A DNA stretch of 64,000 bases from an uncultured Flavobacteriales bacterium (GTDB taxonomy: Bacteria > Bacteroidota > Bacteroidia > Flavobacteriales_F > PHOS-HE28). Within the stretch, counting starts at the first letter, position 1. Each line of letters begins with the position of its first letter. The stretch spans positions 62,001 to 126,000 of the forward strand of contig CALMPI010000009.1 of the NCBI GenBank assembly GCA_937872175.1, written 5' to 3'. The notes under the pieces are model-generated. The model was not told where the DNA came from. It worked only from the letters and a program-made list of their open reading frames with translations, and did no database searches. Of this stretch, positions 1 through 64,000 are shown piece by piece. The position numbers and the translations under genes were made by a program.

Positions 1-414
1 GTCTTTCACGCCTTCAACCAGATCAAGGCCTCGGGCGGCATGAAGCTCTTCCGCAGCCACCGGCCCGACTACAAGGACGGCGAGCAGCTGCGCGATTTCG
101 TGTACGTGAAGGATGTGTGCGCGGTGTGCCGCTTTCTGATGGAGGACCGGCGGCACAGCGGGCTGTACAACCTGGGCAGCGGCACCGCGCGCACCTTTCT
201 GGACCTGGCGCGGGCCACCTTCCGGGCCATGGGTCGGGAGGAGCACATCACCTTCATCGACACGCCCGCCGACATTCGCGACCGCTACCAGTACTTCACC
301 GAAGCGCGGATGGGCAAGCTGGTGCGGGCCGGATTTGCCCAGCCCTTCACCACGCTGGAGGACGGCATCGCGGACTACGTGGGCAACTACCTGGTGCCCG
401 GGAAGTACAGCTGA
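1..414 (+). CDS. hldD: ADP-L-glycero-D-manno-heptose 6-epimerase, C-terminal part
   Basis: The gene enters from the left edge, so only the last 137 codons are present. The visible part contains the family signature LRDFVYVKDV near the substrate-binding face of extended-SDR epimerases, then YNLGSGTARTFLDLA and the terminal DGIADYVGNYL segment typical of HldD/RfaD. Known role of the family: epimerising ADP-D-glycero-mannoheptose to the L-glycero form for the lipopolysaccharide inner core, in the cytoplasm. The NAD(P)-binding Rossmann N-terminus lies outside the window. The next gene runs convergently only 8 bp away. A related nucleotide-sugar epimerase is the alternative, but the C-terminal motifs favour HldD. 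Confidence 0.85.
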   Translation, partial: VFHAFNQIKASGGMKLFRSHRPDYKDGEQLRDFVYVKDVCAVCRFLMEDRRHSGLYNLGSGTARTFLDLARATFRAMGREEHITFIDTPADIRDRYQYFTEARMGKLVRAGFAQPFTTLEDGIADYVGNYLVPGKYS

Positions 415-422
415 AGCGGCCC

Positions 423-782
423 TCAGGCCGGAACCGGCTCGTTGACGTGCTCACGCAGCTCCAGGAGGGCACGGCGCACCACGAGCAGCCGCTCGCGCAC
501 CTCGGCGAAGCGGTCGGGTGCCTCCTCGGCGGCGCGCAGCTTCTCCTTGGCCCCGTTGAGGGTGAAGCCCTGCTCCTTCACCAGGTGGTGGATGCGCCGC
601 AGCTGGTCGATGTCCTTATGGGTATAGAGGCGGTCGCCCTTGCCGTTGCGGCGGGGGCGCAGCGTGCCGAACTCCTTCTCCCAGTAACGGATCAGCGAGG
701 TGTTCACCCCCAGTTCCACGGCCACCTCACCGATGGTCCAATACAGCTTCCCGATCGTTCGCTCCTTGTACGGCATGATCAT
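423..782 (-). CDS. MerR family transcriptional regulator
   Basis: A 119-residue protein with a winged-helix HTH near the N-terminus (TIGEVAVELGVNTSLIRYWE), followed by the MerR wing with RRNGKGDRLYTHKDI and a short helical tail. It lacks a metal- or ligand-binding C-terminal domain, as in the small MerR proteins common in Bacteroidota. The chosen ATG at 782 overlaps the stop of the upstream peptidase gene as TGATG, which implies translational coupling. An ATG two codons further in, giving MPYKERT, is the alternative start. The target genes are unknown. Coupling to a cell-wall peptidase suggests envelope-linked control, but that is inference. Confidence 0.85.
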   Translation of the reverse strand: MIMPYKERTIGKLYWTIGEVAVELGVNTSLIRYWEKEFGTLRPRRNGKGDRLYTHKDIDQLRRIHHLVKEQGFTLNGAKEKLRAAEEAPDRFAEVRERLLVVRRALLELREHVNEPVPA

Positions 783-1753
783 CAATCCAGCGATTGCCCC
801 GCGTTGCGTGAGATCTCCAGCACGCGGGCGTATTCCTCCGGCGTCAGGTCGTTGAAGAAGTAGTTGGCGGGGTCCACCGGCGCGCCGCCCTTGTGCACCT
901 CGTAGTGCAGGTGGGGACCGGCGCTGAGGCCGGTGTTGCCCACCAGGCCGATGGGGTCGCCGCGCTTCACCTGCTGGCCGGGCCGCACCTTCAGGGTGCT
1001 CAGGTGCCCGTAGAGCGTCTTGTAATCGAAGCCGTGGTCGATCACCACGTGGATGCCGTAGCCGTTGGTGGCGTAGTCGGCGAACTCCACCCGGCCATCG
1101 CCGGTGGCGTAGATCTCCGTGCCCACCGGTGCGGTGAAGTCCATGCCGGCGTGGAACTTGGCGATCTTGTGGATGGGGTGCAGCCGTTCCCCGAAGCCGC
1201 TGCTGATCATGGTGAGGTCGCGGTTGCTGATGGGCTGCACGGCGGGGATGCTGGCGAGCAGCTCCTTCTTGCGGAGGGCCAGGGAGGCCACCTCGTCCAG
1301 GCTCTCGCTCTGCACGATCAGCTGGCGGGTGAGGGCGTCCAGCCGCTTTCGGGTGCCCACCACCACCTCGCTGCCCGCGAAGCCCGCCAGGTCGCGGTAG
1401 CGGTTCACCCCGCCGCTGCCGGCCCGGCGCATGCTCTCCGGAAGGGGGTCGGCCTCGAAGATCACCCGGTAGATGTTGTCGTCCCGCCGCCGCACATCGC
1501 GCAGCACCTCCTCCACCTCGCTCAGCTGGCGGTTCAACAGCTCGTACTGGGTCAGCAGCTGCTGGTTCTCCCGCTTCAACAGGGATTCCTTGGGGCTGTC
1601 CACGAACTGGTACACCAGAAAGATGCCCAGGAACCCCACCAGCAGACCGGGGGTGAGCGCAAGGAACACCCGGCGCACCTTCTGCCAGGCCGTCAGCCGG
1701 ATGCGCTCGAAGTTGAGCGTCTGCGGGTTGAACCGGTACTTGTGCTCGGGCAT
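782..1753 (-). CDS. M23 family metallopeptidase (LytM-type) with membrane anchor
   Basis: A 323-residue protein: a short cytoplasmic N-terminus, one hydrophobic segment at about residues 30-50 (LALTPGLLVGFLGIFLVYQF), a helical, probably coiled-coil stretch at about 60-130, and a C-terminal LytM domain. The zinc-site motifs are visible: HAGMDFTAPVGTEIYA (first His and Asp), then GPHLHYEVHKGG with the HxH pair. The family cleaves peptidoglycan cross-links or acts as an amidase activator. The start at 1753 is chosen because the hydrophobic segment then follows a basic N-terminus. An in-frame extension upstream has no signal. It is transcribed divergently from alaS, with a TATTTTCA box 8 bp before the ATG on its own strand. 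Confidence 0.9.
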   Translation of the reverse strand: MPEHKYRFNPQTLNFERIRLTAWQKVRRVFLALTPGLLVGFLGIFLVYQFVDSPKESLLKRENQQLLTQYELLNRQLSEVEEVLRDVRRRDDNIYRVIFEADPLPESMRRAGSGGVNRYRDLAGFAGSEVVVGTRKRLDALTRQLIVQSESLDEVASLALRKKELLASIPAVQPISNRDLTMISSGFGERLHPIHKIAKFHAGMDFTAPVGTEIYATGDGRVEFADYATNGYGIHVVIDHGFDYKTLYGHLSTLKVRPGQQVKRGDPIGLVGNTGLSAGPHLHYEVHKGGAPVDPANYFFNDLTPEEYARVLEISRNAGQSLD

Positions 1754-1814
1754 GGGGGGCGTGAAAATACACAGGATGGCGTGGACACGGGTCCGACCTG
1801 TCCGGCCCAAGTGC

Positions 1815-1822
1815 GACCTTTG
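1815..1822 (+). promoter_or_regulatory. Probable -7 promoter element of alaS
   Basis: GACCTTTG differs from the Bacteroidota consensus TAnnTTTG only at its first base and lies 19 bp before the alaS ATG. The same GACCTTYG variant precedes ribF and pirin in this window. No clear -33 TTG was identified. Confidence 0.5.
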
Positions 1823-1841
1823 CGGCCGCTTTCGCCCCGCC

Positions 1842-4448
1842 ATGCTCACCAGCCAGCAGATCCGCCAGAAGTTCCTCGACCATTTCGCCCGGCGCGGTCA
1901 CCAGATCGTGCCCAGCGCGCCCATGGTCGTGAAGGATGACCCGACGTTGATGTTCACCAACGCGGGCATGAACCAGTTCAAGGACCTCTTCCTGGGCAAC
2001 CGCGAAGCGAAGCACAAACGCATCGCCGACACGCAGAAGTGCCTGCGCGTCTCCGGCAAGCACAACGACCTGGAGGAGGTGGGCATCGACACCTACCACC
2101 ACACGATGTTCGAGATGCTCGGCAACTGGAGCTTCGGCGACTACTTCAAGAAGGAGGCGATCCAGTGGGCGTGGGAGCTGCTGGTGGACGAGTACAAGAT
2201 CAACACGGCCGACATCTACGTCACCTACTTCGGCGGCGATTCGACCGATGGTCTGCCTGCCGATGAGGAGACCCGCGAGCTCTGGAAGCAGTACCTGCCG
2301 GAGGAGCGCATCCTGCCCTTCAGCCGCAAGGACAACTTCTGGGAGATGGGCGACACCGGTCCCTGCGGGCCGTGCACCGAGATCCACGTGGACGTGCGCA
2401 CCGCGGAGGAGAAGGCGCAGAAGCTCGGCCGGGACTTGGTGAACAACGACCACCCGCAGGTGATCGAGATCTGGAACAACGTGTTCATGCAGTTCGAGCG
2501 CAAGGCCGACGGCTCGCTCGTGGAGCTGCCCGCGCAGCATGTGGACACCGGCATGGGCTTCGAGCGCCTGTGCATGGTGCTGCAAGGCAAGCGCAGCAAC
2601 TACGACACCGACGTGTTCCAGCCGTTGATCCAGGCGATCGCGAAGCGCTGCGGCAGGGAGTACGGCAAGGAGGAGAAGGCCGACATCGCGATGCGGGTCT
2701 GCGCCGACCACCTCCGCGCCATCAGCTTCGCCATTGCCGACGGCCAGCTGCCCAGCAACACCGGCGCGGGCTACGTGATCCGCCGCATCCTGCGCCGGGC
2801 CGTGCGTTACGGCTACAGCTTCCTCGGCTTTAACGAGCCCTTCATGCACACGCTGGTGGCCACGCTCGCGAAGGAGATGGGCGACCAGTTCCCCGAACTG
2901 CGCAAGCAGCAACAGCTCATTGAGAGCGTGATGCAAGAGGAGGAGAAGGCCTTCCTGCGCACCTTGGAGCAAGGCACGAAGCGTTTGGAGCAAGCCCTCG
3001 CCGAGTCGAAGGGAACGCTTGCTGGTGACCGCGCCTTCGAGCTCTTCGACACCTACGGTTTCCCCATCGACCTCACGCAGCTGATGGCGCGCGAGCAGAA
3101 GATGGACGTGGACATGAAGGGCTTCGAGGCCGAACTGCAGAAGCAGAAGGAACGCAGCCGCGCCGCCACGGCCGTCACCACCGGGGATTGGGTGGAGCTC
3201 GGGAAGGGCGAGACCGCGTTCATCGGCTACGATGAGCTGAGCACCGAGGCCCGCATCCTGCGCTACCGCAAGGTGAGCGGTAAGGGCGGTGACCAGTTCC
3301 AGCTCGTGCTCGATCGCACGCCGTTCTATGCCGAAGGCGGCGGCCAGGTGGGCGACCAGGGCTGGCTGATCCAGGGCGCGGACCAGGTGGAGGTGAACGA
3401 CACCAAGCGCGAGAACCAGCTCATCGTACACTTCACCAAAGAGCTGCCGAAGGATGTGAGCAAGCCGCTCACCGCGCAGGTGAGCACCCAACGCCGCGGC
3501 CTCACCGCACGCAACCACACGGCCACGCACCTGTTGCACCACGCCCTGCGCAAGCACCTGGGCACGCACGTGGAGCAGAAAGGCTCGCTCGTGGCACCCG
3601 ACCGCCTGCGCTTCGACATCAGCCACTTCGCCAAGGTGACGCCCGAGGAACTGGCCACCATCGAACGCGAGGTGAACGCCATGATCACCGACGACATCGT
3701 GTTCGAGGACAAGCGCAACGTGCCCATCGCCGAGGCGAAGGCCATGGGCGCCATGGCGCTCTTCGGCGAGAAGTACGGCGACAACGTGCGCGTGGTGAAG
3801 TTCGGCCCCAGCATCGAGCTCTGCGGCGGTACGCACGTGCCGCGCACCGGCGTCATCGGCCCCTTCCGCATCGTGAGCGAGAGCGCGCTGGCCGCCGGCA
3901 TCCGCCGCATCGAGGCCATCACCAGCGTGGAGGCCGAACGCATGATCAACGAGAAGCTCGCGAAGCTGGAGGCCATCGGCGCGCTGCTGAAGAACCCCGC
4001 GGACATCGTGGCGGCCGTGCAGAAGCTGGTGGATCAGAGCAGTGCCCAGGGCAAGGAGCTGGAAAAGCTCGCCAAGGAGAAGGTGAAGGGGCTGGCCGCG
4101 AGCCTGCCCGCCCAGGCGAAGGCCAGTGGCAGGGGCGGCCGCCTGCTCGTACTGCAGCTCGACCTCGAGGCGCAGGGCCTGAAGGACCTCGGCCTGCAGC
4201 TCCGCGACCAGAACGCCGACCTGGCCTTCGTGGCCGGCTCGGTGGTGGACGGCAAGCCCCAGCTGGTGGTGGCCCTCGGCAAGGCCTTCATGGAAACCAG
4301 CGGCCTGAAGGCCGTGGACATCATCAAGCGGATCGGGCCCGAGATCAAAGGCGGCGGTGGCGGCCAGCCCGACCTGGCCACGGCCGGCGGCAAGGAGCCC
4401 GGTGGCATGCCGAACGCACTGAAGAAGGCGGCGGAACTGCTGGGATGA
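1842..4448 (+). CDS. alaS: Alanine-tRNA ligase
   Basis: An 868-residue protein, the usual length for bacterial AlaRS. The class II catalytic core begins at MLTSQQIRQKFLDHFARRGH and includes PTLMFTNAGMNQFKD and GDTGPCGPCTEI. The editing domain shows HTATHLLHHAL and the metal-binding CGGTHV motif. The C-terminal C-Ala region ends with the glycine-rich GGGGGQPDLATAGG. It charges tRNA-Ala and deacylates Ser- and Gly-tRNA-Ala in the cytoplasm. The ATG at 1842 matches the conserved N-terminus. The open frame extends about 120 codons further upstream, antisense to the M23 gene, but that extension is not protein-like. A large antisense open frame over this gene is a high-GC artefact. Confidence 0.98.
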   Translation: MLTSQQIRQKFLDHFARRGHQIVPSAPMVVKDDPTLMFTNAGMNQFKDLFLGNREAKHKRIADTQKCLRVSGKHNDLEEVGIDTYHHTMFEMLGNWSFGDYFKKEAIQWAWELLVDEYKINTADIYVTYFGGDSTDGLPADEETRELWKQYLPEERILPFSRKDNFWEMGDTGPCGPCTEIHVDVRTAEEKAQKLGRDLVNNDHPQVIEIWNNVFMQFERKADGSLVELPAQHVDTGMGFERLCMVLQGKRSNYDTDVFQPLIQAIAKRCGREYGKEEKADIAMRVCADHLRAISFAIADGQLPSNTGAGYVIRRILRRAVRYGYSFLGFNEPFMHTLVATLAKEMGDQFPELRKQQQLIESVMQEEEKAFLRTLEQGTKRLEQALAESKGTLAGDRAFELFDTYGFPIDLTQLMAREQKMDVDMKGFEAELQKQKERSRAATAVTTGDWVELGKGETAFIGYDELSTEARILRYRKVSGKGGDQFQLVLDRTPFYAEGGGQVGDQGWLIQGADQVEVNDTKRENQLIVHFTKELPKDVSKPLTAQVSTQRRGLTARNHTATHLLHHALRKHLGTHVEQKGSLVAPDRLRFDISHFAKVTPEELATIEREVNAMITDDIVFEDKRNVPIAEAKAMGAMALFGEKYGDNVRVVKFGPSIELCGGTHVPRTGVIGPFRIVSESALAAGIRRIEAITSVEAERMINEKLAKLEAIGALLKNPADIVAAVQKLVDQSSAQGKELEKLAKEKVKGLAASLPAQAKASGRGGRLLVLQLDLEAQGLKDLGLQLRDQNADLAFVAGSVVDGKPQLVVALGKAFMETSGLKAVDIIKRIGPEIKGGGGGQPDLATAGGKEPGGMPNALKKAAELLG

Positions 4449-4463
4449 GTGCAGGAAGTCCCT

Positions 4464-4483
4464 GGATCACCGTTCCGTGATCC
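4464..4483. terminator. Short hairpin after alaS
   Basis: Perfect 7-bp inverted repeat GGATCAC / GTGATCC with a 6-nt loop, 15 bp after the alaS stop. There is no T-tract, so a role in termination is only possible. Confidence 0.35.
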
Positions 4484-4512
4484 GGGCTCAGGCGGCGATG
4501 CCGCCACGTCCT

Positions 4513-4547
4513 TCGCAAGGCCGCCGGGCCTGTCCCACGCCTTGCGA
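4513..4547. terminator. Hairpin between convergent genes
   Basis: Perfect 9-bp inverted repeat TCGCAAGGC / GCCTTGCGA separated by 17 nt. It lies between the end of alaS and the end of the convergent DUF5684 gene, so it could end transcription in both directions. No poly-T follows. Confidence 0.45.
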
Positions 4548-4553
4548 CCCGCC

Positions 4554-5009
4554 TTAGGCGAGGCTAGGCCGTGGCCCGAGAGGGCGGCTGGGGGCGGGGG
4601 CGGGTCGGCCGTAGACCGGGCCCATGTAGCGGGTCTCGTAGCTCAGGCCCAGGTTCAGGATGTACAGGCCGTTGAGCAGGATCACCAGCACATGGTCCAG
4701 GAAGGAGCTCTTGCCAAAGCTCTCGGCCACCTCGATCCACACCTTGGGCAGCAGGTAGAACTGCCCGTAAATGGGGATGAAGAAGAGCCACAGGTGGTTG
4801 GCCGGCCGGCCCACGATCTTCAGGAACACGATGAAGTTCCAGATGGGCACGATGGCGGCGTAGCCCGGCTGGCCCGCCTTCTCATACAGCTTCCATTGGG
4901 CCACCAAGGCGATGATGCCGAAGAAGACGAGCACATAGTACATGGTGTCGCCCATGCTGGCGTAGAGCGCATCATGCACGCTCATGAAGGCATTGGTGAT
5001 CGGTTCCAT
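4554..5009 (-). CDS. DUF5684 domain membrane protein
   Basis: A 151-residue membrane protein with about four hydrophobic segments: YYVLVFFGIIALVA near residue 30, IVPIWNFIVFLKIVG near 60, WLFFIPIYGQFYLLP near 80, and VLVILLNGLYILNLGL near 120. The KAGQPGYAAIVPIWN motif matches the DUF5684 family, whose function is not known and which is sometimes misannotated as signal peptidase I. There is no Ser-Lys catalytic dyad, so peptidase activity is not supported. The tail is Pro/Arg-rich. It is convergent with alaS and stands alone. Confidence 0.8.
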   Translation of the reverse strand: MEPITNAFMSVHDALYASMGDTMYYVLVFFGIIALVAQWKLYEKAGQPGYAAIVPIWNFIVFLKIVGRPANHLWLFFIPIYGQFYLLPKVWIEVAESFGKSSFLDHVLVILLNGLYILNLGLSYETRYMGPVYGRPAPAPSRPLGPRPSLA

Positions 5010-5287
5010 GACGATCGGTTATTGCGGTTTAGCGCCTTCTTCCGAGGCAGGTTCGGAGGTAAGACGGTTCCTGCGCGGGGAGGTTGCCTCTGCAACGATA
5101 GCCCGGAAGGGCAGGGGGGTGGCATTCGACGAAAGGGGGACTATCAACGGCCGGCGGTGCATTCCGGGGGTGCTGCTGCTGGAGGAACGATGGCGGGCGG
5201 GTGATCCGTACCCGGGCCGGACCCCGGACGGGCAACGGCCGGGACAAGCGGGGGAACGGCCCAACGGCGGCGGAAGCACCAGGAGCG
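5010..5287. other. Intergenic stretch without a recognisable gene
   Basis: About 280 bp between the DUF5684 start and the hairpin after the response regulator. Open frames here give Pro/Arg/Ser-rich peptides with no domain or credible start. No promoter matching TAnnTTTG was found. Confidence 0.5.
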
Positions 5288-5308
5288 TGGTCCGCAGGCC
5301 CCGGACCA
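5288..5308 (-). terminator. Hairpin after the response regulator gene
   Basis: TGGTCCG / CGGACCA, a 7-bp stem with a 7-nt loop, just past the stop codon of the minus-strand response regulator. No T-run follows. Confidence 0.4.
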
Positions 5309-5313
5309 ACCGT

Positions 5314-6489
<1,176 letters not shown>

Positions 6490-6646
6490 GGGAGGGTGAT
6501 GCGGGCGTGAAGTTGCGGACTTGAGGGGGAACCGGCGCGCAGGCCTGCAACGATGGTGCCGGAACAGGGCGGTGGCAACCGGCCACGATCCGCTCGTCTA
6601 CAGGGAAGCTGTCCGGACGGTCCGGGCGGCGAACGTTCGAAATGCC

Positions 6647-8098
6647 ATGAACCTGCGGTACGCGTTCCTTCTGCTCTTCGGCTCGGTCATCAGCCCCATG
6701 GCCCACGCCCAATGCGAGATCACCTGGGCCCATCTCAGCACCTTCTGTGGGGCGGACGGAACCGCCAAACTGGTCGGCGCGGTGCACTGGACCGGGGTGA
6801 GCTCTCCAACTTCGATCATCATCACGGGCAACGATCTGCTCATCCAGCTGGGTGGCTTCGCTGTATCGCCGGTATACATCGACGATCACCTGATCGGGAA
6901 TACAGCCGACCTCACCGGAGCCACCGTCACGATAACGGATGGAGGCTCCTGCTTCGATGTCGCTCCCATGCAGAACCTGGGGACCTACACGGCCATCGCC
7001 AGTGCCCTCGGCATGTTCACGCATACCCTCACGGCCACCAACTGCGCCCTCGGCGAGTTCACCGCCACGTTCACGGACAACACGTTGCACGAGGCGAACT
7101 TCTTCAACGAACCGCTCACCGGCTACACCTATGTGCTGCGCAAGGACGGTGCGGTCCTCACCAGCGGCAGCCTCGCCTCGGTGCTGCAGTCCAACCCCGC
7201 CCGGCTGGTGTTCAGCGGGCTCACCTACGGGCAGTACGATCTGGAGCTGGACCTCTCCACGGGGAGCGGGCAGACGGTTCAATATTGCCCGGCGGATCCG
7301 GTGTACAGCTTCTGTGTGCCCAAGGCCAACGACTGCCAGACGAACGTGAAGGTCAAGGTGGCGCTGGCCTCGGTGCTGGGCAGCGGTGGCCTGATGAGCG
7401 ATGGACTGCGTGCGGCCGGGCTGCTGCCCCTGGCCGAACCCTACTCGGCGCTGGGCTACACCTACGTGGGCGCGGCCCCGGGGCTGACCACGGCGGCTCC
7501 GCTACTGGCCGTCACCGGCAACGACGCCATCGTGGACTGGGTGGTGCTGGAGCTGCGCACCCCTGCGCCGCCGCACACCGTGGTCGCCTCGCGCCCGGCG
7601 CTCCTCCAGCGGGACGGCGATGTGGTGGACCTGGATGGCGACCCCTACGTGAGCTTCCCGGTGGTCGCCGGCTTTTACAAGATCGCGGTGCGGCATCGCA
7701 ACCACCTGGGCTGCATGTCCTCCGCCAGCTACGGCCTGGACCCCAGTCCCTGCCGCGGACCGAACCTCATGTTGCCCGCCACGGGCACGTACGGGACCAA
7801 CGCGCGCAGGCAGTTGACCGTGCCCGGTGTGACCGGGAGCTTGATGGGCCTCTGGCCCGGCGAGGCCACGGGCGATGGCGTGGTGAAGTACACCGGCGGC
7901 GGCAACGACCGCGACGCCATCCTCACTGCCATTGGCGGCGGCACGCCCACCAACGCGGTGAACAACGTGTACGACCGCCGCGACGTGAACCTCGACGGGA
8001 GCATCAAGTACACCGGATCGAGCAACGACCGCGATGTGGTCCTGCAGGCCATCGGGGGTTCGGTGCCGACGGCAACGCGGACCGAACAACTGCCATGA
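6647..8098 (+). CDS. Secreted protein A: SprB-like head with shared QLP C-terminal module
   Basis: A 483-residue protein with a signal peptide (about residues 1-22, ending AHAQ). The head (23-233) resembles SprB/Ig-like surface repeats with paired cysteines. Residues 234-483 form the C-terminal module shared with seven other proteins in this window. Its landmarks are LMSDGLRAAGLLPLAEPY, AIVDWVVLELR, ALLQRDGDVVDLDG, IAVRHRNHLG and two loops of the form DxxxxGxxKYxGxxNDRDxIL, ending in EQLP. It is the first gene of a six-gene chain; its stop overlaps the next ATG as ATGA. The ATG at 6647 is chosen because the signal peptide begins there. Function is unknown. Secretion and calcium binding are inferred. 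Confidence 0.85.
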   Translation: MNLRYAFLLLFGSVISPMAHAQCEITWAHLSTFCGADGTAKLVGAVHWTGVSSPTSIIITGNDLLIQLGGFAVSPVYIDDHLIGNTADLTGATVTITDGGSCFDVAPMQNLGTYTAIASALGMFTHTLTATNCALGEFTATFTDNTLHEANFFNEPLTGYTYVLRKDGAVLTSGSLASVLQSNPARLVFSGLTYGQYDLELDLSTGSGQTVQYCPADPVYSFCVPKANDCQTNVKVKVALASVLGSGGLMSDGLRAAGLLPLAEPYSALGYTYVGAAPGLTTAAPLLAVTGNDAIVDWVVLELRTPAPPHTVVASRPALLQRDGDVVDLDGDPYVSFPVVAGFYKIAVRHRNHLGCMSSASYGLDPSPCRGPNLMLPATGTYGTNARRQLTVPGVTGSLMGLWPGEATGDGVVKYTGGGNDRDAILTAIGGGTPTNAVNNVYDRRDVNLDGSIKYTGSSNDRDVVLQAIGGSVPTATRTEQLP

Positions 8099-10971
8099 GA
8101 GCCATTCCCTTCCTCTGCGCACTTTGCTTGAATGCAACGCTCCTGGCCCAGCTGCCGGGCGATCACGATGCGTCCTTCAACCCGGGCGACATGGGCTTCG
8201 GCGCTGGAGTAGGATACAATGGGTTCCCCTACGCCGTGGTGGCCCAGGCCAACGGGGGCATCCTGCTGGGAGGGCAGTTCACCAGGTTCAACACCGTGGC
8301 GCGCTCCAACCTGGTCCGCTTGCTGCCCGATGGCACGGTGGACGACGCTTTCCTGCCTCCCACGAGCAACGCTGTCCGGCAGGTCGTTGAGCAACCCGAC
8401 GGAAAGATCCTGGTCGTGAATGGCGCTGTACAGCGCCTGTTGTCGAATGGGACATATGACCCATCGTTCAACAACATGGCGTGCTGTGATGCGGAGCAGA
8501 TCCTCTTGCAGCCTGATGGACGGATCGTGGTATACACGACCTCATTTCCTGGCCTGGTGCGCATCCTCTCCAACGGTGACCTTGACCCTTCGTTCAGCTT
8601 TGCCTTCCCCGGGGCGTTCATCAGCACGATGGCCCTGCAGCCTGATGGAAGGATACTGCTTCAGACCGACGTATCACCGCAACTGATCCGGCTCAACAGC
8701 GACGGAAGTGTGGATCCTACGTTCAGCTCCGGTCCGGGCCCCAGTCCTTCAGGGATCGGGAACATCCTGGTCCAACCGGATGGCCGTATCCTGGTCACAG
8801 GCACGTTCAACACCTTCAATGGTGTACAACGGGAGCGCATCGTCCGCTTGGAGAGCACGGGTAGCGTGGACCTGAGCTTCGATGCGGGACCGGCCTCGGG
8901 GACCGGCCCCTACCAGACCATCGCCTTGCGACCCGATGGCCGCATCCTGATCGGGGGCAGTTTCACCTCGGTGCAGGGGGCGTCCCGACCGGGGCTTGCA
9001 CAGCTGCTTTCCAACGGCACCCTCGACCCGACCTTCCAGGTAGGCAGTGGATTCAACCCCGTGGGCCCCACACGGATGGTGCTGGACATGGCGGGACGTG
9101 TTCTGTGCACGGGACTGTTCACCGGGTATGCGGGCGAGCTGCGCAGGCACCTGGCGCGCGTGCTGCCGAACGGATCGGTGGACGCGGACTTCCATCGCCA
9201 TACGGGCCTCAATAACCAAGTGAACGACCTGCTCCTATTGAGCGATGGAAGGATCACGGTGGCGGGTGACTTCACCGGCGCCAACGGACGGCCACGGGGT
9301 GGACTGGCCAGGTTCATGCCTGATGGTACGCTCGATACCACCTATGTGCCGGTCGCCATCGAGAATACCCGGCGTATCGTGGCGCAAAGCAGTGGCAAGG
9401 TGGTGGTGATGCGCCAACCCCTTGGATCCGCCACCTATCTGGTGCAACGGATGAACCTCGATGGCAGCTTGGACGGGTCCTTCACGACCGGCAGCGGTTT
9501 CACCGGCGCCATCACGGACATGGACCGGGATGCCAGCGACCGGCTGCTGGTGTGCGGACAGTTCACCTCGGTGGACGGGAACACTGTCGGGCGTATCGCC
9601 AGGCTCCTGCCCGATGGACAGTTCGACCCCACCTTCACCACCGGGACGGGCCTGAACGGAACGGCCTGGTGCGTGCTGGTGCAACCCGATGGCAAAGTGC
9701 TTGTCGGAGGTTCGTTCTATCAATACAACGGCACCACGACGGCCCGCTTGATCCGCTTGAACAGCGATGGGTCCCTCGATCCCTCCTTCGCGAGCGCATT
9801 GATCGCCACTCATGTGGGGCGCCTGGCGCTGTTGCCGGATGGTCGCATCCTGACGGCCCACAACTATGGCTACCTGTCGTGCCTGCTGCCGAGCGGTGCG
9901 TTGGACCCCACCTTCAACAATGGGCTCTACTTCGGCAGCTCCATCGAGGCCATTGCCGCATCAGCTGCCGGCGGCATCGTGGTCAGCGGGAACTTCGTTG
10001 GACCTGCCGGGTATGGTTGGAGCGGGATCGCGCTGCTTACGGCCATCGGGCAACCGGATGCGGGCTTCGACCCTGGGGCCGGGCTGCAGTATCCCGGCAC
10101 CGGCTTTACGAGCATTGGCTACTGCCTGGCCGTACAACCCGATGGTCGTGTGTTGGTCGGTGGGCGGTTCACCGCCTACGATGGCACCGGTCGGAATTTC
10201 CTGGCCCGCCTTTTCGGGGGGCAAGCCGACCCGCTTTTGCTTGACGTCCGGGTGCACCTGGGAGGCAGCTTCGAGAGCGGTACCGGTCTGATGCGGGACC
10301 AGTTGCGCACGGCCGGGCTGATCCCCGTGACGGAACCGTATACAGGGTTGGGCTATGTCCATGTCGGCGGAGGTGGCGAACAGGCCACTGCAGGGATCTT
10401 CACCACCACGGGTCCGGATGCCATCGTGGATTGGGTCGTGGTGGAACTGCGCGACCCCGGCTCGCCAGCGACCGTGTTGGCCGCGCAATGCGGCCTGGTC
10501 CAGCGGGACGGTGATGTGATCTCGGCCGATGGCGCCCCCGAACTTGAGTTCGGGTTCAGTAGCGGCAACTACCACGTGGCCATCCGCCACCGCAACCACC
10601 TGGCGTGCATGAGCGCGGCACCCATCGCCCTCTCAAGCACTTCGGCCGCCATCGACTTCACCTTGCCTTCCACGCCCACCTGGGGTACCAATGCCCGGCA
10701 ACTCGTGAACGGCACCATGGTGCTCTGGCCGGGGGATGCCACCTTCGATAGTGTGGTGAAGTACGCCGGCGCGGCCAACGACCGCGACGCCATCCTCGGC
10801 GCCGTGGGCGGCGGCACGCCCACCAACGCGGTGAACAACGTGTACGACCGCCGCGACGTGAACCTCGACGGGAGCATCAAGTACACCGGATCGAGCAACG
10901 ACCGCGACCTCATCCTGCAGACCATCGGGGGCGTGGTGCCCACGGCGACACGAACGCAACAGCTGCCATGA
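8095..10971 (+). CDS. Secreted protein B: delta-60 repeat propeller with shared QLP module
   Basis: A 958-residue protein starting at the ATG inside the ATGA overlap with gene A, with a signal peptide ending near LLAQ. Residues about 20-710 carry about 13 delta-60-type repeats alternating xDGxxDxxF and ALxPDGRILxGG (for example SDGSVDPTF, SNGTLDPTF, PDGQFDPTF), which should fold as one or two beta-propellers. Residues about 713-958 are the shared C-terminal module, with AIVDWVVVELRD, VAIRHRNHLACM, two NDRD loops, and the end TQQLP. The last ~190 bp are almost identical to those of genes A, D, E and F. The repeats are often found in secreted adhesin-like proteins. No catalytic site was recognised. 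Confidence 0.85.
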   Translation: MRAIPFLCALCLNATLLAQLPGDHDASFNPGDMGFGAGVGYNGFPYAVVAQANGGILLGGQFTRFNTVARSNLVRLLPDGTVDDAFLPPTSNAVRQVVEQPDGKILVVNGAVQRLLSNGTYDPSFNNMACCDAEQILLQPDGRIVVYTTSFPGLVRILSNGDLDPSFSFAFPGAFISTMALQPDGRILLQTDVSPQLIRLNSDGSVDPTFSSGPGPSPSGIGNILVQPDGRILVTGTFNTFNGVQRERIVRLESTGSVDLSFDAGPASGTGPYQTIALRPDGRILIGGSFTSVQGASRPGLAQLLSNGTLDPTFQVGSGFNPVGPTRMVLDMAGRVLCTGLFTGYAGELRRHLARVLPNGSVDADFHRHTGLNNQVNDLLLLSDGRITVAGDFTGANGRPRGGLARFMPDGTLDTTYVPVAIENTRRIVAQSSGKVVVMRQPLGSATYLVQRMNLDGSLDGSFTTGSGFTGAITDMDRDASDRLLVCGQFTSVDGNTVGRIARLLPDGQFDPTFTTGTGLNGTAWCVLVQPDGKVLVGGSFYQYNGTTTARLIRLNSDGSLDPSFASALIATHVGRLALLPDGRILTAHNYGYLSCLLPSGALDPTFNNGLYFGSSIEAIAASAAGGIVVSGNFVGPAGYGWSGIALLTAIGQPDAGFDPGAGLQYPGTGFTSIGYCLAVQPDGRVLVGGRFTAYDGTGRNFLARLFGGQADPLLLDVRVHLGGSFESGTGLMRDQLRTAGLIPVTEPYTGLGYVHVGGGGEQATAGIFTTTGPDAIVDWVVVELRDPGSPATVLAAQCGLVQRDGDVISADGAPELEFGFSSGNYHVAIRHRNHLACMSAAPIALSSTSAAIDFTLPSTPTWGTNARQLVNGTMVLWPGDATFDSVVKYAGAANDRDAILGAVGGGTPTNAVNNVYDRRDVNLDGSIKYTGSSNDRDLILQTIGGVVPTATRTQQLP

Positions 10972-12428
10972 GATCCCGCGTCTACCTATCCGCCCTCCTG
11001 TTGAGCCCCTGCGCGGGGCTTGCCCAATGCAGCGTGGAGGACTTTACCGTCACAGCGAGCTGCGCTTTCGACGGACCGGAAGCGACCGTGGTACTGGAGG
11101 GCGGCCAGCCACCGTACCAACTGCTCTTTACCGGCTCCAACGGAAATTGGGTGATGCGCCAGAGCGAGTTCAACGGTGCTTTCGTCACCGATATGGGCGA
11201 CTTCATCAACAACGTGCTGACGCCTCCGGTGGACCTTGTCGTGACCGATGCCGATGGATGCACGGCCAGCGCTTCGGCCAGCTTTCCGCAGCATGCGCTT
11301 TGTGTGCCCGAGGTGTGGTTCGACAGGGCCTGTGACGCGACCACCAGCTCGCTGCTATGGACCGGCACGTTCTACCACGCTGGTTCGGGGAACCTGACCG
11401 GCGGCCTGCCCGACCCGTGCAACAGCGCCTCCTTCCAGTATACGATCTCCAACTCCACGAGCGGAACCACGATCAGCACCGGCGCCCTTACCGCCAACTG
11501 GACGCTCCTCCCCAACGGATTTTGGCGCTTCAATGCGCCTTTGCCCCACGGAGCGTACTACGTGCTCATCCACCCCACCGGGAACCCCGTGGGCTGCACG
11601 AACGGAGCGGTCACCTATTGCTACCGCAGCAAGGGCGCCATCACGGACCCCAGTGCGGAAGGCTGTGGACAGCAGTTCCAACTGAGACTGTTGCTCGGTG
11701 GCGCACTACCGAACCCAGGCCTCACGATGCGCGACAGTCTCCGCGTGAAAGGTCTTGTGCCCATCAGCGAACCATATACCGCCCTGGGCTACACCTACGT
11801 TGGCACACCTGCCGGACAGACCATCGCCCCCGCGTTGCTCACCACCACCGGATCCGGAGCCATCGTGGATTGGGTGGTGGTGGAGCTGCGCGACGCCACC
11901 TCCCCATCGACCATTGTCCACTCCATGCCGGCCCTGGTGCGGCGCGATGGCCGGGTCATGGGGTTGAACGGCAGCACCACCCTCCGCGCACCGCTCGGTC
12001 CCGAATTGTACCATGTGGCTGTTCGACACCGAACCCACCTGGGCGTCATGACGGCCACCTCTCACTGGACGAACCTCAATCCACTGGTGGCCGGTGGCGC
12101 GCTCCTCCTCGATATACGCTCCGGTCAGACCGCCACCTTTGGCACCAACGCACAGCAGCCCAATGGGGCCAACTTCTGCCTCTGGCCCGGCGACACCAAC
12201 TTCGACGGCCAGGTGAAGTACGCCGGCAGCGCCAACGACCGCGACCCGATCCTGAACGCAGTGGGAGGCACTGTACCCACCGACCTGGTGAGCAATGTGT
12301 ACAGCCCACTGGATGTGAACCTGGATGGGACCATCAAGTACACGGGCACCAACAACGACCGCGACATCATCCTGCAGTCCATCGGAGGCACGGTGCCCAC
12401 GTCGACACGAACGCAACAACTGCCATGA
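10968..12428 (+). CDS. Secreted protein C: SprB-like head with shared QLP module
   Basis: A 486-residue protein, start fixed by the ATGA overlap with gene B. Signal peptide about residues 1-19, ending GLAQ. The head contains a SprB-like unit (GGQPPYQLLFTG ... LVVTDADGCTASAS) and further cysteine pairs. The C-terminal module occupies about residues 237-486 (LRVKGLVPISEPYTALGYTY, AIVDWVVVELRD, VAVRHRTHLGVMTA, two NDRD loops, TQQLP end). At DNA level its last 200 bp are more diverged than those of genes A, B, D, E and F, for example GGTVPTDLVSNVYSPLDVN replacing the common linker. The order of duplication or conversion therefore differs for this copy. Function unknown. Confidence 0.83.
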   Translation: MRSRVYLSALLLSPCAGLAQCSVEDFTVTASCAFDGPEATVVLEGGQPPYQLLFTGSNGNWVMRQSEFNGAFVTDMGDFINNVLTPPVDLVVTDADGCTASASASFPQHALCVPEVWFDRACDATTSSLLWTGTFYHAGSGNLTGGLPDPCNSASFQYTISNSTSGTTISTGALTANWTLLPNGFWRFNAPLPHGAYYVLIHPTGNPVGCTNGAVTYCYRSKGAITDPSAEGCGQQFQLRLLLGGALPNPGLTMRDSLRVKGLVPISEPYTALGYTYVGTPAGQTIAPALLTTTGSGAIVDWVVVELRDATSPSTIVHSMPALVRRDGRVMGLNGSTTLRAPLGPELYHVAVRHRTHLGVMTATSHWTNLNPLVAGGALLLDIRSGQTATFGTNAQQPNGANFCLWPGDTNFDGQVKYAGSANDRDPILNAVGGTVPTDLVSNVYSPLDVNLDGTIKYTGTNNDRDIILQSIGGTVPTSTRTQQLP

Positions 12429-14296
12429 CCCCCATGCGGACGATCTCGCCGCTCCTGTTGAGCACGTGCCTTTGCCTGGCCGGCATGACGCCGCCATCCT
12501 GCTCCGGGCAGGACATGCTCCCGGAGCTGAACATGTGGCGGCCCAATAGCCACGTGCTCTGCATCGCCGTGGACAGCGCCAACAACGTGGCCTACATCGG
12601 CGGCCTGTTCACCAGCCTGACGGATCCGGATCCTCCCTTCACGACCGTCGCGCGCAACTACGCGGCCGCGATCGACCTGACCACGGGTGAGCCACTTTCA
12701 TGGAACCCGGATCCGGACTATCATGTGCACAGCATCACCCATACAGCGTCTTCCGTGTACCTCGGCGGAGGATTCTACAATGTTGGAGGTCTGAACAGGC
12801 CAGGCTTGGCCGCTGTTGACAAGGTATCCGGCATTGCACAGAGCTGGGATCCAGGGTTGCAACCCAACGTAATGACGATGGCCATCGCTGCAGGCAAGCT
12901 GTTCGTGGGCGGCACTTTCTGGCAGGTGGCCGGGGTATCGAGGCACTACGCTGCAGCGTTCGATCTAAGCACGGGCGCCCTCACCACGTGGAACCCCGCG
13001 CCATCGGACTACGTCCTGGCCCTGCAGCCCTTGGGCAACACGATGTACATGGGCGGGTACTTCAGCACCATCGCCGGGGGCTTGCCCAGTCCCTACCTGG
13101 CCGGGGTGGACCTGAACTCCGGGACAACACCGAGCTATGTGGAGCCGCCCAACGCCCCGGTATGGGCCCTGGCCACGACCGGCGGCCGGCTGTACCTGGG
13201 GGGGGATTTCACCGAAGTGGGCGGGACCCCGCGATCATACGCGGCGGCCCTGGCGGCGGGATCGCTCACGGGTTGGCAGCCTGAACCGGACGGGTATGTG
13301 AACGCGCTGGCCGTGATCGGTGGGCAGGTGGCCATGGGTGGGGGCTTCCTCTGGGCTGGAGGGCAGTCCTACAACTCGTACCTGGTGGTGGTGGATGCGG
13401 TGACGGGCACGGCCACCTCATGGAACCCCAGGGTCCTTTACGATGTCTCGGTGTTGGCGGCCAGTGGAGGGCGTCTATTGGCAGGAGGCGTGTTCCACAC
13501 CTCGATGCAGTTCGAGACGCGGAACTTCGTCACATTCACCCCGGCGCCAACGCTGGTGCGTGTGCAGCCCAAGGTCTTCCTCCAGGGCTGCTACGTGAGC
13601 GCGCAGCAGAACATGCACGACTCCCTCCGGCGTGCTTCGCTGGTGCCGCAGACCGAACCCTACACGGCACTGGGCTATACCTACACGGCCGGTGGTGCGC
13701 CAGGTACCTTCACCTCCAACGTGATGGCGCATGCCTCGAACGGATCGGTGGTGGACTGGGTGGTGGTGGAGCTGCGCGATGCGCTGAACCCGGCGCTCAT
13801 CGCCGCGAGCAAGCGGGGCGTGCTGCTGCGCAACGGGTCCGTGGTGGATGTGAACCGCCTGTCGCCGCTGTGGATCCCGGTGCCGCCGGGCAGTTACCAC
13901 GTGGCTGTCCGTCACCGCAACCATTTGGGCGTGATGACCGCAACGCCGGTGCCTCTGACCGCGACCAGCACGACCATTGACCTCACGGCCGCGGGTTCCA
14001 CCGCCTATGGATCGAACGCCTTGGCCGTGATCGGCACCCGGAAAGCGCTGTGGGCGGGCGATGCCAACGGCAACGGGCAGGTGAAGTACGCCGGCGCCAC
14101 CAACGACCGCGACGCCATCCTCACCGCCATCGGCGGCGGGACGCCCACCAACACCGTGAACAGCGTGTACGACCGCCGCGACGTGAACCTGGACGGGAGC
14201 ATCAAATACACCGGATCGAACAACGACCGCGATGTGATCCTGCAGACGATAGGGGGTAGCGTGCCCACGGCGACACGGACCCAGCAATTGCCATGA
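12425..14296 (+). CDS. Secreted protein D: propeller head with shared QLP module
   Basis: A 623-residue protein whose ATG at 12425 overlaps the stop of gene C (ATGA). An internal ATG three codons later is also possible. A signal peptide is followed by SCSGQ; a lipoprotein reading is not convincing. Residues about 30-375 form a propeller-like domain with repeats of the type YxGGxFxxxGGxxRxxxAAxDxxTGxxxxWxP (GEPLSWNPDPD, GIAQSWDPGL, GALTTWNPAPSD, SLTGWQPEPDG, GTATSWNPRV). Residues about 378-623 are the shared module (LRRASLVPQTEPYTALGYTY, VVDWVVVELRD, VAVRHRNHLGVMTA, paired NDRD loops, TQQLP). It is the fourth member of the chain and overlaps gene E by ATGA. Confidence 0.83.
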   Translation: MTPMRTISPLLLSTCLCLAGMTPPSCSGQDMLPELNMWRPNSHVLCIAVDSANNVAYIGGLFTSLTDPDPPFTTVARNYAAAIDLTTGEPLSWNPDPDYHVHSITHTASSVYLGGGFYNVGGLNRPGLAAVDKVSGIAQSWDPGLQPNVMTMAIAAGKLFVGGTFWQVAGVSRHYAAAFDLSTGALTTWNPAPSDYVLALQPLGNTMYMGGYFSTIAGGLPSPYLAGVDLNSGTTPSYVEPPNAPVWALATTGGRLYLGGDFTEVGGTPRSYAAALAAGSLTGWQPEPDGYVNALAVIGGQVAMGGGFLWAGGQSYNSYLVVVDAVTGTATSWNPRVLYDVSVLAASGGRLLAGGVFHTSMQFETRNFVTFTPAPTLVRVQPKVFLQGCYVSAQQNMHDSLRRASLVPQTEPYTALGYTYTAGGAPGTFTSNVMAHASNGSVVDWVVVELRDALNPALIAASKRGVLLRNGSVVDVNRLSPLWIPVPPGSYHVAVRHRNHLGVMTATPVPLTATSTTIDLTAAGSTAYGSNALAVIGTRKALWAGDANGNGQVKYAGATNDRDAILTAIGGGTPTNTVNSVYDRRDVNLDGSIKYTGSNNDRDVILQTIGGSVPTATRTQQLP

Positions 14297-15702
14297 GAGC
14301 ACTGATTACGGCTTCGCTTGCCCTGCTATGGGCTTCTGCGTGCTCCCAGTGCTCCATGACCATCGCGTTCCATGCTCAGTCGAATTGTGGGGGGTTATCC
14401 TGGTCCGTGCAGAGCATCTCGAATGGCACACCACCCTATGATGCGCAGGTGTACCACGGAGGATCGCTGGTGGCAGCGCTCACGGACGTGCCTGCCAGTT
14501 CGCTGAACGGTGGTGCGGCTCCCGGCGGCTATGCGGCCGCCTCGCCTGGCACCACCATCACCGTTACGGACGCACTCGGCTGCACGGCCCAAGGATCGGC
14601 GATGACGCCAGCGGTGCATGCCGTGCAGCCGACATTCGTCACCAGCCTGGATTGCACGACCGGCCAGACGACCCTTCGTTGTACAGGATTCACCGATTGG
14701 TACGGCGGTGGAGCTGCATACGCACCTTGCGATTGGCCCGGCCGCACATGTTCCGTGAATGGAACGAACATGGGCGCGGTGTCCTCCTCCTGGGTGAACG
14801 AAGGCGGTGGCGTGTGGCGCTTTGGCCAAGCGCTAGGTTCCGGGGGATACAACTTCGTTTTCTCCGGGACCAACCTGCCGTGCAATTCCGCATTGGAATG
14901 TTGGGGCAACATGTTCGTGAACGTAACCGAGATCTCTCCCGGCGATTGCGGGGTGAACTTCCGCCTGCGCGCGGCCCTTGATGGAGCACTGCCCAGCGGC
15001 AGCTTGATGACGGACGGTCTGCGGGCCGCGAACCTGGTCCCCACGATGCAACCGTACACCGCGCTCGGCTACACGTTCGTGGGCTCACCCACCAACATCA
15101 CCATCACCCCGGCGCAGCTGGCGGTGACCGGTAACGATGCCATCGTGGATTGGATGATCGTGGAACTGCGGAACGCGGCCACGCCCACCACCATCGTCTA
15201 CTCCAAGCCCGCGCTGCTCCAACGCGATGGCGATGTGGTCGATACGGACGGCAATGTGTACGTCAACTGCCCCATTCCGGCAGGGGACTACCACGTTGCC
15301 GTGAAGCACCGCAATCATCTGGGGATCATGACCGCGAATGCGCTTCCGCTCAGTGTCGATCCGTACGGTACCATGGCCCTTGTCGACCTCCGGAGCTCAT
15401 TCATGGGCACTTACGGCACGAACGCCCGCGTGCTGAAGGGAAGTGTCTGGTGCATGTGGGCCGGCGATGCGACGGGCAACGGGACGCTCAAGTACACCGG
15501 CGCCGGCAACGACCGCGACGCCATCCTCACCGCCATCGGCGGCGGGACGCCCACCAACACCGTGAACAGCGTGTACGATCGCCGCGACGTGAACCTGGAC
15601 GGCAGCATCAAGTACACCGGCAGCGCGAACGACCGCGATGTGATCCTGCAGACGATCGGGGGTACGGTGCCCACGGCGACACGGACCCAGCAATTGCCAT
15701 GA
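14293..15702 (+). CDS. Secreted protein E: SprB-like head with shared QLP module
   Basis: A 469-residue protein starting in the ATGA overlap with gene D. The hydrophobic leader (LITASLALLWASACSQ) could be cut by signal peptidase I. The cysteine at position 16 is not in a clean lipobox. The head (about 20-215) is cysteine-rich and SprB-like (SNGTPPYDAQVYHGG ... ITVTDALGCTAQGSA). The shared module spans about 220-469, with AIVDWMIVELRN, ALLQRDGDVVDTDG, VAVKHRNHLGIMTA, two NDRD loops and the TQQLP end. Its final ~190 bp are near-identical to those of genes D and F. Function unknown. Confidence 0.83.
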   Translation: MRALITASLALLWASACSQCSMTIAFHAQSNCGGLSWSVQSISNGTPPYDAQVYHGGSLVAALTDVPASSLNGGAAPGGYAAASPGTTITVTDALGCTAQGSAMTPAVHAVQPTFVTSLDCTTGQTTLRCTGFTDWYGGGAAYAPCDWPGRTCSVNGTNMGAVSSSWVNEGGGVWRFGQALGSGGYNFVFSGTNLPCNSALECWGNMFVNVTEISPGDCGVNFRLRAALDGALPSGSLMTDGLRAANLVPTMQPYTALGYTFVGSPTNITITPAQLAVTGNDAIVDWMIVELRNAATPTTIVYSKPALLQRDGDVVDTDGNVYVNCPIPAGDYHVAVKHRNHLGIMTANALPLSVDPYGTMALVDLRSSFMGTYGTNARVLKGSVWCMWAGDATGNGTLKYTGAGNDRDAILTAIGGGTPTNTVNSVYDRRDVNLDGSIKYTGSANDRDVILQTIGGTVPTATRTQQLP

Positions 15703-17111
15703 AACGCATCATCCTCCTCGGTGTCGTGGCCACTCCATCCATGGGCTTGGCGCAATGCGTGATGCAAGCCGATCTCACCAACTACAATGCGATGTGCGGA
15801 TCGTATATGGTGGACTACGCCATCACCAACGGCACTCCGCCGTACAGCATCACCGTGACGAACTTCAACGGACAGCTCTTGCAAGAGACCACCTTGAACG
15901 CGCAGGGTTCCTGGGTTTTCGAAGGGACCTCGTGGAACGTGACGATGTCCGTAACGGATGGGGCGGGCTGCACGGCTCAGACCGTCGAGGCAAGTCCAGT
16001 GTTCCATGCGCACCAGAGCAGCACGTTCACGTGGTCCACGGCCTGTGTTACTGGGCTTACCTCGTTGCGGATGGAATGCAGCATGCCGATCTGTGATCCG
16101 GCGAACCTGCCTTACACCCTCGAGGTGCAGATGAACGGAACCTACCAGCCATACGCCAGTGGCAGTTTCGCCGATGATTGGACCTGGGCGTTCAACGGGT
16201 ATGAACTCAACGCAGGCCTGCCCCCCGGTCGATATCGGTTGACGGTGCCAGAGGCGGAGCTTTCATGTCAGGACGGAACGGGCAGCTGGATCGAGTGCTG
16301 GAACATTTGGCCGGCGACGAACGGGGGGGCCGAGTCGTTCTTCCTGGGCATCAGCGTCGGGGATTGTGGCGCGAACGCCTATGTGCGTGCCGCACTGGGG
16401 GGTGCGTATGCCAGTGGGTTGATGCGCGATGATCTGCGCACCTCCGGGCTGCTTCCGCTCGTTGAGCCTTATTCGGGTCTTGGCTACACGTACATCGGTC
16501 CTGGCGCAGGCGCCAGTGTTCAACCCGCAATGCTGGGGGTGAGCGGGGATCTGGCCATCGTGGACTGGGTGGTTCTGGAGGTCCGGGAGAACGGGTTCCC
16601 CCACACGGTGGTGCGGTCGAAACCGGCCTTGCTTCTGCGCAACGGTAGTATCCACGACAGCGATGGTGACCCGTACGTCAACTTTGGCGTTCTTCCAGCC
16701 GGCCCTTACCGGCTGGCGCTCAGGCACCGCAATCACTTGGGGGTGATGACCAGCGGTCCGGTGGTAATGGAGCAGAGCCCTGGTCCAGTGACAGACTTCC
16801 GGTTCGTCGGTGCGGCCTTCGGCGGGGCACAGGCCACCACCTTCAGCGGGGCCACCCGGCTGCTCTGGCCCGGCGATGCCACCGGCAACGGACAGGTGAA
16901 GTATGCGGGTTCGGCCAACGACCGCGACGCCATCCTCACCGCCATCGGCGGCGGGACGCCCACCAACACCGTGAACAGCGTGTACGACCGCCGCGACGTG
17001 AACCTGGACGGGAGCATCAAGTACACCGGATCGAACAACGACCGGGATGTGATCCTGCAGACGATCGGGGGTACGGTGCCCACGGCGACACGGGTGCAGC
17101 AGCTGCCCTAA
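15699..17111 (+). CDS. Secreted protein F: SprB-like head with shared QLP module
   Basis: A 470-residue protein, last of the six-gene chain, starting in the ATGA overlap with gene E. Signal peptide about residues 1-19, ending GLAQ. The head carries ITNGTPPYSITVTNFNG and MSVTDGAGCTAQT, the SprB-like signature, plus several cysteines. The shared module spans about 225-470 (LRTSGLLPLVEPYSGLGYTY, AIVDWVVLEVRE, LALRHRNHLGVMTS, two NDRD loops, VQQLP end). The TAA stop overlaps the stop of the convergent pirin gene by two bases, leaving no room for a separate terminator. Confidence 0.83.
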   Translation: MKRIILLGVVATPSMGLAQCVMQADLTNYNAMCGSYMVDYAITNGTPPYSITVTNFNGQLLQETTLNAQGSWVFEGTSWNVTMSVTDGAGCTAQTVEASPVFHAHQSSTFTWSTACVTGLTSLRMECSMPICDPANLPYTLEVQMNGTYQPYASGSFADDWTWAFNGYELNAGLPPGRYRLTVPEAELSCQDGTGSWIECWNIWPATNGGAESFFLGISVGDCGANAYVRAALGGAYASGLMRDDLRTSGLLPLVEPYSGLGYTYIGPGAGASVQPAMLGVSGDLAIVDWVVLEVRENGFPHTVVRSKPALLLRNGSIHDSDGDPYVNFGVLPAGPYRLALRHRNHLGVMTSGPVVMEQSPGPVTDFRFVGAAFGGAQATTFSGATRLLWPGDATGNGQVKYAGSANDRDAILTAIGGGTPTNTVNSVYDRRDVNLDGSIKYTGSNNDRDVILQTIGGTVPTATRVQQLP

Positions 17112-18001
17112 CGGTCGGTCCGATCCCAGGAGGTGCCCGGAAGCGGTACGGGGTCGTGCTCCCCGTCGATCAAGGGGAATCCACCGGCCATCCATCGCTG
17201 CTTGGCCGTTTCGAGGCGCTCCAGGCTGGTGGCTACGAAGTTCCAGTGGATGAACCGCTCCTCGGGGAAGGGCTCGCCGCCGAAGAGGTACACCGTGCTG
17301 CCCGGTGCCAACTGGAAGCTGCATCGGGTGCTGTCCTTCGCCACCAGCAGCTGTCGAGGCCCGTGCGCCATGCCGTCGTCGGTCACCGTGCCTTCCAGGA
17401 TGTACAGGCCGCTCTCACCGAACAGCTGTTCCCCGATGCGGATGGTGGCCCCTTCCGTGGTGCTCACTTCAAGCAGGTATAGAGGGCTGTGCACCGGAAC
17501 GGCCGAGCGGTGCCCCATCACCTCGCCGGCGATCAGGCGGAAGCGAGCACCGTCCTGTTCCCAGCTCGGCAGGTCCTTCGCATCGATGTGGTGGAAGGAG
17601 GGGGCGATGTCCTCCAGCTGCTTCGGCAGGGCCACCCAGATCTGCAGGCCGTGCATGCGCTTGTCCGTATGGCGCAGGCGTTCGGGTGTGCGCTCGCTGT
17701 GCACGATGCCGCTGCCGGCCACCATCCAGTTCACCGCACCGGGCGTGATCTCCATGGCGGTGCCCAGGCTGTCGCGGTGCATCACCGCGCCCTCGAAGAG
17801 GTAGGTGAGGGTGCTGAGCCCGATGTGCGGATGGGGCCCTACATCGAAGTTCTCATGCTCGCTCATCGCCACCGGCCCCATGTGGTCGATGAAGATGAAG
17901 GGCCCCACCATGCGCTTGCTGTGGAAGGGGAGCAGGCGCCCCACGAGGAAGTTGCCGAGGTCACGCGGACGTTCAGGGATGATGAGGCCGATGTTGGACA
18001 T
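17108..18001 (-). CDS. Pirin family protein
   Basis: A 297-residue bicupin. The N-terminal pirin domain has the metal-site motif HPHIGLSTLTYLFEG and a second histidine in SGIVHSERTP. The C-terminal pirin_C domain is at about 180-280 (FGGEPFPEERFIHWNFV). Family members bind iron and range from quercetin dioxygenase activity to regulatory roles; this one's substrate is unknown. The ATG at 18001 (MSNIGLIIPERPRD) is preferred over one 12 codons upstream because a GACCTTCG promoter-like box lies 14 bp before it, which would be inside the coding region of the longer form. Confidence 0.88.
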   Translation of the reverse strand: MSNIGLIIPERPRDLGNFLVGRLLPFHSKRMVGPFIFIDHMGPVAMSEHENFDVGPHPHIGLSTLTYLFEGAVMHRDSLGTAMEITPGAVNWMVAGSGIVHSERTPERLRHTDKRMHGLQIWVALPKQLEDIAPSFHHIDAKDLPSWEQDGARFRLIAGEVMGHRSAVPVHSPLYLLEVSTTEGATIRIGEQLFGESGLYILEGTVTDDGMAHGPRQLLVAKDSTRCSFQLAPGSTVYLFGGEPFPEERFIHWNFVATSLERLETAKQRWMAGGFPLIDGEHDPVPLPGTSWDRTDR

Positions 18002-18015
18002 GGTGCGGGTGTGTC

Positions 18016-18023
18016 CGAAGGTC
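18016..18023 (-). promoter_or_regulatory. Probable -7 element of the pirin gene
   Basis: Minus-strand GACCTTCG, the same variant as seen before ribF, 14 bp upstream of the chosen pirin ATG. It supports the shorter pirin start. Confidence 0.4.
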
Positions 18024-18040
18024 GGCGATCCGTTCATCGA

Positions 18041-18075
18041 TGCGCCACGCCGGAGCGTCGTTCAGGTGTGGCGCA
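18041..18075 (-). terminator. Hairpin after the cupredoxin gene
   Basis: TGCGCCAC / GTGGCGCA, a perfect 8-bp stem with a 19-nt loop, 16 bp past the stop of the minus-strand cupredoxin gene and before pirin. It probably separates the two transcription units. Confidence 0.45.
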
Positions 18076-18091
18076 CGGTGAGGCCGGTGCC

Positions 18092-18688
18092 TCAGTGGAC
18101 CACCGTGATGCGCGTGCGCCGGGTCCCATGTGCATCCTCCACCTCCAGCAGGTGGTTCCCCGCAGGCAGGTGTCCGGTCCTGAGGCAGGCCGGCCCGATG
18201 TGTTGCTGCACGGCTTCCAGCAGGATGCGACCGTCCACCCCGCGTAAGCGCACCACGGCCGGGCCGCGGACCACGGGGACGTTCAACACATCATCCGCAG
18301 GAACAGGGTAGGCGCCGACGGGTTCCGCCTGCGGCGCATGCACCGTTGTCGACGGGTTCGGCGCCACCAGCAGCACCCCCTTCATGCCCATGAAGCCGTG
18401 GGGTTCGCAGACGAAGTGGTACGTACCGGCGCTGTCGATGGCGAAGGTGCTGTCCTGACCGAGCATGGTTTGGAAGCCGCCGTTCGGGATGGCGAAGTTG
18501 AGCAGCCAGTCCGCCTCGCTCACCTGCAGCATGTTGTGCATCTGCTGCGTCTGGAACCGCACGCTGTCCCCCACCACCATCACCAGGGTATCGGGCTGGA
18601 AATAGTGGTCGAGCCCGCGGATGAGGTGGGCCGTTTGGGCGTGCGCGACCACGCCGAGCAGCAGGGCGGGGAAGGTCAGGGCACGCAC
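18092..18688 (-). CDS. Secreted cupredoxin (plastocyanin/azurin-like) with T9SS sorting tail
   Basis: A 198-residue protein: signal peptide at about 1-17 (ending AHAQ), a cupredoxin domain at about 20-110, then a C-terminal T9SS type A-like tail (VGAYPVPADDVLNV ... GRILLEAVQQ ... LPAGNHLLEVED). The copper ligands are visible: His in QMHNML, and the Cys-His-Met cluster in FVCEPHGFMGMKG. The domain would carry electrons or copper at the cell surface or outside the cell. It faces gene G divergently across a 77-bp gap. No cytochrome partner is adjacent, so the redox partner is unknown. Confidence 0.85.
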   Translation of the reverse strand: MRALTFPALLLGVVAHAQTAHLIRGLDHYFQPDTLVMVVGDSVRFQTQQMHNMLQVSEADWLLNFAIPNGGFQTMLGQDSTFAIDSAGTYHFVCEPHGFMGMKGVLLVAPNPSTTVHAPQAEPVGAYPVPADDVLNVPVVRGPAVVRLRGVDGRILLEAVQQHIGPACLRTGHLPAGNHLLEVEDAHGTRRTRITVVH

Positions 18689-18716
18689 GGTGCAAAGGAA
18701 CAGCGGGGCGAAAGGT

Positions 18717-18747
18717 TTGGTGCATCCGGCCGCGGGAGCTAGGTTTG
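18717..18747 (+). promoter_or_regulatory. Promoter of gene G (TTG-N20-TAGGTTTG)
   Basis: TTG at 18717-18719 and TAGGTTTG at 18740-18747, separated by 20 bp, match the Bacteroidota primary sigma consensus (TTG, then TAnnTTTG). The ATG of gene G follows 18 bp later. Confidence 0.7.
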
Positions 18748-18765
18748 TCGACTTCTTTCGATACC

Positions 18766-20484
18766 ATGAAGCACACGCTCCTCCTTGCCCTCGCGCTTTC
18801 GCCCGCCCTGGCCCTGGCCCAGCCCCAGATGAACAACGCCGGCTTCGAGACCTGGCAGAACCTGGGCACGGGCACCGAGGAGCCTACGGACTGGAGCTCG
18901 ATCAAGACGGCTGATCAGCTCGGAACTTTCGCTCCACAGGTGTGCTGGCGAAGCGCTGACTTTCATACTGGGAGCTTCTCAGTTCGGTTAAGGACTGAGT
19001 CGGCGCTCGGCGGAATCGCGGCGAACGGAACACTGACCTGCGGGCGCGTCCATGCCGATTTCAACCCCGCAAACGGCTACGTTTTCACCGATGCGGCGGA
19101 CGCGCAGTGGAACCAGACCATGACCAGCCGGCCGGACAGCCTGGTGGGCTGGTTCAAGGCAACCCCACAGCCTGGGGACAAGGGAAAGGTGGAGGCGATC
19201 CTGCACATCAGTAATGGTCAACTACCTGCGGGTAGCACATTCCCGAACTGGATAAGCCGAGCACGATGGGTCGCTCCTACGAGCACGGTCGGAGTTTGGA
19301 CCCGATTCAGCGTGCCGTTCACCTATTACAACGGCGGCACGCCGAGCCATATCCTGATGGTCCTGACGAGCGGCGACAGTACGGTCACCCAAGTTGGAAG
19401 CGAGAGCCTGTACGACGACATCGCACTGATCTACAACGTGACACCCACGCCCAGTGTGAACAGCGTGGCGCTGAACGGGACGGATCCGGCGCTGATCACG
19501 GTGAACTACAGCACGGGTGGCGTGCCCACCACGAGCACGCTCTTCACGGCGCAGTTGAGCGACGCCAACGGCAGCTTCGCCAGTCCGGTGAACATCGGCT
19601 TCATCGGCAGCACCTCCGCGACGGGCGCGATCAGCTGCAGCATCCCGGGCAACACGCCGCCGGGAGCGGGGTACAGGATCCGGGTCACCACCCCGAGCGC
19701 GTTCTATGCCCCGGTGAGCGTGCCCTTCACGATCACCGGCAGCGCCGTGGTGCGCGTGGCGGCCAAGGTCTTCCTCGACGGTCCGTACGTGAGCGGCACC
19801 CAATTGATGAACGACAACCTGCGCAATCTGGGCATCATCCCCTCCGTGGAGCCCTACACGGGCATCGGCTACGCGCATGCGGGCGGTGGAGGGGAAAGCA
19901 CCACGGCCCCGGTCCTGGCCGTCACCGGCAACAACGCCATCGTGGACTGGGTGGTGCTGGAGCTGCGCGACAAGAACAACAGCGCCACGGTGCTGCGCAC
20001 GCGCAGTGCGCTGGTGCAGCGTGATGGCGATGTGGTGGACGTGGACGGTGTGTCCAGCGTGCCCTTCACGGTGGCCGCGGACAATTACTTCGTGGCGGTG
20101 CGCCACCGCAACCACCTGGGGTGCATGACGGCCACCAGCATCGCGTTGAGCGGTACGGCGGCCGCGGTGGACTTCACGAACAACGCCACGGCCACCTTCG
20201 GCACCAACGCCCGGCGGGTGAACGGTGCGCGCAGCACGCTGTGGACGGGCAATGCCCGGCGCGACAACGTGGTGAAGTACACGGGCAGCAACAACGACCG
20301 CGATGTGATCCTCACCGCCATCGGTGGCACGGTGCCCACGGCCACGGCGGCGGGCTATCGCATTGAGGATGTGAACCTGGACGGTACCACCAAGTACGCC
20401 GGTGGCGCGAACGACCGCGACCTCATCCTGCAGGTGATCGGTGGCACGGTGCCCACGGCCACGAAGCTGGAGCAGCTGCCGTAG
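18766..20484 (+). CDS. Secreted protein G: PCMD-like head, Ig-like domain and shared QLP module
   Basis: A 572-residue protein with a signal peptide ending LALAQ. Residues about 20-225 begin with NNAGFETWQN and resemble the PCMD-type putative carbohydrate domain (jelly-roll) found in Bacteroidota. Residues about 230-325 look like an Ig-like or gliding-associated domain. Residues about 328-572 are the C-terminal module shared with genes A-F and H (LMNDNLRNLGIIPSVEPYTG, AIVDWVVLELRD, VAVRHRNHLGCMTA, two NDRD loops, LEQLP end). The ATG at 18766 fits both the signal peptide and the upstream promoter. It is not part of the A-F chain, being separated from it by pirin and the cupredoxin gene. Confidence 0.85.
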   Translation: MKHTLLLALALSPALALAQPQMNNAGFETWQNLGTGTEEPTDWSSIKTADQLGTFAPQVCWRSADFHTGSFSVRLRTESALGGIAANGTLTCGRVHADFNPANGYVFTDAADAQWNQTMTSRPDSLVGWFKATPQPGDKGKVEAILHISNGQLPAGSTFPNWISRARWVAPTSTVGVWTRFSVPFTYYNGGTPSHILMVLTSGDSTVTQVGSESLYDDIALIYNVTPTPSVNSVALNGTDPALITVNYSTGGVPTTSTLFTAQLSDANGSFASPVNIGFIGSTSATGAISCSIPGNTPPGAGYRIRVTTPSAFYAPVSVPFTITGSAVVRVAAKVFLDGPYVSGTQLMNDNLRNLGIIPSVEPYTGIGYAHAGGGGESTTAPVLAVTGNNAIVDWVVLELRDKNNSATVLRTRSALVQRDGDVVDVDGVSSVPFTVAADNYFVAVRHRNHLGCMTATSIALSGTAAAVDFTNNATATFGTNARRVNGARSTLWTGNARRDNVVKYTGSNNDRDVILTAIGGTVPTATAAGYRIEDVNLDGTTKYAGGANDRDLILQVIGGTVPTATKLEQLP

Positions 20485-20496
20485 CCGGGCGGACGC

Positions 20497-21462
20497 TCAG
20501 TGCTGGAGCGGCCGCTTCTTGATCATGCCGCCGCGGGTGTCCTTCACGGGGCTCATCACCACGAAGGCGTTGGGATCGATCTTCTCGATCTCGGTGAGGA
20601 TCTTGCTCAGCTCCAGGCGGGTGATCACGCAGTAGATGATCTCCGTGTCGAAGCTTTGACCGTTCTTGCCGAAGCCGCGCCGGCCCGTGTAGACCGTGAG
20701 GCCACGGCCCATCACCGTGCCGATCATGTGGCGCAGCTCCTCGTGGTGCGGGCTGATGATGGTGAGGCCGGTGTACTCCTCGATGCCCTCGATCACGAAG
20801 TCCACCGTCTTGCTCGCGGCGAGGTAGGTCACCATGGCGTACAGGGCGGTCTCCACTCCCAGCAGCCAGGCGGCCACGCCGAAGATGACCAGGTTGATCA
20901 CCATGATGATGTCGCCGATGGTGGTGCCGAGCTTCCGGCTGAGCGCCAGGGCGAGCACTTCGGTGCCATCGATCACCGAGCCGCCGCGCACGGCCAGCCC
21001 GATGCCGGCACCGAGGAAGAAGCCGCCGAACACGGCCACCAGCAGCTTGTCGTGCGTCACGTCGGGGAAGTGCACCGTGGCGGTGACCAGGGCCAGGCCC
21101 GCGATGGCGGCCATCGTCTTCAGGGCGAACTCACGACCGATGGTGCGATAGGCCACCACCATGAACGGCGCGTTCACCACCACGAGCAGCAGGGCCAGCG
21201 GCAGGCCGGTGAGGTTCACGGCGAGCAGGGCGATGCCGGTGGCGCCGCCGTCGATGAAGGCGTTGGGGATCAGGAAGCCCTCCAGGCCGAAGGCGGCGCT
21301 GAAGATCCCGAGCGTCATGAAGAGCACGTCCTTCACGCGGCGGCGGAAGGCCACACGCAGGGCGTGCAGGCGGCGCGCCCTGCGGTAGCGGCTCCGCTCG
21401 CTGCCCACGCTGGAGGGCACGGGCAGCTGGCGGATCAGGGCGTGGCGCGGGGACGACTTCAC
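20497..21462 (-). CDS. YitT family membrane protein (DUF161 + DUF2179)
   Basis: A 321-residue protein: a basic N-terminus, then five or six membrane segments in about 45-215 (LGIFSAAFGLEGFLIPNAFIDGG, ALLLVVVNAPFMVVAY, LLVAVFGGFFLGAGIGLAV, IIMVINLVIFGVAAWLLG), then a C-terminal soluble DUF2179 domain (GLTVYTGRRGF, IIYCVITRLELSKI, DPNAFVVMSPVKDTRGG). The family is widespread, with no settled function. The start is taken as GTG at 21462, which overlaps the Ppx stop as GTGA. The first internal ATG would cut into the first membrane segment. Confidence 0.85.
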   Translation of the reverse strand: MKSSPRHALIRQLPVPSSVGSERSRYRRARRLHALRVAFRRRVKDVLFMTLGIFSAAFGLEGFLIPNAFIDGGATGIALLAVNLTGLPLALLLVVVNAPFMVVAYRTIGREFALKTMAAIAGLALVTATVHFPDVTHDKLLVAVFGGFFLGAGIGLAVRGGSVIDGTEVLALALSRKLGTTIGDIIMVINLVIFGVAAWLLGVETALYAMVTYLAASKTVDFVIEGIEEYTGLTIISPHHEELRHMIGTVMGRGLTVYTGRRGFGKNGQSFDTEIIYCVITRLELSKILTEIEKIDPNAFVVMSPVKDTRGGMIKKRPLQH

Positions 21463-22403
21463 GGCACAAAAGGTAGTCCGTTCAGCACTCGCCAGGCGGC
21501 CCCCTCCTTCAGGGCGTAGCGGCTCCACGCGAGCTGGCGGATGCCGCCGGCGGTCAGCACGCGGTCGATCGCCACCAGGCCATAGGCGATGTGGTCCACG
21601 CGGTGCGCGGGAAGACCGGGCGCCCGGCTGCGTGCGTCGCGGTCCATGCGCATCAACCCGTCCTTCAGCTGCGCGAAGGCCAGGTCGTCGAAGCCGAGGG
21701 TGAGCGCCCCCTCTGGCAGTGTGCCACCCCGGGTCCGGGCGATCATGGTGGCCAGGCTGTCGAAGCTGCCTGCGCTGCCGACCAGGACATGCGGCTCGTG
21801 GCGCTCGATGACGGCCCACAGCGGTTCCAGCCGGTCGTCGAGATGGGCGGACAGGCGCAGCTCCTCCTCCAGGGTGGGCGGCTCGCTGAAGGGCACACGT
21901 GAACGCAGGCGGGTGACGCCCAGTTCGAAGCTTCGTTTCCACATCAGGGCATGGCGCGTGGCCAGGATGAACTCGATGCTGCCGCCGCCGATGTCCATCA
22001 CCAGCATGGGCCGGTCGGTGAAGGGGACGGCCAGACGCACCCCGTCCAGGATCAGCTCCGCCTCGGTATCGCCGTCCACGACCTCCACGGTGAGGGCGAA
22101 GGCGGCATGAGCACGGCGCAGGAACTCACCGCGGTCGCGGGCGTTCCGGAGCGCGGAGGTGCCGATGGCCGACATGCGCTCCACACCGAGGTCGCGCGCG
22201 GTCGTCAGATGCGCACGCAGGGCGTCCAGCCCGCGTTCCATCGCATCCTCGGCAAGGGAGCCGTCCTCGATCCCACGGCCCAGGAACACGGGCAGTTCGG
22301 CGGAGCGCAGCACGTTCAGGCCACCCTTCGGCGCATGTGCGGCCACCAGCAGGTTGAAGGTGTTGGTGCCCAGGTCGAGCACCGCGATGGGCGGGTCGCT
22401 CAT
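21459..22403 (-). CDS. Ppx/GppA family phosphatase
   Basis: A 314-residue protein of the ASKHA fold: phosphate-1 motif VLDLGTNTFNLLVA at the N-terminus, TSALRNARDRGEF near 105, phosphate-2 motif MDIGGGSIEFIL near 145, and GSAGSFDSLA near 215. Family enzymes remove phosphate from polyphosphate ends or from pppGpp. At this length it is a one-module form without the C-terminal HD-like part of long Ppx proteins. It overlaps the YitT gene downstream by GTGA, so the two are probably co-expressed. An octamer repeat array lies immediately upstream. Confidence 0.9.
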   Translation of the reverse strand: MSDPPIAVLDLGTNTFNLLVAAHAPKGGLNVLRSAELPVFLGRGIEDGSLAEDAMERGLDALRAHLTTARDLGVERMSAIGTSALRNARDRGEFLRRAHAAFALTVEVVDGDTEAELILDGVRLAVPFTDRPMLVMDIGGGSIEFILATRHALMWKRSFELGVTRLRSRVPFSEPPTLEEELRLSAHLDDRLEPLWAVIERHEPHVLVGSAGSFDSLATMIARTRGGTLPEGALTLGFDDLAFAQLKDGLMRMDRDARSRAPGLPAHRVDHIAYGLVAIDRVLTAGGIRQLAWSRYALKEGAAWRVLNGLPFVP

Positions 22404-22411
22404 GTCACGCG

Positions 22412-22457
22412 CATGGGCATATGCTCACATGGACACATGCTCACATGGGCACATGGG
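22412..22457. repeat. Period-8 CATG octamer array, locus 1
   Basis: On the minus strand the sequence reads as consecutive octamers CATGTGCC, CATGTGAG, CATGTGTC, CATGTGAG, CATATGCC. It fills the gap between the ABC permease stop and the Ppx start. A second array with the same period and CATGTG core lies at 34028-34080. Confidence 0.8.
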
Positions 22458-23780
22458 CTAGCCCTTGTAGAACATCCAGCGGCCCATCTCGCGCCAGCTC
22501 ACCTTCTTGCCGTACATGAGGATGCCGGTGCGGTAGATGCGGCCGGCGAGCCAGGTGGTGAACAGGAAGGTGCCCACCAGCAGCACCATGCTGAGGATGA
22601 GCTGCCAGGGGGTCTCGAGCACGCTGCCCATGGCCACACGCACCATCATCACCACGGGACTGGTGAAGGGGATGATGGAGCCCCAGAACACCAGCGGGCT
22701 GCCGGGGTTGGTGATGGCCATCTGCGCGATGAAGATGGCCACGATCATGGGCAGGGTCACGGGGAACATGAACTGCTGCGTGTCGGTCTCGCTGTCCACC
22801 GCGCTGCCCACGGCGGCGAAGAGGGAGCTGTAGAGCAGGTATCCGGCCAGGAAGTAGAAGACGAACATGCCCAGCACGAAGGGGATGTTGAGGCGGCTGA
22901 CCACCTCCATCACCTTGTTGCGGTCGGGGGCCTGGGCGCCGGCCTCCTTCATCAGTTCGGCCTGCAGTTCGCCGGTCATCTGCTGTTCGGCCAGCACTTC
23001 GCGCGGGTCCAGGCGGTCCTTCATCAGCAGGGCGGTGCCGGCGGTCATCAGGGTGGCGGTGAGGGCGATCCAGATGGTGAACTGGGCCAGGCCCACCAGC
23101 GCGATGCCGATGATCTTGCCCATCATCAGCTGGAAGGGCTTCACGCTGCTGATGAGCACCTCCACGATGCGGTTGCTCTTCTCCTCCAGCACGCCGCGCA
23201 TCACCTGCACGGCATAGAGGAAGACGAAGAAGAACATGATGTAGCCGAACCCGAAGCCCACGGCGGCCAGCACCTGCTCGTAGCTCTCCTCACCGGCCTT
23301 GTCGATGTCGAAGAGCTGCACGTTCAGCGCGGTCTTGATGCGGGCGTAGGTGTCGGGGTCCACCTGGTTCACGCGAAGCTTCTCCCGTTCCAACGTGCGC
23401 TCCAGTTCGCTCTGCACCGTGCGCTGCACGTTCATGCTGGGCAGGTCCTTGTAGAAGAGCTGGATGGTGTTGGTCTCCAGGATGGCCTCGTTCACGTCGA
23501 CCATCAGCGTGTAGGGCGAGGCTTTGAAGGCCGAGTCGCCCAGTTCGTCGTACGCATAGAAGAAGCGCACCTTGTCGGTGTCGCGCAGCTTGCCGGTCAC
23601 CACGTGTGGCTTGTCCACCACCAGCACCAGGTGCTCGTCGCTCTCCTGCATGCCCAGATAGACCAGGCCCACCATGGTGCCGGCGATCAGCAGCGGACCC
23701 AGGATGGTCATGATCAGGAAGCTCGGTTTCCGCACGCGGGTGATGAACTCGCGCCGGATGATGAGGAGGATCTTGTTCAT
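22458..23780 (-). CDS. ABC-2 type exporter permease (NatB-like)
   Basis: A 440-residue permease. It has an N-terminal membrane segment (FLIMTILGPLLIAGTMVGLVYLG), a large extracytoplasmic region at about 50-180, and then about five membrane segments in the C-terminal half, including GFGYIMFFFVFLYAVQVMRGV followed by EEKSNRIVEVLISSVKP, typical of NatB/ABC-2 permeases. It pairs with the ATPase gene 13 bp upstream on the same strand. Homologues export sodium, drugs or peptides; the substrate here is unknown. Confidence 0.88.
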   Translation of the reverse strand: MNKILLIIRREFITRVRKPSFLIMTILGPLLIAGTMVGLVYLGMQESDEHLVLVVDKPHVVTGKLRDTDKVRFFYAYDELGDSAFKASPYTLMVDVNEAILETNTIQLFYKDLPSMNVQRTVQSELERTLEREKLRVNQVDPDTYARIKTALNVQLFDIDKAGEESYEQVLAAVGFGFGYIMFFFVFLYAVQVMRGVLEEKSNRIVEVLISSVKPFQLMMGKIIGIALVGLAQFTIWIALTATLMTAGTALLMKDRLDPREVLAEQQMTGELQAELMKEAGAQAPDRNKVMEVVSRLNIPFVLGMFVFYFLAGYLLYSSLFAAVGSAVDSETDTQQFMFPVTLPMIVAIFIAQMAITNPGSPLVFWGSIIPFTSPVVMMVRVAMGSVLETPWQLILSMVLLVGTFLFTTWLAGRIYRTGILMYGKKVSWREMGRWMFYKG

Positions 23781-23793
23781 GGCGTGGGGCGGT

Positions 23794-24729
23794 TCATTCG
23801 GTCATGTCGGCGGGCACGGCACCATGGGCGTGCACGGCGCGGATGAACACGTCGTGCATGCGCGGGATCTCCTCCTGCACGCCGTGCACCTCCACGGCGG
23901 GCAGCAGCTGGCGGAGGACGTGGTTCACGGTGGAGTCGTGCAGCAGGCGCACACGGGCGGTGCTGTATTCCTCGCCCTCGGTGTGCTCCAGCAGTTCGCC
24001 GGTGAAGGAGAGGGCGTTGGCGAAGGCGACCTTGTTGCCGGTGTGCTCGATCCGGTAGGTGCGGGTGGCGAACTGCCGCCGGATGTCGCGCACGCGGCCG
24101 TCCAGCACCTTGCGGCTGCGGTCGATGAGGGCGATGTGGTCGCAGAGCTCCTCCACGCTGCCCATGTTGTGGGTGCTCAGCATCACGGTGGTGCCCTCGC
24201 TGCGCAGCCGCAGGATCTCCTGGCGGACGAGCTCGGCGTTGATGGGGTCGAAACCGCTGAAGGGCTCGTCGAGGATGAGGAGCTTGGGCGCGTGAAGCAC
24301 GGTGCTCACGAACTGCACCTTCTGCGCCATGCCCTTGCTGAGCTCCTCCACCTTCTTGTTCCACCAGGCGGTCATCTCCCAGCGCTCGAACCATTCCTTG
24401 AGCCGCTTTCGGGCCTCGGCCTTGTGCAGGCCTTTGAGCTGGGCGAGGTAGAGGGCCTGTTCGCCCACCTTCATCTTCTTGTACAGGCCGCGCTCCTCGG
24501 GCAGGTAGCCGATGTGGGCCACATCCGCCTGGGTCATGGGCCGGCCTTCCAACAGCACCTGCCCCGAATCCGGTGCGGTGATGCGGGTGATGATGCGGAT
24601 GAGCGAGGTCTTGCCCGCTCCATTGGGGCCCAGCAATCCGAAGATGCCGCCGGCGGGCACGGTGAGGGAGACGTCGTCCAGCGCGGTGTGGGCGCCGTAG
24701 CGTTTCACGATGTGCTCACAGGTCAGCAT
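23794..24729 (-). CDS. ABC transporter ATP-binding protein (NatA-like)
   Basis: A 311-residue ATPase with Walker A LGPNGAGKTSL, Q-loop region YLPEERGLYKKM, signature LSKGMAQK, Walker B LLILDEPFSGFDP and H-loop STHNM. The DUF4162-like C-terminal domain (about 220-310) is typical of NatA-type exporters. It energises the adjacent permease. A minus-strand TATCTTCG box at 24766-24759 lies 29 bp before the ATG, and no other gene separates the pair, so they form a two-gene operon. Confidence 0.93.
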   Translation of the reverse strand: MLTCEHIVKRYGAHTALDDVSLTVPAGGIFGLLGPNGAGKTSLIRIITRITAPDSGQVLLEGRPMTQADVAHIGYLPEERGLYKKMKVGEQALYLAQLKGLHKAEARKRLKEWFERWEMTAWWNKKVEELSKGMAQKVQFVSTVLHAPKLLILDEPFSGFDPINAELVRQEILRLRSEGTTVMLSTHNMGSVEELCDHIALIDRSRKVLDGRVRDIRRQFATRTYRIEHTGNKVAFANALSFTGELLEHTEGEEYSTARVRLLHDSTVNHVLRQLLPAVEVHGVQEEIPRMHDVFIRAVHAHGAVPADMTE

Positions 24730-24758
24730 GGGTCGTGCGCCGGGGTTGGGTGCGGCGA

Positions 24759-24766
24759 CGAAGATA
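24759..24766 (-). promoter_or_regulatory. Probable -7 element of the ABC exporter operon
   Basis: Minus-strand TATCTTCG, one base from TAnnTTTG, 29 bp upstream of the ATPase ATG. Confidence 0.45.
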
Positions 24767-24822
24767 GCCGGGCCGTTCAGCGCGGACCGGGCGGCCCATG
24801 GAGGCGGGCGGCCGCTCGTGGA

Positions 24823-25818
24823 TCAGGTGGTGGCCATGGCGCGGCGCAGTTCGCGCATGGTGAGCATGCGCTGTTGCACCGGGTCCCACACCTTCAGCCG
24901 CAGGCACTTCACCACGTCCCACGGCCAGAGACTGGTGGTCTTGGCGTGCTGCAGCTCGGGGATCGCGGCATGCACCTCGGGTAGGCGGTAGAAGGGGATG
25001 CGCGGGTTGAGGTGGTGGATGTGGTGGTAGCCGATGTTGGCCAGGAACCAGCGCATCACGGGGCTCATCTTCATGTGGCTGCTGCTGTCCAGCGCGGCGC
25101 TGGCGTAGGTCCAGCCCTCCTTGTCGGCGAAGGTGACGCCCGGGAAATTATGCTGGGCGTAGAACAGGTAGGCGCCCAGGCTCAGCACCAGCAGGAAGGG
25201 GAGCATGAAGCCGAAGAGGAAGCCGCTCCAGCCGGTGAAGAGCACCAGCACCACGGCGAAGGCCACATGCAGGATCAGCGCGATGATGCTGTCCCAGTGG
25301 CGGCCCGTGTTGTTCACCAGGCTGCGGATGCACATGCCGTAGAGGAACATGAAGATGTAGCCGAAGGCGATGGTGAGCGGATGCCGGATGAAGAGGTAGA
25401 CGCGCTGCTCGAACTTCGAGCTCGACAGGAACTTCTCGGTGGTGACCACCGGGTAGCTTCCGATGCTGCTCGTGTACAGCTTGCTGTTGTGCGCGTGGTG
25501 GTAGTTGTGGCTGCGCTCCCAGATGCTCACCGGGGCGAGCATGAACAGGCCGAAGAGGGTGAAGAAGCCTTTGGCCAGGTGGGACTTCTGCAGGATGGCG
25601 TGGTGCAGGTAGTCGTGGTAGATCACGAACATCCGGCCGAGGGTGAGGGCCACCAGCAGGCTGCCGAGCGCCCGGCTCCACCAGGGGTCGGTGCCGAACA
25701 CCACTGTGTAGCCCGCGGCCAGCACCACCAGGCTCGTGAACACATGCCACCAACTCTTCCACCGGATCTCGTGTGCGAAGGGGCGGGTGGCCAGGATGAG
25801 GTCCTTTCCGTCGCGCAT
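24823..25818 (-). CDS. Fatty acid desaturase family protein
   Basis: A 331-residue integral membrane di-iron protein. The three histidine clusters are present: HDYLHH near residue 68, HNYHHAH near 104 and HHIHHLNP near 267. Four hydrophobic segments lie between and around them (VVLAAGYTVVFG, LFGLFMLAPVSI, FAVVLVLFTGWSGFLFGF). It would insert a double bond into lipid acyl chains, or hydroxylate or cleave a lipid-like or carotenoid substrate. A TATTTTTG promoter box ends 5 bp before the ATG. The next gene upstream on the same strand is a lipid acyltransferase. Confidence 0.9.
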   Translation of the reverse strand: MRDGKDLILATRPFAHEIRWKSWWHVFTSLVVLAAGYTVVFGTDPWWSRALGSLLVALTLGRMFVIYHDYLHHAILQKSHLAKGFFTLFGLFMLAPVSIWERSHNYHHAHNSKLYTSSIGSYPVVTTEKFLSSSKFEQRVYLFIRHPLTIAFGYIFMFLYGMCIRSLVNNTGRHWDSIIALILHVAFAVVLVLFTGWSGFLFGFMLPFLLVLSLGAYLFYAQHNFPGVTFADKEGWTYASAALDSSSHMKMSPVMRWFLANIGYHHIHHLNPRIPFYRLPEVHAAIPELQHAKTTSLWPWDVVKCLRLKVWDPVQQRMLTMRELRRAMATT

Positions 25819-25823
25819 GGGAA

Positions 25824-25831
25824 CAAAAATA
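25824..25831 (-). promoter_or_regulatory. -7 element of the desaturase gene, very close to the ATG
   Basis: Minus-strand TATTTTTG is a perfect match to TAnnTTTG and ends only 5 bp before the start codon. The transcript could therefore begin at or near the ATG (leaderless). Confidence 0.6.
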
Positions 25832-25863
25832 GCCCTCGCGCACGAGTTGCCGTCAGCCTTTCG

Positions 25864-26736
25864 TCAGGTGGCGGGTCGTTCGTGTTTCCAGCGGCGGTGG
25901 GACCAGAGCCAGATGGCGGGCCTGCGGCGGATGTCCTGCTCCAGCCGCCGGGTGTGGGCCTCGCTGATGAAACCCTCCGGTGTGGCCTTGGGGTCGGGCA
26001 CCAGGTCCTCGAAGCGCATCACGTAGCGGCCCCGGGCCTCCCGGTCGATCCCGCAGTACACGATGGGCTGTCCAAGTTTCCGGGCGATCTTCTCCGTACC
26101 CCAGAACACCGGGGTGTCCTGGTTCAGAAAGGTGGTCCAGAAGGCGCGCTCGGGCGGGGGGGTCTGGTCCGCGATGAAGGCCGTCGCCGTCACCAGGTGC
26201 CGGTCCCGGACCATGCATTTGAGGGTGTCGGCCATGGGGTAAAGTCCGTTCCCGAGCCGGGTGCGCATGTGCACGATGAGGCGGTCGAAGTGCGGGTTCT
26301 GCAAGGGATGGTAGATCACGTTCAGGCGGTGCAGGCCGATCTGGCTGAAGCGCGCCCCGCCCAGTTCCCAGTTGCCCCAGTGGCCCATCACGATGATGAT
26401 GCTGCGCCTGGCCTCGTAATGCCGCCGCAGCACCTCCTCGCCCTCGGTGCGCACCAGCCGTTTCACCTGCTCCGGGGTGATGGTCAGGGTCTTCAGGGTC
26501 TCCAACGTCAGGTCGCAGAACCAGCGGTAGAAGTCGCGCTCGATGCGGGCCCTGGCCGCTTCATCCAGGTCCGGAAAGCTGTTGCGCAGGTTGGTGCGCA
26601 CCACGGCGCGGCGGTAGCGCAGCACGTAAAAGAGCAGAACGAACGTGCAATCGCTCAGCAGGTAGAGCAGGGGCATGGGCAGCCACGCCACGGCATGGAT
26701 GAACGGCAGGGAGACGTAGTAGCCCAGGGCGCCCAC
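25864..26736 (-). CDS. Lysophospholipid/lipid A acyltransferase family protein (HtrB/LpxL-like)
   Basis: A 290-residue protein with an N-terminal hydrophobic anchor (about 10-45) and the HxxxxE catalytic motif in VMGHWGNWELGG near 125. Further family blocks are IYHPLQNPHFDRLI, FIADQTPPPERAFWTTFLN, and WLWSHRRWKHERP near the C-terminus. It transfers an acyl chain to a lipid A precursor, or to an aminolipid in some Bacteroidota. It sits 45 bp upstream of the desaturase on the same strand, so the two lipid-modifying enzymes may be co-expressed, although the desaturase also has its own promoter box. Confidence 0.9.
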   Translation of the reverse strand: MGALGYYVSLPFIHAVAWLPMPLLYLLSDCTFVLLFYVLRYRRAVVRTNLRNSFPDLDEAARARIERDFYRWFCDLTLETLKTLTITPEQVKRLVRTEGEEVLRRHYEARRSIIIVMGHWGNWELGGARFSQIGLHRLNVIYHPLQNPHFDRLIVHMRTRLGNGLYPMADTLKCMVRDRHLVTATAFIADQTPPPERAFWTTFLNQDTPVFWGTEKIARKLGQPIVYCGIDREARGRYVMRFEDLVPDPKATPEGFISEAHTRRLEQDIRRRPAIWLWSHRRWKHERPAT

Positions 26737-26773
26737 GGTGCGAAGATGGTGCGGGCGGGCCGCCAGGCCGACC

Positions 26774-27616
26774 TCAGCGTTTCATCCAGCGCACCTGCGC
26801 GGTGCGACCGTCGGCTGAACGGACCCTCGCCACGTAAAGCCCCGGTGGCAGGGTGGTTACATCCACCATCATGGGCATGCCGGGCGATGTACCGGTCCGG
26901 AGCGGCACTCGACGACCCTGCACGTCCGCCACTTCCACCTCCACGGGCACACCACCCTCCACGTTCAGGTACACGGTCCCCTCGGCCGGGTTGGGGAATA
27001 CGCTGGCGTGAAGTCCATTTCGCTCCTCGAACCCGGTGGACGTGTTCAGGTCGAAGCCGATGTCCTGCCAGGTGGTGCTCGTGGTGCTGCCCGTCAGGTC
27101 GGTGGGGTTCAGCGAGTACAGCTTTCGGTCGGTGTTGGTGGTGCCGTAACAGCCGAAGTTGGTGGTGGTGCTGTTGGTGAAGTGGATGTCCACGATCAGC
27201 GTCTGTGCGGGGTCGAAGAGGAAGGGCGTCTGCATGGGGATCACGAACCAGTCGCCCGCGGTGCCCGGGGGGATGTCGAAGGTGGCCAGCTGGAGCACGG
27301 TGTCGAGCCCGGTGAAGAAGGTGTTGCCGCCGGTGAAGGTGGTGGCCGTGGTCTGGCCCATGCGCACGAGCAGGGCGCCGAGGGTGTTGCCGTTGGCCAC
27401 ACCGGTGGTGCCATACCGGTAATAGAGCCGGGTGATCTCGCCCGCCGAGGCGTTCGTGAGGTCGCCGGGCAGGTAGAGGCACTGGGTGTGCGGGGCGGTG
27501 CCCACGTTACCCAGCAGGAAGGTGCTGTTGCTGGTGCCGCAGCACTTCTGCACGGCTTGAGCGTGCGCGTGGGTGAGGCTGGCTGCGGCCAGGGCCAGGG
27601 TCAGGGTCCGGAGCAT
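26774..27616 (-). CDS. Secreted T9SS cargo protein of unknown function
   Basis: A 280-residue protein: signal peptide (MLRTLTLALAAASLTHAHAQ), a beta-rich middle (about 25-200) with QCLYLPGDLTNASAGEI and a few cysteines, then a T9SS type A tail (HASVFPNPAEGTVYLNVEG ... LPPGLYVARV). The middle resembles adhesin- or choice-of-anchor-like beta-sandwich regions, but I cannot name the family. A TACCTTGG box lies 19 bp before the ATG. The start was chosen by the signal peptide; the open frame extends further upstream without meaning. Confidence 0.75.
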   Translation of the reverse strand: MLRTLTLALAAASLTHAHAQAVQKCCGTSNSTFLLGNVGTAPHTQCLYLPGDLTNASAGEITRLYYRYGTTGVANGNTLGALLVRMGQTTATTFTGGNTFFTGLDTVLQLATFDIPPGTAGDWFVIPMQTPFLFDPAQTLIVDIHFTNSTTTNFGCYGTTNTDRKLYSLNPTDLTGSTTSTTWQDIGFDLNTSTGFEERNGLHASVFPNPAEGTVYLNVEGGVPVEVEVADVQGRRVPLRTGTSPGMPMMVDVTTLPPGLYVARVRSADGRTAQVRWMKR

Positions 27617-27635
27617 CGGCAGGGAGGATGTTCCG

Positions 27636-27643
27636 CCAAGGTA
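27636..27643 (-). promoter_or_regulatory. Possible -7 element
   Basis: Minus-strand TACCTTGG, one mismatch to TAnnTTTG, 19 bp before the ATG of the T9SS cargo gene. Confidence 0.4.
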
Positions 27644-27680
27644 GCGGATCCCGCACGCACGCTTCGGGCCCCGGGCCGGC

Positions 27681-28073
27681 TCAGAGCTTCTTGATCTCCT
27701 TCTCGGTGACCCACTTGTCGCCGAAGAGGCCGTTGTCGAACTTGATGTGGTACTTGTTCTCACCCACCTCGATCACGGTCGCAGGTTCGGGCACCATGCC
27801 GTACTCCACCTCCACCTTGTCGCCCACCTTGAACTTGGTGAGCCCGCCGGACGGAGCTTCGGTGGCGCCGCCCTTGATGCGGTCGGGGCCCACCCACTCG
27901 TTGAAGGTCTCGCTCCAGCCATCATAGCTCACGAAGTACTGGCCGTCCTTCACCTCCAGCACCTTGCCCGGATACCAGGCGCCGGCGGATTCGATCTGCA
28001 CCTTGTCGCCGGCCCGCTGGGCGGTGGCGCCGAGGCCGGACAGCAGGAAGAGGAGGGGAAGCAGGGTACGCAT
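27681..28073 (-). CDS. Secreted small protein with Tudor-knot/chromo-barrel-like repeats
   Basis: A 130-residue protein with a signal peptide of about 18 residues (ending ATAQ), followed by two small barrel-like units. The first, GAWYPGKVLEVKDGQYFVSY followed by DGWSETFNEWVGPDRI, closely matches the Tudor-knot/chromo-barrel pattern (YxGKVL...YYVHYxGWxxxxDEWV). The second is FKVGDKVEVEY...PATVIEVGENKYHIKFDNG. In eukaryotes this fold reads histones or RNA. In secreted bacterial proteins its ligand is unknown. The ATG at 28073 is chosen for the signal peptide. A TACCTTGG box lies 29 bp upstream. Confidence 0.78.
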   Translation of the reverse strand: MRTLLPLLFLLSGLGATAQRAGDKVQIESAGAWYPGKVLEVKDGQYFVSYDGWSETFNEWVGPDRIKGGATEAPSGGLTKFKVGDKVEVEYGMVPEPATVIEVGENKYHIKFDNGLFGDKWVTEKEIKKL

Positions 28074-28102
28074 GGGATGGGGGCTGTTGGGGTTACGAGG
28101 TC

Positions 28103-28110
28103 CCAAGGTA
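28103..28110 (-). promoter_or_regulatory. Possible -7 element
   Basis: Minus-strand TACCTTGG, 29 bp before the ATG of the Tudor-knot-like gene. Confidence 0.35.
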
Positions 28111-28164
28111 GTGCGGGACGGTGGCAGCAGGACAAGCGTCATGCCAAAGCACGGAGTGGGCGCC

Positions 28165-28172
28165 TTACTTTG
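28165..28172 (+). promoter_or_regulatory. Probable -7 element of the mla operon, very close to the ATG
   Basis: TTACTTTG ends 5 bp before the mlaE ATG. It keeps the TTTG half and a TA one base out of register. Its position suggests a leaderless or near-leaderless transcript. Confidence 0.4.
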
Positions 28173-28177
28173 CTCGC

Positions 28178-28948
28178 ATGGCGGAGCGGAGCGGGTTCCA
28201 CGCGCTGGCGGTGGAGGCGGGCGAGCTGGCCGGCTTCGCCGGGCGCTTCTTCCGCAACGCCTTCCACGCGCGGTTCGAGTGGCGTGAACTGGTGCGGCAG
28301 GCCGCGATCAACGGCTATCAGTCCCTGCCGCTGGTGGGCATCACGGCCTTCATCATGGGGCTGGTGCTCACCGTGCAGAGCCGGCCCACGCTGGCGCGCT
28401 TCGGGGCGGAGAGCATGCTGCCGGCCATGGTGGCCATCAGCGTGGTGCGCGAGATCGCCCCGGTGATCACCGCGCTGATCTGCGCGGGCAAGATCGGCAG
28501 CAGCATGGGGGCCGAGCTGGGCAGCATGAAGGTCACCGAGCAGATCGACGCCATGGAGGTGAGCGGCACCAATCCCTTCCGGTACCTGGCCGTCACCCGC
28601 ATCTGGAGCACGACATTGATGCTGCCGGTGCTGGTGGTGCTGGCGGACGCCATCGCCATCTGGGCCAGCTGGGTGGGCGTCAACATCCGCGACACGGTAA
28701 GCTGGCCGCTGTTCTACCGCCAGGTGTTCGATTCGCTCGAGTACGGCGACTTCCTGCCCGCCTTCGCCAAGAGCTACCTCTTCGGCTTCGCCATCGGGGT
28801 GGTGGGCTGCTTCAAGGGCTTCACCACGGCCAAGGGCACCGAGGGGGTGGGCCGCAGCGCGCACACCGCTGTCGTGGTGGCCAGCCTGCTCATCTTCATC
28901 CTCGACCTCATCGCCGTGCAGATCACCGACCTGCTCGGGCTCACCTGA
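28178..28948 (+). CDS. mlaE: MlaE family lipid ABC transporter permease
   Basis: A 256-residue permease with about five membrane segments and the MlaE hallmark blocks IMGLVLTVQSRPTLARFGAE, VVREIAPVITALICAGKIGSSMGAELG, MKVTEQIDAMEVSGTNPF and GVVGCFKGFTTAKGTEGVG. It forms the inner-membrane core of an Mla-type phospholipid transport complex between the outer and inner membranes. The ATG at 28178 is chosen from the conserved start and its promoter box. The stop overlaps the mlaF start (TGATG). MlaB and MlaC homologues are not present here, as is usual in Bacteroidota. Confidence 0.95.
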   Translation: MAERSGFHALAVEAGELAGFAGRFFRNAFHARFEWRELVRQAAINGYQSLPLVGITAFIMGLVLTVQSRPTLARFGAESMLPAMVAISVVREIAPVITALICAGKIGSSMGAELGSMKVTEQIDAMEVSGTNPFRYLAVTRIWSTTLMLPVLVVLADAIAIWASWVGVNIRDTVSWPLFYRQVFDSLEYGDFLPAFAKSYLFGFAIGVVGCFKGFTTAKGTEGVGRSAHTAVVVASLLIFILDLIAVQITDLLGLT

Positions 28949-29709
28949 TGGCCGCCACCGACACCCCGCCCGTCGCCGAGCGCGTGATCGCCGTGCGCGA
29001 TCTGCAGGTCGCCTTCGGCACCAACAAGGTGCTGCGCGGCTTCGACCTCGACCTGTACCGCGGCGAGAACGTGATGGTGCTCGGCAAGAGCGGCAGCGGC
29101 AAGAGCGTGCTCATCAAGTGCATCGTGCGGCTCCTGAGCCCCGATGCCGGCCGCATCGAAGTCCTCGGACAGGATGTGCTGGCGCTCGACCAGGAGCAGC
29201 TGGACCACCTGCGCGTGCGCATCGGCTTCCTGTTCCAGAGCAGCGCGCTGTACGACAGCATGACGGTGCAGGAGAACCTGGAGTTCCCGCTCCGGCGCCA
29301 TTGGCTGGCCACCTCACGTGCGGCCACCGAGGCGCTGGTGGACGAGGTGCTCACCGCCGTGGGGCTGGCGCACACCCGCGCCATGTACCCCAGCGAGCTC
29401 AGCGGCGGCATGAAGCGCCGCATCGGCCTGGCGCGCACCCTCATCCTCAAGCCGGAGATCGTGCTCTACGATGAGCCCACCACCGGCCTGGACCCGATCA
29501 CCGGGCGCGAGATCGTGGAGCTCATCCTGCAGCTCCAGCGGCAGTACAACACCAGCAGCATCATCATCTCGCACGACCTCAACGTGGCCAAGCTCGCCGC
29601 CAACCGCATCGCGCTGCTGCACGAGGGCCGCAACCGCGTCGAGGGTTCGTACACCGACTTCCTCGCCAGCAACGATCCCGTCGTCAAGGAGTTCTTCATC
29701 TTCATGTGA
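28948..29709 (+). CDS. mlaF: MlaF-type ABC transporter ATP-binding protein
   Basis: A 253-residue ATPase with Walker A LGKSGSGKSVL, a Q-loop in IGFLFQSSALYDSMTV, signature LSGGMKRRIGLAR, Walker B LYDEPTTGLDP and H-loop IISHDL. The SxLYDSMTV and GGMKRR blocks are typical of MlaF rather than other importers. It is translationally coupled to mlaE through the TGATG overlap and lies 3 bp upstream of mlaD. Confidence 0.95.
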   Translation: MAATDTPPVAERVIAVRDLQVAFGTNKVLRGFDLDLYRGENVMVLGKSGSGKSVLIKCIVRLLSPDAGRIEVLGQDVLALDQEQLDHLRVRIGFLFQSSALYDSMTVQENLEFPLRRHWLATSRAATEALVDEVLTAVGLAHTRAMYPSELSGGMKRRIGLARTLILKPEIVLYDEPTTGLDPITGREIVELILQLQRQYNTSSIIISHDLNVAKLAANRIALLHEGRNRVEGSYTDFLASNDPVVKEFFIFM

Positions 29710-29712
29710 GCC

Positions 29713-30696
29713 ATGCCCAGCACCTCCGGACAGTCCCTTCGCCTTGGTCTATTCGTTCTGGCCGGCACCGCGGTGCTCGTCATCGGCCTTTACCTGCTGG
29801 GCAGCAAGCGCGACCTGTTCAGCAGCACCATCACGGTGGAGGCCGTGTTCCAGCAGGTGGGCGGTCTGCGGCCGGGCAACAACGTGCGCTACATGGGCAT
29901 CAATGTGGGCACGGTGAAGGACATCGCCATCACCAGCGACACCACGGTGCGTGTGCGCCTGGCGATCCGCGAGGAGGCGGCCGGGCACATCCGCAGCAAC
30001 GCCGTGGCCACCGTGGGCACCGACGGGCTCATGGGCAACCGCCTGGTGAACCTGGCGCCGGGAGCGGGGGAGGGTGCCCCGCTGTCGGAGGATGTCGTGC
30101 TGCCGAGCAGCGTGCCGCTGGACACCGACCTGATGCTGCGCACCCTGGACCGCACCAACGCCAACCTGGCCGCCATCACGGACGATGTGCGGGAGCTGGC
30201 CGCCCGCCTCAACACCAAGGGCAACGCCGTGGACCTGCTGGCGGACACGGTGCTGGCGCACGACCTGAGCGCCGCGCTGCGCGAGATCCGCATCGCGGCC
30301 GGGCATGCGCGCGCGGCCACCGCGGGCATCGATGCGCTGATGGGCGACGTGCGCGAGGGCAAGGGCGTGCTCGGCACCCTGGTGGGCGACCCGGCCAGCG
30401 AACAGCAGGTGCGGGGCCTCTTGGGCAACCTGCGGCAGGTGAGCGATTCCCTGCATGCGGCCACCGAGGGCATCAACCGCTTCGCGGAGGCGCTGAACAC
30501 ACCCGGCGGCATGGCGCACACCCTGACGGCCGACACGCTGCTGACGCTCGACCTGCGGCGGACCCTCTCTCGCCTGGACACCGGTTCGGCCCTGCTCAAC
30601 GAGGACCTGCGGGCGCTGCAGCGCAACTGGTTCTTCCGCGGCTACTTCAAGGACAAGGAGAAGGTGCTGAAGCGCGACGCGCGGACGAGGCCGTGA
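29713..30696 (+). CDS. mlaD: MCE/MlaD family substrate-binding protein
   Basis: A 327-residue protein with one N-terminal membrane helix (LGLFVLAGTAVLVIGLYLLG), a single MCE domain at about 38-115 (FQQVGGLRPGNNVRYMGINVG ... VGTDGLMGNRLVNL), and a long helical C-terminal region at about 140-300 that may form the hydrophobic tunnel. It would bind and channel phospholipids for MlaEF. It is the last gene of the mlaEFD operon; the next gene is convergent 24 bp away. Confidence 0.93.
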   Translation: MPSTSGQSLRLGLFVLAGTAVLVIGLYLLGSKRDLFSSTITVEAVFQQVGGLRPGNNVRYMGINVGTVKDIAITSDTTVRVRLAIREEAAGHIRSNAVATVGTDGLMGNRLVNLAPGAGEGAPLSEDVVLPSSVPLDTDLMLRTLDRTNANLAAITDDVRELAARLNTKGNAVDLLADTVLAHDLSAALREIRIAAGHARAATAGIDALMGDVREGKGVLGTLVGDPASEQQVRGLLGNLRQVSDSLHAATEGINRFAEALNTPGGMAHTLTADTLLTLDLRRTLSRLDTGSALLNEDLRALQRNWFFRGYFKDKEKVLKRDARTRP

Positions 30697-30720
30697 GGGG
30701 CTCACCTGTTGTGCGCAGGC

Positions 30721-32514
30721 CTATGGCAATTGCGCATGTCGGACGGCCGTTGGAACCGTCCCACCGATGTTCTGCAGGATGAGGTCGCGGTCGTTGCTCC
30801 CACCGGTATAGCGGACCAGTCCGTTGAGGTTCAGGTCTTCCTGTCCGTACTGCCCGGTAAGGGTCGCGGTCGGCACGGTACCTCCGATGGCGTTGAGGAC
30901 GGGGTCGCGGTCGTTGCCGATCCCGGTGTACTTCACGTGTCCGTCACCGTTGAGGTCGCCTGCCCAGAGCACCAGGGTGTTGCCGATCGGTTTGCGGGCG
31001 TTGGATCCATAGGTTGGCGTGGTGGCCTGGGTCAGATCGATCGAGGTCGAGGAGGGGCCCAAAGCCAGCGGGCCAAGGGTCATCACAGGCAGATGGTTCC
31101 GATGGCGGACGGCCACGTGATACTGCCCCGGGGAGCCCGGAATGGCCAGCTCACTGATGCCGTCCAAGGCGACCACGTCGCCATCACGTTGTAGCAAAGC
31201 TGGTATTCGGCTCACCACGATCGCCGGGTCGGAGGCCTCACGTAGCTCCACAAGCAGCCAATCCACGATGGCGTTAACCCCGGTGATGGTCAATACGCCT
31301 GGGGACAGCGTGTCTCCGGCAGCGTAGGTGGGGGGGAGACCAAGTGAGGAGTACGGTTCGCTCTGGGGGAAGGCGGCCAGGCCACGGAGCGCATCCAACA
31401 TGGCACCGCTGCCGGTGTTGTACGGGCCCTCCAACCACACCTTCAGGGAAAGGCGGATCAGGTCACCACTGCAGGTGCAATCCGCGCGTACCACATCGTT
31501 CGGGGTTGCGGGGTCGCCATCGTCACAGGCAGTACCGGGCGTGCAATTCGCAGGCGTGAACGCGATGCCATAGTAGAAGGCCTGGCCGGTGGCTTGGTAC
31601 AGCAGTTCCTCGGGGCTGCCTGCTCCCAGATCGGTCCACTTGACCAGCTTCGTCGGTATGTTGTGGACCCCATAGATGACAGGGACGGTATCGTTGAAGT
31701 CCACCACGATCCGGACCAGCCCGTTGCTCGGGGCACAGAACAGGTCATAGGGATTGGTCCACACGCTGCCGTTCCACAGCATTTTCCGAACACGGTTGGG
31801 GCCATAGACAGCGTAGGCCGTGTTCCCGTCCGGGCTGAACTCGACGTCCAACGCATTGGGTACGGGGAACAACGAAGTGGCCGAAGCGGGTGCCGTGGGG
31901 GAGCCCTGACCGATCTGCAGCACGCCGTCCGTGCCCGAGCTCGTGCAGGAGTATAGTTGACCGTTGTCGAACCGGAGGCCCCTGGATGCGATCGGGTTGA
32001 TGACCTGCTGAGTTCCGGGCCCGAACAGGCAGACACCGCTTGATTGCGATCCGGTCCACACGTGGCTGTCGTCAACCGCGATCTGCGTCATGATCTCAGC
32101 ACTGAACAGCGCATTGGTCGCGTGCTCCCGGGTGCAGTTACCGCTTGCATCCATGCGGCCCACCACCCTGGGGACCTGGGCGGAGGAGGTGGAGGTTAGA
32201 ATTGTGGGGTAGGCCACCGTGGAGGCAAAACCCGTGAAGAAAAGGGCATCTCCTGATGGGGAGCGGGCCAACTGTGAACCCGTGGTCCAGTTCATGGTGC
32301 CGACCACGGCGTTCTGCCCTGTGCTGGGTACTTGGAACGTGGCCGTAGGTGTTCCGTCCTCGGTGAACTCCCGGATCACATAGGGTGCTCCGCTCAGGGA
32401 GCCGGTCGTGTATTCAAGGACCGCGAGGCGGCCTGGGGTGAAGGACTGGCCTCCGACGATGGTGGCGAGGGTCAGACCCAGGACAGGAGCGAAATACCGC
32501 AGGTTCCTGATCAT
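30721..32514 (-). CDS. Secreted protein H: propeller head with shared QLP module
   Basis: A 597-residue protein with a signal peptide (about 1-22, ending VGGQ). A propeller-like head at about 25-320 contains LLFPVPNALDVEF-like and DGNTAYAVYGPNRVRKMLWNG strands, then a short Cys-rich linker (CTPGTACDDGDPATPNDVV). The shared module occupies about 350-597 (MLDALRGLAAFPQSEPYSSL, AIVDWLLVELRE, ALLQRDGDVVALDG, VAVRHRNHLPVMT, two NDRD loops, HAQLP end). It is the most distant of the eight copies and stands alone on the opposite strand, next to the mla operon. Function unknown. Confidence 0.83.
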   Translation of the reverse strand: MIRNLRYFAPVLGLTLATIVGGQSFTPGRLAVLEYTTGSLSGAPYVIREFTEDGTPTATFQVPSTGQNAVVGTMNWTTGSQLARSPSGDALFFTGFASTVAYPTILTSTSSAQVPRVVGRMDASGNCTREHATNALFSAEIMTQIAVDDSHVWTGSQSSGVCLFGPGTQQVINPIASRGLRFDNGQLYSCTSSGTDGVLQIGQGSPTAPASATSLFPVPNALDVEFSPDGNTAYAVYGPNRVRKMLWNGSVWTNPYDLFCAPSNGLVRIVVDFNDTVPVIYGVHNIPTKLVKWTDLGAGSPEELLYQATGQAFYYGIAFTPANCTPGTACDDGDPATPNDVVRADCTCSGDLIRLSLKVWLEGPYNTGSGAMLDALRGLAAFPQSEPYSSLGLPPTYAAGDTLSPGVLTITGVNAIVDWLLVELREASDPAIVVSRIPALLQRDGDVVALDGISELAIPGSPGQYHVAVRHRNHLPVMTLGPLALGPSSTSIDLTQATTPTYGSNARKPIGNTLVLWAGDLNGDGHVKYTGIGNDRDPVLNAIGGTVPTATLTGQYGQEDLNLNGLVRYTGGSNDRDLILQNIGGTVPTAVRHAQLP

Positions 32515-32589
32515 GGGAACAGGTGCTAGGTGATGCCTTGTAGATGGTTAGACGTGCGGATGGGACAGGGTTGCCACCTTCCTGATGCA

Positions 32590-32617
32590 CGAACGGCGTC
32601 CCGCAGGACGCCGTTCG
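32590..32617 (-). terminator. Perfect GAACGG hairpin
   Basis: A 12-bp perfect stem CGAACGGCGTCC / GGACGCCGTTCG with a 4-nt loop, 50 bp past the stop of the minus-strand gene at 32667-33548. A near copy lies at 33736-33762. Confidence 0.6.
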
Positions 32618-32666
32618 CATGCCCCAGGACCGACGCCGGTCACCGCAGGCCCAGGACCCGTTCGGC

Positions 32667-33548
32667 TCACGCCTTGGTGAACCGCACCGTGCGTCGCTGA
32701 CCGTTCTGGTCGAGCACCAGCACATAGGTGCCGGGGTCCAGCCGGCTCACGTCCACCCGCTGTAGGGCCGGGCCGTGGAACCGGCCACCGAGCATGCCCC
32801 GCCCGGCCAGGTCGGTGATGTGCCAGTCCGCCGCATAGGCTTCCACGAAGAGGTCCTGTGCGCACGGGTTCGGATAGGCCTGCACGGGAAGGGTGCCGCG
32901 TTCGCTCAAGCCCACATCGCCCGGCGCGAAGACCAGTACGTTGTTCCCGTCATCGATCACGATGGGATGGAGCGGTGCCGTGTTCCAAAGGGTGAGCTCG
33001 TCCTCGGTGCTGGCCACCTTCGCCAGGTTCCCGAAGATGCCCAGCGGGGTGATGGCCGTTCCATGCCCCGAATAGGTCCAGGTCACCGTCCCGGGACCAT
33101 CGCTGTCCTCGTAAGTGTCGGTCTGGCTCTGACCGAGGTCCATGGGGAACGAGAGGATGCGCTTTGGATCGATGTAGTAGTTCGGATCGGACGGTACATC
33201 GGTGGCCACCACCTCCAACACGTTGATGTCGATGGTGAGGTACATGTGGTCGGTGCCCACACCGGTCACGGTCTGCACCCAGGCCCAGTTGGCCGAGGGG
33301 TACATGGCGGCAAAGGGCGTGTTGCCCGCGTTGGTGAAATCCAGCGTGCCGATGGGCTGCAGGGTCATGCTGCTCAGGTCCCAGGTCTGGTTCGCGCCGT
33401 CCGAGGGCTCGGTGGCCGACCCGGGGCTGGTCACCACGTACATGTCCAGCTGAACCCCGCCCGGCTCGACAAGGGCGGAGACCAGCGTGGGTTGGGCTTC
33501 GACGGAGAGAACGGGAAGTAGAAGGAATGCGAGAGTAATGTGTTTCAT
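32667..33548 (-). CDS. Secreted T9SS cargo protein of unknown function
   Basis: A 293-residue protein: signal peptide about 1-20 (ending SVEAQ), a beta-rich domain at about 25-215 with NQTWDLSSM and WTYSGHGTAITPLG, then a T9SS type A tail (LPVQAYPNPCAQDLFVEAY ... LDPGTYVLVLDQNG). The middle domain resembles uncharacterised Bacteroidota surface proteins, and I do not recognise an enzyme. The start is set by the signal peptide at 33548. It is flanked on both sides by related GAACGG hairpins, so it is probably a single-gene unit. Confidence 0.75.
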   Translation of the reverse strand: MKHITLAFLLLPVLSVEAQPTLVSALVEPGGVQLDMYVVTSPGSATEPSDGANQTWDLSSMTLQPIGTLDFTNAGNTPFAAMYPSANWAWVQTVTGVGTDHMYLTIDINVLEVVATDVPSDPNYYIDPKRILSFPMDLGQSQTDTYEDSDGPGTVTWTYSGHGTAITPLGIFGNLAKVASTEDELTLWNTAPLHPIVIDDGNNVLVFAPGDVGLSERGTLPVQAYPNPCAQDLFVEAYAADWHITDLAGRGMLGGRFHGPALQRVDVSRLDPGTYVLVLDQNGQRRTVRFTKA

Positions 33549-33735
33549 CAGGTTGTGTTTATCCGTGCAAGTTCGGTCGTGGCCCGTGCACCGGGCAGTC
33601 CGGACGGCCGGAGTTCTGCACCGGTCCGTGCTGAAGGACGTGCCAGGCCCGTGGCACCGCGGTACCTGCGCGCTGGCGGGGAGCGCTCGAGCCATCTGAG
33701 GACACCGTAGCCGACCACCGAGGTCCGAGAAGCAG

Positions 33736-33762
33736 GAACGGCGCCCCGCAGGACGCCGCTCG
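33736..33762 (-). terminator. GAACGG hairpin after atpC, near copy of 32590-32617
   Basis: GAACGGCGCCCCGCAGGACG followed by CCGCTCG. It differs from the 32590 hairpin by two transitions, which leave A-C mismatches in the stem. It lies 35 bp past the atpC stop on the minus strand. Confidence 0.5.
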
Positions 33763-33796
33763 CCATCTGTTCCGTGGCCCGAAGGGGTGCTCGGCC

Positions 33797-34030
33797 TTAT
33801 TCCGCCAGGACCAGCACGGTGTTGCGGCTCACCTCCACCACGCCGCCCTTCACGGCGAAGGACTTCTCGCCCTTGTCCGTGCGCAGCTTCACCTCACCGG
33901 CCTTCAGCACGGTGATCAGCGGGGCGTGGTTCTCCAGGAAGCCCATGCTGCCGTCCACGCCGGGCACGCCCACGTAGCTGGCCTCGCCCTTGAAGAGCTC
34001 CTTGTCGGGGGTGATGATCTCGACTCTCAT
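33797..34030 (-). CDS. atpC: F1F0 ATP synthase epsilon subunit
   Basis: A 77-residue protein containing only the N-terminal beta-sandwich (PDKELFKGEASYVGVPGVDG, GFLENHAPLITVLKAGEVKL). The C-terminal helical hairpin that inhibits ATP hydrolysis in other phyla is absent, as is common in Bacteroidota. It follows atpD on the same strand after a 54-bp gap filled by an octamer repeat. Confidence 0.95.
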   Translation of the reverse strand: MRVEIITPDKELFKGEASYVGVPGVDGSMGFLENHAPLITVLKAGEVKLRTDKGEKSFAVKGGVVEVSRNTVLVLAE

Positions 34031-34080
34031 GTGCTCATGTGCTCATGGGCCCATGTGCACATGTGCACATGGCCACATGG
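34028..34080. repeat. Period-8 CATG octamer array, locus 2
   Basis: Consecutive octamers CATGTGCT, CATGTGCT, CATGGGCC, CATGTGCA, CATGTGCA, CATGGCCA, CATGG fill the atpD-atpC gap. The first CAT is also the reverse of the atpC start codon. Same period and core as 22412-22457. Confidence 0.85.
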
Positions 34081-34084
34081 TTCC

Positions 34085-36689
<2,605 letters not shown>

Positions 36690-36698
36690 CCCTGCACC

Positions 36699-37355
36699 AT
36701 GTCCATGCCCGTCCTTAGCTCCACCACTCACCGGCGCTCACGTGCTGGCCGCCTCGTTCTTCGTTCTTTCTTCTTCCTCCTTCTTCCTTTTTCCTTCACC
36801 CCTTCGGCCAAGGCCCAGCCTCTGCCCCAGACCACGCTGGACACGGTGCGCACCTACCGCAGCCTGGAGCGCGCCCTGGCCGAGCCCATGCAGGTCCACC
36901 GCCTGGACCTCAGCAAGCAGAAGCTCAAGGCCGTGCCCGAGGAGCTGCGGCGGTTGCCCAACCTCAACGCCCTGGACCTGGGCCGCAACAAGCTGAAGGA
37001 GCTGCCCCCGTGGTTCACCGACCTGGCCAACCTGCAGGAGCTCACCCTGAGCGGCAACAAGCTGGTGGACTTTCCCGAGGTGATCTGCGGGCTGCGCCAT
37101 CTGAAGCGCCTGGACATGAGCCGCAACGCGCTCACCGGTCTGCCTACCTGCCTGGGGCGCCTCAAGGAGCTCACCAGCCTCGACCTGTGGAGCAATGACC
37201 TGGCCACCTTCCCCGAGGAGCTGGAAGGGCTGGAGGCCCTGCGCTACGTGGACCTGCGGGTGATCCAGTTCAGCCCCAAGGAGATGGAGCGGATCGCCGA
37301 GCTGTGGCCGCGCGCCAAGATCCAGTTCAGCGCGCCGTGTAACTGCGGCATGTGA
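36699..37355 (+). CDS. Secreted leucine-rich repeat protein
   Basis: A 218-residue protein. A long leader whose hydrophobic core FFFLLLPFSF is encoded by a 34-bp all-pyrimidine run ends near SAKAQ. It is followed by about five leucine-rich repeats (LNALDLGRNKLKELPPWF, LQELTLSGNKLVDFP, LKRLDMSRNALTGLP, LTSLDLWSNDLATFP) and a tail containing CNCGM. It probably acts in the periplasm or at the cell surface as a binding scaffold. There is no T9SS tail. The first ATG is used; MPVLSS two codons in is also possible. Confidence 0.8.
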   Translation: MSMPVLSSTTHRRSRAGRLVLRSFFFLLLPFSFTPSAKAQPLPQTTLDTVRTYRSLERALAEPMQVHRLDLSKQKLKAVPEELRRLPNLNALDLGRNKLKELPPWFTDLANLQELTLSGNKLVDFPEVICGLRHLKRLDMSRNALTGLPTCLGRLKELTSLDLWSNDLATFPEELEGLEALRYVDLRVIQFSPKEMERIAELWPRAKIQFSAPCNCGM

Positions 37356-37368
37356 GCGAGCGGCGCCC

Positions 37369-37947
37369 ATGAGCCCCTTCGCCTGGAGCCTGCTCGAAGC
37401 CGTGGCGGCCTGCGGCAACCTGGCCTACACGGTGCTCATGCTCTACGAGCGACGCATCGGCTGGCTCTTCGGTATCGCGGCCTCGGCCCTGGGCATCGCG
37501 CTCTTTCTGCATCAGCAGGTGTTCGCGCAGGTGGCACTGAACACCATCTACGTGGGCATGGGGGCGTACGGCTGGTGGTCCTGGGGGCGTGGACAGGGCG
37601 CCGAGCTGCCGATCGTCCGGCGCGGGGGGCGCTTCCACGCGGTCGTCATCGCCGCGGGCCTGGTGGGCACCCTGGTCCTGGCCCTGGCGCTGCGGCTGGT
37701 CCCCGGGGCGCAGCACGTGGCGTTGGATGGCTTCGCCACGGCCTTCAGCCTGCTGGCCACCTGGATGCTGGCGCGCAAGGTGCTGGAGAACTGGGCCTAC
37801 TGGATCGTCGCCGACGCCGTGGCCATCGCGCTGTACGCCATGCTGGACCTGTGGTGGTATGTGGGTCTCTACGCGATCTACGTGGGGCTGTCCACATCGG
37901 CCCTCCGCCGATGGCACCGGCAGTGGCGGGCGGCACAGGGTCCCTGA
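37369..37947 (+). CDS. pnuC: PnuC-family transporter (nicotinamide riboside, or possibly thiamin)
   Basis: A 192-residue protein with about seven membrane segments. The family blocks are YTVLMLYERRIGWLFGIAAS, ALNTIYVGMGAYGWWSWG, and ENWAYWIVADAVAIALY with the spaced tryptophans of the ligand site. Known PnuC proteins move nicotinamide riboside by facilitated diffusion, and close paralogues (PnuT) move thiamin. A NadR-type kinase 5 kb away fits NAD salvage; a TPP-controlled outer-membrane receptor 6.5 kb away fits thiamin. No riboswitch precedes this gene, so the nicotinamide riboside role is slightly favoured. Confidence 0.82.
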   Translation: MSPFAWSLLEAVAACGNLAYTVLMLYERRIGWLFGIAASALGIALFLHQQVFAQVALNTIYVGMGAYGWWSWGRGQGAELPIVRRGGRFHAVVIAAGLVGTLVLALALRLVPGAQHVALDGFATAFSLLATWMLARKVLENWAYWIVADAVAIALYAMLDLWWYVGLYAIYVGLSTSALRRWHRQWRAAQGP

Positions 37948-37960
37948 ACCTGCGGCGGGA

Positions 37961-39337
37961 TCAGTCCGCCCCGTGGCCGGGCACGGGCGGCGGCAGGTCG
38001 CCGTGCGCGCGGCGGAGCGGCCGTTCGTAGAACGTGACGGTGAGCAGCAGGAAGAACAGCAGGTACATGCTGTCCTCCAGCGGGATGGTGCCGATGCGGA
38101 TGCCGAGGTTCTCCGCATCATTGTACCACACCACGGGTTCGTCGAGCAGGGTGCCGGTGAGCACCCCGTTCACCAGGATGAAGGGGACCAGGTTCACCGC
38201 GTAGGCCAGCAGGAAGCGGCCCAGGTAGGGGCTGCGCAGCACGAGCACATGGACGGCCAGCAGGGCCGCTGTGCACAGGAAGGTGATCGCCGTGTAGATG
38301 CGGTCGATGTGGAGCCCGCCGACGAGGGTGAGCACGCCGATGAGGATGATCGCCAGCGGACGGGCCACCGGCCCCAGCACATCGCGCCGCACGAAATAGC
38401 GCATCACCTCGTAGATGAAGGTGCAGGAGTAGGGCACCACGAGGAAGAAGAGCCACTCCTCGATGGGCAGGCCGGCGATGTGCGGCCCGGTGAGGTAGCG
38501 CGGGTTGAAGCCCCACACGCCGGTGGCGGTGAAGATGGCATCCCACGCGATGAAGGTGGCGGCCATCACGGCGGTGCCGGTGAACAGGCCGGGCCACTTG
38601 CGCCAGTAGCGCACACGCGGCTCGAAGCTGCGCAGCAGGGGGAAGCTCAGCGTGAACAGGTCGAGGGCCAGGTAGGTGTACGCCTCCCGGCCCTGCAGCG
38701 CGCCGATGCCGATGATGCCGGCGAAGAAGAACAGCTGCGCGCCGAGCACCACCGGGGCCAGCGGGTTCGTTCGCTTCACGGGCAGGGTGAAGTAGGCGGC
38801 GAAGAAGACAGCGCTCACCAGGCCCCACGCCACATAGTTGCGCATGGGCACCACACCGCCGTCCCAGTTCCAGAAGCCCAGCTGCATGGCCACGGGCTCG
38901 ATCACCAGGTCCACGCCCACCATCACCAGGGAGGCCACGGTGATGCGGGCCCAGGTGGGCAGTGCGACACCGGCGATCAGCGGCCCGATGCAGAGCACCA
39001 GGAGCAGCCAGTTCACGCCGATCATCAAGGGCGTATCCCAGAGCTTCGGCCCCAGGGCGTCGCCATAGTGATAGTGGCCGAAGATGACCCCCGTGCGCAC
39101 GCCGGCCATCTCCACCAGGAAGCCGAGGACGAGCACGGCACAGGCGAAGGCGAGCGTGAGCCGGTCGGGGCGGGTGTGCAGCAGCAGCAGCAGCGCGATG
39201 ATGAGCAGCGTCACCGGCGTGAGCGGCACGAGGTGTTCGGCCCACGGGCTGGCCAGCCCCGCCAGGCCCACGGTCTGCAGCACCACGATGATGAAGGTGG
39301 CCCGTGGCAGGGTGAACAGGTGGAGCAGGCGGTCCAT
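37961..39337 (-). CDS. Fusion of CruF-like carotenoid hydratase and CrtYcd-type lycopene cyclase
   Basis: A 458-residue polytopic membrane protein. The N-terminal half (about 1-215) matches the CruF/DUF422 family (EMAGVRTGVIFGHYHYGDALG, WDTPLMIGVNWLLL, LEPVAMQLGFWNW-type block here IEPVAMQLGFWNWDGG). The C-terminal half (about 220-440) carries lycopene cyclase domain blocks (FIAWDAIFTATGVWGFNPRY, GLPIEEWLFFLVVPYSCTFIYE, and the repeat LLDEPVVWYNDAENLGIRIG, IPLEDSMYLLFFL). Known chemistry: 1',2'-hydration of a psi end and beta-cyclisation, as in myxol- or saproxanthin-type carotenoids. It is coupled to the desaturase upstream by a TGATG overlap. Confidence 0.85.
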   Translation of the reverse strand: MDRLLHLFTLPRATFIIVVLQTVGLAGLASPWAEHLVPLTPVTLLIIALLLLLHTRPDRLTLAFACAVLVLGFLVEMAGVRTGVIFGHYHYGDALGPKLWDTPLMIGVNWLLLVLCIGPLIAGVALPTWARITVASLVMVGVDLVIEPVAMQLGFWNWDGGVVPMRNYVAWGLVSAVFFAAYFTLPVKRTNPLAPVVLGAQLFFFAGIIGIGALQGREAYTYLALDLFTLSFPLLRSFEPRVRYWRKWPGLFTGTAVMAATFIAWDAIFTATGVWGFNPRYLTGPHIAGLPIEEWLFFLVVPYSCTFIYEVMRYFVRRDVLGPVARPLAIILIGVLTLVGGLHIDRIYTAITFLCTAALLAVHVLVLRSPYLGRFLLAYAVNLVPFILVNGVLTGTLLDEPVVWYNDAENLGIRIGTIPLEDSMYLLFFLLLTVTFYERPLRRAHGDLPPPVPGHGAD

Positions 39338-40818
39338 CACGCGGGGGCGATCGTTGCGGTGGCGATGCGGGCGCTCAGCAGGCTCAGCGGGATGCCGCCG
39401 CCGGGATGCACGCTGCCGCCGCAGAAGTGCAGGCCGCGCACCCTCGGGTGGTCGTTGGGGTGGCGCAGGAAGGCCGCCCACGGGGTGTTGCTGCTCGTGC
39501 CGTAGATCGATCCCTGATGGCTGAAGGTGGCCGCTTCGATCCCCGCCGGGTCCAGCACGTCCTCCACGGCGATCAATGGCGCCGGATCCACCCCCAGGGT
39601 GCGCCTCACCTTGGCCAGCACCGTGCGCCGTGCGTGGGCCACGAGCGCCTCGCGGTCCTGCCCCACGTGCCGCGGCGCATTGATCATCACGAACCAGTTC
39701 TCGCAGCCCGGTGGCGCGTCCTGCGGATCCTCCTTGCTGGTGATGTTGATATAGACCGTGGGGTCGTCGCCCAGGTCCAGCGTGTCGAACAGGTGGTGGA
39801 ACTCGGTGCGGTGGTCGCGGCTGAACAGGATGTTGTGCAGGCCCAGTTCGGGAAAGCTGCGCGTGATGCCCCAGTAGAAGACCAGCGCCGAACTGCTGCG
39901 CTCCTGCCGCAATGTGCGCTCCGGGGCGGGGAGGTCCGGCATCAGCCTGCGGTAGGCCGGTTCCACATCCATGTTGCACAGCACGACATCGGCGTCCACA
40001 TCGGTCGCGTTCACGCGCACACCGACGACGCGACGCCGGTCGGCACTGAGTCGGATGCGCTCCACCGGCGCGTTGAAGTGATAGTGCACCCCGAGCGCTT
40101 CGCCCAAGGCGTGCAGCGCGGTCACGATGCGGCGCATGCCGCCCACGGCGTGGTAGGCTCCGCGGCCATGCTCCAGCCCGGGGATCATCCGCATGATGCC
40201 CGGGGTCCGGCGCGGATCGCTGCCGTTGTAGGTGGCGTAGCGGTCGAAGAGCTGCACGGCCTTCGGGTGCTTCATCGCGTGTTCGTTCACGTCGTGCAGG
40301 CTGCCGAACAGCTCCTGCGGACGCGCCGCCAGAAGGGCCTGCGCCACGCCGCCCTTCCACAGGGTGCTCCACCGGTGCAGCGAATGCTCCAGAAAGGTGC
40401 GGCCCGTGCGGTCCAGCAGGAGTGAGGCCCGGCGCAGGTACGAGCGTGTGGCTGCGCGGGGCACGTCCAGCACGCGTTCCAGTTCCTCCGCGAGGCGCTC
40501 CGGATCGCTCCACCCGGTCACGCGGGTGCCGTCCTCCCACCAGTAGCGGAAGGCGACCTCCAGTCGGCGATGGCTGAAGTGCGGGGCCATGGGCGTTCCG
40601 GCGAGCGTGAACAGCTCCTCCACCAGATGGGGCATGGTGAAGAGCGAGGGTCCCTTGTCGAAGCGGTAACCGCCGAGCTGGAGTTCCGACAACTTGCCAC
40701 CGGGTGTGCCGGCGGCTTCAAAGGCATCCACGCGATAGCCCTTCAGGGCAAGCCGCACGGCGGCGGCCAGCCCGGCCACACCGGTGCCGACCACGATGGC
40801 GCGCGCAGGCTTCCCCAT
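39337..40818 (-). CDS. crtD: Carotenoid desaturase, CrtD-like (phytoene desaturase family)
   Basis: A 493-residue flavoprotein with an N-terminal FAD dinucleotide fold (VVGTGVAGLAAAVRLALKGY ... FEAAGTPGGKL), the GYRFDKGPSLFTMP block, RYATYNGSDPRRTPGIMRMI, and the C-terminal GGSVHPGGGIPLSLLS FAD-binding signature. The YNGSDP block and pairing with a CruF-like hydratase point to 1-hydroxycarotenoid 3,4-desaturation (CrtD). Phytoene desaturase (CrtI) is the alternative. The ATG at 40818 is set by the FAD motif and by a TTCCTTTG box 5 bp upstream. No phytoene synthase gene is visible here. Confidence 0.82.
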   Translation of the reverse strand: MGKPARAIVVGTGVAGLAAAVRLALKGYRVDAFEAAGTPGGKLSELQLGGYRFDKGPSLFTMPHLVEELFTLAGTPMAPHFSHRRLEVAFRYWWEDGTRVTGWSDPERLAEELERVLDVPRAATRSYLRRASLLLDRTGRTFLEHSLHRWSTLWKGGVAQALLAARPQELFGSLHDVNEHAMKHPKAVQLFDRYATYNGSDPRRTPGIMRMIPGLEHGRGAYHAVGGMRRIVTALHALGEALGVHYHFNAPVERIRLSADRRRVVGVRVNATDVDADVVLCNMDVEPAYRRLMPDLPAPERTLRQERSSSALVFYWGITRSFPELGLHNILFSRDHRTEFHHLFDTLDLGDDPTVYINITSKEDPQDAPPGCENWFVMINAPRHVGQDREALVAHARRTVLAKVRRTLGVDPAPLIAVEDVLDPAGIEAATFSHQGSIYGTSSNTPWAAFLRHPNDHPRVRGLHFCGGSVHPGGGIPLSLLSARIATATIAPA

Positions 40819-40823
40819 GGGCG

Positions 40824-40831
40824 CAAAGGAA
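40824..40831 (-). promoter_or_regulatory. Probable -7 element of the carotenoid pair, very close to the ATG
   Basis: Minus-strand TTCCTTTG ends 5 bp before the desaturase ATG and directly abuts the hairpin at 40831-40870. Confidence 0.35.
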
Positions 40832-40870
40832 CGAACGGGCCCCCGCGGCGGTTCGCGGAGGCCCGTTCGT
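40831..40870 (-). terminator. GAACGG-type hairpin between two minus-strand genes
   Basis: ACGAACGGGCC / GGCCCGTTCGT, an 11-bp perfect stem with an 18-nt GC-rich loop, 12 bp past the stop of the 40883-42715 gene. It shares the GAACGG...CCGTTC outer arms with the hairpins at 32590 and 33736. Confidence 0.6.
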
Positions 40871-40882
40871 CGTACGGTGTGA

Positions 40883-42715
40883 TCAGCGCTTGGTGAACGG
40901 CGCGGGCCGCCAGCGGCCATCGGCGCCCACGCTCAGCCAGTACGCGCCCGGCGCCAGGTCGTGCACATCGATGCGTTGACGGTCACCGGCGGCGGCGCGG
41001 TGGTCCTTCACCACCCGTCCCGCGCCATCGGTGATGCGCAGCACGGCACCTGCGTCCACGGGTGCAGGCAGGGTCACATCCACCGACGCGTCGGCGGGCA
41101 CGGGAAAGAGACCCGGCATCGGCCGATCGTCATCCGGCAGCCCCACGCTGAGGTCGGTGATGGCCACATGCGCGTGCACCATCGCGAAGTCGCCGCCCAT
41201 CACCAGGGCGTTGCCCAGCACGGCCACCGCATGCACCGGGGCCTCCAGCCAGATCATGGGCTCGGCCGCGTCGGGTGTGCCGAGGAAGCGGCCGATGTGG
41301 GTGCCGTCGGTCAGCATCTGGTACAGACTGAACACACCGCCGAAGTAGATCGCACCGGCATGATGCGCCAGGCTGCTGATGTAGGTGGGGCCCACGCCGG
41401 CGGGCATGTACATGTCGTGGTTCGGAAGAAGCTCCTCCCAGGTGGTGGAGCCCGGTGCCAGCCGTGCCAGACCGTATGTGGGTACGATGTTGGCCCAAAG
41501 GTCACCGGCGGCGTAAAGGGTGTCGTTCACGCTCAGCAGCGCACGCACCGGCGCATCGAGTCCGATGGCGAGGTTCTGCCAGTCGCCGCTGCCGATCGTG
41601 GCGCAATGCACCAGCACAGGCTCGATGGGGGATTCCAGCGTGGTGAACGCACCACCGGCCACCAGCTGCCCGTTGTGCGTGGCCAGGGCCATCACCGTGG
41701 CATCGAAGGGGCTGCCCACCTGCTCCCAATAGCCGTTCACGAGCCGCTTCACCACGTCGTCCGTGCCCGCAAAGCCACTGGCCTCGCCTGCGGCGTGCAG
41801 CACGCCGTTGTGGACATGCAGCGCATGGGTGCGCGGGGCCATGCCGGGGAACAGGTTGGTGTAGGACCAGGTGCTTCCGTTCCAGATGGCCAGGTCGGCC
41901 TGCTCGTTCTCGAAGGTGCCGCCCAGATGGATGAGCCCGTTGTGTTCGATCGCGCAAGCGGCCGCTCCGCTCACGCCGCCGCCCAGTGCTGTGTAGCTGC
42001 TCCCGTTCCACAGCGCCACGCGCGTGGCGGCGGTGCCGCCGGCCGTGGTGAAGGCACCGGCCACCAGCAGGTCGCCGTTGCCCAGCGCGAGCAGCGCCGT
42101 CACGCTGCTGTCCGTGCCCGTGCCCAGGGTGTTCCAGGGGATGCTCGGCGGATAGCCCGGCTGGATCCAGGCCAGCTCATCGGCGGTGAAGCCGTGGTCC
42201 ACGGCCCAGCCGGTGATCGGCGCCCCGAGCGAAGGCGACCGCAGCAGGTCGGCCACGTACGCCAGCTCCTGCTCATCATCGATGCGTTCGGCCAGCGCGC
42301 GGTGTCCGCTCTCGATCATCAACTGGCCCACCGCGCAGGCGGTGTGGTGCGGGTCGATGAACACCGGGTTGCGATAGGGCAGCACATGGTTCTGCGGAAA
42401 GGTGCGGCCTTCGGCGTACACGCTCAGTGCATCGAGGAGGCGATGACGCTGGTCCGCCTGTGCGGCGGAAAGGCCTTCGGGCACGCGGGTCAGCAGGTGT
42501 TCGCGCACCAGGCGCAGGTGGGTGGCGATGCGGTCCGCTTCACTGCGGAAGGACACCGTGGCCGCTCCCCCCGCCGGTGAAGGGTCCATCGTCGCCCATT
42601 GGCGGTTCACTTCCATCAGGTGTGCGTACAGCGGTGCGCTTCGTTGCGGGGCCAATTGCGCCTGCAGGGCAAGCGTGCCCAGCAGGAAGATCGGGAGTAT
42701 GGAGGTCCTGTTCAT
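40883..42715 (-). CDS. Secreted T9SS protein with N-terminal 'CAVGQL' domain and propeller
   Basis: A 610-residue protein. Signal peptide about 1-20 (ending LQAQ). An N-terminal alpha-rich domain at about 25-190 carries GRTFPQNHVLPYRNPVFIDP, then CAVGQLMIESGH and ITGWAVDHGFTADELAWIQP. I have seen this domain pattern in other secreted proteins but do not know its function. A beta-propeller follows at about 195-515 with kelch-like repeats (DLLVAGAFTTAGG, LIHLGGTFENEQADLAIWNG, QLVAGGAFTTLES). A T9SS type A-like tail closes it (LFPVPADASVDVTLPAP ... LAPGAYWLSV). It is followed by a strong hairpin. Confidence 0.78.
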   Translation of the reverse strand: MNRTSILPIFLLGTLALQAQLAPQRSAPLYAHLMEVNRQWATMDPSPAGGAATVSFRSEADRIATHLRLVREHLLTRVPEGLSAAQADQRHRLLDALSVYAEGRTFPQNHVLPYRNPVFIDPHHTACAVGQLMIESGHRALAERIDDEQELAYVADLLRSPSLGAPITGWAVDHGFTADELAWIQPGYPPSIPWNTLGTGTDSSVTALLALGNGDLLVAGAFTTAGGTAATRVALWNGSSYTALGGGVSGAAACAIEHNGLIHLGGTFENEQADLAIWNGSTWSYTNLFPGMAPRTHALHVHNGVLHAAGEASGFAGTDDVVKRLVNGYWEQVGSPFDATVMALATHNGQLVAGGAFTTLESPIEPVLVHCATIGSGDWQNLAIGLDAPVRALLSVNDTLYAAGDLWANIVPTYGLARLAPGSTTWEELLPNHDMYMPAGVGPTYISSLAHHAGAIYFGGVFSLYQMLTDGTHIGRFLGTPDAAEPMIWLEAPVHAVAVLGNALVMGGDFAMVHAHVAITDLSVGLPDDDRPMPGLFPVPADASVDVTLPAPVDAGAVLRITDGAGRVVKDHRAAAGDRQRIDVHDLAPGAYWLSVGADGRWRPAPFTKR

Positions 42716-42805
42716 GGTCGTTCTTCTTGGTCCGTGTTGTCCAATAGAGGTGACGCGCCGTTGCAGCGCTGCCTGCCCGGTGATGGACCGTTACTTTCAC
42801 GGCGG

Positions 42806-43387
42806 ATGGAGCTCGTGCGCATCGCCATCGTGGGGCCCGAGAGCAGCGGCAAGACGACGCTGTGTGAAGCGTTGATGCACCATTTCTTCGCCGGTCACGT
42901 GACCGAAGGGGCCCGCGAATACCTCGAGGAGCTCGGCCGACCTTATACTGAGGACGATGTGCTGGAGATGGCGCGCGGCCAGGCACAGATGCATCAGGAC
43001 GCACCGTTGTTCGCAGCGGAGCACTGGGAAGCGACGGGCGGTGCCGATGGCCTGGGTACCGCGCCGGTGGAACCTGTCTTCTTCGACACCGACACGGTGA
43101 ACTTCGTCATCTGGTCGCGCGAGAAGTACGGGCGCGTGCATCCGGCGATCGAACAGCTGGTGGGCGAGGTGCACTACGACTGGCGTCTGCTGTGCCGACC
43201 GGACATCCCCTGGGAACCCGACCCCCTGCGTGAGAACCCGCACGACCGCGACCGGCTGTTCGAGGTGTGGATGAACGAGTTGCGGTCGAGAGGTCTGCCC
43301 TTCACGGTGATCGAGGGCGATCGCGCACAGCGGATGGATGTGGCCACCCTGGTGGTGGATGATCTGCTGCGGCGCAGGCGGCGTTGA
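42806..43387 (+). CDS. NadR-type ribosylnicotinamide kinase domain protein
   Basis: A 193-residue P-loop protein. Walker A is IVGPESSGKTTLCEALMHHF; GAREYLEELGRPYTEDDVLEMARGQ and FFDTDTVNFVIWSREKYG match the C-terminal kinase domain of NadR. The nucleotidyltransferase and HTH domains of full-length NadR are absent, so this is a stand-alone kinase form. Expected role: phosphorylating imported nicotinamide riboside to NMN, in line with pnuC at 37369. The ATG at 42806 follows a TTACTTTC box by 7 bp. Other AAA_28 proteins of unknown substrate share this fold. Confidence 0.8.
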   Translation: MELVRIAIVGPESSGKTTLCEALMHHFFAGHVTEGAREYLEELGRPYTEDDVLEMARGQAQMHQDAPLFAAEHWEATGGADGLGTAPVEPVFFDTDTVNFVIWSREKYGRVHPAIEQLVGEVHYDWRLLCRPDIPWEPDPLRENPHDRDRLFEVWMNELRSRGLPFTVIEGDRAQRMDVATLVVDDLLRRRRR

Positions 43388-43392
43388 CCCGG

Positions 43393-43400
43393 TATCTTCG
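43393..43400 (+). promoter_or_regulatory. Possible -7 element of the MNT/HI0074 pair
   Basis: TATCTTCG ends 7 bp before the ATG at 43408 and differs from TAnnTTTG by one base. Confidence 0.4.
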
Positions 43401-43407
43401 ACCGCGC

Positions 43408-43803
43408 ATGGCTTCCGGCAAGCTCGACCTCGGTCCCCTGCGCCGCTCGCTCAGCGCGCTGCGGAAGGTGACCCGCATGGACCTGGAGGACGATGTGGTC
43501 CGCGATGCGGCCGTCAAGCGGTTCGAGTTCACGTACGAGATGTCGTGGAAGATGATGCGCCGACACCTGCAATGGGCCGGTGCGCAGGACCTGGACAACG
43601 TGCCCCGTCGTGAGCTGTTCCGCCTTGCCGCGCGCGCCTCGCTCATCGACGACCCGACCCGGTGGTTCGCCTATCACGAGGCCCGCAACCTCACCAGCCA
43701 CACCTACGATGAGGTCAGCGCACGCAAGGTGACCGCGTTGCTCGGCGCCTTCGTGAAGGATACGGCCACGCTCATGCGGAGGCTGAAGGAGCACCATGCT
43801 TGA
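43408..43803 (+). CDS. HI0074/HepT-like nucleotidyltransferase substrate-binding protein
   Basis: A 131-residue all-helical protein with the NTase substrate-binding signature: AVKRFEFTYEMSWKMMRRHL, RELFRLAARASLIDD, WFAYHEARNLTSHTYDE. It pairs with the nucleotidyltransferase encoded by the next gene, which overlaps it by 8 bp. In related HepT-MntA modules the helical partner is an RNase toxin with an Rx4-6H motif that the transferase AMPylates. Here the candidate region is RNLTSH (R-x4-H), which matches. The ATG at 43408 is preferred over a TTG at 43384 that overlaps the previous stop. Confidence 0.82.
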   Translation: MASGKLDLGPLRRSLSALRKVTRMDLEDDVVRDAAVKRFEFTYEMSWKMMRRHLQWAGAQDLDNVPRRELFRLAARASLIDDPTRWFAYHEARNLTSHTYDEVSARKVTALLGAFVKDTATLMRRLKEHHA

Positions 43804-44086
43804 TCTGCATCCCGATCATCGCGCCGAGGTGCGGCGCATCCTGGCCGAGCGAGTGCCGGGTGCGAAAGCCTGGGCCTTCGGTTCGCGCGTGAAGGGCACG
43901 GCGCGGCGCTTCAGCGACCTCGACCTGGCCATCGACGCCGGGTCCGAACTGGATCTGGCCACCCTCGCCGATCTGCGCCATGCCTTCCAGGAGAGCGACC
44001 TGCCGATGAGCGTGGACCTGCTGGACCTGCGGGCGGTGCGACCATCGTTCAGGCGGCGCGTCGGGCAGGAGCAGGTGCCCATCTGA
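43796..44086 (+). CDS. MNT/MntA-like minimal nucleotidyltransferase
   Basis: A 96-residue protein with the minimal nucleotidyltransferase motif GS-x10-DxD seen directly as GSRVKGTARRFSDLDLAID. The rest includes DLPMSVDLLDLRAVRPSFR, supplying the third acidic residue. In the known MntA-HepT system the transferase neutralises its helical partner by adding AMP groups. The 8-bp gene overlap and toxin-first order fit such a pair. A general tRNA or protein nucleotidyltransferase role cannot be excluded. Confidence 0.85.
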   Translation: MLDLHPDHRAEVRRILAERVPGAKAWAFGSRVKGTARRFSDLDLAIDAGSELDLATLADLRHAFQESDLPMSVDLLDLRAVRPSFRRRVGQEQVPI

Positions 44087-44117
44087 ACACTTGGACCAAG
44101 GGTCGCGCGTACGACCT

Positions 44118-44125
44118 TACCTTCG
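44118..44125 (+). promoter_or_regulatory. Probable -7 element of the TPP riboswitch transcript
   Basis: TACCTTCG, one base from TAnnTTTG, ends about 8 bp before the first base of the riboswitch fold. That is the right distance for the transcript to begin with the aptamer. Confidence 0.55.
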
Positions 44126-44132
44126 CCCCGTC

Positions 44133-44212
44133 GTGCAACGGGGTGCCCCGCCTTCGGGCGGGTGCTGAGATCAGACCCGATGAACCTGCGCAGGTAATGC
44201 TGCGAAGGGATC
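44133..44212 (+). ncRNA. TPP riboswitch (THI element)
   Basis: The conserved aptamer segments are all present in order: CGGGGTGCC, a GC hairpin (CCGCC-TTCG-GGCGG), GCTGAGA, ACCCGATGAACCTG, CAGGTAATGC and GCGAAGGGA. These are the core of the thiamin pyrophosphate aptamer. It lies in the leader of the TonB-dependent receptor gene and ends about 50 bp before its ATG. Known behaviour: TPP binding reduces expression of the downstream gene. Confidence 0.95.
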
Positions 44213-44213
44213 C

Positions 44214-44264
44214 AGCCCGAGAAGGGGCTTCTCCGCGCCACGACACGCATACCCGGAGAAGCCC
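44214..44264 (+). promoter_or_regulatory. Riboswitch expression platform: start-codon-sequestering hairpin
   Basis: GGGCTTCTCC at 44225-44234 is the exact reverse complement of GGAGAAGCCC at 44255-44264, which directly precedes the ATG at 44265. This 10-bp hairpin would hide the only purine-rich ribosome-binding site. AGCCC at 44214-44218 can instead pair with GGGCT at 44225-44229 and free it. The layout suggests control of translation, not termination, since there is no T-tract. Confidence 0.7.
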
Positions 44265-46655
44265 ATGCACCTCGTCCGCACCCTTGTCCTCAGTGCCGCG
44301 TTGGCCCCGCTGATCGCATCGGCCCAGGCCACCCTGCGCGGCACCCTCACCGATGACCAAGGCCAGCCGCTCCCGGGAGCCACCCTGGTGGTCGGTGCCG
44401 ACCAACGATTCGGAATGAGCGCCGATGCACAGGGCCGTTACGTGCTCACCGGCCTGCGCGCAGGACCGGAGCGCTTCCGGTTCGCCCACCTCGGCTTCGC
44501 ATCGGTGGACACGGTGCTCACCTTGGGCGAAGGGGAGCAGCAGCTGGACCTGATGCTGCGACCGCAGGCCCGCCTGCTGCGCAGTGCCGAAGTGGTGGCG
44601 ATACGCGCCGGTGAGCGCGCCCCGGTGGCCCAGAGCACGCTGACGCGCGACGAGATCCAGCGCATCAACACCGGTGTGGACCTGCCCATCCTGCTCGACC
44701 TGCAGCCCAGCGTGGTCACCACCACGGACGCGGGCACGGGCATCGGCTACACCGGCCTGCGCGTGCGCGGCACCGACCCCACGCGCATCAACGTCACCGT
44801 CAATGGCGTGCCCATCAACGACGCCGAAAGCCAGGCCGTGTTCTGGGTGAACATGCCCGACCTGGCCAGCAGCGCGCAGGACGTGCAGCTGCAGCGCGGC
44901 GTGGGCACCAGCACCAACGGACCCGGCGCGTTCGGGGCCAGCATCAACCTGCGCACCACCACCGTGAGCGAACGGCCCTTCGGCGAGGTCAGCGCCTTCG
45001 GCGGATCCTTCAACACGCGACGCTTCATGGCCCGCGCCGGCACGGGCACCTCCGCCGCAGGCCTCAGCCTCGACGCGCGCCTCAGCCACATCGCCAGCGA
45101 CGGCTACATCGATCGCGCCGCCGCCGACCTCAAGAGCTACTTCGTGCAGGCTGCCTGGGTCGGGAAGAAGCGCAGCCTTCGCTTCATCACCTTCGGCGGG
45201 CGTGAGCTCACCTACCAGGCCTGGGCCGGCGTGCCGCGCGAGGTCATCGATACGAACCGGACCTATAACCCCTACACGTACGAGAACGAGGTGGACGACT
45301 ACCGCCAGACCCACTATCAGCTGCTCTTCGATCAGCAGCTCGGTGCGCGCACCACCATCAACCTCACCGGCTTCCGCGTGGATGGTCGCGGCTTCTTCGA
45401 GAGCTTCGAGGACGAGGCGGACCTCGGCTTCTTCGGCATCGGCGACCCGGTGATCGGCGGCGACACGCTCACCAACGGCGACCTGGTGCAACGGCGCTGG
45501 CTGGACAACACGCTGCTGGGCATCAACGCGTCGCTGACGCACAGCTTCCGCGCACATCGCCTCATCGTGGGCGGCAGTTACGCCGACTACCGCGGCGACC
45601 ACTTCGGCGAGGTCATCTGGGCGCGCTTCGCCGGCAACACCGACATCGGGGACCGCTACTACAGCAACGATGCGCGCAAGCGCGATGCGAACGCCTTCGC
45701 GAAGCTCATCTACAGCCTCGGCGACCGCGTGCAGCTGCATGGCGATGTGCAGCTGCGCCAGGTGAACTACGACTTTCTCGGCTTCGACGACGAGCTGGAC
45801 AACGTGACGCAGCGCGCCGCCTTCACCTTCTTCAACCCGAAGGCCGGGGTGGACTGGCGGGTGCATGAGGGCGGACGGTTGTATGCCAGCGCGGCCATCA
45901 CCCACCGTGAGCCCAACCGCGACGACTTCACCGAGACCACCCCCGAGAGCCGCCCCACGCACGAGAAGCTCGTCGACACCGAAGCGGGCTACGAGCGCCG
46001 CAGCGGCCGCATGGCCATCGGCCTGAACGCCTATTACATGGACTACACCGACCAGCTGGTGCTCACCGGCGAATTGAACGATGTGGGCGCCGCACTGCGC
46101 ACCAACGTGCCGCGGAGCTACCGCGCCGGGCTGGAGCTCACCTGGGCCGCACAACCCCTTCGCTGGCTCCTGTGGAAGGGCAACGCCACCTGGAGCCGCA
46201 ACCGCATCCTCGATCTTGTGGAATACGTGGATGACTGGGACACGGGTGGCCAGCAGGCCGTGCGCTACACCGAGACGCCCATCGCCTTCAGCCCGGAGTG
46301 GATCGCGGGCAGCGAACTCGCCTTCACGCTGTGGAACAAGGCCGACCGCGGCCGGGCGGACATCGCGTGGGTGACCAAGTTCGTGGGTGAACAGTTCCTG
46401 GACAACAGCGGCAGCGAGGCCCGCAAGCTCGATGCCTTCGTGGTGAACGACGTGCGCGTCAACGCATCCCTGCACACGCTCTTCGGCATCCCGATGGTGG
46501 AGGTGAACCTCACCGTGCGCAACGTGCTCAACGAGGTGTACGAGAGCAACGGCTGGAGCTACAGCTTCATCGAGGGGGGCGCGCGCCGCGAGCTGGTCGG
46601 TCTCTTTCCACAGGCCCCGATCCACGTGCTGGGCGGGGTGACGGTGCGGTGGTGA
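44265..46655 (+). CDS. TonB-dependent outer-membrane receptor under TPP control (probable thiamin uptake)
   Basis: A 796-residue receptor with a signal peptide ending IASAQ. A carboxypeptidase-regulatory-like beta domain spans about 22-100 (LRGTLTDDQGQPLPGATLVV ... RYVLTGLRAGPERFRFAHLG). The plug domain is at about 110-230 (LTRDEIQRINTGVDLPILLD, GYTGLRVRGTDPTRINVTVN, GVGTSTNGPGAFGASINLRT). A 22-strand-type barrel follows, ending in the aromatic Trp of GGVTVRW. Its leader carries a TPP riboswitch. In Bacteroidota, TPP-regulated receptors (OMR1-type) have been predicted to take up thiamin. No thiamin transporter or kinase follows directly, so it is a single-gene unit. Confidence 0.92.
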   Translation: MHLVRTLVLSAALAPLIASAQATLRGTLTDDQGQPLPGATLVVGADQRFGMSADAQGRYVLTGLRAGPERFRFAHLGFASVDTVLTLGEGEQQLDLMLRPQARLLRSAEVVAIRAGERAPVAQSTLTRDEIQRINTGVDLPILLDLQPSVVTTTDAGTGIGYTGLRVRGTDPTRINVTVNGVPINDAESQAVFWVNMPDLASSAQDVQLQRGVGTSTNGPGAFGASINLRTTTVSERPFGEVSAFGGSFNTRRFMARAGTGTSAAGLSLDARLSHIASDGYIDRAAADLKSYFVQAAWVGKKRSLRFITFGGRELTYQAWAGVPREVIDTNRTYNPYTYENEVDDYRQTHYQLLFDQQLGARTTINLTGFRVDGRGFFESFEDEADLGFFGIGDPVIGGDTLTNGDLVQRRWLDNTLLGINASLTHSFRAHRLIVGGSYADYRGDHFGEVIWARFAGNTDIGDRYYSNDARKRDANAFAKLIYSLGDRVQLHGDVQLRQVNYDFLGFDDELDNVTQRAAFTFFNPKAGVDWRVHEGGRLYASAAITHREPNRDDFTETTPESRPTHEKLVDTEAGYERRSGRMAIGLNAYYMDYTDQLVLTGELNDVGAALRTNVPRSYRAGLELTWAAQPLRWLLWKGNATWSRNRILDLVEYVDDWDTGGQQAVRYTETPIAFSPEWIAGSELAFTLWNKADRGRADIAWVTKFVGEQFLDNSGSEARKLDAFVVNDVRVNASLHTLFGIPMVEVNLTVRNVLNEVYESNGWSYSFIEGGARRELVGLFPQAPIHVLGGVTVRW

Positions 46656-46678
46656 GCGGACGGCAGCCGGAAGCTGGT

Positions 46679-46985
46679 GGCCGGAAGCTTGAGGCGGGCG
46701 CCAGTGAGCATCTGTGCCCATCGGCGATCATCTGTGGATGTTGGCATTCGGCGGGAGGCCTATGGCCGGAAGCTGCTGGCTCGTGGCTTGAGGCGAGCAC
46801 CAGCGAGCATCTGTGTCCATCGGTGTCCATCTGTGGTTCAGATCATACTTATGGAAGCTGGTGGCCGGAAGCTGCTGGCTCGTGGCTTGAGGCGAGCGCC
46901 AGCGAGCATCCGTGTCCATCGGTGTCCATCAGTGGTTCAGTTCATTCAGCTGGAGGCCTGTGGTCGGAAGCTGGAGGCCAGTGAC
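46679..46985. repeat. Tandem 99-bp minisatellite in a 400-bp gap
   Basis: Copies begin with GGCCGGAAGCT (or GGTCGGAAGCT) at 46679, 46764, 46863 and 46962. The second, third and fourth starts are exactly 99 bp apart. The first copy lacks 14 bp (GCTGGCTCGTGGCT region) and the last is partial. Each unit also holds GAGCATCYGTGTCCATCGGT and TGTCCATCWGTGGTTCA. The whole gap 46656-47059 has no gene. Confidence 0.85.
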
Positions 46986-47059
46986 CGAAAACCGTTCCTC
47001 AGATCGATTTGGTTCTCAGTTCTGGGGCGAATAGATTCACCGCATCAAACGACCGGACC

Positions 47060-48390
47060 ATGCGCACACACGCCCGTTGTGCGCGGCGTTCGGCGGACGG
47101 ATGGGGGGGGGTATTGGAGCTGGAAGTCCGCTGATCCTCGCGCTTCTTTTCGCGATCCCTGAAGGGATGAGCGGCCAAGCCCTCAGCGTACAACTCGACC
47201 CCAGCGACCACAACGGCTTCGCCATCTCCTGCTTCGGCGGAAGGGATGGGAGCATCGACCTCACGGTCTCCGGCGGCACGCCGCCCTACACCTACGAGTG
47301 GAGCACGGGTGCCAATACCCAGGACATCTCCGGCGTGGCCGCAGGGTACTACCGCGTGGCGGTATAAGACAGCGACACGGCCTATGTGGAACGGGAGATC
47401 ACCCTGAGCGAGCCGGAACTCTTGGTGGGGACAGCCACGGCCTTCGAATACCCGAACGACTTCAACGTGAGCTGCCACTCGTGCTACAACGGCAGCATCG
47501 ATGCGAGCGCGGCGGGTGGTGTGGCACCCTACACGTATGCCTGGCGGGATGGTGCTGTTGTGGAGGACCGCAGCGGACTGGGCGCGCGGGACTATACCGT
47601 AACGGTGAGCGATGCGAACGGCTGTGAGGCGGCCCCGGTGACCGTAACCCTGCGTGAACCGCAGCGCAACGACTGGACCATGAGCGGGAATGCGGGCACG
47701 GACCCCGTCACGCAGTACATCGGTACAAGCGACAATAAGAATCTCGTTCTCCGGACGAACGGGATCGAACGCATTAGTCTGTTGGCAAACGGGGAAATAA
47801 AGTTCCATAGTATTGGAACCGCGAACAGCTGCCAGCTACTCTATCTCAATGAACAAGGTCTGCTGAAAAGCGCACCCAGCAATGACCTTCCGGTCTGCAC
47901 GACGTTGCCCTGGTTCTTGGGTGGAAACAATAATGTGGATAATACGAACAACCGGATCGGCACTAATGTACCCTATGATTTGCTTTTTGTCACGAACTTG
48001 GACGAACGAATGCGCGTAACGGTCGATGGGAAGATCGGCATTGGAACCATACCACCCATCGGGCCGATCGATCAGTACCGCGTGTTCGTAGAGGACGGCA
48101 TTGTGACGCGGGACGTGCTGGTGAAGCACGGGACCTGGCCGGACCATGTGTTCCAAAGCGGATACCGCCTGATGCCCTTGAACGAACTGCGGGCCTTCCT
48201 GCAGAAGAACCACCACCTGCCGGGGATACCCTCCGCGACCGAGGTGGAGGCCAGCGGTGGTGCGGAAGTGGGCGATATCCAGCGCCGCCTTTTGGAGACC
48301 ATCGAGCAGCAGGCGCTTTACATCCTGCACCTCGAAGAGCGCCTGGGACTGGTGGAGCAGCGGTTGAGGACCCTCGACACGTCCAGGTGA
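47060..48390 (+). pseudogene. Broken or phase-variable SprB-repeat protein with S74-like tail
   Basis: Two SprB-type repeats are visible ([20 protein letters not shown] and GGVAPYTYAWRDGAVVEDRS). A tail (residues about 200-430) with DNKNLVLRTNGIERISL, IGIGTIPP, VFVEDGIVTRDVLV and LPGIPSATEVEASGGAEVGD resembles the C-terminal ends of Bacteroidota tail-fibre/S74-like surface proteins. A TAA at 47365-47367 interrupts one frame in the middle of a repeat; the frame continues intact on both sides. A run of nine Gs at 47103-47111 separates the likely ATG at 47060 from the frame containing the leader [17 protein letters not shown]; one extra G would join them. The gene is coupled to the next by TGATG. 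Mutation, phase variation or assembly error are all possible. Confidence 0.6.
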
Positions 48391-51300
48391 TGCGTCCCGC
48401 TCGTCGTACCTTTCTCTGGATCGGCGCGGTCCCCTTGGCCGGTTACCACACCATGGCGCAGACACCCTTCCCGGACCATGTGGTGCAGAATGTGACCTGG
48501 AATTCGGGAACGCACCAAGTTGTCGTGGCGCAAGCGCTGCGCGCCCCCGGCGACCCCAGCGCGCCGGTGACCATCGCCGGTACGGCTGATGCCGAGCTCG
48601 TTTCGGCCACCCAGGTCAGACTGATGGACGGCTTCCACGCGGGCACCTTCAATGGACAGGGGCGGTTCCAGGCCACCATCGACGACGCTGTTGGGCCGGC
48701 GGGCGACCTCGTCCTCATCACCCCGGATCCGGACACCCATGTCACCGGCGGTGTGCTGCATGTGCCAAAATGGGAGAAGCTCGAACTGGGCCTCCAACTC
48801 CCCGAGATGTACCGGGATGCGATCAATGGGTTCTACACCCGGTACTACAGCAATGGACCCGAAGAATCGGTAACGCCCAACCTGCTTGACCGCACCCATG
48901 ACCTGAATCCCTATGCCGACGATTCGCTCATCCTGGTCCTTTCGCTCGTCGACCCTTCGGGTGACCAGCGGATGAAGTGGGGCTTCTACATGAAGGAAGG
49001 GCGCTGGGTGGACCCGAACGATCCCTTATCCGTTCGCGAGGAGAGCAGCGGAGGTCCGCATGACCTGTACAACGTTCGCTTTCGCTTCGCGCCGGATGAA
49101 GAGGGCACCTGGCAGTTTGCGATCACCATTCGCGCACCGCACACGCTGTCCGCCACGAACGACCCGCTGCCCGACCTTCACTACGCGGACCACAGCTTCG
49201 ACTGCACGCCACCACTAGCCGACAACCACGGCTATCTGGAGGTGAATACAGCGAACCGCCGCGTGCTCCGCTTTCAGGATGGCACTCCCTTCTTCGGTAT
49301 GGGGGTGAACATGGCGGACATCCGCAGGAGAGAAGGCACGCTAGCCGTTGCCTTGCAAGGAACACCCTATCACGAGGGCTATTTCTTCAAGCGGGACCAC
49401 GACGTCCTGCTGGAGTCCATGGAACAGCTGGCCTCCGTGGGAGGCAACTACCTCCGCGTCTGGTTGATGAAGAATTCCTTTGCGCCGGAGTGGGTGAACC
49501 CCGGGGTCTACGACCGGTTCTTGGAGCCACGGCCGTGCGCGGATGTCCTCAACGGCCCCGGAAGTACCCGGGTGGGAAGCGGACAATGGCAGGCCTGGTC
49601 GTTCGATGAGGTCGTCGATCGCGCCAGGCAGCTCGGCCTGTACCTGCAGCTCTGCATCGACCCCCAAGGCCCTGGCATCGCCTATGAGATCAACGGGTGG
49701 GGCACACATCCGTACGTCCGCCAGTTCGTGGAGCCCTCCAGTCCAACGCGCCCGTATGATCTGAAGGAATTCTTCTACGGCGGCGGTGATCCGGCCAACC
49801 ACGCCGATGGCACCGTGTTCTACTACTGGAAGCGCAAGTACAAGTACCTCCTCGCCCGGTGGGGCTACTCCGTGAACCTGGCCGTGCTGGAGCCGGGCAA
49901 CGAGGTGGACCAGATGCTGAGGTATCGCCACCTCAACATCAACCTGCAGGACGTGAGCTCCACGCAGTACTATTCGATGTGCGTGGAGAACCGCATCGAG
50001 TGGCCGGAGGACCCCGACCTTCCCGCCGTATTGAGCCAGTGGTTCACCGACATCGCCGACTACGTGCGTGGGCCGGTGGACCCGAGCGATCCCGCCCATT
50101 CCAACCTGGGCGACACCCGCCAGCTCTTCCTGGCCAGCTTTGGCGGCTCCGTACCCCCCAAGGATCCGAACACCCAGCAGTGGAACACGGCCTATTACCT
50201 GCCCTTCACCAATGCGGATGTGGACCTCATCGATGCCCATCGCTATCCGGGGAACATCCTGGGCCTCGAAGGACAGCCGGACGCGTTCATGGAGAGCACA
50301 TTCGATCGGACCCAACAGTTCCGCCAAGGCTTTCCTTCCCTCTTTCCGGTGGTCGACCGCAAACCCTTTAACATCGGTGAGCTCAGCCACCTCACGGAGA
50401 TGACGCTGGGCAGCGAGAAATGGCTGCTCGAGGGCCTCTTCCACAACTACGATGTCTCCTTCCACAACGAGCTGTGGGCCTCTGCTTTCTCCGGCAACTT
50501 TGCCACAGGTCTCAGCTGGAATTGGGACCGCGTGTTCTGGTGGCAGGATTCTCAGAAGCCGGGACCCTCAGATGAGAACAACCCTGATTGGGTCACGAAC
50601 AATCCGGATGGAGTATCTGCGGATGTTGGTGAAACAAACAATCTAATTGTCAGCAATGCTCCTGTACCTGTTCAGAATAAACCCATCCACCATCACTTTC
50701 TTCCGTTGCGTGATCTGATCCAACACAGCAGTGGGGTACCTGCAGCTTTGCTCAGCGAGAGCTACACGGCGAACAAGGTGATCAGCCCGGCAGGGGACAT
50801 AGAAGCCTATTACCTCAAGGATGCGGCCAACTCCACCGTGATCGGTTGGGTGCACAACCGCTATGCCTGGTTGATGAACAGCTTTTACCTGCGCAGCGAC
50901 AGGCACAACATGCTGGGGTCTGTGGCGCCCAGCCCCCCCCAATCCATCACCATCAGCAATCTGGCCTCCGGCACGGACTATTACATCACCTGGTTCCCCA
51001 CGCATACCAACACCGTGATCGCCCCAACGGATGCGGTGGATGGTTCGCAAACAGGTTCCGTGACCCTCGACCTATCCACCGCGCCACTCGGCGGCTACGT
51101 CAACAACTACATCGACACCCTGCACACGGACTATGCCTTCATCATCACCCCGGAACCGTTCGTGAAGAGCGGTGATGCACATGCGGAACCGGAGGCAGCC
51201 GTATTTGAGGGGTCATGGGATGTCACGATCTACCCGAACCCGGCGACCGACATCGTCCATGTGGAATCCGTAGACCACCTGCTGGAGGAGATCAGCATCC

Positions 51301-51449
51301 TGGATCTGACAGGGCGGGTGATCACAACCCGATCTCAATTGAATGCAGCCAGGGTGCAGCTTGATGTGAACGGACTGGCCAAGGGCGCGTACTGGATTAG
51401 GTGCTCCAGCAGCAGTATGCCAAGGACAAAGAAACTCATCCTGAACTGA
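48390..51449 (+). CDS. Large secreted glycosidase-like protein (DUF5060 + TIM-barrel) with T9SS tail
   Basis: A 1019-residue protein. Signal peptide about 1-23 (ending TMAQ). A DUF5060-like beta domain at about 115-275 (VDPSGDQRMKWGFYMKEGRW, LYNVRFRFAPDEEGTWQF). A clan GH-A-like barrel at about 290-720 with DGTPFFGMGVNM, GGNYLRVWLMKNSFAPEW, acid/base-type NE in LAVLEPGNEVDQM and a candidate nucleophile Glu in FNIGELSHLTEM. A beta domain and a T9SS type A tail close it (DVTIYPNPATDIVHVESV ... LAKGAYWIRC). It probably degrades an extracellular polysaccharide; the substrate is unknown. The ATG at 48390 overlaps the previous stop. The GTG at 48387 is an alternative. Confidence 0.82.
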   Translation: MRPARRTFLWIGAVPLAGYHTMAQTPFPDHVVQNVTWNSGTHQVVVAQALRAPGDPSAPVTIAGTADAELVSATQVRLMDGFHAGTFNGQGRFQATIDDAVGPAGDLVLITPDPDTHVTGGVLHVPKWEKLELGLQLPEMYRDAINGFYTRYYSNGPEESVTPNLLDRTHDLNPYADDSLILVLSLVDPSGDQRMKWGFYMKEGRWVDPNDPLSVREESSGGPHDLYNVRFRFAPDEEGTWQFAITIRAPHTLSATNDPLPDLHYADHSFDCTPPLADNHGYLEVNTANRRVLRFQDGTPFFGMGVNMADIRRREGTLAVALQGTPYHEGYFFKRDHDVLLESMEQLASVGGNYLRVWLMKNSFAPEWVNPGVYDRFLEPRPCADVLNGPGSTRVGSGQWQAWSFDEVVDRARQLGLYLQLCIDPQGPGIAYEINGWGTHPYVRQFVEPSSPTRPYDLKEFFYGGGDPANHADGTVFYYWKRKYKYLLARWGYSVNLAVLEPGNEVDQMLRYRHLNINLQDVSSTQYYSMCVENRIEWPEDPDLPAVLSQWFTDIADYVRGPVDPSDPAHSNLGDTRQLFLASFGGSVPPKDPNTQQWNTAYYLPFTNADVDLIDAHRYPGNILGLEGQPDAFMESTFDRTQQFRQGFPSLFPVVDRKPFNIGELSHLTEMTLGSEKWLLEGLFHNYDVSFHNELWASAFSGNFATGLSWNWDRVFWWQDSQKPGPSDENNPDWVTNNPDGVSADVGETNNLIVSNAPVPVQNKPIHHHFLPLRDLIQHSSGVPAALLSESYTANKVISPAGDIEAYYLKDAANSTVIGWVHNRYAWLMNSFYLRSDRHNMLGSVAPSPPQSITISNLASGTDYYITWFPTHTNTVIAPTDAVDGSQTGSVTLDLSTAPLGGYVNNYIDTLHTDYAFIITPEPFVKSGDAHAEPEAAVFEGSWDVTIYPNPATDIVHVESVDHLLEEISILDLTGRVITTRSQLNAARVQLDVNGLAKGAYWIRCSSSSMPRTKKLILN

Positions 51450-51451
51450 TC

Positions 51452-53074
51452 ATGAAACGGAATATCTTGGTCTTATTATTGGCCGCCATTCCATTTGATG
51501 TATTGCCGCAACAGATGTTCAGTTCCGTATACACGAAAATGGCTTCAGCTAAGTTCAGCATGGTGGAACTAAGACCGGATTCGATTCTCGTCGGCCTTGG
51601 TAGGACTAGGGCGATTTCATGGATGAATAGTACTGGTGATATCTATTTCACTCATACTTACTGGTCTGACCCAGTAAATATTATATCCGGATTCGGCGGG
51701 ATAAAAAAATATAACAATACTGAATACATCGTTGCTGTTGGTATTGTCAAAGATACAAATAGTTTTGGTGTCCTGTGTTACCATCCAGCCTTAGCTAAGA
51801 TTGACCAATTGGGTAACATTCTTAATTTGAATTACTATGAAATCGATAGCGGATGTAGAAACTATCTATATGATGTGCTCGTTACCCAAGATAGGGCGGT
51901 TGTAGGTTGGGGCGACGTTGGACGGGGAGATCCAGACGAGCTGTTCATCATGAGAGTGGATTCCACGCTAGCTCCTGTCTGGGCGAAGTATTTCGTACAG
52001 AGCGGCGGCTTCCAGTTCGTGAAGGAACTGTCGAACAGCGATCTGCTGGTTGGGCTCAACAAAGACACTGCTGGGGCGGTGGTGGCCCGCCTTGATGCCA
52101 ACGGCGATCTGCTGTGGTGCAAGAGCTATTTCCGACCGGTCGGACGGGTGCACGATGCGGTGGTGGAGGCTGATGGGTCGGTGATCGTCACGGGGGTCAC
52201 CGAGTCCACCACGCAGTCGTTGTTCAACCCCTTACCATCGAGCTTTCATCCCAGGCTTTTCATGATGAAGCTGGATGGCGCAGGTGTGGTGCAGTGGTGC
52301 AAAGGCTATACGAACGACCCTCAACGTTGGTACACGCTACCTACGTACTATTCTCGGATCGAGCGGACGCTGGACGGGCAGCTTGCGGTATGCGCCACAG
52401 TGGGTGCTGAGGAGAACGGTATGAATTATAACTTCGAAGGCCGGCCATTCCTGATGAAGACAGACGGGAACGGCGATACCGTATGGACACGCTCTGTGGG
52501 ATCTGCGGAGTTTAATTACGGAATTCGAGATCTCTTAGCGCATTCGGATGGTAGTTACTTGATCAGCGGCGGGGTACTGGGGAACCTACCTGAACAACAA
52601 ACAGCGTTACCCTTCATATTCAAAGCCGATTCGCTCGGGCATTTCGCCTGCGCGGAACGGACGCAACCGGTGCAGATGATGGACCTCTTCCCCACGGACA
52701 GCAGCTTCACGCTGACATCCGTGGATGGGGCGGTCGCCCACACGGCCAACCTGCTGGATACCATCTATCCGCCAGTCGGCGTGTACGACCACTGCCTGAT
52801 GGTCCCGGTGCATGAGGAGCCCGCAGCGCGCCGGATGCAGGTGCGGCCCAACCCCACCACCGCTGCGATCACCATGACCTTCACCGACCCGCTCCGTGCG
52901 GACAGCTTCTACAGCGTGTACGACGGCCGGGGTCGGCTCCTGTTCCAGCGTCCGCTGCCCAGCGGCGCCACCAGCGAGGACATCGACCTGGGGCGTTTCG
53001 GACAGGGCGTTTACCTGCTGAAGCTCACCGGGCCCGACGGGGTGTTCCACGAGCGGGTGGTGGTGTCGCCTTAA
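51452..53074 (+). CDS. Secreted T9SS propeller-like protein with low-GC first half
   Basis: A 540-residue protein starting 2 bp after the glycosidase stop. Signal peptide about 1-20 (LLLAAIPFDVLPQQ). A repeated beta pattern (LARIDQLGNILNLNYYEI-like, FIMRVDSTLAPVWAKYF, VVARLDANGDLLWCKSYF, FLMKTDGNGDTVWTRSVG) suggests a propeller of the 'DxxGxxxWxK' type. A T9SS tail follows (MQVRPNPTTAAITMTF ... FGQGVYLLKL). The DNA from about 51450 to 51960 is clearly AT-richer than everything around it, then returns to the usual GC. Function unknown. Confidence 0.78.
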   Translation: MKRNILVLLLAAIPFDVLPQQMFSSVYTKMASAKFSMVELRPDSILVGLGRTRAISWMNSTGDIYFTHTYWSDPVNIISGFGGIKKYNNTEYIVAVGIVKDTNSFGVLCYHPALAKIDQLGNILNLNYYEIDSGCRNYLYDVLVTQDRAVVGWGDVGRGDPDELFIMRVDSTLAPVWAKYFVQSGGFQFVKELSNSDLLVGLNKDTAGAVVARLDANGDLLWCKSYFRPVGRVHDAVVEADGSVIVTGVTESTTQSLFNPLPSSFHPRLFMMKLDGAGVVQWCKGYTNDPQRWYTLPTYYSRIERTLDGQLAVCATVGAEENGMNYNFEGRPFLMKTDGNGDTVWTRSVGSAEFNYGIRDLLAHSDGSYLISGGVLGNLPEQQTALPFIFKADSLGHFACAERTQPVQMMDLFPTDSSFTLTSVDGAVAHTANLLDTIYPPVGVYDHCLMVPVHEEPAARRMQVRPNPTTAAITMTFTDPLRADSFYSVYDGRGRLLFQRPLPSGATSEDIDLGRFGQGVYLLKLTGPDGVFHERVVVSP

Positions 53075-53154
53075 GCGCGGTGACGGTGCGGTGGTGAGCG
53101 CGCACGGCCGTTCAGGGTAACGAAGGTTACCATGCCGATTCAGTCTCACCGCCC

Positions 53155-53162
53155 TACGTTTG
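53155..53162 (+). promoter_or_regulatory. -7 element of the 53183 gene
   Basis: TACGTTTG matches TAnnTTTG perfectly, 20 bp before the ATG at 53183. No clear -33 TTG was seen at the expected distance. Confidence 0.55.
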
Positions 53163-53182
53163 TTCACCCAACGACTCCGGCC

Positions 53183-54502
53183 ATGCGCACCAGAACCCTT
53201 TTCATCGCCGCCACCCTGGCGCCCACCCTGCTGAGCGCCCAGAGCTTCGATGCCACCATCCTCAGCTACGAGGGCCTCGACCGCACCTGCGACGGAAGCA
53301 TCACCCCGGTGCTGCGCATCCAGAACACGGGTGGGGAAACGATGACGAGCTGCGACATCGACATCCTGAAGAACGGACTCGCCGACAACACCTTCAACTG
53401 GGTGCTGGCCGTGCCCGCGCTCACCGGCGAGGTGCGCAAGCCTGCGCTGCCGACCATCACCGGCCTGCAGCCCGGCGATGAGCTGGAGTTCCGGATCACC
53501 ACCGTGAACACGCAACCCGATGAGGTGTCAACGGGCAACGTGATCACCCGTACGGTGCAGGGCGAGAGCGTGGAGGGTGACAGCTACCGCGTGCTCGTGG
53601 AGGTACGCACCGATGGCGATCCGCAGGAGACCACCTGGAGCCTGAAGGACGCCACGGGAGTTGCCGTGGCCACGGGCGGACCGTACACGAACGCCGAAGC
53701 CGTGGAGCGCAGCTGGGTGGACCTGGATCCCACCGCGTGCTATGCCCTGCGCGTGGATGACAGCGGTGGGAACGGCATGGATGCGCGTGCGCTGCCCGGC
53801 TATGTGAAGGTGATCGCCCTGGGCGAGACGCTGATCGACCTGGATGGAGCTTCCTTCACCAGCAGTTACGACGATGCCGTGCGCACCGGCGCGGACGGCT
53901 GTGCGGTGACGCAACTGACCAACGCGGACGATGCCACGCCGAGTTGCGGCACGCAGGTCTTCCTCAATGGCACCAGCAGCATCCAGGCGCGTGCCGTGCC
54001 CGGCGCCACGCACTATCAGTTCCAGTTCAGCTACGGCACCTACCTGCGCCGCATCGCCTCCAGCACGCCCACGTTGACCTTGAACCCCTGGGCCACCCTG
54101 CCGCTGAAGCCGGGCCGCATCTACACCGTGGAGGTGCGGGTGAGCTTCGATGGTGGTGCCACGTACTGCCCCTTCGGCCCGTCGTGCACCATCCGCACGC
54201 GCTATCCGCTCGCCGCATCCCGGGACATGGAGCTCGCCGATGGACCGGTCGGGTCGGGCTTCAGCCTGTTCCCCAACCCTGCGGAGGGCGCGGTGGTGAC
54301 CCTGGTCCCGGAGAGCATCGATGGCCCCGCACAGGTGGAGCTGATCGACCTGACGGGCCGAGTCCTTTCCCAGCGCACGGTGACGGTGACGGACGCTGTG
54401 CCCCTGTCCTTGGAGCTGGACGGGGTCACCGGGTCCGGGCTGTACCTCGTGCGGTTGACGGCAGGCGGCACCTCGTGGGTGGAGCGATTGATGGTGCGCT
54501 GA
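53183..54502 (+). CDS. Secreted T9SS protein with CARDB-like domain
   Basis: A 439-residue protein: signal peptide about 1-18 (ending LLSAQ), then a CARDB-like Ig domain at about 20-115 (CDGSITPVLRIQNTGGETMTSC ... LQPGDELEFRITTVN), a beta region at about 120-210 with VEVRTDGDPQETTWSLKD and DDSGGNGMD typical of secreted peptidase-associated or surface domains, a fibronectin-like region at about 250-345, and a T9SS type A tail (GFSLFPNPAEGAVVTLVP ... SGLYLVRLTAGG). No catalytic site was recognised. It ends 6 bp before a convergent gene. Confidence 0.8.
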   Translation: MRTRTLFIAATLAPTLLSAQSFDATILSYEGLDRTCDGSITPVLRIQNTGGETMTSCDIDILKNGLADNTFNWVLAVPALTGEVRKPALPTITGLQPGDELEFRITTVNTQPDEVSTGNVITRTVQGESVEGDSYRVLVEVRTDGDPQETTWSLKDATGVAVATGGPYTNAEAVERSWVDLDPTACYALRVDDSGGNGMDARALPGYVKVIALGETLIDLDGASFTSSYDDAVRTGADGCAVTQLTNADDATPSCGTQVFLNGTSSIQARAVPGATHYQFQFSYGTYLRRIASSTPTLTLNPWATLPLKPGRIYTVEVRVSFDGGATYCPFGPSCTIRTRYPLAASRDMELADGPVGSGFSLFPNPAEGAVVTLVPESIDGPAQVELIDLTGRVLSQRTVTVTDAVPLSLELDGVTGSGLYLVRLTAGGTSWVERLMVR

Positions 54503-54508
54503 GCGGCC

Positions 54509-56458
54509 TCAGGCGCGCTCCACGAAGTACATCCGCAGGTCGCCCTTGCCCTTGGCGTGCACCAGCCCGCGTGCCTCGAAGCGCAGGCCGGGCGTGTCCT
54601 TCACCAGCTCGTAGGTGGTGGCGCTGATGTTCACCCGGCCGGGTTCGCCGCTGCTCTCCATGCGGGCCGCGGTGTTCACGGTGTCGCCCCAGATGTCGTA
54701 GGCGAACTTGCGCACGCCGACGATGCCGGCGATCACCGGACCGCTGTGCAGCCCGATGCGCATCTCGAAGGCGGGCTTGCCGGCGCGGAGCCGTTCGGTG
54801 CGGCGCTGCGCGATATGGTCCCGCATGTCCAGCGCGGCCAGCACGATGTCCGCAGCGCTCGACGCCTGCGGGTCGGGCAGCCCGGCGGCGGCCATGTAAG
54901 CGTCGCCGATGGTCTTGATCTTCTCCACGTGGTACTTCCCCACGATGGCGTCGAGCCCCTTGAAGCAGGCATCGATCTCGTCCACGAGCTCCGTGGCGCT
55001 GAGCTGTTCGCTGAGCTGGGTGAAGCCCTTGAAATCCGTGAACAGCACCGTGGCGTTGGCGTAGGTGCGCGCCTCGGCGCGGCCCTTGGCCTTCAGTTCG
55101 GCGGCCACCTCCACCGGCAGGATATTGTGCAGCAGCTCGTCGCTGCGTTCCTTCTCCTGCTCGATGGCCTTCTTGGAGCGCTGGGTGTAGCGCAGGCGGT
55201 TGAGCAGGGCACCGGCGATCACGAGGGCCAGCAGGATGCCCGCGATGAGCATGCCCCTGCGACCGCGTTCGTCGGCCATGCGGCGGTCGAAGGCCAACTG
55301 CTGTTCAAAGGTCTCCTTCACCCGGGCCAGGCTGTCGGCGATCTGCTGCTGCTCGAAGTCGCGCACCAGTTCCAGCCGCAGCACCTCCCGCCCGTTGTTC
55401 ACCTTGTCCAGCGTGTCGTCCAGCGACAGGAACGATCGCTGCGCCTCGTACGCCCCGCGGTAGTCACCGGTGAGCGCGAGGGCACGCATCACGCAATCGG
55501 TGCATTCCTTGAGCTGGGCGAGCAGGCCCAGGCTGTCGGCCAGGGCCAGGCCCTGCCGGCAGGCCCGCAGGGCTTCGGCCGAACGGCCTTCCGCCAGGTA
55601 GGCCTCGCCCGAGTAGTAGAAGTTGCGGCTCAGCGGGTCCTTGGCATCGAGCTCGATGAACACGGTCCGGGCCGTATCGAAGTGGGCGTGCGCTTCGGCG
55701 CTGCGTCCCATCCGCGTGAGCACCTGGCCCAGGTTGTTGTGCGCCTTGCCCCGGTCCATCCGGCTGCCCAGGTCGCGGTAGATGGCGATGGCCTCCTCCA
55801 GCTCCCGCACCGCCTTTTCGCGCTCCCCCAGATCGCTGTGCGTGGTGCCGATGCTCACCAGGGCACTGGCGCGGCCCTTGGCGTTGCCCAGCTCGTTGTA
55901 CAGCGCCGCGCTCCGTTCGTAGTTCTCCAACGCCTTGTCGAACTCGTTCAGCCGCTTGTACGTGTTGCCGATGTTGTTGTAGGTGCCGGCCATTCCCTCC
56001 TTGTTCCTGAGCCCTTCATCGATCCGTAGGCTCCTGTGCAATAGATCCAGCGCTTTTGCCAGGTCACCCAGGTCCTTATGCACGGTGCTCATGTTACTGT
56101 AGGTGTTGGCCATGCGACCATGGTCTTTCATGGCGCGGGCCACCTCCAGGGCGCGGTTGAAATGATCGAGCGCCGCCGGCAGGTCGCTGCGGAGCTTGTA
56201 CCCCACGGCCAGCGTGTTGTAGGCCGTGTAGAGCGCCCTGGGCGCTCCGCCGCGCCGGGCCAGGTCCAACTGCATCCGCGCCAGCGTGATCCCGCTGTCC
56301 GGCTGTTCGAAGACCGCCTTCCAGGAAAGGGCGGCGATGGCCTTCAGCCGGGCGGTGTCAGGCAGGGCCTCGTTGCGCCAGACGCTCCACAGCGAGTCGC
56401 TCTGGGGCCGGCCGGCCGTGGCGAGCAGGCAGAGCGCAAGGGTGATGAAAAGGCGCAT
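54509..56458 (-). CDS. TPR-containing class III adenylate/guanylate cyclase
   Basis: A 649-residue protein: signal peptide or first membrane helix at the N-terminus, about six or seven TPRs at about 35-330 (ANTYSNMSTVHKDLGDLAKA, AGTYNNIGNTYKRLNEFDKA), a helical linker, a membrane helix (GMLIAGILLALVIAGALLN), and a cytoplasmic cyclase domain at about 445-640. Catalytic positions are visible: metal Asp in VLFTDFKGFT, EKIKTIGDAYMAA (Lys for adenine) and FAYDIWGDTVNTAARM (Asp for adenine, then Asn/Arg for transition state). The Lys/Asp pair predicts ATP as substrate. It probably senses a periplasmic signal through the TPRs and makes cAMP. A TATCTTCC box lies 9 bp before the ATG at 56458. Confidence 0.9.
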   Translation of the reverse strand: MRLFITLALCLLATAGRPQSDSLWSVWRNEALPDTARLKAIAALSWKAVFEQPDSGITLARMQLDLARRGGAPRALYTAYNTLAVGYKLRSDLPAALDHFNRALEVARAMKDHGRMANTYSNMSTVHKDLGDLAKALDLLHRSLRIDEGLRNKEGMAGTYNNIGNTYKRLNEFDKALENYERSAALYNELGNAKGRASALVSIGTTHSDLGEREKAVRELEEAIAIYRDLGSRMDRGKAHNNLGQVLTRMGRSAEAHAHFDTARTVFIELDAKDPLSRNFYYSGEAYLAEGRSAEALRACRQGLALADSLGLLAQLKECTDCVMRALALTGDYRGAYEAQRSFLSLDDTLDKVNNGREVLRLELVRDFEQQQIADSLARVKETFEQQLAFDRRMADERGRRGMLIAGILLALVIAGALLNRLRYTQRSKKAIEQEKERSDELLHNILPVEVAAELKAKGRAEARTYANATVLFTDFKGFTQLSEQLSATELVDEIDACFKGLDAIVGKYHVEKIKTIGDAYMAAAGLPDPQASSAADIVLAALDMRDHIAQRRTERLRAGKPAFEMRIGLHSGPVIAGIVGVRKFAYDIWGDTVNTAARMESSGEPGRVNISATTYELVKDTPGLRFEARGLVHAKGKGDLRMYFVERA

Positions 56459-56499
56459 GCGGGCCGGGGAAGATAGACCCGCTAGACGCATCCGCTCGC

Positions 56500-57846
56500 T
56501 CAGGGCCTCGTCCAGCGCAGCACCTCGGTGCGGCCCTGGTCATCGCGCAACTGCAACAGCACCAGCCCCTTGCTGCGGGGCGCGGGGATCCAGGCCCGCC
56601 CGGCCTGAGCGATCCGGCCTTCATCGACCAGCCGCCCCGTGGCGTCCAGCAGCATCCAGCGGCAGGGAGCGGCCACATGGATCCGCGCACCACCGTCCGC
56701 ATCGACGTCGAGCAGGTACGCCGTGCCTGCTGCTGCACCGACCGTCACCACGCCCACCATGGAACCATCCCCGTCCACGCGGAGCAGGTAGGGCCGAAGA
56801 AAGAGGCCGGTGACGCTGTCCACCGCTGTGCCGCTCACCAGGAAGCCCCCATGTCCGTCAGGCCGGATGTGCCGACCGATCCCTTCGGCGTATGTGCGGG
56901 TCCAAAGCGTATCGCCCTGGTCATCGAACCGGGCCACCAGGCAGAAGCCATCGCGGTGGCCGGTGGCGTAGTAGCTGTCCGTCGCTGGATCGAGGCACAC
57001 GTCGTACACGGCGAGGCCGGGATGGTAGCGCTCGGTTTGCAGCGCGCATTGGTCGTCCACGTGCAGCACTACCCCGTTCACCGGGCTGTCCTGCTTGCCG
57101 AAGATCATGGATCCACCGGCGGGCCGTTCCAGCACCTTCAGGCCTTGCTGAAAGCCGCCAACGCCCAGGGTCTGGGTGGCCTCGGGTGCGCCACCGGCGC
57201 TGAAACGCATGCACAGCACCTCGATGGCGGATGGGGTCGCCGGTCCGCTGAGCCCGGTGACGATCAAAGCCCCGTCAGCCACTTCACGGCCATGCACCGC
57301 CCGGGTGATGGCTTGTCCGGGCAGGCTGTAGGTCCACAGCAACTGCCCGCCCGGGCCGTAGCGCCGAACGATGGGCCGCAGGTCCATGGGGGTGACGTAC
57401 GACGTACCGCAGGTGAGCAGGTCGCCGTTGCCGAGCACCGTGGCGTTGCTGAAGTAGGTCTCGTTGTTCACCATCAGGGAGTCGGCCCAGAGCACACCGT
57501 CCGCCGTGCTGTTCAAGCGGGCGATGTAAGCGCGCTGGTCCATGGTGCGCCCCACGATCACGGGAGCGGGGCTTCCGTCGGTGCTGCCGAACACATGAGC
57601 GAAGGCCGCCGGCAGGGCTTCCACTCCGAGCCAGGTGCCGTCGTCGGCGAGCCGCACCAGGCGTGTGCCCGGGTTGGCTTGCATCGGCAGCAGGGCGCCA
57701 CCGTTCCACGGCCAGCAGGCCACAGGTGTCAGCAGGTCAGTGCCGGAGTACAGGGTGTCGCCGGTGGCGGGCTGGCTGAGGGGGAACTGGGCCTGGGCAG
57801 TGAACGCGAGAAGGCACGGCAGAAGCAACTGGGCGCGCATGGACAT
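56500..57846 (-). CDS. Secreted propeller-like protein with divergent T9SS-like tail
   Basis: A 448-residue protein: signal peptide (LLLPCLLAFTAQAQ), then repeated strands of the type YIARLNSTADGVLWADSLMV, IVRRYGPGGQLLWTYSLPG and LVARFDDQGDTLWTRTYAEG at about 60-340, suggesting a propeller of the 'DxxGxxLW' class. The C-terminus (APCRWMLLDATGRLVDEGRI ... SKGLVLLQLRDDQG) has the last strands of a T9SS-type sorting domain, but the usual xPNP opening is absent. It overlaps nothing and is divergent from the next gene. Two ATGs (57846 and 57840) are possible starts. Confidence 0.7.
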   Translation of the reverse strand: MSMRAQLLLPCLLAFTAQAQFPLSQPATGDTLYSGTDLLTPVACWPWNGGALLPMQANPGTRLVRLADDGTWLGVEALPAAFAHVFGSTDGSPAPVIVGRTMDQRAYIARLNSTADGVLWADSLMVNNETYFSNATVLGNGDLLTCGTSYVTPMDLRPIVRRYGPGGQLLWTYSLPGQAITRAVHGREVADGALIVTGLSGPATPSAIEVLCMRFSAGGAPEATQTLGVGGFQQGLKVLERPAGGSMIFGKQDSPVNGVVLHVDDQCALQTERYHPGLAVYDVCLDPATDSYYATGHRDGFCLVARFDDQGDTLWTRTYAEGIGRHIRPDGHGGFLVSGTAVDSVTGLFLRPYLLRVDGDGSMVGVVTVGAAAGTAYLLDVDADGGARIHVAAPCRWMLLDATGRLVDEGRIAQAGRAWIPAPRSKGLVLLQLRDDQGRTEVLRWTRP

Positions 57847-57954
57847 GGGGTTGTACAAGGGACGACGCGAAGGTGCATCGTGCTGCCCGGTCGTAGCTTG
57901 GGCAGCGTTCCTTGGCCGAACAATGTCCTCTGTTCGGACCAACACCACCGCCCC

Positions 57955-58839
57955 ATGGTACGCGCACTCCACCTGCTGATCGCCGGCCTCATCGTCATCC
58001 AGCTTCACGCCCAGTTCGATGCCTTGCCGGGTGCGAACGCCTCGTGGACCACCTCCTTCTGGGTCGGCCCGGGGTATCCGTATGAAGGTTACCACTACAC
58101 CTACGATGCGGTCTCCCCGGATACCGTGTACAACGGCACGGTGTATAAGAAGCTGCTGGTCGCCACCTCCATCGACGGATCCATCTACCCTGCGGTGTAT
58201 GGCGGAGCCCTGTACGACAACGAACTGGGCCAGGTGAGCTACTGGGAGCCTGGCGCTGCCGATCCAGTGCTGCTCTACGACTTTGATGTGATTCCCGGCG
58301 ACACCCTGTACGATGTGCATGGACTGTATCCGCAGGATGTGCGTGTCTTCGCGGTGGATACGGTGACGATCAATGGCACGGAGCGACGGAGGGTGGAGCT
58401 GGAATGCCTCGGCATGACGGGGCCCACGGGGATCCACTGGATCCAGGGCATCGGCTGCACCGAGGGGCTGCTTCAGATGGCGGTGTGCGGCAGCGTTTCC
58501 GGCCTGGGCGAACTGGTGTGCATGACCGCGAGCGATACGGTGCAATGGGGCCCGAACGTGGGCGGAGTGGGCGATTGCGCGCTCGCCCTGGGAATGGCCG
58601 ATGCACCGGAGGCGTTGGCGCTGACGACGTACCCGGTGCCGGCGGAGGAGCAGCTGTTCGTGCAGGGTGCGAGGACCGGAGCACGGCTTGAGGTGTACGG
58701 GTCGGATGGCCGCATCGTCCTGGCCTCCACCGCGCACCAAGGACGGTTGGACATCAGCGCCCTGCTCCCCGGGGTCCATCTGCTGCGCGTGACCGATGAG
58801 GACGGGGAGGTCCGCACGGCGCGCTTCGTCAAGCGGTGA
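57955..58839 (+). CDS. Secreted T9SS cargo protein of unknown function
   Basis: A 294-residue protein: signal peptide (LHLLIAGLIVIQLHAQ), a domain at about 20-210 with ASWTTSFWVGPGYPYEGYHY, LYDFDVIPGDTLYD and GIHWIQGIGCTEGLLQM, then a T9SS type A-like tail (LTTYPVPAEEQLFVQGA ... LLPGVHLLRVTDEDG). The IHWIQGIG...GLL block is recurrent in Bacteroidota secreted proteins of unknown function. Its stop directly abuts the stop of the convergent GGGP-synthase-like gene. Confidence 0.75.
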   Translation: MVRALHLLIAGLIVIQLHAQFDALPGANASWTTSFWVGPGYPYEGYHYTYDAVSPDTVYNGTVYKKLLVATSIDGSIYPAVYGGALYDNELGQVSYWEPGAADPVLLYDFDVIPGDTLYDVHGLYPQDVRVFAVDTVTINGTERRRVELECLGMTGPTGIHWIQGIGCTEGLLQMAVCGSVSGLGELVCMTASDTVQWGPNVGGVGDCALALGMADAPEALALTTYPVPAEEQLFVQGARTGARLEVYGSDGRIVLASTAHQGRLDISALLPGVHLLRVTDEDGEVRTARFVKR

Positions 58840-59592
58840 TCATCCGTGCACCGCTTCGCTCAGGGCGAAGATGAGCTCGGGGTCCTGCTCGAAGGCGGTG
58901 CCCACCACCACCACGTCCGCCCCGGCGTCGCACAGGCCGCGTGCGGTGGCCGCATCGCGGATGCCTCCGCCCACGATGATCGGTAGGTCCACGGCCTCGC
59001 GGACGGAGGCGATCATCGCCGGGCTCACCGTGCGCCGGGCGCCGCTTCCCGTGTCCAGGTAGATGGTGCGCAGGCCGAGCAGTTCGCCCGCCAGGGCCGT
59101 GGCGGCGGCGATGCCCGGCTTGTCGTGTGGGATCGGCACCGTCTGGCTCACGTAGCTCACCGTGGTGGGAGCGCCGCCGTCCACCAGCATGTAGCCGGTG
59201 GGGATGGCCTCGAGCCCCAGGGCCTTGATGGTGGGGGCGGCGGTGACGTGGTGGCCGATGAGCAGTTCGGGGTTGCGGCCGCTGATCAAGCTGAGGAAGA
59301 GCACCGCATCGGCATGGCGGCTGAGCTGCGCCGGGCTGCCCGGGAACAGCACCACGGGGCTCGTGCTCCAGCGCTTCACCAGGTCCACGCAGCGGTCGAA
59401 CGATGCCGAGGTGAGCAGGCTGCCGCCCACGAAGAGCAGATCGGCCTTGGCCATGCAGGCGCTCTGCACGGTGCGTTCCAACAAGGCCTCGTCCTGCCCG
59501 AAGTCGGGGTCGATGAGCACGGCCAGGAGCTTGCGCCCGCGAACCTTCGCGTCCTCAAGCTGTTCCACCACGGCGCCCATCGGTGCGAACAT
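58840..59592 (-). CDS. Geranylgeranylglyceryl phosphate synthase-like protein (PcrB/GGGPS family)
   Basis: About 250 residues, TIM-barrel. Family motifs: KLLAVLIDPDFGQDEALLE, FVGGSLLTS, VVLFPGSPAQLS, ADAVLFLSLISGRNPELLIG, GYMLVDGGAPTTVSYVSQT, IYLDTGSGARRTVSP and phosphate-binding VGGGIRDAATA. Known chemistry in archaea and some Bacteroidota: joining a polyprenyl diphosphate to glycerol-1-phosphate through an ether bond. The physiological product in Bacteroidota is unsettled. ATG at 59592 is preferred; an ATG four codons further in and a TTG two codons out are alternatives. Confidence 0.88.
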   Translation of the reverse strand: MFAPMGAVVEQLEDAKVRGRKLLAVLIDPDFGQDEALLERTVQSACMAKADLLFVGGSLLTSASFDRCVDLVKRWSTSPVVLFPGSPAQLSRHADAVLFLSLISGRNPELLIGHHVTAAPTIKALGLEAIPTGYMLVDGGAPTTVSYVSQTVPIPHDKPGIAAATALAGELLGLRTIYLDTGSGARRTVSPAMIASVREAVDLPIIVGGGIRDAATARGLCDAGADVVVVGTAFEQDPELIFALSEAVHG

Positions 59593-59627
59593 AGTCAACA
59601 GCGCTGGCCTTCAGCCCTCCGAACCGC

Positions 59628-59635
59628 TACCTTTG
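59628..59635 (+). promoter_or_regulatory. -7 element of sahH
   Basis: TACCTTTG, a perfect match to TAnnTTTG, 39 bp before the ATG at 59675. Confidence 0.6.
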
Positions 59636-59674
59636 CCGCCGCGAACGGGCCGAGCCCTCGCCTAGATCAGCACC

Positions 59675-60991
<1,317 letters not shown>

Positions 60992-61010
60992 TCCAACCGG
61001 TCAACGCGAG

Positions 61011-61039
61011 CGCCCCGGGTCCGTCAGGATGCCGGGGCG
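61011..61039 (+). terminator. Rho-independent-like terminator after ahcY
   Basis: CGCCCCGG / CCGGGGCG, a perfect 8-bp GC stem with a 13-nt loop, followed by the pyrimidine-rich TTCCATTTCC. It starts 20 bp past the ahcY stop. Confidence 0.65.
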
Positions 61040-61116
61040 TTCCATTTCCGGAGGTCACCTTGTTCGGGCCCTATCGCCCCGTCACTTTCCACCCTCGCGC
61101 TCTTCCATCCCTCCGC

Positions 61117-61557
61117 TCAGTTGTAGATGCGCAGGATGCTCCCGTTGAACGCCGTGTTGTAGCGCTGCAGGCCGAGGGATGCGGGGCCCTGGGTGACGCT
61201 GCCGTCCATGATCAGGTAGGCGCTCCCGCAGCAGGTGGTGTCCCGGGCGATCACCTCGGTGCCGTCCACATGCACGCGGCACAGTTCGGCGGGCTGGTAG
61301 GGGCAGTGCCGGTCGAGGGCCACGAACTCCTCCATGCTCTTGCGGTATACGATGATGCCCAGCGAGCCGCCCGTGAGGTAGAGCCATCCGCCCGGTACCG
61401 CCAGGTCGTTGTAGGCCGGGTTGTTCACATTGATCTGGAAGTCGACCTGGGTGAGCGGCACCCCTCCTGTGGTCTCCTTGCGGCAGCCTGTGGAGCTCAC
61501 GAGCAGCCCCATCATCACGACCACCAGGGTCGCAGCGACCTTCCAGCGCTTGTGCAT
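61117..61557 (-). CDS. Rieske-like lipoprotein with altered ligand set
   Basis: A 146-residue protein with a lipoprotein signal (hydrophobic core LVVVMMGLLVSSTGCRKE, lipidated Cys about residue 25). The rest resembles a small Rieske fold: LDRHCPYQPAELCRVHV, then DTTCCGSAYLIMDGSVTQGP and LGLQRY. The classical CxH...CxxH ligands are not present: the first block has His-Cys in reversed order, and the second has CC without a following His. It may bind a different cluster or none. A TACCTTTG box ends 4 bp before the ATG at 61557. The longer open frame upstream is not used. Confidence 0.75.
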   Translation of the reverse strand: MHKRWKVAATLVVVMMGLLVSSTGCRKETTGGVPLTQVDFQINVNNPAYNDLAVPGGWLYLTGGSLGIIVYRKSMEEFVALDRHCPYQPAELCRVHVDGTEVIARDTTCCGSAYLIMDGSVTQGPASLGLQRYNTAFNGSILRIYN

Positions 61558-61561
61558 GGGC

Positions 61562-61569
61562 CAAAGGTA
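61562..61569 (-). promoter_or_regulatory. -7 element of the Rieske-like gene, very close to the ATG
   Basis: Minus-strand TACCTTTG, a perfect TAnnTTTG, ends 4 bp before the ATG, so the transcript is probably leaderless. Confidence 0.6.
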
Positions 61570-61590
61570 GGGTGGTGACATGGCCGGTCG

Positions 61591-61598
61591 TATCCTTG
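61591..61598 (+). promoter_or_regulatory. -7-like element of the 61603 gene, very close to the ATG
   Basis: TATCCTTG ends 4 bp before the ATG at 61603 and is one base from TAnnTTTG. Confidence 0.45.
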
Positions 61599-61602
61599 CG
61601 CC

Positions 61603-61887
61603 ATGCGCTGGTCGGCTCTGCTCATGCTGCTCCTGCTGTCGAACACCCCCGTGGCGGTGCGCGCGCAGGAAGGCATCGGGCAAAAGGAGGCCGAGCGCAT
61701 GCAGGCCCGCAAGGAGAAGGAGGAACGCAAGCAACTGGCGAAGCAGGAGAAGGATGACCGCCGGCGTCACCTGAAGATCCAGGACAAGGCCACGCGGAAA
61801 CGGATCAAGCAGCATACGAAACGGGCCGACCGGCGCGGTAGCGGGCGTCACCGCGACAGCTGGTTCAGGCGCACCTTCACCCGTTGA
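61603..61887 (+). CDS. Small secreted highly charged protein
   Basis: A 94-residue protein: signal peptide about 1-21 (LLMLLLLSNTPVAVRAQ) followed by a strongly basic, Lys/Arg/Glu-rich helical region (residues about 25-75, with KEKEERKQLAKQEKDDRRRH) and a tail RDSWFRRTFTR. No cysteines or known domain. It is probably periplasmic or secreted; the charge pattern suggests binding to a polyanion or the envelope. Similar small charged proteins occur in Flavobacteriales, but I cannot name a family. Confidence 0.65.
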   Translation: MRWSALLMLLLLSNTPVAVRAQEGIGQKEAERMQARKEKEERKQLAKQEKDDRRRHLKIQDKATRKRIKQHTKRADRRGSGRHRDSWFRRTFTR

Positions 61888-62060
61888 GCACTTCCGGACC
61901 GGTATATCCCGTCCAGGATTCGGTAGGGCGGGGAGGGGTGGAAGCGGATACCTTGCCCCCGGTAAGCGACCGTCATGCGACCGTCAAGCATCCCCCCGAA
62001 CGGATCACCCACTTGCCCCCGATGCGTGGAATCCCAAGCTGGACGCGGGTTTCCGAGGAT

Positions 62061-62089
62061 TTGGTGGAAGGCGGATCTTTCTATCTTTA
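62061..62089 (+). promoter_or_regulatory. Probable promoter of the last gene (TTG-N18-TATCTTTA)
   Basis: TTG at 62061-62063 and TATCTTTA at 62082-62089, 18 bp apart, near the Bacteroidota consensus. The ATG follows 46 bp later at 62136. The remaining 61888-62060 gap shows no gene. Confidence 0.5.
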
Positions 62090-62135
62090 CGCCCCCTCGT
62101 TGCGCAGTCGTTCCTAACGCTAAACCTACTCGTTG

Positions 62136-64000
62136 ATGGTGAGAAGGGTATTCTCCTCGATCGCCCTTGGTCTGTTCGCTACAGTGTCCGCCTTTGCACA
62201 GGTCGGCGCCGGAAGCCTCAAGGGTAAAGTGGCTGACAAGGTCTCCAAGGAGCCGCTGCCGTTCGTGAACGTGGCCGTGGAGAACCGCGGTACGGTGGTG
62301 GCCTCGGGCACCACCGACTTCGACGGCAACTACTTCATCAAGCCCATCGATCCGGGCAGCTATGATGTGGTGGTGACCTACGTGGGTTACCAACCGCTGA
62401 AGCAGACCGGCGTGGTGGTCAGCGGCAACCAGATCACCTTTTTGGACCTCAACCTCTCCCAGGGCCTTGAGCTCAAGGAGTTCGAGGTGGTGCAGTACCA
62501 GGTCCCCCTGATCCAGAAGGATGGCGGGGCTTCCGGGGGAACGATCACGCGCGAGGACATCGCACGCATGCCGCAGCGCTCGGCGGCCGCCATCGCCACC
62601 ACCGTGGCCGGCACGAGCACGGCAGGCACGGATGGCGGCATCAGCATCCGGGGCGCTCGTACGGAGAACACGTACTACTACATCGACGGGGTGAAGGTGC
62701 CCGCGGGTGCTGGCACGGGCCTGCCCAAGAGCGCCATCGAGGAGGTGCAGGTGATCACCGGCGGCGTGCCGGCCAACTACGGGGACGTGTCGGGCGGTGT
62801 GATCAACATCACCACCCGCGGTCCGAGCCGCAGCTTCTTCGGTGGGGTGGAATACCTCACCTCGGGCTTCAAGGTCGGCAGCGACATCACCGATGTCGTG
62901 GGCCTGGACAAGTACGCGTTCAACCAGCTGGAGGCCAGCATCAGCGGTCCGCTCTTCTTCAAGAAGGACAGCGTAGGCAACAAGACCCGCCCCCTGCTGG
63001 GCTTCTTCCTCAGCGGGCAGTACAGCAACATCGTGGACAACGACCCCAGTTATGTGGGAGACTGGCGGGTGCGGCCCGAAAAGCGGGATGAGCTGCTGGC
63101 CAACCCGCTCTCCATCCGTGATATCGCCGGGTCCAATGCGGTGGTGTACAACTCCGACTTCCTGCGCAGCGATGATATCGAGCAATTGAAGACCCGTCAG
63201 AACGCCGGCCGCGTGTCCTATGTCGCCTCGGGCAAGATCGATATCGCCACCACCGAGAACATCAGCCTCACGCTGGGCGGCAGCGTGGACTACCTGGACC
63301 GTCAGAACTTCAACCGGTCGAACTCCTTGCTGAACGCGGACAACAACTTCCGCTACACCGACCTTACCTGGCGCGGGTTCCTGCGCTTCGTGCAGCGATT
63401 CCCCAACCGCAGTGGCGAGGACGGCGAACAGGAGAGCAAGATCAAGAACGCCTTCTACAGCATCCAGTTGGACTACTCGCGCTACACCCAGCGCGTGGAG
63501 GATGAGGTGCACCGGGACAAGTTCTTCGACTATGGGTACGTGGGCCGGTTCAACACGTTCCGCGCCCCCACCTATGAGTTCGTGGACACGTTGGGCGCCT
63601 TCGTGCACACGGGTTTCCGTGATACCCTTGTCACTTTCGTGCCCAGCGAGACCAACGCGGACGTGGCATCCATCACGTCCCAGTACTTCAACCTGTTCCC
63701 CTACGAGGCGTTCAATGTGGCCAACCTCTTCGGCGCCCAAGGTCCTTCCGGTCCGTACGAGGATTTCAACGCGATCCGCGCAGGCAACGGTCTGCTGAAC
63801 GGGGAGCGCCCGCGCAACCTGTACAACCTGTGGAACAACATCGGCTTCATCGACGATCCGGACGGGGGCGAGTACCGCCGACGCCAGACCGACCAGTTCC
63901 GGTTGACCGCGATGGGTTCGGCCGACATCGGGCAGCACGCCCTGAGCGTGGGCGTGGAGTATGAGCAGCTCGTGGACCGCCGCTACAACCTGGCTCCGGC
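62136..64000 (+). CDS. TonB-dependent receptor, N-terminal part (runs off the window)
   Basis: The frame is open from ATG 62136 to the end (621 codons shown). A signal peptide ending SAFAQ is followed by a carboxypeptidase-regulatory-like domain at about 25-110 (LKGKVADKVSKEPLPFVNVA, GTTDFDGNYFIKPIDPGSYD), then a plug at about 125-225 (GGTITREDIARMPQRSAAAI, ISIRGARTENTYYYIDGVKV, VQVITGGVPANYGDVSGGVI) and the first barrel strands. The substrate is unknown; it resembles SusC-unlike, stand-alone receptors. No SusD partner is visible to the left. A large antisense open frame over it is an artefact. Confidence 0.92.
   Translation, partial: MVRRVFSSIALGLFATVSAFAQVGAGSLKGKVADKVSKEPLPFVNVAVENRGTVVASGTTDFDGNYFIKPIDPGSYDVVVTYVGYQPLKQTGVVVSGNQITFLDLNLSQGLELKEFEVVQYQVPLIQKDGGASGGTITREDIARMPQRSAAAIATTVAGTSTAGTDGGISIRGARTENTYYYIDGVKVPAGAGTGLPKSAIEEVQVITGGVPANYGDVSGGVINITTRGPSRSFFGGVEYLTSGFKVGSDITDVVGLDKYAFNQLEASISGPLFFKKDSVGNKTRPLLGFFLSGQYSNIVDNDPSYVGDWRVRPEKRDELLANPLSIRDIAGSNAVVYNSDFLRSDDIEQLKTRQNAGRVSYVASGKIDIATTENISLTLGGSVDYLDRQNFNRSNSLLNADNNFRYTDLTWRGFLRFVQRFPNRSGEDGEQESKIKNAFYSIQLDYSRYTQRVEDEVHRDKFFDYGYVGRFNTFRAPTYEFVDTLGAFVHTGFRDTLVTFVPSETNADVASITSQYFNLFPYEAFNVANLFGAQGPSGPYEDFNAIRAGNGLLNGERPRNLYNLWNNIGFIDDPDGGEYRRRQTDQFRLTAMGSADIGQHALSVGVEYEQLVDRRYNLAP

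Follow-up and report, generated by a model that had tools for sequence, protein, structure and literature searches.

The window, the whole stretch of 64,000 nucleotides that was analysed, comes from an uncultured Flavobacteriales bacterium and contains two adjacent minus-strand genes separated by 54 bp that consist almost entirely of a short repeat with a period of eight. The question raised by this locus is what kind of element such an array represents, and whether it serves the genes between which it lies.

Octamer arrays in the window and in the genus

The first array (22412–22458, minus strand) consists of six period-8 units, five with CATG and one mutated to TATG. The plus strand reads CATGGGCA TATGCTCA CATGGACA CATGCTCA CATGGGCA CATGG, for which Tandem Repeats Finder reported 5.9 copies with a period of 8 and also 2.8 copies with a period of 16. 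Both flanking genes have the minus strand as their sense strand, and there the units read CATGTGnn. As the initial annotation had described, they fill nearly all of the gap (22404–22457, minus strand, 54 bp), the first CATG following 2 nt after the upstream stop codon. The upstream gene (22458–23780, minus strand) encodes an ABC-2 family transporter permease (PF12698, E 1.7e-52), and the downstream gene (21459–22403, minus strand) a member of the Ppx/GppA phosphatase family (PF02541, E 2.4e-38). When this region (21459–23780) of the window's genome, G000, was compared with locus L228 of G029, the permease was 98% identical and the adjacent Ppx 80%, a sequence contrast that is possibly a sign of recombination near the array gap.

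The second array (34028–34079, minus strand), with seven CATG, lies 11,616 bp away from the first in the 54-bp gap (34031–34084, minus strand) between atpD (34085–35596, minus strand; ATP synthase alpha/beta family subunit, PF00006, E 6.5e-63) and atpC (33797–34030, minus strand; ATP synthase epsilon chain, PF02823, E 5.3e-26). The recurrence of the repeat 11.6 kb away in another short gap, also claimed from the sequence at the outset, was thereby confirmed. Read in sense, CATGTG units start from the atpD stop codon and give way to CACATG units; the last CATG of the array supplies the ATG start codon of atpC. Because the CATGTG units run into CACATG units, this array is self-complementary and two-armed.

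The initial annotation had named a lack of enrichment over shuffled sequence as the refuting result, and enrichment was found in the window and in the genome. The pattern CATGN4CATGN4CATG matched seven times in the window against 0.03 expected, and seven or more matches occurred in 0 of 100 dinucleotide-preserving shuffles. In the whole genome (4.30 Mb) it occurred at 59 places and the four-CATG pattern at 32, with zero matches for the reversed-pattern control in both cases. As a separate observation, the window also contains a 99-bp tandem repeat of 3.1 copies (46666–46973) with CATCTGTGTC decamers inside.

Four-unit arrays were present in 25 of the 45 genomes of the genus and absent from the other 20, and the control gave no match in any of them; the order-level search comprised the identical 45 genomes, and these abundance figures cover the genus. 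Outside the genus, where counts are lower bounds, a scan of named genomes gave at least 22 degenerate CATGTGnn-like arrays, picked by eye, among the 117 stretches listed. The 11 titled ones comprised nine Flavobacteriales, one Bacteroidota and one assembly named Chryseobacterium gleum. A scan of viral contigs gave 24 stretches, many of which were, as judged by eye, runs of one unit. On a tree of 30 Ppx proteins, eight changes between array-rich species (at least six four-unit matches) and array-poor ones were counted, a raw number without a shuffle baseline.

Unit, orientation and position of the arms

The relation of the arrays to genes was analysed in 101 array gaps from 14 species, comprising 23 gaps of G000, 72 found elsewhere by pattern and six obtained via atpC and Ppx searches. 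The 23 gaps derive from 25 array groups counted by eye in the G000 stretches and the window, those on L022 and L032 being left out, and the loci of other species are part of the places listed. Genes were called with a simple caller trained on Pfam-supported genes; starts are uncertain, and distances to starts are less sure than distances to stops.

In 568 CATGnnnnCATG units oriented by the nearer gene boundary, the four spacer positions carried 0.93 (T), 1.42 (G), 0.40 (C) and 0.04 bits of information. The hexamer CATGTG and two almost unconstrained bases make up the array unit, the third spacer base being biased to C and the fourth being free. Since slippage or copying between arms should, if acting alone, keep the eight bases uniform between units, recognition of a hexamer can fairly be inferred from this sequence pattern. 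Six mostly fixed bases and two nearly free ones look like recognition plus spacing, as would be the case if a sequence-specific protein bound CATGTG at 8-bp steps, spreading along the DNA from gene boundaries. The geometry would be comparable to that of MetJ on tandem 8-bp met boxes and of the omega protein on 7-bp heptads. A protein-binding ladder had been suggested in the initial annotation, and the fixed hexamer agrees with that suggestion, but no protein recognising CATGTG was identified in this analysis. Such a protein would also have to be dispensable, because 20 of the 45 genomes lack a four-unit array, and binding of this kind is considered doubtful.

The number of CATG per arm was determined for 133 arms, two CATGTG units being required per arm and some palindromic arrays being counted on both strands. 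Five CATG were found in 52 arms, three in 32, four in 28, and six or more in 21. Some arms contained a recurrent extra patch, AATGCCTCCTTGGTGG, and variants of it. A REP-like hairpin module, CATCCCGCTNNGGCGGGACAGGTCGTG, was also observed adjoining CATG arrays of G000 on L027 (about 2470–2530), L024 (about 2440–2520) and L034 (about 2560–2640), these coordinates being approximate since they were converted from minus-strand offsets. Hairpins of this type gave 24 loose hits in array loci, 16 of which had at least three CATG within 120 nt. Some right arms have a Shine-Dalgarno-like patch ahead of their first ATG, which led to consideration of the array as a translated peptide; this was rejected, as spacers starting with A give stop codons and are common (judged by eye).

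Where both orientations occurred in one gap, CATGTG lay on the left and CACATG on the right in 48 of 50 cases, the reverse order being seen in two. A further 31 gaps had CATGTG only and 18 had CACATG only; in the remaining two no arm was called. Single arms mostly obeyed the same rule, with CATGTG near the left boundary in 25 gaps and CACATG near the right in 12, against five and four placed the opposite way. These counts establish the inward orientation of the arms, and its persistence in single arms favours a protein spreading from the boundary.

Of 89 stop boundaries, 59 had their nearest arm no more than 15 nt from the stop codon, and 34 of 109 start boundaries had one equally close to the called start; at 23 of these 34 the terminal CATG was itself the called start codon. 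In gaps of 100–700 nt, an arm was found within 15 nt at 38 of 60 stop boundaries and 23 of 84 start boundaries, compared with 11.6 and 13.2 expected from random placement. The arms are thus anchored at stop codons, although insertion into gaps that were short ancestrally could account for part of this closeness to boundaries. Use of the terminal CATG as start codon was more frequent at same-strand (21/67) than at divergent (2/42) start boundaries (Fisher p 0.0007), which may partly reflect shorter same-strand gaps. A C at −1 is in any case common at starts here (71% and 58%). Among the ATG starts sampled from G000 (the window included), G008, G034 and G024, 58–72% followed a C, and no Shine-Dalgarno signal was found in the 12 nt before the ATG in these four genomes of the genus.

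The type of gap had almost no influence. The array gaps comprised 68 same-strand, 22 divergent and 11 convergent ones, almost equal to the G000 background (169, 57 and 28 of 254 gaps), and two-armed elements were not rarer in divergent (10/21) than in same-strand gaps (34/67, p 1.0). An element acting at the level of DNA would allow this indifference to gap type, including the use of divergent gaps. The neighbours included ATP synthase, CTP synthase and YidC, GidB, RRF, RecR, GldA and RsgA, Trp dioxygenase and TonB, an alanine dehydrogenase-like protein, and others. No regulon was evident among these mixed housekeeping genes, a mixture more in keeping with a nucleoid-type protein than with a regulator. 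The initial annotation did not include the directionality of the arrays, their anchoring at gene boundaries, their frequently two-armed form or their location at sites common to several species.

Shared sites and turnover

Among the 72 pattern-found sites, from 11 other species, 22 lay in gaps orthologous to an array gap of G000, compared with about 0.9 expected for a gap total estimated at 2353 and roughly 30 arrays. Array sites are thus shared across species. Matching of orthologous gaps gave 21 gap groups with arrays in at least two species, among them the gap between a hexapeptide acyltransferase and an ABC ATPase (seven species), the window's Ppx gap (six), the gap between GidB and a sigma factor (five), and atpD–atpC (four). 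Loci obtained by the atpC and Ppx searches were dropped from the site-sharing test, because the Ppx and atpD–atpC groups include loci fetched with those proteins.

In the gap orthologous to atpD–atpC, CATG arrays were found in G009, G022 and G004, and the arrays of G000 and G009 aligned without gaps. Where no CATG array was present, the gap was either about 3 nt long (G011, G037 and G008) or held other inverted or short-period sequence (e.g. G015, G013, G038 and G024), both as judged by eye. A target-site duplication of CATG would be indistinguishable from the start context, because CATG is already present at the start codon of some empty sites with gaps of about 3 nt.

Whole octamers have been gained or lost at some sites. 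Near-identical orthologous sites differed by 8 nt, i.e. one octamer (L050/L399), or by 16 nt, i.e. two (L040/L052), and the orthologous arrays of L033/L403 by one 8-nt and one 9-nt gap. At L025/L336 and L020/L356 the arrays diverged more than their flanks, as judged by eye. It was also observed that, between L025:5993–6412 (G000) and L336 (G029), 303 nt of intergenic DNA are 98% identical and the adjoining array differs.

Copy-number differences of 8, 16 and 8+9 nt would be expected of a neutral or selfish short-period repeat, which changes by slippage and by template switching in inverted repeats, persists in tolerant gaps and has no function for the host. The greater variation of arrays than of flanks, the unrelated short-period or inverted sequence in equivalent gaps of other species, the occurrence of heptamer and octamer arrays of other units in the same genomes, and gap types equal to background are all consistent with such an origin. 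Pure copying, however, should preserve all eight bases, two of which are nearly free, and slippage alone does not predict a peak of arm length at five CATG (52/133 arms). The sharing of sites is also far above what chance would give, although tolerant gaps could explain part of it. A neutral origin therefore appears possible, if rather unlikely.

Changes of whole octamers between species could also point to a phase-variation switch, in which octamer slippage upstream of a start codon would shift spacing or frame and so switch expression; 23 of 109 start boundaries have their start codon within the array. The neighbours, however, include the ATP synthase, CTP synthase, YidC, RRF and RecR families, which are not typical contingency genes, and short, degenerate arrays should damp slippage. 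The differences in array length were observed between species, and such a switch is the least probable of the readings considered.

Inverted arms in dispersed copies would further be compatible with the ends of a mobile element, the arms being terminal inverted repeats of MITE-like or REPIN-like units moved in trans, e.g. by a Y1 transposase. The recurrent patch within some arms and the REP-like hairpin near many arrays could be taken in the same sense. When the masked gaps were compared all against all, however, almost all of the 25 matching pairs came from orthologous sites or from short modules of hairpin type; outside orthologous sites, the matches comprised such modules, a tRNA and a small number of short stretches. 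Counts of Y1_Tnp (PF01797) were not positively correlated with array counts (Spearman −0.26, p 0.09, 44 genomes), G004 and G008 had 34 four-unit matches each and zero Y1_Tnp, and array sites were common to distant species. These results have already weakened the mobile-end reading, which is regarded as improbable. An autonomous mobile element was rejected, since loops were hardly shared between unrelated sites. In G000, the gap between CTP synthase and YidC contains 2.2 kb between two arms (L019:2095–4300), with a 502-aa frame; the frame was not read as a transposase, because it gave no Pfam match and the same gap measures 274 nt in G008 and 279 nt in G039.

Folding and relation to known repeats

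The RNA fold z-score of gaps with both orientations had a median of −3.19 and was below −2 in 24 of 31 gaps, compared with a median of about −1.9 (18/39 below −2) for one-orientation gaps and −0.33 (22/120) for control gaps. This gain is largely by construction, because the arms were defined by complementary hexamers. The first window gap folded with −21.1 kcal/mol (z −2.79) and the second with −26.6 kcal/mol (z −2.06); in the latter, the CACAUG of the atpC start codon formed the base of the stem, paired to the CAUGUG after the atpD stop codon. A smaller shuffle set without the start codon gave z-scores of −2.1 and −1.45, respectively. The suggestion in the initial annotation that the array could form alternative stems is borne out to the extent that two-orientation gaps outfold controls and that the atpD–atpC stem is predicted, with the same reservation as to construction.

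In-register spacers of the two arms agreed at 13 of 51 positions in 15 elements, some of them orthologous and hence non-independent, with 6.5 expected and 10 of 2000 permutations as high. This agreement speaks modestly for pairing or for copying between the arms; neither it nor the folding of whole gaps is predicted by protein binding at 8-bp steps. When 20 loci were compared with Rfam, no hit at an array reached the gathering threshold and the sole match was a tRNA adjacent to one array; in the window (20000–36800) a sub-threshold mir-941 hit (34030–34069) was the sole one touching an array.

The explanation favoured here, tentatively and with low confidence, is that the arrays form a family of extragenic, hairpin-forming repeats specific to this lineage, and that their stop-to-start stem would tune termination and re-initiation. 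Its best-supported step is the anatomy, i.e. an inverted pair of octamer arms spanning the gap between gene ends. Read inward from a gene boundary, one arm would typically comprise about four CATGTGnn units and a final CATG, and in the full element a second arm would mirror the first at the other boundary, across a loop of zero to over 100 nt. Between same-strand neighbours, the CAUGUG just after the stop codon would pair in the transcript with the CACAUG that contains or precedes the next start. The resulting stem would mask the start codon and sit where the terminating ribosome ends, and by analogy with REP hairpins near stop codons it might tune termination and re-initiation between the neighbouring genes. 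The hexamer would be kept because it makes short helices, and the two spacer bases would form small internal loops.

In favour of the hairpin are the inward order of the arms, their closeness to stop codons, the start-codon contrast between same-strand and divergent gaps, the fold z-scores, the in-register spacer agreement, the spacer information and the sharing of sites. Against the hairpin stand the one-orientation gaps, about half of the total (49 of the 99 with a called arm), which fold less well, and the agreement of gap types with background, divergent gaps included. It fails to explain the divergent gaps, because two arms there are normally not in one transcript. Mainly because divergent gaps are as frequent as in the background, confidence in the hairpin is low, and binding of a protein to the DNA and a neutral repeat are near equals to it. 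The atpD–atpC gap offers a concrete candidate for a stop-to-start hairpin in the ATP synthase operon, which can be mutated arm by arm.

Other short-period intergenic arrays were observed in the genus, with different heptamer or octamer units: L283:1208–1343 and L278:18382–18646 in G000, L320:12134–12339 and L324:11715–12072 in G024, and L316:1223–1402 in G034, several of them being inverted pairs. By eye, their units were GTGAATG in L283 and L320, GATGTGAA in L324 and GTTGTC in L316. The presence of these inverted arrays suggests a broader class of short-period arrays, of which CATGTGnn may be one motif. A more speculative and still less likely proposal is that the arrays act as gene-boundary punctuation, with about four CATGTG repeats, spaced by two nearly free bases, pointing inward at boundaries of any orientation and at conserved sites, read by a putative factor that would serve gene boundaries at large and not a regulon. 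The GTGAATG, GTTGTC and GATGTGAA arrays would then be sister codes in a broad, largely undescribed class. In these arrays the hexamer, orientation, place and site are fixed, whereas two bases, the copy number and the loop are free. As this split is not easily given by purely mutational models, function and neutral origin can be tested against each other.

Gene-boundary short-period repeats occur in unrelated bacteria, and no accepted function was found for them in the literature covered. In the open literature searched, outside which most subscription papers lie, no CATGTGnn array was found, and work on TAACTGA and REP repeats was found. TAACTGA heptamer repeats have been described in Beggiatoaceae, Cyanobacteria and some Bacteroidetes (MacGregor 2015, PMC4679880). 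According to the available part of that paper, they are intergenic, mostly close before start codons, have neighbours without a functional class, and are not predicted to have a particular RNA structure of their own; of the 14 sets in F. litoralis, 12 are directed at a start codon, and one right after a stop codon is reversed (PMC4679880). The CATGTGnn arrays resemble them, as far as that part goes, in being short-period and intergenic and in showing the same geometry of orientation to the start codon and reversal after the stop. They were likewise start-oriented and often close to starts, with inward arms in 48 of 50 gaps, 34 of 109 start boundaries within 15 nt and 23 at the ATG itself. They differ in having a period of 8 with two nearly free bases, instead of a fixed 7-base unit, and in forming paired inverted arms, which the available part of PMC4679880 does not describe for TAACTGA. 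Long simple sequence repeats and heptameric repeats in bacterial genomes (Mrazek et al., cited in the same part of PMC4679880) have a similar unit of about seven bases, but, as described there, are runs of one unit, in contrast to the nearly free dinucleotide and the inward pointing at both boundaries seen here.

REPs are dispersed extragenic palindromes that fold in RNA, and those within 15 nt of a stop codon, about 11% of the E. coli REPs, are reported to stall ribosomes in the part of the RepRanger paper available (PMC12306157). The arrays are likewise extragenic palindromes able to fold as RNA hairpins (two-armed z −3.19 vs −0.33), although one-orientation gaps reach only about −1.9. Unlike a REP, the CATGTGnn palindrome is made of tandem octamers, and an arm lay within 15 nt at 59 of 89 stop boundaries, far above the share of about 11% given in that part of the source. 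REPs in general are linked to RAYT/Y1 transposases, and in E. coli they avoid divergent (promoter) gaps. Neither property was found for the arrays, given the Spearman coefficient of −0.26 for PF01797 in 44 genomes and 22 of 101 array gaps being divergent against a background of 57 of 254. Nor was interior sequence common to unrelated sites, as in MITEs and transposons, since the 25 masked-gap pairs were nearly all orthologous or hairpin modules. In met boxes and omega heptads, contiguous 7- or 8-bp repeats are covered side by side by a dimeric protein; in contrast to MetJ and omega, no regulon was seen for the arrays, and their binder is putative only. The best reading of these comparisons is that the arrays represent a new octamer variant of the poorly understood short-period repeats at gene boundaries, closest to the TAACTGA heptamers and the REP hairpins.

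Follow-up and report, generated by a model that had tools for sequence, protein, structure and literature searches.

The 64,000-nucleotide stretch of DNA analysed here (the window) carries, in front of an outer-membrane receptor gene, what is probably a translational TPP riboswitch of the OFF type, in which a displaced P1 clamps the start-codon hairpin. We rather favour the view that it stands for a subtype of TPP riboswitch in which a pseudoknot, formed by the 5' end of the transcript and the loop of the start-codon hairpin, takes the place of the classical P1. The ligand would then clamp the expression platform from outside, in a lineage with ribosomes that make little use of SD sequences, and the subtype would have been hidden by the Rfam cut-off. 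The features concerned are listed in Table 1.

Table 1. Features of the riboswitch locus, in window coordinates.
Feature	Position	Strand	Basis or remark
Promoter -7 box TACCTTCG, Bacteroidota type TAnnTTTG	44118..44125	+	Puts the predicted transcript start near 44130
Displaced P1, 5' strand GUCGUG, predicted RNA 5' end	44130..44135	+	Pairs with 44239-44244; own-versus-foreign test, compensatory changes
TPP aptamer core: P2, P3, P4, P5; without P3a and without local P1	44138..44211	+	RF00059, 37.4 bits, E 9.7e-6
Linker hairpin, 44214-44218 with 44225-44229	44214..44229	+	Hairpin at the same place in nearly all 37 leaders
Start-codon stem, 5' arm	44225..44235	+	11-bp perfect pairing
Displaced P1, 3' strand CACGAC, in the loop of the start-codon hairpin	44239..44244	+	Covaries with 44130-44135
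Third loop of the proposed pseudoknot	44245..44253	+	4-10 nt in relatives, 42% A, 32% C
Start-codon stem, 3' arm, contains GGAGAAG, ends at ATG	44254..44264	+	11-bp perfect pairing
TonB-dependent outer-membrane receptor, 796 aa, probable thiamin receptor	44265..46655	+	Pfam plug and barrel domains; substrate inferred from context

A TPP aptamer below the Rfam threshold

The score of the aptamer against RF00059 (37.4 bits; the E-value refers to a cmscan over 601 bases) lies below the Rfam gathering score of 54.3, and a default Rfam scan therefore reports nothing. The gathering threshold is a convention and not a biological feature, and the low score is likely caused by the missing local P1 together with the short arms. 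As the original prediction had claimed, a TPP aptamer is indeed there: GGGGUGC, CUGAGA, ACCC, GAACCUG, UAAUGC and AAGGGA are all in place, and with them the conserved ligand-binding core of RF00059 (CUGAGA, GAACC, UAAUGC and AGGGA, carried by P2-P5). TPP is the presumed ligand of the RNA. The element is the sole RF00059 match in the 4.3-Mb genome. No cobalamin family match was found in the window, which hence lacks the aptamer and the L5-L13 contact of a cobalamin riboswitch (RF00174).

A search of the genus covered 45 species, and searches at the family and order levels gave the identical 45. According to the named receptor matches, the members of the genus are uncultured Bacteroidota, for the most part labelled as Flavobacteriales MAGs. 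Thirty-seven of the species contain one such TPP element each, all scoring under the Rfam cut-off (30.9-48.3 bits), and the aptamer core is kept across 29 aligned species. For comparison, leaders were divided into segments with P2, the end at AGGGA, the hairpin and the start codon as landmarks; the hairpins of L006 and L021 were delimited by hand, while L009, which has no clear hairpin, was left out of the segment tests.

The hairpin at the start codon

The perfect 10-bp hairpin ending at the ATG that had been proposed for this leader turned out to be slightly longer. A script check confirmed that 44225-44234 (GGGCTTCTCC) pairs with 44255-44264 (GGAGAAGCCC), and G44235-C44254 extends the stem to 11 bp; the base that follows it is the A of the ATG at 44265. 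Not one of 3000 dinucleotide-preserving shuffles of 44211-44264 had a stem of at least 10 bp ending at the last base, and 0.03% had one anywhere. The stems of many relatives are shorter (6-8 bp), and a perfect stem of at least 6 bp ending at most 6 nt from the ATG is found in 34 of the 37 related leaders versus 6% in shuffles. Moreover, the two stem arms, B and B', pair better with their own partner than with foreign ones (p<5e-5). The region 44050-44400 contains no terminator-like site, in agreement with the original prediction. In folding calculations, the 11-bp stem of the window looks closed with or without TPP, so that equilibrium folding does not account for the ON state.

The same hairpin was also proposed to bury GGAGAAG, and this sequence does lie inside the 3' arm; its role as a ribosome site is doubtful. 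An SD-like motif precedes only 3 of 40 window genes (a rough count, gene starts having been called by script), and the ribosomes of Bacteroidia reportedly do not recognise SD sequences, a weakly structured start being decisive instead (PMC9976891). The 3' tail of the 16S rRNA reads GGAACAUCUCCUU in 8 genomes of the genus including that of the window (G000:C35:259-280), and the anti-SD core is therefore UCUCC instead of the usual CCUCC. GGAG is nevertheless nearly invariant across the leaders. It is safe to state that the stem blocks the start region, and this is more likely to occur through structure than through a hidden SD.

A probable displaced P1

In all 37 species, a TAnnTTYG box precedes P2 by 19-23 nt. 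Given this conserved -7 box, the transcript would begin near 44130 with GUCGUGCAAC, which would leave just this strand before P2. In a canonical TPP switch, the 5' strand of P1 pairs just after AGGGA. Within the genus, the 5' strand binds the 12 nt that follow AGGGA no more strongly in own than in foreign combinations (-2.50 versus -3.14 kcal/mol, p=0.9994), and the P1 that in RF00059 typically closes the aptamer from its immediate flanks is missing; the partner of the 5' strand is found in the hairpin loop instead. Duplex energies of the 5' strand average -6.55 kcal/mol with the own hairpin loop and -4.71 kcal/mol with foreign loops (p<5e-5), a signal that persists when each receptor cluster is represented by a single sequence, down to 20 clusters (p<0.0005). 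The linker and B', tried as partners of the 5' strand, gave no species-specific pairing in the genus.

The helix is also marked by compensatory changes. Pair 4 is seen as G-C, U-A, A-U, C-G and U-G, i.e., in five types (p=0.003), and pair 5 gives p=0.013. Eleven double changes that keep the pairing were counted on the receptor tree, ten of them at positions 4-5, compared to 2.5 with shuffled partners (p=0.003). Where the window has GUCGUG/CACGAC, the sister species L011 has GUCAUC/GAUGAC; further examples are GUCG/CGAC in L029 versus GUCC/GGAC in L006, and AUCG/CGAU in L008. MAFFT places the loop strand 1-2 columns off, and covariation in the pseudoknot was therefore evaluated with our own scripts in place of RNAalifold or pair counting; the loop strand was anchored on GAC, so that helix positions 1-3 do not constitute an independent test.

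The pairing is not uniform within the genus. In the clade of L026, L030 and L034-L037, the 5' strand pairs better with GGAGGA itself, and in L027 and L028 the pairing between 5' strand and loop is almost absent. Receptor leaders outside the genus possess a local P1 (p=0.003), and the displacement thus looks derived. In 40 outgroup leaders from elsewhere in Bacteroidota no clear signal of a displaced P1 was obtained, in what is a weak test, impaired by a few empty strings. Six Balneolia leaders (L060, L062, L078, L079, L108 and L115) have a clear local P1 (AAGGUU/AACCUU) and, apart from it, a CCUCC...GGAGG hairpin close to the start codon, an arrangement that contrasts with the displaced P1.

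Geometry and proposed mechanism

Where the loop is the best partner of the 5' strand, the distance between the end of the stem's 5' arm and the first base of the loop strand is -1 to +2 nt. The two helices are both conserved and lie flush, end to end, a geometry compatible with an H-type pseudoknot; folding itself was limited to nested structures. An H-type pseudoknot requires flush helices and a third loop that is short and unstructured, and the geometry thus speaks for a fold in which displaced P1 and start-codon stem would coexist. It is unlikely that the pseudoknot serves as the ligand pocket, since a complete TPP aptamer core is present; the pseudoknot switches SAM-II and preQ1 are therefore taken as analogues in working principle, not as a class to which the window RNA belongs.

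The proposed mechanism can be outlined as follows. The RNA would begin with GUCGUG just before P2, and this strand would pair with CACGAC in the hairpin loop and not with the 3' flank of the aptamer. Joined end to end, the displaced P1 and the hairpin stem would form an H-type pseudoknot enclosing the aptamer. By holding the base of the aptamer closed, TPP would stabilise the displaced P1 and thereby clamp the hairpin, which would keep ribosomes from loading at the start codon of the gene for the probable thiamin receptor. Without TPP the clamp would be lost and a ribosome could open the hairpin, although the opening of an 11-bp stem would then have to rely on the order of folding, on the linker hairpin or on the ribosome. 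TPP dependence, OFF polarity, and control of translation rather than of RNA decay are inferred. The OMthi transcript of B. thetaiotaomicron hardly responds to thiamin and its mode of control has been called uncertain (PMC5613172); the near-absence of a response at the transcript level fits control after transcription, i.e., a translational one.

Alternative readings

AGCCC at 44214-44218 can pair with GGGCU at 44225-44229, and in the window the latter bases are shared with the start-codon stem. The original prediction took the resulting linker hairpin for an anti-sequester under the control of the aptamer's 3' side. On this model it would open the start-codon stem by strand exchange, identical copies of AGCCC at 44214-44218 and 44260-44264 competing for GGGCU. 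Both pairings are real, the linker hairpin is conserved, and in transcripts of increasing length with a constrained aptamer it arises before the displaced P1, which in turn precedes the start-codon stem. We nevertheless consider this model quite improbable. In most of the 37 species the linker hairpin stands entirely 5' of the start-codon stem or at most meets its edge; the two overlap by 4-5 nt only in L001, L029 and L031-L033 and by about 3 nt in L018 and L024, substantial overlap being restricted to the small clade of the window itself. When the hairpin is imposed on the window RNA with a constrained aptamer, the ensemble energy changes from -64.8 to -60.7 kcal/mol, a cost of about 4 kcal/mol, and even then GGAGA is largely paired. 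The predicted 5-bp pairing thus exists and is conserved, but opening of the start-codon hairpin by it is not borne out. Control of this pairing by the aptamer is likewise not supported, since the aptamer, whose 3' strand ends at 44210, shares no base with 44214-44218 and there is no local P1 to compete with it. This comes close to an aptamer 3' strand that does not compete with the anti-sequester, the outcome that had been named in advance as speaking against the idea. As a general anti-sequester the linker hairpin was accordingly rejected, its overlap with the stem being confined to a small clade and the hairpin being energetically weak. It may be a folding intermediate or a spacer, and in the clade of the window it may tune the outer stem.

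Displaced P1 and start-codon stem could also be incompatible, in which case P1 would free the start codon and TPP would act as an ON signal. In nested, pseudoknot-free folds the start-codon stem beats the displaced P1 by about 3 kcal/mol, so that P1 plus linker hairpin make up a closed alternative only that far above the stem, and one that forms first in growing transcripts. However, the two helices hardly share bases, they abut flush, and the third loop is long enough to bridge them; in addition, ON control of a gene for thiamin uptake would run counter to the way in which TPP switches usually act on transport genes. Such an ON switch is therefore judged unlikely. A different objection is that the complementarity between 5' strand and loop might reflect chance or shared ancestry in an ordinary TPP switch with some other platform. 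GUC/GAC hardly varies, the species are related, and by our own rough estimate a 10-nt strand and an 18-nt loop will form six perfect pairs by chance in about 1-2% of single sequences. Against this stand the permutation at the level of receptor clusters and the ten double compensatory changes at positions 4-5, while local P1, linker and B' give no such signal, which makes an origin by chance or ancestry highly improbable.

The receptor and its genomic context

The open reading frame behind the leader encodes a TonB-dependent receptor with plug and barrel domains, as expected from the earlier assignment to an outer-membrane receptor. Its homologues occur across Bacteroidota and Balneolia, and TPP aptamers are found upstream of most of them; the gene following the window's aptamer thus appears to be thiamin-related, a substrate assignment based on context. 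In five leaders of a single clade (L030, L034, L035, L036 and L037), the receptor N-terminus is enlarged directly after the start codon by additional sequence in which LPQGL/LHQGL-like motifs recur; a repeat element may have entered the signal-peptide region there.

None of 44 species of the genus yielded thiC in a search that was positive for 13 of 14 control genomes. Uptake should therefore matter, and the genus probably depends on imported thiamin or thiamin precursors. About 6 kb upstream of the receptor, the window holds a gene for a PnuC/PnuT-like transporter (PF04973; 37369-37947, + strand), the product of which is a probable inner-membrane thiamin transporter; no RF00059 match precedes it. 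Directly 5' of this gene lies one for a short leucine-rich-repeat protein (36699-37355, + strand). A nucleotidyltransferase pair of the HepT/MntA-like type, consisting of an HI0074-type substrate-binding subunit and an MntA-like Polbeta protein (43384-44086, + strand), ends about 30 bp upstream of the promoter box of the riboswitch.

Relation to known riboswitches and significance

With the TPP riboswitches of family RF00059, such as the translational thiM switch of E. coli and the OMthi leaders of Bacteroides, the window element has in common the aptamer core, a hairpin downstream in the start region and the control of thiamin uptake; a TPP riboswitch on OMthi is known in Bacteroides (PMC5613172). 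It differs from these examples in having no local P1, the 5' strand of P1 pairing instead with the loop of the start-codon hairpin. A recent covariation study that modelled TPP riboswitch plus expression platform from terminator-type examples supports a rearrangement through shared nucleotides (PMC13273304).

Closer parallels come from other classes. Ligand-dependent contacts with the loop of an expression hairpin (cobalamin) and H-type pseudoknots that hide the ribosome site (SAM-II, preQ1) are known (PMC10907184, PMC2258182). In the L5-L13 kissing loop of the cobalamin riboswitch, the aptamer grips the loop of the ribosome-site hairpin and the ligand stabilises the docking (PMC10907184), but ligand and aptamer are different and two kissing loops are involved, whereas in the window RNA a free 5' end would meet a loop. 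The H-type pseudoknots of SAM-II, preQ1-I and preQ1-II resemble the proposed fold in their two end-to-end helices, the 3' one adjoining the start codon (PMC10907184); there, however, the pseudoknot is the ligand pocket, while here it would enclose a separate TPP aptamer. The Guanidine-IV riboswitch also has a ligand-promoted pseudoknot that uses the terminal loop of the expression-platform hairpin (PMC10907184), yet this hairpin is a terminator and is destabilised by the pseudoknot, whereas that of the window covers the start codon and is probably stabilised. A description of a pseudoknotted TPP platform was not found in the open-access literature. A grip of the 5' end on the loop of a start-codon hairpin thus appears to be an arrangement described for other riboswitch classes, with none found for the TPP class.

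The action of TPP riboswitches in Bacteroidetes has been described as uncertain (PMC5613172). The displaced P1 provides a concrete model for them, with a named helix that is open to compensatory mutation, in a genus whose TPP switches the default threshold of Rfam misses. If the model is true, a TPP aptamer can drive a docking or pseudoknot platform of the kind known until now from cobalamin, SAM-II and preQ1 switches, and translation would be controlled via structure alone where SD sequences are hardly used.
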